NCBI GenBank assembly: GCA_016802835.1
Contig: JAEVHO010000010.1
Span: 1 to 33,575, forward strand
Reading direction: 5' to 3'
DNA: 33,575 bases
Source of the DNA: Micromonospora sp. ATA32
GTDB taxonomy: Bacteria; Actinomycetota; Actinomycetes; Mycobacteriales; Micromonosporaceae
The translations under genes were made by a program, and so were the position numbers. A model generated the notes under the pieces. That model did not search any database and was not told where the DNA came from. It worked only from the letters and a program-made list of their open reading frames with translations. Positions within the stretch are counted from its first letter, which is position 1. Every line of letters starts with the position of its first letter. Below are positions 1 through 33,575 of this stretch, in pieces.

Positions 1-672
1 GCCCCGCCGACGTTCACCTGCGTCGAGCCGTGCAGCGCGTAGCCCTGGTAGGTGCCGGAGCCGTTCATGATGACCCACTTGCCGAAGTTGTGCCCACCAA
101 TCGGCACGTAGGCGTTGTTCTGGCGCAGCGCGAAGTGCACATGCCGTCCACTGGCCGCACCCCCGCAGGTCACGTCAGTGCCGGTGTCACCGAGGTAGGC
201 ACCCTCACCCACGCCCGCCCCGTTGACGCTGATGCTGTTCCACAGGTGGTAGTAGTCGGTGGCGTAGCCCCGGTCGTGGATCACCCGGATCCAGCCCCGG
301 CACATGGTGTACGCAATCCCGCCGCGCGCCGCGAGGACCCGCTGGTCGCCGCCGGCGAGGTCGATGGCGCTCCACGGCGAGTCGCTGCCCGCCCAGCCGT
401 GCGGGCCACCGGTGTACGACCAGGGCTGACCGACGGCGTACGGGAGCCGCATGCCGGTGCGGTAGTCGCCACCGGCGTATGTCGGCTGGACGTCGGCGGT
501 GAACACTTCCCGCTCCTGCGCCGACACGACCGTGGCCGGAGCCCCAGCGGCGAGCGCGGTGAAGCCGTCCTCCCCGTCGAAGGCCACCCGCCAACCGGCG
601 CGCTCGCGGTGGGCCACGAACACCCGGCCCGACGGGTAGAGGCCCGCCTTGTGCGGAGCGACGATCCGGCCT
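1..672 (-). pseudogene. M23-family metallopeptidase, C-terminal fragment without a start
   Basis: Reading the minus strand from about 672 to the left edge gives an uninterrupted peptidase M23 (lysostaphin/LytM-type) domain. Zinc-site motifs are in order: GGPHGW with a downstream SAIDLAGG (His and Asp), then ATDYYHLW, then GRHVHFALR (the HxH motif). M23 enzymes are zinc endopeptidases that usually cut peptidoglycan cross-links outside the cell. Homology is convincing from about VAPHKAGLYPSG onward. Upstream of that the frame stays open to a stop at 783-785 but becomes low-complexity Arg/Ser-rich sequence with no ATG, no signal peptide and no ribosome binding site. The gene has therefore lost its 5' end, and its 3' end lies outside the window. 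The break near 665-680 marks the left border of the catabolic region. Confidence 0.7.
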
Positions 673-786
673 GATCGAACTTGGGAAACGACTCGCGCCT
701 GCAGCTCGCAGGTAGGTCCCGGCGAAGACCGGCGGAAGCGAACTCCCGCCGGCTTCGCGCGCCTCGCGCAGCGACCCGGCGGTCAT
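673..786 (-). other. Short truncated reading frame behind the gentisate operon
   Basis: An ATG at 784-786 follows the hydroxylase stop by about 8 bases and opens a frame beginning MTAGSLREAREAGGSSLPP. It continues through VFAGTYLRAAG and then enters the peptidase remnant in a frame different from the peptidase. I do not recognise the product. The position suggests the first 30-35 codons of the next gene of the gentisate operon, cut off at the border. It could also be chance open sequence. Confidence 0.3.
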
Positions 787-794
787 GCGCGAGG

Positions 795-2063
795 TCACTG
801 TGCGAGGGAGTCCGCCAGGTCGCTGGGCAACCGGTCCGCCGAGACCAGTGGGATCGGCTCGAACATCGCCGGCTCGTCCTCGGGGAAGAGCGCGGTCGGG
901 CCGTAGATCCAGTCCGTGAACAAGTAGTCGTCGACCTCCCGGGCGCGGAGCAGGACGTTGCGCTGCTCGCGCTCGACGCCGTCGAGGTGCCACAGTTCGC
1001 CCCACACGCGAGCCGTCAGCACCACGCGTCGGCAGTGCTCCGGTCGGACCGTCTCGTAGGCCGCGAGTGCGCCCGCCCAGTCGACGGCGCCGTCGTCGCC
1101 CCGAAGTCGCTTGACGTGCCCGGCGAGTACCCAGCCGTCCTCGATCGCCATGATCGCGCCCTGCGCCATGTACTGCAGCGGCGGGTGGGCGGCGTCGCCC
1201 AGCAGGGCGATCCGGCCGTCGACCCAGGTGGTGATCGGGTCGCGGTCGTACATCCGCCACCACTTGTCGCGCCACATGTGTGGCAGTCCCTGCTGAACGG
1301 CGTCGCAGGTCCCGGCGAAGGCGGTGTCGAGCTCGTCGGGTGTTCCCCAGTCCTCGAGCCCGGCGAGTGCCTTGGGGGACTCGAAGACGGCGACCTGGTT
1401 GAGGAGGTCGCCACCGCGCAGTCCGTAGTGGACGAAGTGGCAGCGGGGGCCGACGTACACGACGACCTCGGAGAGGTCGACCGGGCGGCCTACGTCCGCG
1501 ATCGGCACGGTGCCGCGGTAGGCGACGTAGGCCGAGGAGACGGGCTGGTCGTCGACGAAGAGTTTCCGGGCGACGGAGCGCAGGCCGTCGGCCGCGATCA
1601 CCACGGCCCCCTCATGGACGGTGCCGGCTTCGGTCGTCGCGGTGGCCTTGTCCCCTTCCTGCGAGTACGCCGCGACCCGTTGCTCGGTGAGCAGCTCGAC
1701 GCCGGCCTCGCGACAGGCCTCGAGGAAGAGTCCGTGAAGGTCGCTGCGGTGGGTGACCAGGTACGGGAAGCCGTACTTCCGCTCGAGGTCACGGAGGTCG
1801 AGCGAGGTCAGGTCGCTCCCGTCGACCGCGTCGCGCATCACCATTCTGTCGGGTACGACGCCGCGGGCCTTGGCCTCCTCGAGCAGTCCGTAGTCGTCGA
1901 GGATCCGCGTGCAGTTCGGTGCGAGCTGGATGCCCGCGCCGACCTCGCCGAATTCCTTCGCTTGCTCGAGGACCCGTACCTTGAGTCCGATGCGGGACAG
2001 CGCGAAGGCGGTGCTCAGCCCGCCGATTCCGCCACCGACGATGACAACGTCAGGGGTGCTCAC
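795..2063 (-). CDS. 3-hydroxybenzoate 6-hydroxylase (FAD-dependent)
   Basis: 422-residue class A flavoprotein monooxygenase. It should hydroxylate 3-hydroxybenzoate at C6 to gentisate with NADH and O2 in the cytoplasm. Visible motifs are the N-terminal Rossmann GGGIGGLS (about residue 10), the middle AADGLRS (DG motif, about 160) and the FAD-ribityl motif GDAAHPPLQYMAQGA (about 290). The last closely resembles the Rhodococcus 3-hydroxybenzoate 6-hydroxylase. The GTG start at 2061-2063 has a perfect AGGAGG at 2073-2078. A longer open frame upstream belongs to the neighbouring gene in another frame. It is the last intact gene of the operon with the dioxygenase, hydrolase and isomerase that consume gentisate, which strongly supports the substrate. 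Salicylate 5-hydroxylation would be the main alternative. Confidence 0.9.
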   Translation of the reverse strand: MSTPDVVIVGGGIGGLSTAFALSRIGLKVRVLEQAKEFGEVGAGIQLAPNCTRILDDYGLLEEAKARGVVPDRMVMRDAVDGSDLTSLDLRDLERKYGFPYLVTHRSDLHGLFLEACREAGVELLTEQRVAAYSQEGDKATATTEAGTVHEGAVVIAADGLRSVARKLFVDDQPVSSAYVAYRGTVPIADVGRPVDLSEVVVYVGPRCHFVHYGLRGGDLLNQVAVFESPKALAGLEDWGTPDELDTAFAGTCDAVQQGLPHMWRDKWWRMYDRDPITTWVDGRIALLGDAAHPPLQYMAQGAIMAIEDGWVLAGHVKRLRGDDGAVDWAGALAAYETVRPEHCRRVVLTARVWGELWHLDGVEREQRNVLLRAREVDDYLFTDWIYGPTALFPEDEPAMFEPIPLVSADRLPSDLADSLAQ

Positions 2064-2077
2064 GTTCCTTTGCCTCC

Positions 2078-2701
2078 TCAGAGCCAGGGGCCGAGGTCGG
2101 GAACCCCGGCGAGGGAGTGGGAACGGCCGGCCAGGTAGGCGACCACCTCGGGCAGCGGTCCGTCGGGAACCGCGGCGAGACCGCGTTTGGCCTGGATGTC
2201 CACCACGAGCGCGGAGAGGAATCCGTCGGGGAGGTCGGCGAAGGCCAGCCCCGTGCCGAGGTCGACGGCGTGCACGCAGACCTCGCGGGCGCGGAGCCAC
2301 GGGATCTCCGTGGCGGAGACTGTGCGGTCTTGCGCGGTGACGACCTCGGCGGGCCACCGGTCCGCGGTGAGGGCGTCCATCGCGACCGCGAGGTTGCGCG
2401 CGGATCCGTTCATCCACGCCGCCAGTTGGGTCGCGGAGAGCTTCGCACCGGACTCGATGTCGGCGTTTCGCTGGTCCATCGAGGAGTACATCGGCGTCCG
2501 CTCGCCGGTCCTGGCCCACTGCACGAGGTTGCCGAGCGCGTCGGCGTTGGCGGCGACGTGCGCCACGAGGTGCTTGCGGGTCCAGCCGGGCAGAGCGCTG
2601 GGCTCGGTCATCGCCTGCTCGTCCAGCGCGGCGACCTGCGCGGCGAGCAGCTCCGTTCCGTGTTCGACCCACTTCAGCGAGTCGACGTGCGTGCGCGGCA
2701 T
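2078..2701 (-). CDS. Maleylpyruvate isomerase, mycothiol-dependent (DinB fold)
   Basis: 207 residues. Isomerises maleylpyruvate, the ring-cleavage product of gentisate, to fumarylpyruvate. The N-terminal half is the DinB/MDMPI helical bundle, with GWTRKHLVAHVAANADAL around residues 39-56. His48, Glu140 and His144 (in REVCVHAVDLG) sit with the spacing of the zinc ligands His52/Glu144/His148 known for the Corynebacterium enzyme, so the metal site looks intact. Enzymes of this type use mycothiol rather than glutathione, which fits an actinomycete. The ATG at 2699-2701 overlaps the stop of the upstream hydrolase gene (TGATG), indicating translational coupling. The stop is 12 bases before the hydroxylase start. 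Confidence 0.9.
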   Translation of the reverse strand: MPRTHVDSLKWVEHGTELLAAQVAALDEQAMTEPSALPGWTRKHLVAHVAANADALGNLVQWARTGERTPMYSSMDQRNADIESGAKLSATQLAAWMNGSARNLAVAMDALTADRWPAEVVTAQDRTVSATEIPWLRAREVCVHAVDLGTGLAFADLPDGFLSALVVDIQAKRGLAAVPDGPLPEVVAYLAGRSHSLAGVPDLGPWL

Positions 2702-3531
2702 CAGGACTCCTTGACGACCTGGTTGGTGCAGGCACCGATACCGGCGATCTCGGTCACGACGGTCTCGCCGCCGGCGAGGTAGACCTTCGGGTCGCGCGCG
2801 TGGCCAACACCTGCGGGCGTGCCGGTCGCGATCAGGTCGCCCGGGTTGAGTCGGATGACCGTGGACACGTACCGCACCAGGTGCACCGGGTCGAAGAGCA
2901 GCGTGCCGGTGTCGTCCTGTTGCATGACCTGGCCGTCGACGGTCGTCTTCACCTCGAGCGCCGGGCGGACGCCGCCGACCTCGTCGGGCGTCACGACGTA
3001 CGGGCCGACAGGGGTGGAGGAGTCCCAGATCTTGCCCTGGGTCCACTCGATGGTCCGGAACTGCCAGTCGCGGACAGAGATGTCGTTCATGACGGTGAAG
3101 CCGGCGATGGCGGCCTCGGCCTCCGCCTCGGTGGCACGCCGCACGGGCTTGCCGACGACGACCACGAGCTCGACCTCCCAGTCGAGGGCGTCGGTCTCGG
3201 CGGGCTTGGTGATCGGATCGTTGGGACCGATGAGGGTGTCGGCGAACTTGGTGAAGAGGGTCGGGTACGCCGGCAGCTCGCGACCCATCTCCTTGATGTG
3301 GTTGGTGTAGTTGTGGCCGACGCAGACCACCTTCGACGGGTGGGGCACCACCGGAGCCAGGTCTGCGCCCTCGGCCGGCCAGGTCTCACCGGTCGCGGAG
3401 GCCGCGATCGTAGCCCAGTCGTCCTGCGCGAACAGTGCGCCGAGGTCCTCGTAGCCGAGGTCGACGAGGACGTCCCCGTCGAGGCGGACGGCACGGGTAC
3501 CGCCGTTGACGCGGAGGGTGGCGAGCTTCAT
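2701..3531 (-). CDS. Fumarylpyruvate hydrolase (FAH family)
   Basis: 276 residues with the fumarylacetoacetate hydrolase C-terminal fold. Expected to hydrolyse fumarylpyruvate to fumarate and pyruvate, the last step of the gentisate route. The body contains VVCVGHNYTNHIKEMG (about 70), the metal-binding acidic motif DWEVELVVVVG (about 118, Glu-x-Glu), MNDISVRDWQ (about 150), WDSSTPVGPYVV and the signature GDLIATGTPAGVG (about 240). The length is normal for the family. The start at 3529-3531 overlaps the stop of the gentisate dioxygenase gene (ATGA), and the stop overlaps the isomerase start. FAH proteins also act on other diketo acids, and the neighbours decide the assignment here. Confidence 0.9.
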   Translation of the reverse strand: MKLATLRVNGGTRAVRLDGDVLVDLGYEDLGALFAQDDWATIAASATGETWPAEGADLAPVVPHPSKVVCVGHNYTNHIKEMGRELPAYPTLFTKFADTLIGPNDPITKPAETDALDWEVELVVVVGKPVRRATEAEAEAAIAGFTVMNDISVRDWQFRTIEWTQGKIWDSSTPVGPYVVTPDEVGGVRPALEVKTTVDGQVMQQDDTGTLLFDPVHLVRYVSTVIRLNPGDLIATGTPAGVGHARDPKVYLAGGETVVTEIAGIGACTNQVVKES

Positions 3532-4685
3532 TGGCGGGTCTCCTGACGGTCGAGTTGGAGCGCCTCGAAGACGGGCGCGTCCGAGAAACGGAAGAGGTCG
3601 AGGGCGCCGGAGTCGGAGTCGGTGGTGCCGGCCTCGGACCGGGCGGAGTACGGCTCCCAGGACGGGACCACGAACAGGTCGCCCCGGGTGACTGACCAGG
3701 TCTTGTCGCCGACGGTCACCGTGCCGGAGCCGTCGAAGACCTGGTAGACCGACGACCCGGTGTCGCGGACCGGTGCGGTCTGTGCGCCGCGGGCGATCCG
3801 GTGGAACTCCGCGCGGATCGTCGGGAGCACGTCCCTGCCGTCGTGGGGGTTGCTGAACCGGACGGCCGCGTGGCCGGGCTCCACCGTGCCGCCGTACCCC
3901 TCCTTCTCCAGCAGCAGCTGGTCGTCGAGGGCGGCGTCGGTGTGCTCCCATTTGTAGGCCAGCAGCGGCGAGCCGGGGGCGACCTGGCCCACCGAGAGCG
4001 GACGCAGGCCCGGGTGGCCCCACAGCCGCTCGGAGCGCGAGCGCTCCGGCGTGATCCGCTCGGCCTCGCTGATCTCCTCGCGGCCGAACTGGAAGAACTG
4101 CGACTCGGTGACGTACTGGAACGGGATGTCGAGGCCGTCGATCCAGGCCATCGGTTCGGAGGTCGCGTTGTGGTGCGCGTGCCAGTTCCAGCCGGCCTGC
4201 GGCAGGAAGTCGCCTCGGCGCATCGGGACCGCGTCGCCGACGGCCGTCTCGCCCCTGCCGCCGACCACGGTCCACACGCCGGAGCCCTCGACGACGAACC
4301 GGAAGGCGTGCTGGGTGTGCCGGTGCTCCGGAGCGTCCTCGCCGGGCATCAGGTACTGGATCGCCGCCCACAGCGTCGGCGTCGCGAACGGCCGACCGCC
4401 GAGCGTCGGGTTCGCCAGGGCGATCGCACGACGTTCACCCCCGCGGCCCACCGGGACGATGTCGCCCGCCTTCTCGGCCAGCCGAAGCAGGTTCTCCCAG
4501 CGCCACAGGTGCGGCACTACGCGCGACCGCGGGTGCGCCGGCATCAGGTCGCCGATCTCGGTCCACAGCGGCACCAGCAGCTCCTGCTCGAAGCCGCGGT
4601 ACAGCTCCTCGAGCGCAGGCGTCACGTCCGGCTGGTCCGGCGCCGAGACCGCCTTCAGGCGGACGGGGGTGTCAGTCGTGCTCAT
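3528..4685 (-). CDS. Gentisate 1,2-dioxygenase
   Basis: 385-residue double-cupin dioxygenase. Cleaves gentisate between C1 and C2 with Fe(II) and O2 to maleylpyruvate. The N-terminal cupin carries APEHRHTQHAFRFVVEG with His121 and His123, followed by GWNWHAHHN around 166-173, giving the iron-ligand His set. The second cupin lies at about 290-370 (GSSVYQVFDGSG, RGDLFVVPSW). Length is typical. The ATG at 4683-4685 is the first gene of a four-gene minus-strand operon. It faces an IclR gene across a 66-base gap that holds a perfect inverted repeat. The upstream SD is weak (TAGGCGAC). A longer upstream extension of the frame overlaps the IclR gene and is not needed. Confidence 0.93.
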   Translation of the reverse strand: MSTTDTPVRLKAVSAPDQPDVTPALEELYRGFEQELLVPLWTEIGDLMPAHPRSRVVPHLWRWENLLRLAEKAGDIVPVGRGGERRAIALANPTLGGRPFATPTLWAAIQYLMPGEDAPEHRHTQHAFRFVVEGSGVWTVVGGRGETAVGDAVPMRRGDFLPQAGWNWHAHHNATSEPMAWIDGLDIPFQYVTESQFFQFGREEISEAERITPERSRSERLWGHPGLRPLSVGQVAPGSPLLAYKWEHTDAALDDQLLLEKEGYGGTVEPGHAAVRFSNPHDGRDVLPTIRAEFHRIARGAQTAPVRDTGSSVYQVFDGSGTVTVGDKTWSVTRGDLFVVPSWEPYSARSEAGTTDSDSGALDLFRFSDAPVFEALQLDRQETRQ

Positions 4686-4696
4686 GTCGCCTACGA

Positions 4697-4713
4697 TGAC
4701 GCTTGTCGCGTCA
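4697..4713. promoter_or_regulatory. Inverted repeat TGACGC-5-GCGTCA between the dioxygenase and IclR genes
   Basis: TGACGC, a five-base spacer TTGTC, and GCGTCA form a perfect 6-base-arm palindrome in the middle of the 66-base divergent region. IclR-family regulators commonly bind short imperfect palindromes in such gaps and control both sides. Assigning this as the operator of the adjacent IclR protein is inference from position and symmetry. Confidence 0.5.
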
Positions 4714-4751
4714 GCGGAACTCGAGATTCTGGAGAACAGAACGAGCAGGAC

Positions 4752-5522
4752 ATGGGCAGTGCCGAACCGAAGACCCCGCCGACGTACGTCGTGACCAGTG
4801 CCGACCATGCGCTCCGGGTCGCAGTCATGCTGCAGCTGGAGGGCCGGCTCACGGTGAGTCAGGTCGCCGAGCGGCTCGGCGTGGCGCGGTCGACAGCCCA
4901 CCGATTGCTGCAGACGCTCGTCTACCGCGACTTCGCGGTCCAGGACGACCAGCGTGTCTACCATCCGGGGCCGGTCCTCGAGCTCGCCACGCACTCGCAG
5001 TCGCGCACGTCGCAGCTCCGGGCCGCTGCGCTGCCGCATCTCCAGCGGCTCGTCGACGTCGTGGGGGAGTCGGCGAACCTGGCCATCCGCACGGGCGACA
5101 CGACGCGGTTCATCGCGAGCGTCGAGTGCCGGCAGGCGCTCCGGGTGGGTTCGCGCGAGGGGATGGTGTTCCCGGCCCACCGCACCACGGCCGGGCTCGT
5201 GCTGCTCGCGGAGCTCCAGCCGGCCGAGGTGGACGAGCTCTACGCCGCTGAGCGGTACGTCCAGCGCCCTGACGAACGACCGGACATGGCGACCCTTCGG
5301 GGCCGGCTCACCCGCGTCCGCCGGGCCGGGTTCGCGCTCAACAACGGGCTGTCGGAGCGGGGGGTCGTCGCGATTGGCGTCCCGGTCAGCGACGCAGACG
5401 GTACGGCGCTCGCCGGGCTCTCCATCTCGATGCCGGCGGTCCGCTACGACCGTCATCAGCTTCCGGCGCTCGTCGCCACCCTCCACGGGGCAGCCGGGGC
5501 CATCGAGGCGGGCGGCGACTGA
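4752..5522 (+). CDS. IclR-family transcriptional regulator of the gentisate operon
   Basis: 256 residues. The N-terminal winged helix-turn-helix spans about 15-75 (DHALRVAVMLQLEGRLTVSQ, then VAERLGVARSTAHRLLQTL), followed by the IclR effector-binding domain (GESANLAIRTG, FPAHRTTAGLVLLAE, NNGLSERGVVAIGVPV, LSISMPAVR). These regulators sense aromatic acids or similar metabolites and often activate catabolic operons. It is divergent from the gentisate dioxygenase gene and shares the control region with it, so control of 3-hydroxybenzoate/gentisate use is the likely job. The ATG at 4752 is the first methionine before the HTH. A purine-rich GAGCAGGA lies just before it, closer than an ideal SD. 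Confidence 0.88.
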   Translation: MGSAEPKTPPTYVVTSADHALRVAVMLQLEGRLTVSQVAERLGVARSTAHRLLQTLVYRDFAVQDDQRVYHPGPVLELATHSQSRTSQLRAAALPHLQRLVDVVGESANLAIRTGDTTRFIASVECRQALRVGSREGMVFPAHRTTAGLVLLAELQPAEVDELYAAERYVQRPDERPDMATLRGRLTRVRRAGFALNNGLSERGVVAIGVPVSDADGTALAGLSISMPAVRYDRHQLPALVATLHGAAGAIEAGGD

Positions 5523-5527
5523 GCAAA

Positions 5528-5550
5528 CGACATGCACCACGTACATGTCG
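5528..5550. promoter_or_regulatory. Inverted repeat CGACATG-9-CATGTCG upstream of the P450 operon
   Basis: CGACATG and CATGTCG form perfect 7-base arms around a 9-base spacer, starting 6 bases after the IclR stop. An AT-rich stretch follows (about 5555-5580), then the P450 start at 5632. The hairpin has no T-run, so an operator for the P450 operon is somewhat more likely than a terminator. The binding protein cannot be told from the sequence; the IclR or LysR proteins nearby are candidates. Confidence 0.4.
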
Positions 5551-5631
5551 CGGTATGAATAACATTTGTTTGCTTAATGTGAACGTGGTCACTTCAATGG
5601 GTTCACCGAGTTGCCGACCCGAGGTGAACCG

Positions 5632-6813
5632 ATGACCGATACAGCCCCTCCCATCTCCGATCTCGACCTGTTCGACGACACGGTGCTCGTCGACCCGCAC
5701 CCCTCGTACGCAGCACTGCGCGACCTTGGCGGCGTCGTCCACCTGCCGGCGAACGACGTCCATGTGCTCACGAGATACGACGTCATCCGCAACGCCCTGG
5801 GTGACTGGGAGAGCTTCTCCTCCGCAGGGGCGATCGGGTTCAACCCGATGGTCAACGCGGCGCTCACGGGCACGTCCCTCGCCTCGGACCCGCCGGTCCA
5901 CACGCAGCTGCGGGCGGCCCTGACCGCGAACCTGTCGCCGCGTGCGCTCCGCGGTCTGAAGGACAGCATCGACGCCAAGGCCGACGCCCTCGTCGAGGAG
6001 CTGGTCAACAAGGGCTCGTTCGAGGCCATCGACGGGCTGGCTCGCGCCCTGCCGCTCGCGGTCGTCGCGGATCTCATCGGGTTCACCGGCCACGTCCGCG
6101 CCAACATGCTGCGCTGGGGTCAGGCCGCGATGCAGGTCATCGGACCGATGAACCAGCGCACCGCGGAGAGCTTCCCGATCGCCGGCGAGCTGTACGACTG
6201 GTGCTCGACCGTCGCTGCCGAGGACCTGGCGCCCGGCTCGGTCGGCCGGGGGATCTTCGAGGCCGAGGCGCGCGGCGACATCCCGCCCAACACGGCGGGC
6301 CACATCATCCACCAGTACCTCGGTGCCGGCGTCGACACCACGATCGCCTCGATCGGTAACATCCTGGCCCTGTTCGCGGCCCACCCCGAGCAGCTCGCGC
6401 TGGTCCGGGAGAACCCGTCGCTGGTGCCGGCCGCGTTCAACGAGGTGCTCCGCTACTGGGCGCCGGTCCATGCCTGGGGACGTCGCGCGACCCGGGACGT
6501 GGAGGTCGACGGTGTCCTGGTCCCGCAGGGCGCGCAGGTCGCGATCCTGTTCGGCGCTGGCAACCGGGACCCTCGCCACTACGAGGACCCCGACGCGTTC
6601 CTGGTCGGGCGCAACCCGGTCGACCACCTGTCCTTCGGGTACGGCCCGCACGGCTGCGCCGGACAGGGGCTGGCCCGACTCGAGGCGCATGCCGTCATCG
6701 AGGCGCTGGCCCGCCGGGTCGGTCGCCTGGTCGTCGGCCCGGAGGTCCGGGTCCCCAGCAACATCACCCGCAGCATCGAGGAGCTGCCCGTCCTAAAAAT
6801 GGCGCCGGCATGA
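5632..6813 (+). CDS. Cytochrome P450, CYP199-like
   Basis: 393-residue soluble bacterial P450. Motifs are the I-helix GAGVDTT at 231-237, the K-helix ExxR as EVLR at 271-274, and the heme-binding FGYGPHGCAGQG with Cys342 as the proximal ligand. Overall wording (SLDFFDD-like start, GAGNRDPRHYEDPDAF, QGLARLEAH, C-terminal EELPVLK) resembles CYP199 enzymes, which oxidise and O-demethylate substituted benzoates. I infer that it makes a hydroxybenzoate for the neighbouring gentisate route. The ATG at 5632 has a GAGGTG ribosome site at 5621-5626; an in-frame TTG at 5611 is less likely. The stop overlaps the ferredoxin start by four bases, and ferredoxin plus reductase follow, forming a complete class I P450 electron chain. 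Confidence 0.9.
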   Translation: MTDTAPPISDLDLFDDTVLVDPHPSYAALRDLGGVVHLPANDVHVLTRYDVIRNALGDWESFSSAGAIGFNPMVNAALTGTSLASDPPVHTQLRAALTANLSPRALRGLKDSIDAKADALVEELVNKGSFEAIDGLARALPLAVVADLIGFTGHVRANMLRWGQAAMQVIGPMNQRTAESFPIAGELYDWCSTVAAEDLAPGSVGRGIFEAEARGDIPPNTAGHIIHQYLGAGVDTTIASIGNILALFAAHPEQLALVRENPSLVPAAFNEVLRYWAPVHAWGRRATRDVEVDGVLVPQGAQVAILFGAGNRDPRHYEDPDAFLVGRNPVDHLSFGYGPHGCAGQGLARLEAHAVIEALARRVGRLVVGPEVRVPSNITRSIEELPVLKMAPA

Positions 6814-6998
6814 GGATCGTCCTGGACCGTCCGCGCTGTGAGGGACACGGGCTGTGCGAGGAGGCCGCGCCCGACCTGATGCACCTCGACGAGGACGGCG
6901 AGCTGGTGCTCGACCGCGAGGAGATCAGCGACGCCGACGCCGCGCTGGCCAACGCTGCTGTCCGGGTCTGCCCGGTCGCGGCCCTGCGCCTGGCATGA
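6810..6998 (+). CDS. P450-partner ferredoxin with a CxxHxxC cluster motif
   Basis: 62-residue ferredoxin. Cluster residues are Cys10, His13, Cys16 and Cys54 (RVCPVAAL). The second position of the usual CxxCxxC is His, as in the variant 3Fe-4S/4Fe-4S ferredoxins found beside P450 genes in actinobacteria. It should carry single electrons from the adjacent reductase to the P450. The ATG overlaps the P450 stop (ATGA), and its own stop overlaps the reductase ATG, so the three proteins are translationally coupled and expected in matched amounts. Confidence 0.92.
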   Translation: MRIVLDRPRCEGHGLCEEAAPDLMHLDEDGELVLDREEISDADAALANAAVRVCPVAALRLA

Positions 6999-8131
6999 GT
7001 ACAGCGATCCAGCGGGTCGTCGTCGTCGGCAACGGCATCGCGGGCCTCACGGCGGCCGAGACGCTCCGTGAGGCCGGCTTCGACGGGGAGCTCACCATCG
7101 TCGGCGACGAGACTCACGCGGCGTACAGCCGTCCGGCTCTGTCGAAGGCGTTGCTGCTCGACGGCGACGACCTGTCGTCCCACGAGCTTCCGCCGACCAC
7201 CCACGGGGCGACCGAACTCCTGGGCGTACGCGCGACCGGACTCGACGTCGACCGTCGACTCGTCAAGCTCGACGACGGCGCGGCCCTTCCGTACGACCGC
7301 GTCGTCCTTGCCACTGGGTCCCGTGCGCGACGGTTGTCCGACCTTCCCGAGGAGCTCATCCTGCGCGGCCTCGACGATGCACTTGCCCTGCGCAAGCGCC
7401 TCGCTGGACGACCGTCGGTCGTCGTGGTCGGCGGGGGCCCGCTCGGCATGGAGATCGCGTCGGGCTGCCTGACTGCGGGTTGTCAGGTCACCCTTGTCTC
7501 CCAAGGCGTGCCATTGATCCTGCAGCTGGGCCCATACCTGGCCGAGGTCTTCGTCAAGGCAGCGCTGGAGCGCGGGCTCACCATCGTCGAGACCGGATCG
7601 GCGCGACTCGATCGGCGTGGCGGCGACGCACGTGTCGTACTCGACGACGGCGCCGTCCTCGAGGCCGAGCTGGTGGTGACCGCCGTCGGCGACGTCCCGA
7701 ACACGGAGTGGCTCGCGGACACCGGCCTGGCCAACCGGGGCGTCGTCCAGGTCGACTCCCGCGGACTGGTCCGGCCCGAGATCGCTGCCGTCGGCGACCT
7801 GGCAGCGTTCCCGACGCCTTACGGCCTGCGACGCATCCCGCTGTGGAGCAGCGCCATCGAGCAGGCGAAGGTGGCTGCAACTGCCCTCGTTCGTGGGGAC
7901 GACACGCCACCGCTTCAGTTCCGGCCGTACTTCTGGACCGAGCAGTTCGGGCTCAGTCTCAAGGCCGTCGGCCATCTCCCGCTGGACGGAGAGCCGACGT
8001 ACGTCGAGGGAGGGCCCGGCGGTCCGGCGCTGATGCGCTGGTCGCGCGACGACGGCTCCGGTGCGGCTGTGGCGCTGAACTACCGGATACCGATCCCACG
8101 ACTGCGTCGCGTGAGCCGGGAAGCCGTGTAG
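6995..8131 (+). CDS. Ferredoxin reductase, FAD/NAD(P)H-dependent
   Basis: 378-residue pyridine nucleotide-disulfide oxidoreductase of the putidaredoxin-reductase type. The FAD Rossmann motif is VVVVGNGIAGLTAAE at about 8-22. YSRPALSK follows, then the NAD(P)H Rossmann VVVVGGGPLGMEIA at about 147, and the second FAD motif AAVGDLAAF at about 264. It should oxidise NAD(P)H and reduce the ferredoxin encoded just upstream. The C-terminal reductase domain (FWTEQFGLSLKAVGHL) is present, so the protein is full length. The ATG at 6995 overlaps the ferredoxin stop. The LysR gene begins 12 bases after its stop. Confidence 0.9.
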   Translation: MSTAIQRVVVVGNGIAGLTAAETLREAGFDGELTIVGDETHAAYSRPALSKALLLDGDDLSSHELPPTTHGATELLGVRATGLDVDRRLVKLDDGAALPYDRVVLATGSRARRLSDLPEELILRGLDDALALRKRLAGRPSVVVVGGGPLGMEIASGCLTAGCQVTLVSQGVPLILQLGPYLAEVFVKAALERGLTIVETGSARLDRRGGDARVVLDDGAVLEAELVVTAVGDVPNTEWLADTGLANRGVVQVDSRGLVRPEIAAVGDLAAFPTPYGLRRIPLWSSAIEQAKVAATALVRGDDTPPLQFRPYFWTEQFGLSLKAVGHLPLDGEPTYVEGGPGGPALMRWSRDDGSGAAVALNYRIPIPRLRRVSREAV

Positions 8132-8143
8132 CGTCTCGTCGCG

Positions 8144-9064
8144 ATGAGCGATGACGGAGAGGGCACCACGGGTTCCGGGTTGTATCGACTGGCATCGGTC
8201 AACCTCAACCTCCTGGTGCCCCTCCTCGCGCTCCTGGAGGAGCGCTCGGTGACGAAGGCGGCTGAGCGCGTCGGTCTGTCGCAGCCGGCGATGAGCCATG
8301 CGTTGGGTCGCATGCGGCGTCTCTTCGGCGACGACCTGCTCGTCCGGCAAGGGAGCAGTGTCACGCTGACCCCGCGCGCGCTTGAGCTGATCAGGCCGGT
8401 GCGGGCGACGCTCCAGCAGGCCGCGGACGTGGTCAATTTCCCGGGCTTCGATCCAGCGACGGATCGTCGTGTCATCACCATCGCGATGACCACCAGCACG
8501 GCCTTCGTCCTCGGGGCGCGGCTGGTTCGACTCGTGGCGGAACGAGCCCCGAACGCGATCCTCCGCGTGCGCACCATCACCGTGCCGACCGAGACCACCT
8601 TCACGGAGCACGGTGTCGACGTCGTGCTGCTCTCCGAGGCGTTCACGTCGCCGTACCCGCGGGAGCGCCTGTACGACGACCGCATCGTGGTGGTGGCCTC
8701 GACAGACACACCACCGGAAGCAAGCCCGCTCGACCTGCTGACCACGCAGCCGCACATCGTTGTCGACACCGAGCGGCGGGTCTTCCCGTACTCGGTGCTC
8801 GACGAGAAGGGGGTCACCTACCGCGTCGGCCAGCTGATCTCCGACTTCCTGCTCGTCCCGTACCTGGTCGGACGTGCCGGCGGTGTCGCCCTCCTGCGCT
8901 ACCGGGTTGCCGCTGAGATGCGGACGCTCGTCGACCTACGGATCGAGGAGTTCCCGTTCCCACTCCCGGGGCTGGGCATCGACATGGTGTGGAACCCGCA
9001 TCTGGGCGACCACTACTTCATCTCTTGGCTGCGCCAGCTCCTGTTCGACGCAGCGAGGCCTTGA
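8144..9064 (+). CDS. LysR-family transcriptional regulator (NodD-like)
   Basis: 306 residues. The N-terminal winged HTH is clear: LNLLVPLLALLEERSVTKAA, then LSQPAMSHALGRMRRLFGDD and LLVRQGSSVTLTPRA (about 19-78). A periplasmic-binding-like effector domain follows, with NodD/PcpR-like features (VDVVLLSEAF, PYLVGRAGGVALLRYRVA). These usually activate catabolic operons with an aromatic co-inducer. It is the fourth gene of the P450 run, 12 bases after the reductase, and is probably cotranscribed. Location within the operon rather than divergent to it is less usual for LysR proteins and suggests autoregulation. The ligand is unknown. Confidence 0.88.
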   Translation: MSDDGEGTTGSGLYRLASVNLNLLVPLLALLEERSVTKAAERVGLSQPAMSHALGRMRRLFGDDLLVRQGSSVTLTPRALELIRPVRATLQQAADVVNFPGFDPATDRRVITIAMTTSTAFVLGARLVRLVAERAPNAILRVRTITVPTETTFTEHGVDVVLLSEAFTSPYPRERLYDDRIVVVASTDTPPEASPLDLLTTQPHIVVDTERRVFPYSVLDEKGVTYRVGQLISDFLLVPYLVGRAGGVALLRYRVAAEMRTLVDLRIEEFPFPLPGLGIDMVWNPHLGDHYFISWLRQLLFDAARP

Positions 9065-9100
9065 CGCGCATCAGCGAGGAATTCTCGGGCGCGTTCCCAG

Positions 9101-9580
9101 TCAGCGCCACGGCTCTTCGGGGGTGCCGGTTCTCCGGTTGTGGTGGTCCAACAGCCTGGACAGCAGCTCAGTCAACCGCTGTCGCTCCTCGGGTGACAGC
9201 GGAGCCAGCAGTTCGTCCTGGGTTTCGGCCAGCTGTTTCTCCAGTCGCCGCAGCTGCCGCTTGCCTGCGGCGGTCAGCGAGATGATGTTGCGCCGCCGAT
9301 CGGAGGGGTCCGGGGCGCGCTCGACCAGTTTGCGATCGGCGAGCTCGTTGATCGTCGCGACCATGTCGCTGAGGTGGATGCCGCTACGGCGGCCCAGCGC
9401 GGCCTGGCTGGCCGGGCCGAACTCCTCCAGCCTCGCCAGCAGGCGGTAGTGGTAGCCGCGGGCGCGGACGGACGAGAACCCGTCGGCCACCAGGCGGTGC
9501 GCGTGGTTGGCGGTCTGGGTGAGCAGCCAGCTGGGCAGGCTCTCCCACCTGGCGGGCGTCTTCTCGGATGGGTTCTCCAT
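9101..9580 (-). CDS. MarR-family transcriptional repressor
   Basis: 159 residues. The winged helix is at about 50-120: LLARLEEFGPASQAALGRRS, MVATINELADRKLVERAPDP, and the wing DRRRNIISLTAAGKRQL. MarR proteins are homodimeric repressors released by small phenolic or reactive ligands. It is divergent from the epoxide hydrolase gene across about 110 bases that contain three palindromic elements, which fits self-repression and repression of the hydrolase. It converges with the LysR gene. The ATG at 9578-9580 gives the normal family length. Confidence 0.88.
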   Translation of the reverse strand: MENPSEKTPARWESLPSWLLTQTANHAHRLVADGFSSVRARGYHYRLLARLEEFGPASQAALGRRSGIHLSDMVATINELADRKLVERAPDPSDRRRNIISLTAAGKRQLRRLEKQLAETQDELLAPLSPEERQRLTELLSRLLDHHNRRTGTPEEPWR

Positions 9581-9591
9581 GTGACAAGTCT

Positions 9592-9642
9592 AACGAATCG
9601 TTGGAAGCACCAATGATTGCGATATCGTTTGGACACCAAACG
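9592..9642. promoter_or_regulatory. Palindrome cluster in the MarR/epoxide hydrolase gap
   Basis: Three symmetric elements lie in one 51-base stretch: AACGA-A-TCGTT (9592-9602), TTGG-5-CCAA wide of TTGGAAGCACCAA (about 9601-9613, one base of offset), and a perfect CGTTTGG-ACA-CCAAACG (9626-9642). MarR dimers bind short palindromes of this size, often two per divergent promoter. The sequence is AT-richer than its surroundings, as expected of a promoter. Assignment to the adjacent MarR protein is inference. Confidence 0.55.
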
Positions 9643-9693
9643 TTAATCGTCCGAACATTTGGGCTCTGAATGAAATCCCCTGGAGTTGAGACC

Positions 9694-10800
9694 GTGATCA
9701 AGCCATTCCGCATCGACATCCCCCAGGCCGACCTCGACGACCTGACTGACCGGCTCGCCCGCACCCGTTGGCCCAACGAGGTCGCCGACGCCGGGTTGGA
9801 CTACGGCTTCCCGCTGGCGCGGCTCAAGGAACTGGCCGAATACTGGCGCACCGGCTACGACTGGCGCGAGCATGAGGCCAAGCTCAACGAGCTTCCGCAC
9901 TTCACCACGGAGATCGAGGGCCAGAACATCCACTTCGTTCACGTCCGGTCTGCGAAACCGGACGCGCTCGCGCTGGTCCTCACCCACGGCTGGCCCGGTT
10001 CGTTCCTGGAGTTCCTCGACGTGATCGAGCCGCTGTCGCGCGACTTCCACCTGGTGATTCCGTCCATCCCGGGTTACGGCTTCTCCGGGCCGACCCACGA
10101 GCGCGGCTGGGATATCGTCCGGGTCGCGCGGGCCTGGGCTGAGCTGATGCGCCGTCTCGGGTACGAGCGCTATGGCGCGCAGGGTGGCGACTTCGGCTCC
10201 GGCATCTCCACGGCGCTCGGCGCGGTGGCACCCGAGCAGGTCGTCGGGGTGCACGTCAACTACCTGCCGACCCGGCCGGTCCCGGACGCCGACATTGAAC
10301 TGTCCGAAACGGACGAAGCTCGGCTGGACAAGGTCAGGCAGCTGATGGCGAATCGTCCGCCGTACCAGGCCCTGCAGGCCGCCACCCCGCAGACCATCGG
10401 CTACGCGCTGACCGACTCGCCGGTCGGCCAGCTGGCCTGGATCGCCGAGCGCTTCGCCCAGTGGACGGACCCTCGCTCGCAGATCAGTGACGAGCGGATG
10501 CTCACCGACATCTCGCTGTACTGGCTGACCGCCACCGCGGCTTCCTCGGCGCGGCTGCACCGCGAGGCTCCGCGGCGGATCGAGCCGTGCCCGGTACCGG
10601 TTGGCGTGGCGGTGTTCGCACACGACATCACGCAGTCGGTGCGACCGCTGGCCGAGCGGCTGTACGACATCAGGCACTGGTCGGAGTTCGAGCGCGGCGG
10701 CCACTTCGCCGCGATGGAGGTGCCGGAACTGCTCGCCGAGGACGTCCGGGACTTCTTCCTTACCCACATCAAGTACGACTACCGGGTCGCCACCCGCTAA
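9694..10800 (+). CDS. Epoxide hydrolase (EHN domain plus alpha/beta hydrolase)
   Basis: 368 residues from the GTG at 9694. The N-terminal epoxide-hydrolase domain is IKPFRIDIPQADLDDLTDRL with RTRWP. The alpha/beta hydrolase core has the oxyanion motif THGWPGS (about 97-103), IPSIPGYGFSGP, and the nucleophile in GAQGGDFGSG (Asp about 166). The catalytic His lies in ERGGHFAAME near the C-terminus. It opens epoxides to vicinal diols. The GTG start is preferred because a GGAG lies 8 bases before it and homologues begin at the IKPF stretch; an in-frame ATG at 9670 has no ribosome site. It is divergent from a MarR gene. The substrate is not evident; it may detoxify arene or alkene oxides produced by the oxygenases nearby. 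Confidence 0.9.
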   Translation: MIKPFRIDIPQADLDDLTDRLARTRWPNEVADAGLDYGFPLARLKELAEYWRTGYDWREHEAKLNELPHFTTEIEGQNIHFVHVRSAKPDALALVLTHGWPGSFLEFLDVIEPLSRDFHLVIPSIPGYGFSGPTHERGWDIVRVARAWAELMRRLGYERYGAQGGDFGSGISTALGAVAPEQVVGVHVNYLPTRPVPDADIELSETDEARLDKVRQLMANRPPYQALQAATPQTIGYALTDSPVGQLAWIAERFAQWTDPRSQISDERMLTDISLYWLTATAASSARLHREAPRRIEPCPVPVGVAVFAHDITQSVRPLAERLYDIRHWSEFERGGHFAAMEVPELLAEDVRDFFLTHIKYDYRVATR

Positions 10801-11273
10801 GAGACACTGCTGGCCGCGAGCTCCCGGGCACCCCGGAGCTTCGACGGCCAACAGGTCGTTCGCCTTCGCCGAGTCCAGCCGCACCATCGTGCCCTTGACG
10901 CCGACAGAGGCCTTGGAGGCCTTCGGCAGCGCTCCGACGTCGAGCCCGCCGCGCTCGGCCGCGCCGCCGCCCAGGGCCAACTCGATGCCACCGCCCTACG
11001 TAGCCGGCCGCCCGAGGAATCACTCACACACCTGCAGACACTGCCCGGCATCGGCCCGTTCTCCGCCGAACTGATCCTGCTGCGCGGCGCCGGCCACCCC
11101 GACGCACTCCCCACCCACGAGAAACGCCTGCACCGCGCCATGGCCGCCGTGTACCACCTCGACCTTGATCCGAATCCGGAAACGCTGCGCGCCATCGCCC
11201 ACCGCTGGCGGCCGTACCCAGCAAAGCCACAATCCAGATCCCGTCGTCGTTCGAACGCCCTCATCAGCCGCTG
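10801..11273 (+). pseudogene. AlkA-type DNA-3-methyladenine glycosylase, 5'-truncated remnant
   Basis: Immediately after the epoxide hydrolase stop the same frame stays open and encodes ALGRAAAQGQLDATALRS, then LQTLPGIGPFSAELILLRGA, THEKRLHRAMAAVYHLD and IAHRWRPY. This is the helix-hairpin-helix (LPGIGPFSA) and C-terminal half of an AlkA-like base-excision glycosylase. There is no start codon with a ribosome site, the first half of the protein is absent, and the last 15 or so residues (KPQSRSRRRS) depart from the family. The catalytic Asp region downstream of the HhH appears altered (GHPDALPT). Probably a dead fragment left by recombination. Confidence 0.65.
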
Positions 11274-11472
11274 ACATGGCGCGCCAGTCGTCCCGACACC
11301 ATCACTGTCACCCCGGCATCCAGGTCGGCCGCCGCGCCGTCAGATCGTGATCGTTGGCTGCAGATCTGGCCACCAGTACCAGGGTCGGCGTGACTCACCG
11401 TGATCGCTGGACCGGCCATCAACGCGAATACAAGACGGTTGGAATAACTGACCCTGCCAGTCGGCGTGCCGC

Positions 11473-12087
11473 TCAGTGGCGCCCGATCGAGCCGACCCAG
11501 CTCTCGGTGAGGACGTCCAGCATCTCGTCGTGCCCGACACCCCAGGTCCCCGGTGTCCAGTTACGCGCGACGTAGTCGAGCTCCGTGATGGCGATGACGC
11601 TGCGAATGTGGCGGGTGCCGGCTGGAAACCGGTCGGCACGGTCGAGCCCGTCCCTGATGTCACCGATGGCCTCGTTCAGCCACTCGTCGAGGAGCGTGCG
11701 GATCTCGGGGTCGACGGCTGCGGCCTCGAAGGCGGCCGTGGTGTAGGGGCGAATCGTGTCCCATCGTTCCGAGGTCGACGCGAGCCACGCGCGGATCCGC
11801 TCTCGCGAGCCGTCCTCGACCACGGCAACCAACTCACGCTCGGTCGACCCGTGCTCGGCAGAGGGGACCCGGTCGAGCGCGGCGTTGAGCCGCTCCGAGA
11901 TGAGGGCCTTCATCAGATCGACCTTGGAGGGGAAGTACGCATAGAAGGTCACCCGCGTCGTTCCCGCCGCCGACGCGATGTCGTCGACCGTCGTCGTCGC
12001 ATAGCCCTTGGACACGAACAGGTCCAGGCCAGCGTCGAGCAGGAGCTTTCGCGTCATCTCCTTCTGTGCCTCACGAAGCGTCGCCAT
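11473..12087 (-). CDS. TetR-family transcriptional repressor
   Basis: 204 residues from the ATG at 12085-12087 (a second in-frame ATG at 12099 would add four residues). The HTH is MTRKLLLDAGLDLFVSKGYA, then TTTVDDIASAAGTTRVTFYA and YFPSKVDLMKAL (about 10-60). A helical ligand-binding domain follows. It is divergent from an MFS exporter gene across about 195 bases with an inverted repeat. That is the standard arrangement for a drug- or metabolite-responsive repressor of the exporter. The ligand is unknown. The 200 bases downstream (11274-11472) hold no gene I can support. Confidence 0.88.
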   Translation of the reverse strand: MATLREAQKEMTRKLLLDAGLDLFVSKGYATTTVDDIASAAGTTRVTFYAYFPSKVDLMKALISERLNAALDRVPSAEHGSTERELVAVVEDGSRERIRAWLASTSERWDTIRPYTTAAFEAAAVDPEIRTLLDEWLNEAIGDIRDGLDRADRFPAGTRHIRSVIAITELDYVARNWTPGTWGVGHDEMLDVLTESWVGSIGRH

Positions 12088-12158
12088 GCCCGCCAGCATA
12101 GAGCACGCCGCGTGCGTTCTGTGCTTACCGAACGTTCTGAGTACGGGTTGCCCAGACT

Positions 12159-12175
12159 CTTGACGTCATGTCAAG
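12159..12175. promoter_or_regulatory. Inverted repeat CTTGAC-5-GTCAAG in the TetR/MFS gap
   Basis: CTTGAC, spacer GTCAT and GTCAAG form a perfect 6-base-arm palindrome, with a further partial copy (GTCATGTGAC) directly after it. The left arm contains TTGAC, a good -35 hexamer, so a bound repressor would block promoter access. It is a candidate operator for the divergent TetR protein. Confidence 0.5.
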
Positions 12176-12283
12176 TCATGTGACAGCTTGCACATCCAAC
12201 AGGTGATCGCGCTCACTTCGGGGTGGCCGATCCCGAGCGGTCGGAACCGATCGCCCGGCCTATCGACAAGGAAGAAGTCCGCA

Positions 12284-13894
12284 ATGACGCAGACCGCTGC
12301 GCGCAAGCAGGGCTACACCGCCACGGTGGTCGCCGGCTGCTTCGCCGTACTCCTCGCGCAAGTGGCGTGCTCGCTGCCTGGCGCGCTCAATGGCACCCTC
12401 CAGCAGGAGTTCCAGACCACCGGTGCCGAACTGACCTGGATCACGGCCGCCTTCGCCATCCCCATGGTCGTCTTCGAGCTGACCACCGGCGTGATCGGTG
12501 ACCTGTTCGGTCGCAAGCGGCTGCTGCAGGTGGGTGCTCTGCTGACCGTTGCCGGCTCGCTCGTCAGCTACGTCGCCGAGACGGTCCAGATCCTGTGGGT
12601 CGGGCAGGTCGTCGCCGGACTCGGAGCCGCGATCCTCTACCCGATCTCGCTCGCCATGCTGGCCGCGGTCAGCCCGTCGCAGGAGTCACGTTCCAAGGCC
12701 ATCGCCGTCTGGGCCGGCTTCCTCTCGATCGGTGCGGCGATCTCCCCGCTGATGGGTGGGTGGCTCGCTGCAGAGGGCAACTGGCGAACGTCGTACCTCG
12801 TGGTGGTCGCGGCGGCGGTCATCTCGATCGGGATCACCCAGGTCGCTTCCGACTCCTCGGCGCCGGAGGGGCGCAAGCTGGACATCCCGGGCCAGGTCAC
12901 GCTGGCCCTCGGCCTGATCGCCATCCTCTTCGCTGCCACGCAGGGCTCCGAGGCCGGCTTCGCCCGCCCCGAGATCATCGGCGCCTTCGTCGCGGGCCTC
13001 TTGCTCCTCGGTGCCTTCGTCGTCATCGAGCTGCGGACCGACGTCCCGCTGCTGCACCTCAACATCTTCGCCAACCGTTCCTACTCGGTCGTCGCGATCG
13101 CCACGGTGGTCGGCATGTTCGCGTTCCTCGCGACCTGCTACTCGATGAGCATCTGGCTCGGCGCAATCCAGCACCAGAGCGCTCTGAAGATCGGCGTGCT
13201 GTTCCTGTTCATCCAGGGGCCAGCCTTCCTGCTGGTGCCGCTCGTCTCCCACCTGATCCGGAACTTTTCGCCTCGTTGGGTGCTCACCGTCGGCTTCGCC
13301 CTCATCGCCGTCAGCGGCATCTGGTGCTCGACGTTCGACATTCACGACATGAGCTGGACGCAGTTCATCGGTCCCATGCTGGCCCTCGGTGTCGGCTTCG
13401 CGCTCACCGTCGGCTCGATCACGGCCGTCGCGATCAACACCGTTCCGATGCGGCTCGCCGGCATGGCCAGTGCCACCACCAACCTGCTCCGCGACTTCGG
13501 CTTCGCCCTCGGTCCGGTGCTCATCGCCGCGTTCGCGGTCAGCCGTGCGAACAGTGAGCTGAGCGCTGGTGTCGGCGGGGCGATCGGCGAGTCCGGGCTC
13601 ACGCCGCCGTACACCGAGATCGCCGGGGGCATCGCAGATGGGGGTGGCGCCATGGCGATCAACTCGATGCCGGTCGTGCCCGGCGCCGGTCCGGACCTGC
13701 CGCCGGTGCCGATGCCGGAAAGCCTCCACGTGCTCGCGTTCGAGTCGCTCGGCAGCGCCTACAACCTCGCCTTCCTGGTCGCCGGCCTCTGTGCCGCCGC
13801 TGCCGCGGCTCTGACGCTGTTCGGACTCTTCGGCTCGAAGCGTGCCGACGTCGAGGAGCCGCTGATCGACGAGGAGCTCGTCCCCGCCGGGTGA
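12284..13894 (+). CDS. MFS transporter, DHA2-type drug/metabolite exporter
   Basis: 536 residues with about 14 predicted membrane segments, typical of the DHA2 (EmrB/QacA-like) proton antiporters. Family motifs include the loop 2-3 motif GDLFGRKRLLQVG (about 71-83), motif C-like GAAISPLMGGWLAA (about 150) and NWRTSYLVVV. An extended hydrophilic loop of about 60 residues precedes the last membrane segment (GGAIGESG to LPPVPMPESLH). The ATG at 12284 follows an AAGGAAG site by about 9 bases; a longer frame upstream lacks this. It is divergent from TetR. Within a catabolic region it may export toxic aromatic substrate or intermediates, or act as an uptake system for them. Confidence 0.88.
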   Translation: MTQTAARKQGYTATVVAGCFAVLLAQVACSLPGALNGTLQQEFQTTGAELTWITAAFAIPMVVFELTTGVIGDLFGRKRLLQVGALLTVAGSLVSYVAETVQILWVGQVVAGLGAAILYPISLAMLAAVSPSQESRSKAIAVWAGFLSIGAAISPLMGGWLAAEGNWRTSYLVVVAAAVISIGITQVASDSSAPEGRKLDIPGQVTLALGLIAILFAATQGSEAGFARPEIIGAFVAGLLLLGAFVVIELRTDVPLLHLNIFANRSYSVVAIATVVGMFAFLATCYSMSIWLGAIQHQSALKIGVLFLFIQGPAFLLVPLVSHLIRNFSPRWVLTVGFALIAVSGIWCSTFDIHDMSWTQFIGPMLALGVGFALTVGSITAVAINTVPMRLAGMASATTNLLRDFGFALGPVLIAAFAVSRANSELSAGVGGAIGESGLTPPYTEIAGGIADGGGAMAINSMPVVPGAGPDLPPVPMPESLHVLAFESLGSAYNLAFLVAGLCAAAAAALTLFGLFGSKRADVEEPLIDEELVPAG

Positions 13895-13919
13895 CCCGAG
13901 AGTCGCCGAACCGGATCGG

Positions 13920-13946
13920 GGTCCCCGCTTCGTGGAGGTGGGGACC
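13920..13946 (+). terminator. Hairpin after the MFS gene
   Basis: GGTCCCC (13920-13926) pairs with GGGGACC (13940-13946), extendable by G-T and G-C pairs inward. It lies 26 bases after the MFS stop and before a new promoter region. There is no T-run, so terminator activity is plausible but not certain. Confidence 0.45.
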
Positions 13947-13976
13947 TCGGCCTGTCACATACGGGCAGGTAATCTA

Positions 13977-14003
13977 ATTAACCTGCTGGTTAATCTCTTG
14001 ACA
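13977..14003 (+). promoter_or_regulatory. Palindrome overlapping a -35-like TTGACA before the phosphotriesterase-like operon
   Basis: ATTAACC-TGCT-GGTTAAT is a perfect 7-base-arm inverted repeat (13977-13994). Four bases later comes TTGACA (13998-14003), an ideal -35 hexamer. The -10 region about 17 bases on is poor, as is common where activators or repressors act. This AT-rich island in GC-rich DNA sits 80 bases before the first gene of a nine-gene operon and is the likely control point for it. Confidence 0.5.
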
Positions 14004-14081
14004 TGATGTAAATCAACGTGAAACCGTTCACATCGGCGGCCTGACCGCAGTCACTCGCCGAGACCGAGAGGAGTGCCAGTG

Positions 14082-15074
14082 ATGGGCGCCCAGACTGCCG
14101 AGAACACCACCGGCAACACCGTCAACACCGTCCTTGGCCCCGTTCCCGCGCAGCAGTTGGGGGTCGTCGCGGTTCACGAGGCTCTGCTGTCGGTCGTTCC
14201 GGGGGCGGAGTACGCCTTCGACGTCACCATCGACCGGGCCGAGATCTTCGAGACCCTGGCCGAGAAGCTGAAGGACTTTCGCAGGCACGGCGGGGGGACG
14301 ATCGTCGACAGCACCGGCATGTTCCACGGGCGCGATGTGAGGCTGTACGAGGCCCTCTCGCGCACGACTGGCGTGCACATCGTCGCGTCGGCGGGCCAGG
14401 GCCCCGAGGAGATGCTCGGCGGCTACTTCCTGACGCCGCAGACCAATCCGCCGACGCCATGGCCGGCCGAGAAATTCGCCGAGCTCTTCGCCAAGGAGGT
14501 CACCGAGGGCATGGTGGTTCCCCGTGTCGAGCGGCGGGGTGCCGCGGGCCTGGTGGCCACGACCGCGACCCTCGCGGGCATGACCGCGACCGACGAGAGC
14601 CTGTTCCGCGGTGCGGCCCGCGCCGCCATGACCACCGGTGTCCCGGTGTCCATCCGCTACGGTGACGACGCCGTGCGCGACCTCGAGGTCGTCCTGGACG
14701 AGAAGCTGCCGGCCGCCCGCGTCGTCGTCGGCGGGCTCGATCGCAAGGACGCCGTCGCCGCCGGTGCGCCGCTCGAGGTCGCGACGCGCGGCGCCTACGT
14801 CGGCCTGGACCATGTGGGCGCCGAGGACGACGCCCACATCACCGACGCCGAGCGCGCCGCCCTGGTCGCCGAGCTGGTCGAGGCCGGCCACGGCAACCGG
14901 ATCCTGCTGTCGAGCAACGCGATCGGCGTCGCCAAGGGACACCCGGCCAACGACCTGCCCTACAGCTACGTCCTGACCACGTTCGTCCCCCTCCTCAAGG
15001 CACAGGGCCTCGGCGACGAGGACGTCCGGCGGATCCTCGTCGACAACCCGCGCGACCTGCTGTCGGTGCGCTGA
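14082..15074 (+). CDS. Phosphotriesterase-like protein lacking metal ligands
   Basis: 330-residue TIM-barrel protein of the amidohydrolase/phosphotriesterase group, clearly paralogous to the next gene (shared VNTVLGP, LGxVAVHE, TGVHIVAS, AARAA-TTGVP, VDNPxDxL). Family ligands are missing when aligned to that neighbour: the second His of HxH is Ala34, the bridging Lys is Ala159, the two barrel His are Arg192 and Gly218, and the Asp is Asn279. Only His32 remains. Hydrolysis by the usual binuclear metal centre is therefore unlikely. The frame is intact and the gene well spaced, so it is probably maintained as a structural or regulatory partner of the active paralogue, or has a metal-free activity. 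ATG at 14082 has GAGAGGAG 8 bases before it. Confidence 0.8.
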   Translation: MGAQTAENTTGNTVNTVLGPVPAQQLGVVAVHEALLSVVPGAEYAFDVTIDRAEIFETLAEKLKDFRRHGGGTIVDSTGMFHGRDVRLYEALSRTTGVHIVASAGQGPEEMLGGYFLTPQTNPPTPWPAEKFAELFAKEVTEGMVVPRVERRGAAGLVATTATLAGMTATDESLFRGAARAAMTTGVPVSIRYGDDAVRDLEVVLDEKLPAARVVVGGLDRKDAVAAGAPLEVATRGAYVGLDHVGAEDDAHITDAERAALVAELVEAGHGNRILLSSNAIGVAKGHPANDLPYSYVLTTFVPLLKAQGLGDEDVRRILVDNPRDLLSVR

Positions 15075-15123
15075 GCGCGCGACAGCCCAAGACATCAAGT
15101 TTCTCCTCTCAAAGGTGAGTGTT

Positions 15124-16074
15124 GTGTCGAGAGTCAACACCGTCCTGGGGCCGATCCCGACCGAAGAACTGGGTCTCGTGGCCGTCCACGAGCACATCGG
15201 GTACGGCATGCCGGGCTCCGAGCTGGACGCGAAGTGGTGGAAGAGCCCCGAGCAGCGGTACGAGGAGACCGTCCCGAAGCTGCGCCAGTTCCACGACTAC
15301 GGCGGCGGCACGTTCGTCGACGCAACCGGCATCTGCAACGGCCGAGACGTCGACTATTACAAGTCACTGTCCGCGAAGACCGGCGTGCACATCGTCGCCA
15401 GCACCGGCTTCGTCGGCGGCGACACCGCGCTGCCGTTCTTCGCCCGGGCGAGCGTGGAATACCTGGCCGAGCACTTCATCCACGAGATCACCGTCGGCAT
15501 CGGCAACACCGGCGGCCGGGCCGGCATCATCAAGGTCGGCGTGAGCCGCGGTGGCCGCATGACGGACCTGGACAAGCGCATCTACCGCGCTGCCGCACGG
15601 GCCGCCCTGACCACCGGCGTGCCGATCCTGACCCACCTGGCGATCGACGCCGAGACCGCGATCGCGATCTTCAATGCGGAGGGTCTCCCGCTCGACCGCG
15701 TCCTGTTCGGGCACGTCGACGACGGCGTCAACGCCGACAAGACCCGCGACACCTGGATCGCGGAGCAGGGCGGCCGGGTCGGGTTCGACACCTTCGGCTA
15801 CGAGACCGAGCTCCCGGACCCGCCGTTCTGGGCCCGTCCGCGCAAGGAGCGGCTGGACCACTTCCTCCGGTTCATCGGTCAGCACCTGGACAAGGCGCTC
15901 GCCTCGGCCGATGCGAACTGCAGCGCCCTGGGCTGGCCGGGCGTGAAGGGCCACACCGTCAACTACATCTTCGAGGACCTCATCCCGGACCTCCGCGCTG
16001 CCGGTCTCGACGAGGCCGTCATCAAGACCATCTTCGTCGACAACCCCGCTGACTTCCTGACGATTCAGAACTGA
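15124..16074 (+). CDS. Phosphotriesterase-like metal-dependent hydrolase (lactonase/esterase candidate)
   Basis: 316 residues. All expected binuclear-metal ligands are present: His22 and His24 (VAVHEHIGYG), Lys137 to be carboxylated (GIIKVGVSRG), His171 (ILTHLAID), His197 (LFGHVDD) and Asp263 (ASADANCS). Members hydrolyse lactones, organophosphates or carboxylic esters; lactone or enol-lactone opening fits the catabolic neighbours, but the substrate is not fixed by sequence. The GTG at 15124 is chosen because AAAGGTG lies about 7 bases before it and the start then matches the paralogue (SRVNTVLGP). An in-frame GTG at 15115 falls within that ribosome site. It lies 49 bases after the ligand-less paralogue and 13 bases before an FAD monooxygenase. 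Confidence 0.85.
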   Translation: MSRVNTVLGPIPTEELGLVAVHEHIGYGMPGSELDAKWWKSPEQRYEETVPKLRQFHDYGGGTFVDATGICNGRDVDYYKSLSAKTGVHIVASTGFVGGDTALPFFARASVEYLAEHFIHEITVGIGNTGGRAGIIKVGVSRGGRMTDLDKRIYRAAARAALTTGVPILTHLAIDAETAIAIFNAEGLPLDRVLFGHVDDGVNADKTRDTWIAEQGGRVGFDTFGYETELPDPPFWARPRKERLDHFLRFIGQHLDKALASADANCSALGWPGVKGHTVNYIFEDLIPDLRAAGLDEAVIKTIFVDNPADFLTIQN

Positions 16075-16087
16075 CAAGGACAGAACC

Positions 16088-17206
16088 ATGCAGACCTCAG
16101 ACCTCAAGAACCTGAACGTCGCCATCGTCGGCGCGGGGTACGCCGGTGCGGCGGCGGCCAAGGCTCTCTCGCTCCTCGGTGCCGACGTCAATGTGTACGA
16201 GCAGGCGAACCAGATCCGGGAGGTCGGGGCCGGCATCGGCCTGCGTCCCTCCACCATGGACCGGTTCCGTCAGTGGGGGGTCTTCGACGCGATCGCCAAG
16301 GTGAGCTCGCCGAGCGACTACTTCGAGATCCTCACCGCCACGGGCGACCCGATCATGAAGGAGGCGTGGCCGGAGATCGACACTTTCGGCGCAAAGACCC
16401 ACCTGATCCACCGCGGGGACTTCATCGATGCCCTGGTGGGGGTGCTCCCCGAAGGCATGGTGCGCCTCGGTCACAAGCTGGAGACCATCGAGGACCAGGG
16501 CGACCGCTCGGTCCTCACCTTCGTCAACGGAACGACCGTCGAGGCCGACCTGGTCGTCGGCGCGGACGGCATCAAGTCGGTGGTGCGCCAGCAGCTCTTC
16601 AGCGACAAGGGCCCGGTGTTCTCCGGTGAGCACGCCTACCGCGTGGTGATCTCCGCCGACGATGCCTACGGGATGTGCGTCGACGACAACCTGCGGATGT
16701 ACATCGGCCGGGGCACGAAGGTGTACTTCCTGCCGCTGCGCCACCGCAACCAGGTCTCGTTCGACATCACCGCCCTGTGCCCGGACAGTACCTGGGCACC
16801 TCAGGTCACGAGGGACGATCTCCTGGCGACGGTGAAGGGCTTCGACGAGCGGATCGCGAACATCACCCGCGACCTCGACATGGACGCCGTGAACGTTCGC
16901 GCGGTCTACGACATCGACCCGGTCGACACGTGGCACTCGGACTCCGTCGTCCTCGTCGGCGACGCGGCCCACTCGATGCTGCACCACCAGGGCCAGGGCG
17001 CTAACTCGGCGATCCTGGACGCGGGCGCGCTCGCCGACGCCCTTGCCCAGGCCGACTCCGTCAAGGAAGCGCTGGTCCGGTACCAGGCGACCCGCAAGCC
17101 GGTGACCGACGAGCTGCAGCGCATCTCGCGCCAGGGGTGGAGCGAGGACGAGGTCGACGACGTCTTCCCCGGGCAGCGGCCCGCGTCCCAGCAGCCGCAG
17201 GCCTGA
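16088..17206 (+). CDS. FAD-dependent aromatic-type monooxygenase
   Basis: 372-residue class A flavoprotein monooxygenase. The N-terminal Rossmann is VAIVGAGYAGAAAAKAL (GxGxxG at 15-20), the DG motif is VVGADGIKSVVRQ (about 158), and the ribityl-binding motif is LVGDAAHSMLHHQGQGANSA (about 292). It resembles salicylate/hydroxynicotinate hydroxylases in layout but differs clearly from the 3-hydroxybenzoate hydroxylase at the left of the window. It probably hydroxylates, or oxidatively decarboxylates or dearomatises, a phenolic or heteroaromatic ring. An AAGGA lies 10 bases before the ATG. The next gene starts 4 bases after its stop. It is the only oxygenase in the operon, so it likely sets the chemistry the four hydrolases act on. 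Confidence 0.85.
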   Translation: MQTSDLKNLNVAIVGAGYAGAAAAKALSLLGADVNVYEQANQIREVGAGIGLRPSTMDRFRQWGVFDAIAKVSSPSDYFEILTATGDPIMKEAWPEIDTFGAKTHLIHRGDFIDALVGVLPEGMVRLGHKLETIEDQGDRSVLTFVNGTTVEADLVVGADGIKSVVRQQLFSDKGPVFSGEHAYRVVISADDAYGMCVDDNLRMYIGRGTKVYFLPLRHRNQVSFDITALCPDSTWAPQVTRDDLLATVKGFDERIANITRDLDMDAVNVRAVYDIDPVDTWHSDSVVLVGDAAHSMLHHQGQGANSAILDAGALADALAQADSVKEALVRYQATRKPVTDELQRISRQGWSEDEVDDVFPGQRPASQQPQA

Positions 17207-17210
17207 CGCC

Positions 17211-18137
17211 ATGGCGCTGCACCCCGAGATCGCCACGGTCCTGGCGAGCCTGCCGGCCCCACCCGACGGCCCGCTCGACCCGGTCGCCATGCGCGCGGCC
17301 GAAGAGGCGCAGGTACCGCCGGCCGAGGAGCGCCTGCCGCTCCATTCCGTCGAGGACACGACCGCGCAGACCCCGATGGGTGAGGTGCCGGTGCGGATCT
17401 ACACGCCGACCCAGGCCACGTCGTACGGGCTGCTGGTCTACTTCCACGGCGGCGCCTTCTTCCTCGGCAGCCTGGACACCCACGACCACGTCGCGCGGTC
17501 GCTGGCGAAGGAGACCGGGCTCAAGGTCGTCTCCGTCGGCTACCGCCGGCCGCCCGAGGCCGCCTTTCCGGCTGGCCTCCATGACTGCTACGCGGTGGTG
17601 CGATGGGCCGCCGAGAACGGCGAGCGCCTAGCCTGGGACGGCGCCGATCTCGTCATCGCCGGTGACAGCTCGGGCGGCACCTTCGTCGCGGCCGTCGCCG
17701 CGATGGCCCACGACGAGGGATTCGATCGCATCACGCACCAGGTCCTCTTCTACCCCTCGCTCGATCTCGACTTCGACGTCGACCGCTACGCCTCGCTGCG
17801 CGAGAACGCCGTCGGCTACGGCCTGGAGACGGCGGGGCTGAAGCCGTTCAACGCCTTCTACCTCGGCAGCGGCGCCGACCCCGCCGATCCGCTGGTCTCG
17901 CCGATCAAGCGGGCCGACCTCACCGGGCTGCCGTCCGCGCTGATCGTGACCGCGGAGTACGACCCGCTGCGTGATGAGGGCGAACTCTACGGCCAGCGCC
18001 TCAAGGAGGCCGGAGTCGATGCCACGGTGAGTCGCTACGCGGGCGCCGGTCACGGATTCGTGCAGCACTTCTCCTGGGTCCCGGCGTACCACCGGGTCTT
18101 CGAGGAGACGGCCGCCTTTCTGCGGAGCGGGTCATGA
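17211..18137 (+). CDS. Alpha/beta hydrolase, hormone-sensitive-lipase type esterase
   Basis: 308 residues. HSL-family signatures are the oxyanion motif YFHGGAFFLGS (79-81 HGG), the nucleophile elbow GDSSGG (Ser153), the catalytic Asp in AEYDPLRDEG (Asp251), and the catalytic His in AGHGFVQHF (His281). The triad is complete. Such enzymes hydrolyse short-chain or aryl carboxylic esters in the cytoplasm. The start is 4 bases after the monooxygenase stop, and its own stop overlaps the next ATG (ATGA), so it is translationally coupled on both sides. Its substrate is presumably an ester or lactone of the operon's pathway. Confidence 0.88.
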   Translation: MALHPEIATVLASLPAPPDGPLDPVAMRAAEEAQVPPAEERLPLHSVEDTTAQTPMGEVPVRIYTPTQATSYGLLVYFHGGAFFLGSLDTHDHVARSLAKETGLKVVSVGYRRPPEAAFPAGLHDCYAVVRWAAENGERLAWDGADLVIAGDSSGGTFVAAVAAMAHDEGFDRITHQVLFYPSLDLDFDVDRYASLRENAVGYGLETAGLKPFNAFYLGSGADPADPLVSPIKRADLTGLPSALIVTAEYDPLRDEGELYGQRLKEAGVDATVSRYAGAGHGFVQHFSWVPAYHRVFEETAAFLRSGS

Positions 18138-19072
18138 CGCACGTGAACGTTCATCCCCTGGTCTCGCCGTGGGGTCGGTTCGGTCTGTACAGCTTCTTCA
18201 TCGACGCCCCCGAGCCGGCCATCGTCGACACCGGGATCGCCTCCTCGCCCGCCGAGGGCATGGTCCCCGCGCTCGAGGCCGTCGGCCGCCGCATCGAGGA
18301 CGTGCGCTGGATCCTGCTGACCCACGGTCACATCGACCACGTCGGCGGCGCCTACGCCCTGTGGGAACTCACCGGCCGGCGCGCGCAGGTGGTCATCCAC
18401 GAGGCCGACGCCGCGATGCTGCGCTCGCGCCGGGCGCACGTGGACGAGTACCTCCACGGTCGGGCGCAGTACCTGAACGACCCGGCGGGCGAGGCGAAGG
18501 TGACGGCCGCGGCCGATGCGGTCATCTCCGGCGAGATGGAGCCGACCATGCTGCTCAAGGGCGGCGAGACCCTCTCGCTCGGTGGCGACGTCACCGTCTC
18601 CGTCCACTCGATCCCAGGCCACACGCCCGGATCGGTGGCCTATGTGATCGACGGCCAGCGCTCCGTGTTCGTCGGCGACGCCGTCCAGGTCCACGGGGCC
18701 GCCAACGGCTTCCCCGGCTACGTGGATCCGGTCGCGTACCGCGCCAGCCTGCGGCACCTGCGCGACGAGATCCGTCCGCAGCACCTGTACCTCGGGCACC
18801 CGTACCGCCGCGCAGACGGCCTGCCGTACGGCGTCGAGCTCGACGCCGACCTGGCTCGGGAGGCGCTCCAGGGGAGCCTGGACATCGAGGCCGGTGTCAG
18901 CGAAGCGGTCAGCCGCTGTCTTCAGGACGGCCTGCAGGAGACGGACTCGCCGTACTCCCCGTTCGCCCCTGTCGCCGAGAGGCTCGGCTACACCGGCGAC
19001 CCCACGCTCGAGCCGTCGCCGTTTCTCACGTCGATGCACGGCTACCGCACGCACTTCAACCAGAATTCGTGA
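18134..19072 (+). CDS. Metallo-beta-lactamase-fold hydrolase
   Basis: 312 residues. The zinc motif is LTHGHIDHVGG (His64, His66, Asp68, His69), followed by IPGHTPGSVAYV (third His), FVGDAV (Asp) and LYLGHPYR (His). The binuclear zinc site looks complete. The fold serves lactonases, thioesterases, glyoxalase II and arylsulfatases, so the reaction cannot be fixed. In this operon a lactone or CoA-thioester hydrolase role is plausible. The C-terminal 90 residues are helical and family-variable. The start overlaps the esterase stop; the CocE-like gene follows 24 bases after the stop. Confidence 0.85.
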   Translation: MTHVNVHPLVSPWGRFGLYSFFIDAPEPAIVDTGIASSPAEGMVPALEAVGRRIEDVRWILLTHGHIDHVGGAYALWELTGRRAQVVIHEADAAMLRSRRAHVDEYLHGRAQYLNDPAGEAKVTAAADAVISGEMEPTMLLKGGETLSLGGDVTVSVHSIPGHTPGSVAYVIDGQRSVFVGDAVQVHGAANGFPGYVDPVAYRASLRHLRDEIRPQHLYLGHPYRRADGLPYGVELDADLAREALQGSLDIEAGVSEAVSRCLQDGLQETDSPYSPFAPVAERLGYTGDPTLEPSPFLTSMHGYRTHFNQNS

Positions 19073-19096
19073 CAGAGGACAAGGAACTTCGCACTC

Positions 19097-20827
19097 ATGG
19101 CCGACTTCCAGACGATCCAGGCGGGCGAGCAGACGATTGCCGTCCGCAAGGACCTGCAGGTGCCGATGCGCGACGGGGTCACCCTCGCCGTGGACGCCTA
19201 CCACGGCACGGAGGACAAGCCGCGGCCGGCCCTGATCGCCATGAGCGCCTACGGCAAGGAGCTGCAGGCCCTCGCCCTCACCACGCCGCCGCAGCGTCGC
19301 CCCAGCCCGATGTGGGACGGCTGTATCGAGGCCGGTGACATCGCGCGCGTCGTCAAGGAGGACTACGTCCACGTCATCGGTGACATGCGTGGCACCGGTG
19401 ATTCCGGCGGCGTGATGATCGGCAACTACAACTTCGGTGGTGTTCCCCAGGGTCAGGACCTGTACGACCTCGTCGAGTGGGTCGCCGAGCAGCCGTGGTG
19501 TGACGGAAACGTCGGCATGATCGGCATCTCCTACTTCGGGTCGATGCAGGTGCTCGCTGCGGCCGAGCGGCCGCCACACCTGAAGGCGATCTTTGTCAGC
19601 GGCGGCCATTTCGACTTCTACGAGACCACCTACCACGGCGGCATCATGTGGTTCATGCCGCGGGCTGCCCGCGAGGGACGCGGTGGCGACTCCGGCATCG
19701 CGCACACCAACGTCAAGTCCCGCATGCAGGAGGTCCACTCCCCGGAGGAGCTCAAGAAGCTCGTCGACGAGCGACTCCAGGACCCGGACGTGGCCGCGTG
19801 GCCGAACCTCGTGCACGTGCTGAAGTACCCGAAGAACCGCGAGTTCTGGTTCGACATCGTGATGAACAACCTCGACGGGGAGTGGTATGAGGAGCGCAAC
19901 CCCATCACGCTGGCCGAGAACATCGACATCCCGGTCTATCTGCAGATCGACCAGGGGCGCGGCTGGACCGTGGACGGCCACATCGAGCTGTTCAACGTGC
20001 TGAAGGGTCCCAAGAAGCTGGACATCGGCTCCTACCCGCCGATGCAGTCGCGCCCCTGGATCGAGGAGCACGACAAGATGTTCCGCTGGTACGAGTACTG
20101 GCTCAAGGGTATCGACAACGGCATCATGGACGAGCCGGCCGTGAGCGTCTTCGTAGAGGGCTCGCGTGAGGTGGTCACCGCAGAGCAGTGGCCGCCGAAG
20201 GAGATCGAGTACAAGCCGCTGTACCTGCGCCCGCGCCACAAGCTCTCCTCGGAGCCTGAGCTGATGGGCGCGGAGCACGCCGCCCCGGACGGTTTCTACC
20301 AGGCACCGCTGACGGTGACCGACAAGGTGGAGACTGTCAGCTGGAGCACCGAGCCGTTCGATGAGCCTACGGAGCTCATCGGCACCGGTGCGGCGCACCT
20401 GTTCGCCGAGATCGACCAGGATGACACGAATTTCATCATGCGGCTGTGGGACGTCGCCCCGAACGGAAGCCGTCGGCTGATCACCACAGGGTTCCTCAGG
20501 GCATCGCACCGCGAGTTGGACGACCGGACGACCGAGGGCAACCCGTACCACCCGCACATCCGCGCCGTGCCGGTGGAGCCCGGGAAGATCGAGGAGTACG
20601 TCCTGCGGCTCTACCCGTTTGCGGCGACGTTCAACCCCGGCCACCGGCTGGTGGTGGAGCTGTCCAACGACGAACCGCTGGCCGACGCGCACAACGCGCT
20701 GCTGCCGCCGGACGCATTCCACCTGCCGGTGGGTCGCCCCGTCACCCACAAGATCTATCGCGACGCCGCCCACCGGTCCCGGCTCGTGCTGCCGTTCACG
20801 GCGCGCACCGCGGTGGAGAAGAGGTAG
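19097..20827 (+). CDS. CocE/NonD-family hydrolase (X-Pro dipeptidyl-peptidase S15 fold)
   Basis: 576 residues. The N-terminal alpha/beta hydrolase domain carries MRDGVTLAVDAY, the conserved DMRGTGDSGG, and the nucleophile elbow GMIGISYFGSMQ (Ser145). A helical cap follows, and GRGWTVDGHIELFNVLKG supplies the probable Asp. The C-terminal beta-sandwich of the PepX_C type runs from about 340 (FAEIDQDDTNFIMRLWDV, PGHRLVVELSND). The usual GPWxHG with the catalytic His is replaced by SYPPMQSRPW; a nearby EEHDKMFRW might supply the His. Members cleave cocaine, glutaryl-lactam and other esters or amides. No signal peptide, so cytoplasmic. The next gene starts 7 bases after the stop. Confidence 0.85.
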   Translation: MADFQTIQAGEQTIAVRKDLQVPMRDGVTLAVDAYHGTEDKPRPALIAMSAYGKELQALALTTPPQRRPSPMWDGCIEAGDIARVVKEDYVHVIGDMRGTGDSGGVMIGNYNFGGVPQGQDLYDLVEWVAEQPWCDGNVGMIGISYFGSMQVLAAAERPPHLKAIFVSGGHFDFYETTYHGGIMWFMPRAAREGRGGDSGIAHTNVKSRMQEVHSPEELKKLVDERLQDPDVAAWPNLVHVLKYPKNREFWFDIVMNNLDGEWYEERNPITLAENIDIPVYLQIDQGRGWTVDGHIELFNVLKGPKKLDIGSYPPMQSRPWIEEHDKMFRWYEYWLKGIDNGIMDEPAVSVFVEGSREVVTAEQWPPKEIEYKPLYLRPRHKLSSEPELMGAEHAAPDGFYQAPLTVTDKVETVSWSTEPFDEPTELIGTGAAHLFAEIDQDDTNFIMRLWDVAPNGSRRLITTGFLRASHRELDDRTTEGNPYHPHIRAVPVEPGKIEEYVLRLYPFAATFNPGHRLVVELSNDEPLADAHNALLPPDAFHLPVGRPVTHKIYRDAAHRSRLVLPFTARTAVEKR

Positions 20828-20833
20828 TCGAGC

Positions 20834-22020
20834 ATGGCATTCGTCTACGCAGCGGCCCGCACTCCCTTCGGCCGGTTCAGCGGAGCGCTGGCCGGCGTCC
20901 GTCCCGACGACCTCGCAGCGACCGCGATCACCGGTGTGCTCGCGAAGGCGCCGGCGCTGGATCCGGCGAGATCGGCGAGATCGTGTGGGGTTGCGCGAAC
21001 CAGGCTGGCGAGGACAACCGCAACGTCGGCCGGATGGCCGGACTGCTCGCCGGAGTGCCGGTGTCGGTGCCTGCGACCACGGTCAACCGGCTGTGCGGCT
21101 CGTCGCTCGATGCTGCGATCATCGGGTCCCGCACGATCGACACCGGCGACGCCGATGTCGTGCTTGTCGGCGGCGTGGAGTCGATGACCCGGGCGCCGTG
21201 GGTGCTGCCAAAGCCGGACCGAGCATTTCCTGCCGGCAACACAACCGCCGATTCGACAACGCTCGGCTGGCGCCTGGTCAACTCGCGGATGCCGTCGGAG
21301 TGGACGGTGTCGTTGGGGGAGTGCAACGAGCAGCTGCAGGAGCGGTTCTCGATCTCGAGAGAGCGGCAGGACGAGTTCGCTGCGCGGTCGCACCGGCTCG
21401 CGGCGGCGGCATGGGACGAGGGCTTCTACGACGACCTGGTGGTTCCGGTCGACGGCGTCGACCTGACCCGCGACGAAGGCATCCGCGCCGACTCCACGCC
21501 TGAGAAGCTCGCCGGCCTCAAGCCGAGCTTCCGGCCCGACGGCACGATCACCGCTGGCAACGCATCGCCGCTCAACGACGGGTCGGCGGCGTTGCTGCTC
21601 GGCTCGAAGGCCGCTGCCGCGCAGATCGGGCTTGACCCGGTTGCCCGGATCGTGGGGCGTGGTGCGTTCGCGCTGGAGCCGCAGGCCTTCGGGTTCGCTC
21701 CGGTCGAGGCTGCCAACAGAGCGCTGGAACGGGCCGGCATCGGCTGGGATCAGGTGAGTGCTGTCGAGCTCAACGAGGCCTTCGCCGTCCAGTCGCTCGC
21801 GTGCGTGGACGCCTGGAAGGTCGACCCCGAGATCGTCAACGTCAAGGGTGGCGCGATCGCAATCGGCCATCCGCTCGGCGCCTCGGGCGCCCGCATCCTC
21901 GGCACCCTCGCCAAGGTTCTGGTCGCGAAGCGCGAGCGGTACGGCGTCGCCGCGATCTGCATCGGCGTGGGTCAGGCACTCGCCATGGTCCTCGAGAACG
22001 TCACTGGAGGAGCGGCGTGA
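20834..22020 (+). pseudogene. pcaF: Beta-ketoadipyl-CoA-type thiolase with a one-base frameshift
   Basis: With one base restored this is a 395-residue thiolase. It should cleave beta-ketoadipyl-CoA to succinyl-CoA and acetyl-CoA. The N-terminus (MAFVYAAARTPFGRFSGALA) ends in one frame at about 20968. The rest, starting IGEIVWGCANQAGEDNRNVG (typical of PcaF), continues in the next frame. GCGAGATC here would read GCGGAGATC if intact, so a single G is missing. Acyl-binding Cys88 (NRLCGSS), the His motif GHPLGASGAR and the CIGVGQ Cys are all present downstream. All else is well preserved, so it is either very recently broken or a sequencing indel. The stop overlaps the CoA-transferase start (GTGA). 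Other 3-ketoacyl-CoA thiolase substrates are possible. Confidence 0.85.
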
Positions 22021-22712
22021 GCAAAGCGCAGATCTTCGCATCGCCGGACGAGGCGGTGAGCGTCGTCAAGGATGGCGACATCGTTCTGGTGGGTGGCTTC
22101 GGACTCGCCGGCATGCCATTCGACCTGATTGATGCCTTGATCCGGCACGGCGCAGGCGACCTCACCATCGTGTCCAACAACGCCGGCAACGGCGACGTAG
22201 GCCTGGCCGCCCTGCTGAAGGCCGGCCAGGTGCGGAAGGTCCTGTGCTCCTTCCCCCGGCAGGTCGACTCCTACGTCTTCGACGACCTCTACCGTCGCGG
22301 GGAGATCGAGCTCGAGGTCGTCCCGCAGGGCAACCTCGCCGAGCGGATGCGGGCGGCCGGGGCGGGCATCGGGGCGTTCTACTGCCCGACGGGCGTCGGC
22401 ACGCCGCTTGCCGAGGGCAAGGAGACCCGCACGATCGACGGACGTGATTACGTCCTCGAGTACCCGATCAAGGGTGATGTCGCCCTGATTTCCGCTCACA
22501 TTGCCGACACGATGGGCAACCTCGTGTACCGCAAGACCGCCCGAAACTTCGGCCCGGTGATGGCCACGGCCGCCACGACGACCGTCGTCCAGGTCTCGTC
22601 GATCGTGGACGCGGGGCAAATCGACCCGGAGGTCGTCGTCACCCCGAGCATCTACGTCGACCGTGTGGTCCAGGTCGAGCCGCGTCACTACACCGTGCAG
22701 GGAGCCCGCTGA
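22017..22712 (+). CDS. pcaI: 3-oxoacid (beta-ketoadipate-type) CoA-transferase, subunit A
   Basis: 231 residues. The family I CoA-transferase alpha subunit moves CoA from succinyl-CoA to a 3-oxo acid. Motifs are VGGFGLAGMPFDLIDALIRH (CoA-binding GGFG), LTIVSNNAGNGDVGLAALL (PcaI-like), and GAFYCPTGVGTPLAEGKE. GTG at 22017 overlaps the thiolase stop and the stop overlaps the subunit B ATG. The combination with a PcaF-like thiolase points to beta-ketoadipate, but acetoacetate or another 3-oxo acid cannot be excluded. No intradiol dioxygenase or other pca gene lies in the window. Confidence 0.85.
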   Translation: MSKAQIFASPDEAVSVVKDGDIVLVGGFGLAGMPFDLIDALIRHGAGDLTIVSNNAGNGDVGLAALLKAGQVRKVLCSFPRQVDSYVFDDLYRRGEIELEVVPQGNLAERMRAAGAGIGAFYCPTGVGTPLAEGKETRTIDGRDYVLEYPIKGDVALISAHIADTMGNLVYRKTARNFGPVMATAATTTVVQVSSIVDAGQIDPEVVVTPSIYVDRVVQVEPRHYTVQGAR

Positions 22713-23350
22713 TGCCACTCAATCCCGACCAGCTCGCGGCCCGGGTTGCGCAGGACATCGAGCCGGGCAGTTTCGTCAACCTCGGCATCGGTCAGCCCAC
22801 CAAGGTCGCCGACCACCTTCCGGCCGAGATCGGCGTCGTCCTCCACACCGAGAACGGCATGCTGGGCATGGGCCCCGCGGGTGTCGGCGACGAGGTCGAC
22901 CCTGAACTCACCAATGCCGGCAAGGTGCCGGTCACCGAGCTGCCTGGAGCGGCGTATTTCCACCACGCAGACTCCTTCGCCATGATGCGTGGCGGCCACC
23001 TCGACGTGTGCGTCCTGGGTGCCTTCCAGGTCTCGGCGAGCGGTGACCTCGCCAACTGGGACACCGGCGCGCCCGGCTCGATCCCCGCCGTCGGCGGCGC
23101 GATGGATCTGGCGATCGGCGCCAAGCGGGTCTACGTGATGATGACGCTCTTCGCGAAGGACGGCAGCCCGAAGCTCGTGCCCACCTGCACCTACCCCCTC
23201 ACGGGCGTCGGCTGTGTCAGTCGTGTCTACACCGACCACGCCGTGTTCGAGATCACCCCCGATGGCGTCCGCGTGATCGACTCGTTCGACACTTCCGTCG
23301 AGGAGCTTCGCGCCCGGCTGGAAGTCCCGCTTGTGGTCGACGTCCACTGA
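22712..23350 (+). CDS. pcaJ: 3-oxoacid (beta-ketoadipate-type) CoA-transferase, subunit B
   Basis: 212 residues, beta subunit partner of the preceding gene. The catalytic glutamate lies in HTENGMLGMGP (about residue 48), preceded by FVNLGIGQPTKVADHLP. AAYFHHADSFAMMRGGHLDV and GAMDLAIGAKRV are further family blocks. The ATG at 22712 shares one base with the subunit A stop (TGATG). It is the last gene of the nine-gene run; DNA after its stop loses coding character at once, and no clear terminator is seen. Confidence 0.87.
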   Translation: MPLNPDQLAARVAQDIEPGSFVNLGIGQPTKVADHLPAEIGVVLHTENGMLGMGPAGVGDEVDPELTNAGKVPVTELPGAAYFHHADSFAMMRGGHLDVCVLGAFQVSASGDLANWDTGAPGSIPAVGGAMDLAIGAKRVYVMMTLFAKDGSPKLVPTCTYPLTGVGCVSRVYTDHAVFEITPDGVRVIDSFDTSVEELRARLEVPLVVDVH

Positions 23351-23665
23351 CCGTTCCCGTCCGTCGGTTGCGAGGGGGGTGCGATGCCCGCGAACCGTGC
23401 CATTGCGGCCGAGGATCTTGGCTGTCCGCTGGGGGAGGTCGACTGGCCCGGTTCGCCGCGGCGGCGGGACCGGGTGCCGGTGCGCGGGTGGCGCCGTCGG
23501 GGGCGGCGAGGACCGGGTTGGCGGGAACGAGGAAGGTCCGACAGGTGGCTGCCGAGACAGTGTCGGCCAAGCCGGGTTGGGCCGCGCGGCGGCGGTGCAC
23601 CAGGCGGCGCTGATCGCGAACTCGCGTGACGGTAGCCGTCGCAGGCCTGGGGGCGGTACGGGGGT
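23351..23665. other. No supported gene; very GC-rich border sequence
   Basis: Open frames exist in both directions because of the extreme GC content, but none shows a recognisable family, a proper ribosome site or codon use like the neighbours. A plus-strand ATG at 23384 gives an 81-residue Arg/Gly-rich product that looks like noise. This stretch separates the catabolic operon from genes of a different style and probably contains the right-hand junction. Confidence 0.5.
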
Positions 23666-24142
23666 TCACCGCCGGGAGGCGAAGACCACGACGGCGAGCA
23701 CCCAACCGACGAACAGGCCGTAGATCCCGCCGCTGGCGGCCCAGTCAAAGGCACCGCGCAGGCTGGCATCCACCTGGATGAACGCGCTCAGCAGGCCAGC
23801 GAACGCCCCGGCGAAGATATAGGCCCCCCAGCTCGAGAAGAACAGGCTCGCGCTGCGGGATGACGACGAGCCGACCAGCAGGGAGACGAAGACGCCGGTC
23901 AGCACGATGAGCAGGATTGCCTTGATGTCGTTGGCGAGGATGGTCCGCACCGACTCATCCGAGCTGAACGACCAGGTCGGCCACGCCAACTGCTTCAGGA
24001 AGAAGCCCCACGCGTCGTTCGAGGTGTGGTTCTTCGCCCAGTCGGTGTAGGCCGGGTTGCCGAATGCGATCACCAGGATCAGGGCGGCGAGTACCGCAGT
24101 GCCTGTTACGGTACGGACCCGCCCGGCTGTAGTGGTAGCCAT
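23666..24142 (-). CDS. Small four-helix membrane protein of unknown function
   Basis: 158 residues with four hydrophobic segments: about 14-32 (AVLAALILVIAFGNPAY), 74-92 (IKAILLIVLTGVFVSLLVG), 98-122 (SASLFFSSWGAYIFAGAFAG) and 136-156 (GGIYGLFVGWVLAVVVFA). The 40-residue loop after helix 1 is rich in Trp and Phe. I do not recognise the family. Codon use and the clean frame support a real gene. It begins at ATG 24140-24142 with no strong SD. It lies between the catabolic operon and degraded sequence, on the opposite strand to the operon, and shows no functional link to it. Confidence 0.65.
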   Translation of the reverse strand: MATTTAGRVRTVTGTAVLAALILVIAFGNPAYTDWAKNHTSNDAWGFFLKQLAWPTWSFSSDESVRTILANDIKAILLIVLTGVFVSLLVGSSSSRSASLFFSSWGAYIFAGAFAGLLSAFIQVDASLRGAFDWAASGGIYGLFVGWVLAVVVFASRR

Positions 24143-24226
24143 ACGGACAGTGTGAGGTCAGATTCTTGGTCCGGCAATCGACGTGGGCGAATCATGGCGA
24201 AGGATGTCAACTGTCCACAGTAGTTG

Positions 24227-24367
24227 TTATTTGAGCAGATAGTCGATGAAGGCGACCCGAATCAGCCGCTCCTGCTCGCCGTACTCGTGGTCGATGGATT
24301 CCCTCCAGAGCGCCTGTGCGGTGCCAAAACTCGATGTGCGGCATGACCTGCGGCTTCGTTGATTCGG
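24227..24367 (-). pseudogene. C-terminal remnant of an unidentified gene, cut by the transposase fragment
   Basis: The minus strand encodes KPQVMPHIEF, then after one extra T in a TTTT run, GTAQALWRESIDHEYGEQER and LIRVAFIDYLLK to a TAA at 24227-24229. Removing one T joins both parts in one frame. The text has real-protein character with charged amphipathic helices, but I cannot name it. Its upstream side abuts the stop of the transposase remnant, so the insertion or a later deletion removed the rest. Confidence 0.4.
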
Positions 24368-24602
24368 TCAGGCCGCTCGTTGGTACTCGTTGATCACGCC
24401 GCCGAGGACTCGCCGTCGCTGAATCGGTGCGTCGATCGAGACGACGATGGTCGGATCGTGATTTGGGGGATGCTGAACGAGGCTCTGGTGCGGACGATGC
24501 CCGTTGAAGTGGGCAGCGTATTGGTCGAGGACCGTACGCGCGTGGCGTTCGTTATAGATCAAGATCCTGTCGATGCACTCTTCGGGGACGCTACGGATGA
24601 AC
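24368..24602 (-). mobile_element. Integrase-core transposase tail (IS481/IS3-like remnant)
   Basis: About 78 codons read [40 protein letters not shown] and end [15 protein letters not shown]. This is the C-terminal end of a DDE integrase-core transposase, including the last catalytic Glu region and the conserved YNxxRPHQSL-type block. The N-terminal two thirds, with the first two catalytic Asp, are absent. The upstream end joins directly to the glycerate kinase remnant around 24602. It can no longer move by itself and marks an old insertion/deletion event. Confidence 0.75.
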
Positions 24603-25071
24603 CGCGGCCCGAACTGCGCGGCCGCTCCGGTCGGACCCAGCAGGGGGGCCTGTCACGTCGACCAGGCAGCGGACACCCTCCGCAGGAGGTGGCACCAGCC
24701 CTTTCAGGTCGACCGCCGCGAGGTGGCGCAGCTGGCCTCCGCCGCGGGCCAGTTCGCGACCGTCCGGGTCGGTGAATCTCGCTCCGAGCGCCTGCAGCGC
24801 CCCGACGGCGCCGTCCGTGGTAGCTGATCCGCCCAAGGTCACGAGGAGGCGGGAGACCTACGGATGACGGGCGGCGGCAGCGAGCAGCTGCCCGAATCGG
24901 TGCGTGCTGGCGGCCAGCGCGTCGAGCCGGTCGGTGAGGACTAGGCCGCTTGCCTGGGCCAGCTCCACCACGGCGGTCCCGTCGGGCAGCAGCAGCCACC
25001 GCGCTGACACGCTGTGGCCGTGTGGCCGAGATGCTGCCCTTGAAGGAGTCGGGCGCAATGACCACGTGCAC
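24603..25071 (-). pseudogene. Glycerate kinase (GlxK type), internally deleted and truncated
   Basis: Starts GTG at 25071 with GGGGAGG upstream and reads VHVVIAPDSFKGSISAT, the classic glycerate kinase N-terminus. After about 22 residues the text jumps to RWLLLPDGTAVVELAQASGL in another frame, so roughly 60-70 codons of the normal protein are missing. It then passes a stop, shifts again to LGGSATTDGAVGALQALGAR and FTDPDGRELARGGGQ. A six-base C run (one C too many) shifts the frame before [13 protein letters not shown], where homology ends at the transposase remnant. The C-terminal third is gone. Intact enzymes phosphorylate glycerate; this copy cannot work. It once belonged to the sugar operon transcribed from 28283. 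Confidence 0.8.
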
Positions 25072-25099
25072 GTCAGCCTCCCCGCCGGTCGTGGCACGT

Positions 25100-25121
25100 C
25101 GGCGGCAGGATCCTGCCGCCG
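25100..25121 (-). terminator. 22-base perfect palindrome after the isomerase gene
   Basis: CGGCGGCAGGATCCTGCCGCCG reads the same on both strands and can form a stem of 9 or more pairs. It lies 16 bases after the stop of the isomerase gene and just upstream of the glycerate kinase remnant. No T-run follows. A transcription end or mRNA-stabilising hairpin for the sugar operon is the likely role; a dimeric protein site is the alternative. Confidence 0.5.
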
Positions 25122-25136
25122 GCGCAAAGGCAATAG

Positions 25137-25946
25137 CTAGCGCTCGGCCACATGCTCGAGGTATCCGGCGATCGATGCTTCGAGCACCTCTCGGCCGGGC
25201 CGGGACCACAGCCCGGCGTGGAAGACCTCCACCTCGACCGGCCCGGTGTAGCCGGTGGCGTCAACAGCTTCCCGGAACCGGCGCAGTTGCACGCAGCCCT
25301 CGCCGGGCAACCCTCGCCCGAGCAGGACGCCTTCGGGCAGGGGGGTGATCCAGTCGGCGGCCTGAAAGCAGGCGATGCGCCCTTCCCGTCCGGCCCGGTC
25401 GATCTGGGTCCATACCTGGTCGTCCCACCACAGGTGGTAGGTGTCGACGACGACCCCCACTGCCTGCGGCGGGTAGGGTGACGCGAGATCCAGTGCCTGG
25501 CCGAGGCTCGCCACCACGCATCGGTCGGAGCAGAACATCGGGTGCAGCGGCTCGATCGCCAGCTGGACGCCCGCATCGAGCGCGTGTGGTACCAGCGCCC
25601 CGATCGCGTCGCGGACGTTCTTCCGAGCCGCGTCGAGGTCACGGCTGCCGTCGGGCAGACCGCCGGAAACGAGCACTAGCGTTGGCGCGCCGAGCGTGGC
25701 CGCCTCGTCGATGGCGCGTCGGTTCTCATCCAACCAGCCGGTTTGGTTGAAGAAGCCGCCGCGACACAGCGAGGTGACGGCCAAGCCGGCGTTGTGTATC
25801 AGCGACGCGGTCTTCTCCACGCCGTACGCGGCGGCCTCTTCCCGCCACAGGCCGACGCCGGTGACCCCGGCATCGACGCATCCGGCGACGAGGTCCTCCA
25901 TGGGCCAGTACTTCGCGGTCGCCTGGTTGAAGGAGAACCTAGTCAT
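25137..25946 (-). CDS. Sugar phosphate isomerase/epimerase (AP-endonuclease-2-like TIM barrel)
   Basis: 269 residues. The xylose-isomerase-like TIM barrel has FSFNQATAKYWPMEDLVAGC at the start, GVTGVGLWREEAAAYGVEKT, LVLVSGGLPDGSRDLDAAR, and the metal-site strands LAIEPLHPMFCSDR (Glu), VGVVVDTYHLWWD (Asp, His), and a terminal PVEVEVFHAGLW (Glu). The ligand set looks intact. It probably interconverts keto or epimeric sugars in a catabolic route. ATG at 25946 matches the usual family start. A GTG at 25967 overlapping the upstream gene's stop (GTGA) would add seven residues and is also possible. Third gene of the LacI-controlled operon. Confidence 0.83.
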   Translation of the reverse strand: MTRFSFNQATAKYWPMEDLVAGCVDAGVTGVGLWREEAAAYGVEKTASLIHNAGLAVTSLCRGGFFNQTGWLDENRRAIDEAATLGAPTLVLVSGGLPDGSRDLDAARKNVRDAIGALVPHALDAGVQLAIEPLHPMFCSDRCVVASLGQALDLASPYPPQAVGVVVDTYHLWWDDQVWTQIDRAGREGRIACFQAADWITPLPEGVLLGRGLPGEGCVQLRRFREAVDATGYTGPVEVEVFHAGLWSRPGREVLEASIAGYLEHVAER

Positions 25947-25963
25947 TGCTTTCGTCCCGGCGC

Positions 25964-27136
25964 TCACTGCGGCACCCCCACGGTGGTGAGCCAGGCGCGT
26001 GTCCGGTGCGCGGCGAGTGCCGCGTCGGGCAGCAGCCCGGCGGCGTCGGCCAGCCGGAGGAGCTCCATGAGGTGCCGCGGTGACCGGCCGCTGTGCAGGC
26101 CACCGACCATCGTGAAGTGGTCCTGATGGCCGGCGAGCCAGGCGAGGAAGACAATGCCGGTCTTGTAGTAGTACGTGGGTGCGCTGAAGATGTGCCGGGC
26201 CAGCGGTACGGTCGGGGCGAAGATCTGCTCGTACCGGTCGAGATCGCCCGCGTCGAGCGCCCGCAGGGCGGCCGCCGCCGGCGGCGCGATGGCGGCGAAG
26301 ATGCCGAGCAGGGCGTCGGAATAGGTCCGGTCTGCGGGCTGCGGTTGGGGCCCATCGCCCCGGATCAGGGCCGGGTAGTGGAAGTCGTCGCCGGTGTAGA
26401 GACGCACGCCTGCCGGCAGCCGGCGGCGCAGCCCGATCTCGAACTCCTCGTCGAGCAGCGACACCTTGATGCCGTCGACCTTGCTCGCATGCGCCTCGAT
26501 CAGGGTAAGTACGGTTTCGGTGGCCACGTCGAGGTCGGGCGAGCCCCAGTAGCCGGCGAGCGCCGGGTCGAACATGGGCCCCAGCCAGTGCAGCACGACC
26601 GGCCCGTCGGCGTGACGCAACAGTTCGCCGTACACGGTCAGGTAGTCCTCGGCCGTGGTGGCCGTCGCGGCGAGATGGCGGCTGCACATGAGGACCGGTC
26701 GGGCGCCCGCCGCCTGGACGTCGTCTAGCTGCTCGGTGTAGGCCTTGCGAACCTCGTCGAGGGTGGCGGGGCCGTCGGGCAGCTGGTCGGTGGCCACTCC
26801 GGCGACGATCAGGCCGTCGGCCTCGCGCGCTTCCCGGCCGCTGCGCCGGATGAGTTCCCGGGTCGTCGGATAATCCAGGCCCATGCCGCGCTGCGCGGTG
26901 TCCATCGCCTCCGCGACCCCGAAGCCGTGCCGCCACAGGTGGTGCCGGAACGCCAGGGTGGCGTCCCAGTCCAGCACGGCCGGGTGCCCGGGGGTGTTGT
27001 CAGCTGCGGCGTCGGCGACGACGTGTGCCGCCGCGTAGGCGACGCGGCTGGTGAACTGCGCACCGGGTACCGCGAACTCCCCGCCCGTGCCACTGAGCGC
27101 GAACCGTCCGTCGGGCAGGTTGACACTCGTGTTCAT
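25964..27136 (-). CDS. DUF993 family protein (dihydrodipicolinate-synthase-like aldolase fold)
   Basis: 390 residues matching DUF993, a poorly characterised family distantly related to dihydrodipicolinate synthase/aldolase TIM barrels. Recognisable stretches are AVLDWDATLAFRHHLWRHGF (about 52), GVAEAMDTAQRGMGLDY, VLHWLGPMFDPALAGYWG (about 195), VDGIKVSLLDEEFEIGLRRR (Lys about 234, the position expected of a Schiff-base lysine) and LYTGDDFHYPALI. The role is probably an aldol-type step on a modified sugar acid, by inference from the family and neighbours. The ATG at 27134-27136 overlaps the oxidoreductase stop (ATGA). Such proteins recur beside Gfo/Idh oxidoreductases and sugar isomerases. Confidence 0.83.
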   Translation of the reverse strand: MNTSVNLPDGRFALSGTGGEFAVPGAQFTSRVAYAAAHVVADAAADNTPGHPAVLDWDATLAFRHHLWRHGFGVAEAMDTAQRGMGLDYPTTRELIRRSGREAREADGLIVAGVATDQLPDGPATLDEVRKAYTEQLDDVQAAGARPVLMCSRHLAATATTAEDYLTVYGELLRHADGPVVLHWLGPMFDPALAGYWGSPDLDVATETVLTLIEAHASKVDGIKVSLLDEEFEIGLRRRLPAGVRLYTGDDFHYPALIRGDGPQPQPADRTYSDALLGIFAAIAPPAAAALRALDAGDLDRYEQIFAPTVPLARHIFSAPTYYYKTGIVFLAWLAGHQDHFTMVGGLHSGRSPRHLMELLRLADAAGLLPDAALAAHRTRAWLTTVGVPQ

Positions 27137-28283
27137 CGGTCCAGCTCCGGGATCTCGATGCGCCGGCCCTCGCGAGCGGCCTGCAGACCCAGCTCGGCGA
27201 GCTGGACGCCGCGGGCGCCCGCCCACAGGTCCCAGGTGTACGGTGCGTCCTCGACGACGTGGCGGAGGAACAGTTCCCACTGTGCCTTGAAACCGTTGTC
27301 GAATTCGTCGTTGTCGGGCACCAGCTGCCATTGGGCGCGGAAGTCATCGGTGGATGGCAGGTCCGGGTTCCACACCGGCTTGGGGGTGGTGGCCCGGTGC
27401 TGGATCCGGCAGTTGCGCAGGCCGGCCACCGCGCTGCCGTGGGTGCCGTCGACCTGGAACTCCACCAGCTCGTCGCGGTAGACGCGCACCGCCCACGACG
27501 AGTTGATCTGTGCGACGATCCCGCCCTCGATCTCGAAGATGCCGTACGCGGCGTCGTCGGCGGTGGCGCGGTACGGTGCGCCCTCCTCGTCCCAGCGTTG
27601 GTCGATGTGCGTGGTGATGTGGGCGGTGACCGCGGTAACCCGGCCGAAGATCTGCTCCAGGACATAGTGCCAGTGCGGGAACATGTCGCAGGTGATCCCC
27701 CCGCCGTCGGCCGCCCGGTAGTTCCAGGACGGGCGTTGCCCCGTCTGCCAGTCGCCCTCGAAGACCCAGTAGCCGAACTCCCCCCGGATCGACAACACGC
27801 GGCCGAAGAAACCGCCCCTGACCAGCCGGTCGAGCTTGCGCAGCCCGGGCAGGAAGAGCTTGTCCTGCACCACGCCGTGTTTGAGGCCGGCGGCGTCGGC
27901 CCGGCGCGCCAGATCGACGCGCCGGCAAGGTCCTCTGCGGTGGGCTTCTCGGTGTAGATGTGCTTGCCCGCTTCGATCGCGGCACGCAGCGACTTCTCCC
28001 GTTCGCTGGTGACCTGGGCGTCGAAGTAGATGTGCATGTCCGGGCGGGCGAGGCTGGCGGAGAGGTCGGTGCTCCAGTTGGTGAGACCGTGGCGGTGCGC
28101 GATCTCGCGCAGCTTGGTCTCGTTGCGGCCGACCAGAAGCAGTTCGGGCCACAGTCGGTTGCCGTCGCCCAGCGGCAGGCCGCCCTGCTCTCGGATCGCG
28201 AGCAGTGACCGGACCAGGTGCTGCCGGTAACCCATCCGCCCGGTGACGCCATTGATCACGATCCCGATCGTGGTACGGGACAT
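27133..28283 (-). pseudogene. Gfo/Idh/MocA sugar oxidoreductase with a one-base frameshift
   Basis: With one base restored this is a 383-residue NAD(P)-dependent sugar dehydrogenase. The N-terminal part in one frame reads IGIVINGVTGRMGYRQHLVR (dinucleotide binding) and HIYTEKPTAEDLAGA, with the conserved EKP lysine motif. From about 27915 the text continues in the next frame as LARRADAAGLKHGVVQDKLF and GGFFGRVLSIRGEFGYWV to IEIPELDR. A single missing G (GCGTCGATC for GCGGTCGATC) explains it. Start ATG 28281-28283 has GGAGGG about 5 bases before it. First gene of the operon, divergent from LacI, with an operator directly upstream. Either freshly inactivated or a sequence error. Confidence 0.8.
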
Positions 28284-28299
28284 GCAGGCCCTCCTTGGT

Positions 28300-28313
28300 A
28301 AGCGCTTTCCTAG
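28300..28313. promoter_or_regulatory. LacI-type operator before the Gfo/Idh operon
   Basis: AAGCGCTTTCCTAG with flanking GGT/ACC symmetry (GGTAAGCGCTTTCCTA) contains the palindromic core AAGCGCTT typical of LacI/GalR family operators. It lies 17 bases upstream of the oxidoreductase ATG, over the likely start of transcription or ribosome site. The same 14 bases recur at 29657-29670. Confidence 0.7.
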
Positions 28314-28340
28314 TACCGTAGCGGTCGGCGATCTGTCACA

Positions 28341-28356
28341 GCAAGGGCTTTCCTCA
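28341..28356. promoter_or_regulatory. Second, degenerate LacI-type operator in the divergent gap
   Basis: GCAAGGGCTTTCCTCA matches the GCAAGCGCTTTCCTAG of the ThuA promoter at 13 of 16 positions. It lies 28 bases beyond the first operator start and about 9 bases before TATGCT (28365-28370), a possible -10 box for the LacI gene. Binding here would give autoregulation. Confidence 0.45.
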
Positions 28357-28418
28357 CGCTCCGCTATGCTGTGGCAAACGTCCGGGTTGCGGGCAGTTAA
28401 CGGGGAGGGACCGGACAC

Positions 28419-29441
28419 ATGGCGACGCTGGCTGATGTCGCACACCTGGCGGGCGTTTCTCCGGCCACCGTTTCTCGGATCGTCAACGGCAGCAGCAAGC
28501 CGGTGGCCGAGGCCTTGCGGCTACGGGTCCTCGCGGCCGTCGAAGAGCTGCAGTACGTGCCCAACGCCCACGCCCAGCTCCTGGCCCGCTCGCACCGCAG
28601 CGCGATCGGCGTCATCGTGCACGACGTCTCCGACCCGTATTTCGCGGAGATCACCCGTGGCCTGCAACGGGTCGCCACCGAAAGCGGCCGGCTCGTCATC
28701 ATCTGCAACAGCTACCGGCAGCCTGAGAAGGAACTGGAGTACGTCGAACTGCTGCGCGCCCAACAGGCCGCAGCGATCATCCTCGCCGGATCCGGCTACC
28801 ACGACGACGCCTTCACGACCACGCTGAACAGCAAACTGCGGGTCTACCAGGCCACCGGCGGGCGTATCGCAGTCATTGGCAGGCATGAATACGTGGGCGA
28901 TGCCGTCGTACCGGACAACGAGACGGGCGGCTACCTTCTCGGCGATGAGTTGTACGGGCTCGGCCACCGACGAATCGGCGTCATCGCCGGCCCGAAGCAG
29001 CTGACCACGACCACCGACCGCATCGTCGGCCTGCGCCGCGCCGCTCGCGACCACCAGCGGCAGCTGCCCGCGCGACGCATCGTCTACGGCGACTTCGACC
29101 GTGCCAGCGGGGCCGCGGCCGCGGCCGCGCTGCTCGACGCCGAGCCGAACCTGACCGCCATCGCGGCGCTCAACGACTCCATGGCCGTCGGCGTTCTCGC
29201 ACTGCTGCGCTCCCGTGGTGTCGCCGTTCCGGACGAGGTCAGCGTGGTCGGCTTCGACGACATGCCGATCGCCTCCGATGTGACTCCCGCGCTCACCACC
29301 GTCCGGCTTCCTCTTACCGAGATGGGAGCCCGCGCCGTCACCTTGGCGCTGCAACCGTCGGCCGACGGCAACGGGCCACGCATCGAGCATATGAGCGCCG
29401 AACTCATCCGCCGGGAGAGTTCCGGCCCGCCGCGGCCATGA
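28419..29441 (+). CDS. LacI-family transcriptional regulator of the sugar regulon
   Basis: 340 residues. The N-terminal HTH and hinge helix are ATLADVAHLAGVSPATVSRI and VNGSSKPVAEALRLRVLAAV, followed by LQYVPNAHAQLLARSHRSAI (2-65). The periplasmic-binding-like effector domain follows (GVIVHDVSDPYFAEITRGL, IGVIAGP, ALNDSMAVGVLALLRSRG, VSVVGFDDMPIASDVTPALT). It is divergent from the Gfo/Idh-DUF993-isomerase operon and 300 bases upstream of the ThuA/PQQ gene. Matching operators lie before both, so it most likely represses both until a sugar or sugar-phosphate inducer binds. The ATG follows GGGGAGGG at a longer than usual distance. Confidence 0.9.
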   Translation: MATLADVAHLAGVSPATVSRIVNGSSKPVAEALRLRVLAAVEELQYVPNAHAQLLARSHRSAIGVIVHDVSDPYFAEITRGLQRVATESGRLVIICNSYRQPEKELEYVELLRAQQAAAIILAGSGYHDDAFTTTLNSKLRVYQATGGRIAVIGRHEYVGDAVVPDNETGGYLLGDELYGLGHRRIGVIAGPKQLTTTTDRIVGLRRAARDHQRQLPARRIVYGDFDRASGAAAAAALLDAEPNLTAIAALNDSMAVGVLALLRSRGVAVPDEVSVVGFDDMPIASDVTPALTTVRLPLTEMGARAVTLALQPSADGNGPRIEHMSAELIRRESSGPPRP

Positions 29442-29623
29442 CCTCGTTCGCAATCCATCGATTCGTTGCGCTGACCTGAGCCGGGCGCGACGTCACGAGG
29501 TCCGGGCGGCAGCTGCCTTGGGTCCGCCGAGCCGCAGCGGCGCCACATTGTGCCTGGTCAAGCGCTATTCGCTGCGGCGCCCGAGAGCCTCATGCCGCAG
29601 ATCCTGACGGGCTGTGACCTCCC

Positions 29624-29670
29624 TTGACCGTCGTCGTAACTTTTGCTTAACTAGGCAAGCGCTTTCCTAG
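29624..29670 (+). promoter_or_regulatory. Promoter with overlapping LacI operator before the ThuA/PQQ gene
   Basis: TTGACC (29624-29629) and TTAACT (29647-29652) are 17 bases apart, a good sigma-70-type promoter. Starting inside the -10 box, CTAGGCAAGCGCTTTCCTAG (29651-29670) is palindromic at 18 of 20 positions, the strongest copy of the motif found before the Gfo/Idh operon. A repressor bound here would block open complex formation. The remaining bases of the 300-base gap (29442-29623) show nothing I can name. Confidence 0.7.
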
Positions 29671-29742
29671 GAAAAGGCTTACCCGGGTTCGACTTCAAGA
29701 TCAGGTAACTGTTCGCCGTTCCGTATTCACCTGGGAGACAAC

Positions 29743-32259
29743 ATGGATCGCAGCACGGACCCCCCGCTCACAAGCCGCCCGAGACTCGCGCGACGGCTGT
29801 TCGGCGTGTTGGCCGCCATCGCGCTCATCCTGCCGCTCGCCCCGACCGTGGCGAACGCGGAACCCAAGCCAGCCCCGCGCTTCCACGCGCTGGTGTTCTC
29901 GAAGGTCACGAACTTCTACCACGACTCAATTCCGGCCGGGATCGCGGCGATCGAGGAGCTCGGCAGGGAGCACAACTTCGCCGTCACGGCAACGGACGAC
30001 GCGAGCATATTCACCGACAAGGGCCTGCGGCCGTTCGACGTCGTCATCTTCAACAACACGAACTCCACGCCCGAGCGGGGAGCGCTGCTCAACGCCGACC
30101 AACGCGCGGCGTTCCAGCGCTTCATCCGGGGCGGGGGTGGTTTCGCCGGTCTGCACGCCGCCACCGCCAGCGAGCGCGACTGGGACTGGTACGAGCAGCT
30201 CGTCGGCGCCGAGTTCCAGAACCACCCGAGCCCGCGTCCCGGCCGGATCGAGGTCCTCGACCAGGTCCACCCGTCCACCGTGGATCTTCCGCAGCTCTGG
30301 GAGCGCACGGAGGAGTGGTACAACTGGCAGACCGCGCCGAACGGCAACGTCCACGTCCTCACGGAGATCCGTACGACGGACAATCCGAGCGGGCTGAACG
30401 AGGGTCCGGAGCACGCCCATTCCTGGTGTCAGGTCTACGACGGTGGCCGGTCCTGGTACACCGCCAGCGGTCACAACCCCTCCGCGTTCTCGGAGCCGCT
30501 GTTCCGTGAGCACCTGCTCGGCGGCATCGAGTGGTCCGCCGGCGTCGCGGCCGGCGACTGCGGCGCGACCGAGTCGGCCAGCTTCCGCAAGGTCCAGCTC
30601 GAGGGCGACGCCACGATCGCGGACCCGTACGAACTCGCACCCCTGCCCGACGGTCGGGTCCTGTACATCCAGCGCACCGGGCAGATCAAGCTGATCCACC
30701 AGGACCAGAACCCGCCGGCCACCACCCTCGCCGGCGACCTCCACCTGAACCTGGACACCGGTCGGCACTCCGACGGCCTGGTCGGACTGACCATCGACAA
30801 CGACTTCGCCGACAACGGCTGGGTCTACCTGCTCTACACGGACCCGGTGGCACCGGGGCAGACCGGGGCCAACTACAACCTGTCACGGTTCACCCTCAGC
30901 GGTGACACGCTCGACATGGCCAGTGAGAAGAAGCTCCTCAGGTTCCCAGTCTGGCGCAACGAGTTGCGCGCGAACGTCCACATGGCAGGCTCGCTGACCA
31001 TGGACGGCGAAGGCAACCTGTACGCGGCAACCGGCGACAACTCCGACCCCTTCGAGCAGCAGGGCTACTCGCCGCTCGACGAGCGCCCGGGTCGGCGTGC
31101 CGCGGACGCCCAGGCGACCGCCGGTAACACCAACGACCTGCGGGGCAAGATCATTCGCATCCACCCGGAGGACAACGGCACGTACACGGTTCCGGCGGGC
31201 AACCTGTTCACCGGTGCCGAACAGGGCGGCGGCAAGACCCGTCCGGAGATCTACGCGATGGGCTTCCGCAACCCGTTCCGCATCAACTACGACAGGGCCG
31301 CGAAGGCAGTCCTCATCGCGGACTACGGGCCGGACGCGAGCACCACGAACCCGCTGCGCGGTCCGTCCGGCATGGTCGAGTTCAACCGCGTCACCGCGGC
31401 CGGCAACTACGGTTGGCCGTACTGCGTCGGCCCGAACGTGCCATACGTCGACTACAACTTCGCCACGGGACAGTCGGGTGCGACCTACAACTGCGCCGCG
31501 CCGGTCAACGACTCGCCCAACAACACCGGCCTGACCAACCTCCCGCCGGCCCAGCCAGCCGACATCTGGTACACCAGCAACAGCCGGGGCAACTGGGGGC
31601 TGGCGGAGTTCCCGGAGCTCAGGGGTGGCGCGCCGATGTCCGGCCCGGCCTACCAGTACGACGAGAACCTCGACTCCGACACGAAGTTCCCCGAGTACTA
31701 CGACGGCAAGTGGTTCGTCTCCGAGTACGGCGCCAACTGGTACAAGACCATCAGCGTCCTGGATGAGGCGGCACCCAGCGGCACCTTCCCGTCTCTCGAC
31801 GCCGGGGATCCGCTGTCGATCAACTCCTTCCTGCCGAACCAGACGTTCCACGGGCCGTTCGACTCCGAGTTCGGCCCCGACGGGTCGCTGTACATCATGG
31901 ACTTCGGCGACGGCAGCGGGGTCGGCCGCGGCTCGCACAACAGGAACGCCGGTATCTACCGCATCGACTACGTCGGCGGACCCCAGCCGACCTCACCGCG
32001 GGACCGCTGCTTCGACGGGCACAGCACCGACGAGGTGGTCTCGTTCGGGACAGTCAACTCGGGCGTGGCCAACGACGACTTCGGTGATGGCTGCACCCTG
32101 CTGGACGTCATCGGACACGAAGCACCGTTCAGGAACCACGGCGACTTCGTCAGCACGGTCAGCGACGTCGCCAACCAGTTCAAGGAGAAGGGCGTCATCA
32201 CGGGGAGTGAACACGGCAGCCTCGTGAACGCCGCCGCCCGATCCAAGGTCGGCAAGTAG
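29743..32259 (+). CDS. Secreted ThuA-domain plus PQQ-type sugar dehydrogenase fusion
   Basis: 838 residues. A Sec signal peptide spans 1-39 (RRLFGVLAAIALILPLAP then ANA-E). The ThuA (trehalose-utilisation) glutamine-amidotransferase-like domain covers about 45-265 (HALVFSKVTNFYHDSIPAGI, GGGGFAGLHAATASERDWDW, SWYTASGHNP). The six-bladed soluble-glucose-dehydrogenase/HHIP-like domain covers about 285-745 (YELAPLPDGRVLYIQRTGQI, SDGLVGLTIDNDFADNGWVY, MGFRNPFRINYD, GNYGWPYC, FDSEFGPDGSLYIMDFGDG). An unassigned 85-residue tail with two Cys follows. It is likely an extracellular sugar- or glycan-binding/oxidising protein. The start is the ATG at 29743, preceded by CTGGGAGA (GGGAG 7 bases away). Its promoter carries the LacI operator. 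Confidence 0.88.
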   Translation: MDRSTDPPLTSRPRLARRLFGVLAAIALILPLAPTVANAEPKPAPRFHALVFSKVTNFYHDSIPAGIAAIEELGREHNFAVTATDDASIFTDKGLRPFDVVIFNNTNSTPERGALLNADQRAAFQRFIRGGGGFAGLHAATASERDWDWYEQLVGAEFQNHPSPRPGRIEVLDQVHPSTVDLPQLWERTEEWYNWQTAPNGNVHVLTEIRTTDNPSGLNEGPEHAHSWCQVYDGGRSWYTASGHNPSAFSEPLFREHLLGGIEWSAGVAAGDCGATESASFRKVQLEGDATIADPYELAPLPDGRVLYIQRTGQIKLIHQDQNPPATTLAGDLHLNLDTGRHSDGLVGLTIDNDFADNGWVYLLYTDPVAPGQTGANYNLSRFTLSGDTLDMASEKKLLRFPVWRNELRANVHMAGSLTMDGEGNLYAATGDNSDPFEQQGYSPLDERPGRRAADAQATAGNTNDLRGKIIRIHPEDNGTYTVPAGNLFTGAEQGGGKTRPEIYAMGFRNPFRINYDRAAKAVLIADYGPDASTTNPLRGPSGMVEFNRVTAAGNYGWPYCVGPNVPYVDYNFATGQSGATYNCAAPVNDSPNNTGLTNLPPAQPADIWYTSNSRGNWGLAEFPELRGGAPMSGPAYQYDENLDSDTKFPEYYDGKWFVSEYGANWYKTISVLDEAAPSGTFPSLDAGDPLSINSFLPNQTFHGPFDSEFGPDGSLYIMDFGDGSGVGRGSHNRNAGIYRIDYVGGPQPTSPRDRCFDGHSTDEVVSFGTVNSGVANDDFGDGCTLLDVIGHEAPFRNHGDFVSTVSDVANQFKEKGVITGSEHGSLVNAAARSKVGK

Positions 32260-32298
32260 CCGAGACCGGCGTCAGCCGGAGCGTACGTAGCCACGCTC

Positions 32299-32333
32299 GC
32301 CGGTCCGCACCGCGTACGACGGTGCGGACCGGC
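32299..32333 (+). terminator. Strong hairpin after the ThuA/PQQ gene
   Basis: GCCGGTCCGCACCG (32299-32312) and CGGTGCGGACCGGC (32320-32333) are perfectly complementary over 14 pairs with a seven-base loop. It lies 40 bases after the stop. It lacks a T-run (a C-run follows), as is usual for high-GC actinobacterial terminators. Confidence 0.7.
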
Positions 32334-32461
32334 ACCCCCCGGGCAGTTGGCGCACGGGCGGACGCGCCGGCGCCGACCACTGTCAGAACGAGATTCAGTG
32401 TGGGACCGCCTGGTTCCACGGGCGAGTGGCGCCCAGGTACGACAGCCGTACGTCGCGACCT

Positions 32462-32493
32462 GTGGGCCGTCGGTGCTGGCGCCGACGGCCCAC
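32462..32493 (+). promoter_or_regulatory. Second strong hairpin, just upstream of the cupredoxin gene
   Basis: GTGGGCCGTCGG (32462-32473) pairs perfectly with CCGACGGCCCAC (32482-32493) around an eight-base loop. It ends 24 bases before the start codon and about 8 bases before the GAGAGGGA ribosome site. It may be a second terminator or a structured 5' leader that attenuates the cupredoxin gene. The rest of the 258-base gap shows no gene. Confidence 0.5.
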
Positions 32494-32517
32494 GTCGAGC
32501 ACGAGAGGGAATGCCTC

Positions 32518-33575
32518 ATGTACAACCCGCTACCCAGCATCGCGTCCGCCCAGCCCCGCACGGTGAGATCACCGGTCATGGTATGGGCCGCGTTGGTCGC
32601 CCTGACCTCCATCTTCTGGCTTGCGAGCTTGCCGGCGAAGGCCGGCCCGTCAGCCGCCGCAGCTGCTGTCCCGGCAGCACAGCAGCAGGCACAGGTTCAA
32701 GCGCAGGTGCTCACCTGGACGGCGGGCGACAACTTCATGGAGTACCTGTCCGCGCCGACAACCGCGGTCGCAGGTCCGACGACCATTGTCTTCGAGAACA
32801 GCACGGCCACCGGCAACACCACTGGGATGCAGCACACGCTGACGTTCTCCAAGACCGAACCGGGCTACAACAACGACGTGACCGTGAATATCCTGGCGGA
32901 CCCGTACGACAGCAACGGCGGACGCCACCAGGTCGACGTGGTCCTGAGCCCCGGCAAGTACTGGTACTTCTGCGCGATCCCCGGTCATGGCGGCATGAGC
33001 GGGGAACTCATCGTCACCGCCGGCGGAGGAGACACCACGCCGCCGACGGTCACCGCTTCGGTGGCGGGTGAGCGCAACGGCGACGGCGCGTATGTGGGCG
33101 CCGCGACCGTGACGTTGTCGGCTTCTGACAACGGATCCGGGGTGGGGCGGATCGAGTATTCGCTCGACGGTGGTACGTACGGGACGTACTCCGGGCCGGT
33201 GACGGTGAATCAGCCGGGGTCGCACACGGTGAGTTACCGGGCCACGGACGTGGCGGGGAACACCTCGGCGGCGCAGTCGGTGTCGTTCACGGTGGTGCAG
33301 CCGCCAGCGCCGGACACGACGCCGCCGACGGTGACGGCCTCTCTGTCCGGCCAGGGCGACGGTGCCGGCGCGTATGTCGGTACGGCGACGGTGACTTTGT
33401 CGGCGTCGGACACCGGGTCGGGTGTCGACCGGGTGGAGTACTCGCTGAACGGTGGTCCGTACGCGGTGTATTCAGCGCCGGTGACGGTGAATCAGCCGGG
33501 GTCGCACACGGTGAGTTACCGGGCCACGGACGTGGCGGGGAACACCTCGGCGGCGCAGTCGGTGTCGTTCACGGT
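32518..33575 (+). CDS. Secreted cupredoxin with Ig-like (OmpL47-type) repeats, 3' end outside the window
   Basis: At least 352 residues, open to the right edge. A signal peptide runs to about 43 (VMVWAALVALTSIFWLASLP, AKA-G), then an Ala/Gln-rich linker. The plastocyanin/azurin-like domain at about 62-168 has type 1 copper ligands His106 (GMQHTLTF), Cys152, His157 and Met160 (FCAIPGHGGM). After GGGDTTPP come two 94-residue Ig-like units (VTASVAGERNGDG and VTASLSGQGDGAG starts, each ending VSYRATDVAGNTSAAQSV), with DTTPP linkers. It is probably exported and may exchange electrons with, or sit on the same glycan as, the PQQ-type dehydrogenase upstream. The ATG at 32518 has GAGAGGGA 8 bases before it; an ATG at 32511 is in another frame. 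Confidence 0.85.
   Translation, partial: MYNPLPSIASAQPRTVRSPVMVWAALVALTSIFWLASLPAKAGPSAAAAAVPAAQQQAQVQAQVLTWTAGDNFMEYLSAPTTAVAGPTTIVFENSTATGNTTGMQHTLTFSKTEPGYNNDVTVNILADPYDSNGGRHQVDVVLSPGKYWYFCAIPGHGGMSGELIVTAGGGDTTPPTVTASVAGERNGDGAYVGAATVTLSASDNGSGVGRIEYSLDGGTYGTYSGPVTVNQPGSHTVSYRATDVAGNTSAAQSVSFTVVQPPAPDTTPPTVTASLSGQGDGAGAYVGTATVTLSASDTGSGVDRVEYSLNGGPYAVYSAPVTVNQPGSHTVSYRATDVAGNTSAAQSVSFT
33195..33575 (+). repeat. Near-exact in-frame repeat of the Ig-like unit
   Basis: The segment 33195-33293 recurs exactly at 33477-33575 (99 bases identical up to the window edge). The offset is 282 bases, that is 94 codons, so the repeat keeps the frame and adds a protein domain. The first two thirds of each unit differ at many positions, while the last third is identical at the DNA level, including synonymous sites. 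This points to recent duplication or gene conversion. Confidence 0.9.

Follow-up and report, generated by a model that had tools for sequence, protein, structure and literature searches.

A conserved six-gene core with a ligand-depleted phosphotriesterase homologue in a putative aromatic-catabolic module of Micromonospora sp. ATA32 and other actinobacteria

Gene content and organization of the locus

Nine closely spaced genes at positions 14082-23350 of a contig from Micromonospora sp. ATA32 encode two phosphotriesterase-like proteins, a flavin monooxygenase, further hydrolases, and enzymes of the beta-ketoadipate type. Do these genes form one catabolic unit, and which routes would it feed? 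The window, i.e., the whole stretch of DNA analyzed, comprises 33,575 nucleotides (GCA_016802835.1, contig JAEVHO010000010.1, 1-33,575) of a genome in 891 contigs. All nine genes were located on the plus strand where a first-pass annotation had placed them, and each family name it had given is borne out at family level by Pfam and NCBIfam. The spacings from gene 1 to gene 9 are 40, 13, 4, -4, 24, 6, -4, and -1 bases; the annotated overlaps of 1-4 bases hold, but the widest gap is 40 bases (with gene 2 starting at GTG) and not 49. The outline of a catabolic set also stands, as one flavin oxygenase, several hydrolases, and end enzymes of the 3-oxoadipate type were recognized with Pfam and NCBIfam. 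No described operon of this order was found in a full-text search of the open-licence literature, outside which most subscription journals lie, in agreement with the annotation. No RNA families were detected in the window at gathering thresholds. The relevant genes are as follows.

795-2063, minus strand: FMO2, 3-hydroxybenzoate 6-hydroxylase-like (assigned via the 84%-identical relative L071)
2078-2701, minus strand: a product which we take to be maleylpyruvate-isomerase-like
2701-3531, minus strand: fumarylacetoacetate-hydrolase (FAH)-family protein (PF01557 on relative L103)
3528-4685, minus strand: gentisate 1,2-dioxygenase-like (assigned via the 85%-identical relative L051)
5632-6813, plus strand: cytochrome P450, CYP199-related (best PDB match PbdA, 9g9q, 276 bits)
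6810-6998, plus strand: small ferredoxin-like ORF (labeled by eye; a ferredoxin is annotated at the same position in Caballeronia)
6995-8131, plus strand: ferredoxin-reductase-type FAD protein (PF07992)
8144-9064, plus strand: LysR regulator (PF00126, PF03466)
11473-12087, minus strand: TetR-family regulator (PF00440)
12284-13894, plus strand: DHA2-type MFS transporter (best NCBIfam model TIGR00711, 153.6 bits, below the cut-off of 230.2)
14082-15074, plus strand: PTE1, phosphotriesterase-fold protein without five of the six metal ligands, probable pseudoenzyme (PF02126, 132.5 bits)
15115-16074, plus strand: PTE2, phosphotriesterase-family metallohydrolase with all ligands (PF02126, 161.3 bits)
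16088-17206, plus strand: FMO1, group A flavin monooxygenase, NicC/TrlE clade (profile and fold comparison)
17211-18137, plus strand: HSL, hormone-sensitive-lipase-type esterase (PF07859, 220 bits)
18134-19072, plus strand: MBL, metallo-beta-lactamase-fold hydrolase (PF00753, 68 bits; THGHIDH conserved)
19097-20827, plus strand: CocE/NonD-family hydrolase, variant in the active-site region (TIGR00976, 234.6 bits)
20834-22020, plus strand: thiolase gene with a frameshift at about 20968 (pcaF model matched over two frames)
22017-22712, plus strand: 3-oxoacid CoA-transferase subunit A, PcaI-like (TIGR02429, 345 bits)
22712-23350, plus strand: 3-oxoacid CoA-transferase subunit B, PcaJ-like (TIGR02428, 265 bits)

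Conservation and distribution of the six-gene core

Relatives were compared in 84 rows, comprising the window, L024, the best 80 of 134 loci, and one locus counted twice (L006 = L028). The best 80 of 134 relatives are all actinobacterial, a set in which more distant hosts may be hidden. L094, L107, and L006 are short, L028 breaks off within the core, and part of the core is deleted in L096. The first six genes, PTE1-PTE2-FMO1-HSL-MBL-CocE (14082-20827), occur in identical order and strand in 70 of these 84 rows, so their arrangement is not due to chance; nine more rows have MBL alone inverted in an otherwise intact core. Conserved synteny among actinobacteria, the check suggested with the annotation, was confirmed for six genes but not for all nine, since the thiolase and CoA-transferase genes lie near the core in just 17-22 of the best 80 of 134 loci. 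The conserved unit is also wider than annotated, as the P450, ferredoxin, reductase, LysR, and gentisate-type genes of the window recur with the core.

The same kinds of genes are found together in Micromonospora, Streptomyces, Nocardia, Actinomadura, Geodermatophilus, and Arthrobacter (best 80 of 134 loci). A Caballeronia plasmid carries the core in the same order, directly after P450-ferredoxin-reductase genes; the core is followed there by the gene for an outer-membrane protein of the MetA type, which belongs to phenol-degradation operons. Relatives of PTE1, PTE2, and FMO1 show an all-or-none distribution, co-occurring in the same three of 61 genomes and otherwise in none. A P450 relative is present in two of these three; the third (G056) carries the core but no close P450. 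A PTE1 search over 396 genomes of the phylum gave two matches, the own genome included. Evolutionary distances of PTE1 and the other genes correlate only moderately (r 0.51-0.78), which suggests partly separate gene histories.

The phosphotriesterase pair

We take the six metal-ligand positions of phosphotriesterases to be H55, H57, K169, H201, H230, and D301. PTE1 keeps H55 alone (83 of 84 rows, the best 80 of 134 loci included) and has lost the other five in all 84. PTE2 keeps all six positions in 83 rows, with gaps in one (H230) and three (D301, a column placed by motif). By comparison, all four His are kept by the 12 further PTE-family genes that were found in the loci of 14 relatives and served as a control; K169 and D301 vary or misalign in several of them. 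Without five of the six ligands, PTE1 is most unlikely to be a metallohydrolase, which would remove it from the "four or five hydrolases" annotated. PTE1 is predicted to retain the phosphotriesterase-type TIM barrel (model pLDDT 77.2; Z 34.9 to PTE 5wcr over 301 aligned residues with 27% identity) and shares 36% amino acid identity with PTE2. PTE2 therefore resembles the phosphotriesterase/phosphotriesterase-like lactonase family (PF02126) in fold and ligands, whereas PTE1 resembles it in fold and differs in its ligands and in a conserved loop of its own (residues 105-152). On the NCBIfam equivalog models, both proteins score far too low to pass (for OPH, 67-126 bits against a cut-off of 500).

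Purifying selection acts on PTE1 (median dN/dS 0.249 over 13 analyst-chosen pairs). In all 84 rows an invariant Arg192 occupies the place of the metal ligand His201, and residues 112-121 form ten consecutive invariant positions in 37 sequences. These features, together with the selection, would fit an independent non-metal enzyme, such as a lyase or isomerase using Arg192 and the loop. We consider this doubtful, as 83 of 84 rows (best 80 of 134 loci included) have PTE2 after PTE1, and the sole intact PTE1 without PTE2 among the fetched loci is that of L096, in which a deletion took out PTE2 to MBL. A dimer of the two paralogues is also the simpler reading, because the phosphotriesterase-family enzymes known to us are homodimers.

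The oxygenases and remaining hydrolases

FMO1 shares 65% amino acid identity with its Caballeronia counterpart. By profile it is nearest to NicC (183.7 bits), TrlE (181.3 bits), salicylate hydroxylase (148.8 bits), and 3HB6H (125.7 bits), and TrlE ranks first by fold (Z 40.2). Its best eight PDB relatives are mainly hydroxylases attacking carboxyl-bearing or hydroxy-aryl carbons. FMO1 groups with the NicC/TrlE/salicylate-hydroxylase aromatic hydroxylases, which favors hydroxylation of an activated aromatic ring, the option retained, over oxidation of a cyclic ketone, the other of two annotated options. The TrlE active-site residues (PMC11110157) include Arg185, His213, and Tyr217; FMO1 keeps the Arg but has Lys211 and Leu215 in place of the other two, so that one residue of the NicC/TrlE/3HB6H-type trio is present. 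Given the similarity to TrlE, tropolone breakdown was considered but gained no support; the available text of PMC7497051 describes no tropolone catabolism.

The annotation had counted a single oxygenase. The P450 in the same window recurs with the core and represents a second one, found near it in 46 of the best 80 of 134 loci (the reductase in 44). The window P450 and reductase share 62% and 59% amino acid identity with those beside the Caballeronia core. The nearest P450s of known structure are PbdAB/CYP199A (276 bits), p-methoxybenzoate O-demethylases in which PbdA binds the substrate carboxylate by Arg84, Ser87, and Ser237 (PMC11530827). At these positions the window P450 has a gap, Gly, and Gln, and a role as p-methoxybenzoate demethylase was rejected for lack of this clamp. 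Of 48 rows, 47 have Gly79 and 46 have Gln227; gaps account for the others.

HSL scores 305 bits on the LipP1 model (cut-off 350). CocE exceeds the TIGR00976 family cut-off (234.6 vs. 66.3 bits), and its GISYFG motif is conserved. The catalytic His of CocE/NonD hydrolases sits in the GPWxH region; the corresponding stretch here is G[PS]YPPMQSRP in 79 of 80 rows. All of five more divergent sequences keep His325, which may act in place of the usual His. CocE was considered as a second dead enzyme owing to the altered region, but the invariance of His325 in relatives led us to reject this.

Probable links to 3-oxoadipate and gentisate routes

CoA-transferase subunits A and B pass the TIGR02429 and TIGR02428 cut-offs, subfamily models that do not fix the substrate, and share 75% and 80% amino acid identity with the subunits beside pcaC, pcaG, and pcaH in Mycobacterium adipatum. 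Because of this identity with pcaGH-linked subunits, 3-oxoadipate is the likely end product. The annotated thiolase gene is present but split over two frames, with positions 3-47 of the pcaF model at 20837-20971 and 47-400 at 20968-22002; the frameshift may be a true mutation or an error of the 891-contig assembly. Other loci have an unbroken copy (that of L042, for instance, scores 420 bits vs. the pcaF cut-off of 597), and the thiolase is 38-39% identical to that beside the M. adipatum pca genes. The locus thus resembles the lower beta-ketoadipate pathway (PcaI, PcaJ, PcaF) in its CoA-transferase and in a thiolase scored best by pcaF models, yet the operon lacks pcaHG, catA, muconate cycloisomerase, pcaC, and pcaD, and the thiolase falls under the pcaF cut-off. 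No intradiol dioxygenase, cycloisomerase, decarboxylase, or enol-lactonase was found among the operon proteins with Pfam and NCBIfam.

The annotated absence of a ring-cleaving dioxygenase holds inside 14082-23350, but a gentisate 1,2-dioxygenase-like gene lies at 3528-4685 on the minus strand. Together with FMO2 and the FAH-family and isomerase-like genes, it forms an operon (795-4685) resembling the 3-hydroxybenzoate/gentisate pathway; unlike in that pathway, the genes are linked to the core, and relatives fall under the equivalog cut-offs (L071, 356.6 bits on NF006021, cut-off 459; L051, 253.7 bits on TIGR02272, cut-off 442.1). Operons of this type accompany the core in 26-27 of the best 80 of 134 loci (dioxygenase-like gene in 26, isomerase-like and FAH-family genes in 27). 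In 51 of the best 80 of 134 loci the fetched stretch has no gentisate-type genes, nor has the 31-kb Caballeronia stretch, and thiolase/transferase genes are absent in 57 of the best 80; the pathway ends may therefore lie elsewhere or be unrelated.

A patchwork in which the core, the P450, the gentisate-type operon, and the CoA-transferase serve different aromatics, and are neighbors because aromatic-catabolic islands gather such genes, would account for the 17-22 loci and the moderate distance correlations. It would also suit the varying placement of the thiolase/transferase genes, after CocE in the window and Nocardia loci and after FMO2 in Streptomyces loci (rough gene picks). We regard it as unlikely, as the same gene kinds recur jointly in several families, and P450-ferredoxin-reductase genes accompany the core in Caballeronia too.

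Regulators and transporters

TetR relatives occur in 65 of the best 80 of 134 loci, many just 40-60% identical, LysR genes near the core in 34, and DHA2-type MFS transporters in 38. A palindrome in the window, ATTAACCTGCTGGTTAAT (~13977-13994), was considered as a TetR operator and rejected, being absent from all other rows. The MFS and TetR genes suit detoxification as well as catabolism. A TetR-controlled DHA2 pump, the P450, FMO1, and the hydrolases could inactivate a toxic natural product whose carbon is left unused; the MFS scores on multidrug efflux models, and FMO1 shares the tetracycline-destructase fold (Z ~34). Such a role is rather improbable: Tet(X) structures rank under TrlE, HpxO, 3HB6H, and NicC for FMO1, the core repeatedly has PcaIJ-like and gentisate-type genes for neighbors, and some Arthrobacter-type loci carry an aromatic-acid-symporter-type MFS (332 bits, cut-off 418.55) within the operon instead (rough gene picks). 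Pyrethroid or organophosphate breakdown was considered with nothing in its favor, and xanthone and juglone routes likewise without support.

Proposed pathway

We put at about one in two the probability that the locus is an accessory module for aromatic catabolism, spread by horizontal transfer, in which the P450 and FMO1 oxidize the substrate, the PTE pair and three hydrolases open and trim it, and the products feed 3-oxoadipate and gentisate routes. The P450, ferredoxin, and reductase would hydroxylate or dealkylate an aromatic substrate. FMO1 would then hydroxylate the hydroxy-aryl ring so formed, perhaps in a decarboxylating step at a carbon that carries a carboxyl group, by analogy with its NicC/TrlE relatives, giving an electron-rich ring that tautomerizes to ketones. 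PTE2 would hydrolyze the activated ring or a lactone, with PTE1 as its putative non-catalytic partner (in a heterodimer, or as an allosteric or substrate-binding subunit). HSL, MBL, and CocE may hydrolyze ester, lactone, or acyl fragments. The PcaI/PcaJ-like CoA-transferase and the thiolase would convert one fragment, 3-oxoadipate, to succinyl-CoA and acetyl-CoA, and a further aromatic fragment may enter via the 3-hydroxybenzoate/gentisate enzymes.

In a more specific version, which we hold only as a long shot, the ring is opened without a dioxygenase: FMO1 over-hydroxylates it, an active/dead PTE heterodimer cuts the keto tautomer hydrolytically, and the other hydrolases release 3-oxoadipate. 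The arithmetic allows this, since trihydroxybenzene (C6H6O3) plus O and H2O gives C6H8O5, the formula of 3-oxoadipic acid. Speculatively, a two-part C7 + C6 phenolic (e.g., a xanthone or benzophenone) would yield both gentisate and 3-oxoadipate.

Implications

The conserved gene list lets annotators drop "organophosphate hydrolase" names for these genes. If the proposed reading is right, a catabolic module is present in many soil actinobacteria (best 80 of 134 loci) and has moved to a betaproteobacterial plasmid, possibly with a hydrolytic mode of aromatic ring opening. It would include a paralogue pair, of which one member binds metal and the other has lost its ligands, in what is to our knowledge a family of homodimers, and would make a clean example of a phosphotriesterase-family pseudoenzyme serving as a subunit.

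Conserved core and its distribution

The first-pass annotation had placed a nine-gene catabolic operon at 14082-23350, and both the positions and the family names of its genes were confirmed; adjacent genes are spaced 40 to -4 bases apart. Its extent was only partly right: the genes named belong to the system, but the thiolase and CoA-transferase genes had wrongly been put inside the unit, and the P450, the regulators and the gentisate-type operon had been left out. The conserved unit is a six-gene core:

14082-20827, + strand: PTE1 and PTE2 (phosphotriesterase-like proteins), FMO1 (FAD monooxygenase), HSL (esterase), MBL (metallo-beta-lactamase fold) and CocE (hydrolase)

A PTE1 scan of GTDB genome contigs retrieved 134 relatives. 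The best 80 of these 134 loci were analysed, and every one is actinobacterial, judged by title. Across 84 rows (the window, Caballeronia, these 80 loci and one further locus counted twice), the six genes keep identical order and strand in 70; MBL is inverted in nine, and the core is incomplete in five (four short or cut, one, L096, with a deletion). The synteny looked for in actinobacteria was found for the six core genes in order, but not for the full nine as a unit. Among the matches listed from open-licence full-text literature, a scope mostly outside subscription journals, this gene order is not named.

In locus L096 (Streptomyces sp. 1-11), CocE directly follows PTE1, and PTE2, FMO1, HSL and MBL are absent with no N run, an apparent deletion. 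HSL and an inverted MBL are separated in L077, L075 and L083 by an inserted MFS gene of the aromatic-acid/H+ symporter type, which belongs to cluster c21 (6 loci).

The core unit is accessory and patchy. Close relatives of PTE1, PTE2 and FMO1 occur in the same three genomes among 61 related ones, and two of those three also carry a close P450 relative; PTE1 occurs in 2 of 396 genomes drawn from the phylum, own genome counted. The closest relative carrying the cluster is G010; genome G056 has no close P450. The host assembly comprises 6.1 Mb in 891 contigs, one of which is the entire window. When FMO1 was compared by tblastn with 72,556 plasmids, the one hit with 60-80% identity lay on plasmid p2 of Caballeronia insecticola, where the order is TetR, P450, ferredoxin, FAD reductase, PTE1, PTE2, FMO, HSL, MBL, CocE, an outer-membrane transporter (Phenol_MetA_deg) and MFS. 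The presence of the core on a betaproteobacterial plasmid points to horizontal spread of the unit.

Recurring neighbours

Twelve kinds of neighbour were counted, and all occur in the window. The gentisate-type genes and the transferase are absent from the Caballeronia stretch examined.

Table. Loci with each gene kind within at most 10 kb either side of the core, among the best 80 of 134 loci. Identity thresholds (35-50%) were chosen by the analyst; the TetR and MFS counts take in distant relatives.
TetR-type: 65/80
P450: 46/80
Reductase: 44/80
DHA2-type MFS: 38/80
LysR: 34/80
Isomerase-like: 27/80
FAH-family: 27/80
Gentisate-dioxygenase-like: 26/80
FMO2 (3-hydroxybenzoate 6-hydroxylase-like): 26/80
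Transferase B: 22/80
Transferase A: 20/80
Thiolase: 17/80

Other features of the window are:

4752-5522: ORF with the look of an IclR regulator (by eye), divergent from the gentisate-type operon
9101-9580: MarR gene
9670-10800: epoxide-hydrolase-type gene; this and the MarR gene are flanked by the LysR and TetR genes
13977-13994: a perfect palindrome, ATTAACCTGCTGGTTAAT, some 90 bases upstream of PTE1; among the rows tested, the window alone has it
25137-32259: separate sugar or polyol-type genes (- strand: xylose-isomerase-like TIM barrel, DUF993, Gfo/Idh/MocA oxidoreductase; + strand: LacI regulator, ThuA/GSDH protein)

IclR genes are present in other loci too (cluster c15, 10 loci). In the locus comparison, conservation with the core was seen neither for the MarR and epoxide-hydrolase-type genes nor for the sugar or polyol-type genes.

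The PTE1/PTE2 pair

PTE1 and PTE2 share 36% identity. Ligand positions are named after those of phosphotriesterase (H57, K169, H201, H230, D301 etc.); the HEH, Lys, His and His columns were seen in the alignment, and D301 was assigned by motif. PTE2 retains them throughout 83 rows, with few gaps. The family call for PTE1 was correct, but the loss of its metal ligands had gone unrecognised: in 84/84 rows, H57 is replaced by Ala or Ser, K169 by Ala, Thr or Val, H201 by Arg, H230 by Gly, Asp or Ala, and D301 by Asn, Gly, Ser or Arg. Twelve further PTE-family members, matched in loci of relatives, served as a control: all four histidines are present in 12/12. Their K169 and D301 columns vary, partly from alignment, which leaves the histidines as the reliable part of this comparison.

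PTE1 is predicted to fold as a phosphotriesterase barrel, with a pLDDT of 77.2; 301 residues of the model align to 5wcr at Z 34.9. Residues 112-121 are invariant in 37 sequences, a stretch in which the model is uncertain. Median dN/dS over 13 hand-chosen pairs was 0.249 for PTE1 (PTE2, 0.147; FMO1, 0.302), indicating that PTE1 is maintained by selection. The simplest reading is a putative two-chain enzyme pairing a live paralogue, PTE2, with a dead one, PTE1.

Oxygenases and hydrolases

The window P450 shares 62% identity with that of Caballeronia, and its nearest solved structure is PbdA (276 bits). The PbdA carboxylate clamp, as described in PMC11530827, consists of Arg84, Ser87 and Ser237; these align with a gap, Gly and Gln, conserved in the set. 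Since this clamp is missing, p-methoxybenzoate is an improbable substrate of the P450. For FMO1, the nearest profile neighbours are NicC and TrlE, and the first fold neighbours are TrlE (Z 40.2) and HpxO (38.9). TrlE hydroxylates and decarboxylates at a single carbon, according to PMC11110157. FMO1 shares Arg185 with TrlE, whereas Lys replaces His213 and Leu replaces Tyr217, suggesting a related reaction on a different substrate. In L077, L093, L099, L104 and L108 (Arthrobacter-type), FMO1 shares just 61-63% identity with that of the window, against about 80% in the neighbours of these loci, a pattern that would fit replacement of the gene.

HSL and MBL retain their motifs. CocE keeps its Ser motif, and its His region is altered throughout the set; His325 is a possible substitute. 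Distant CocE relatives (35-37% identity) occur in L113 and L114, plasmids of Rhodococcus gordoniae and Cupriavidus basilensis. They adjoin catA (catechol 1,2-dioxygenase) or an intradiol dioxygenase gene, together with FAD enzymes, a further pointer to aromatic catabolism.

Probable end products and proposed pathway

The transferase subunits share 75% and 80% identity with their counterparts on a Mycobacterium adipatum plasmid, which adjoin pcaC, pcaG and pcaH. Core-linked thiolases share just 38-39% identity with the thiolase at these pca genes; pcaF models give their top scores, yet below the pcaF cut-offs. Transferase identity and best thiolase scores make 3-oxoadipate a likely end product. 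The window thiolase gene (20834-22020) carries a frameshift near 20968; the frame is unbroken in relatives, e.g., L042. At the family level, FMO2 and its neighbours fit a route from 3-hydroxybenzoate through gentisate to central metabolism.

Judging from gene families, the P450 and FMO1 would oxidise an aromatic ring, and PTE1/PTE2 and the other hydrolases would open and trim it; 3-oxoadipate would then pass to the PcaIJ-like transferase and thiolase, and an aromatic acid fragment to the gentisate route. Gene-to-gene distance correlations with PTE1 of only 0.51-0.78, and the many loci in which the end genes are not nearby, count against a single pathway. The gene cluster itself is real and conserved, and it is best read as an aromatic catabolic cluster.
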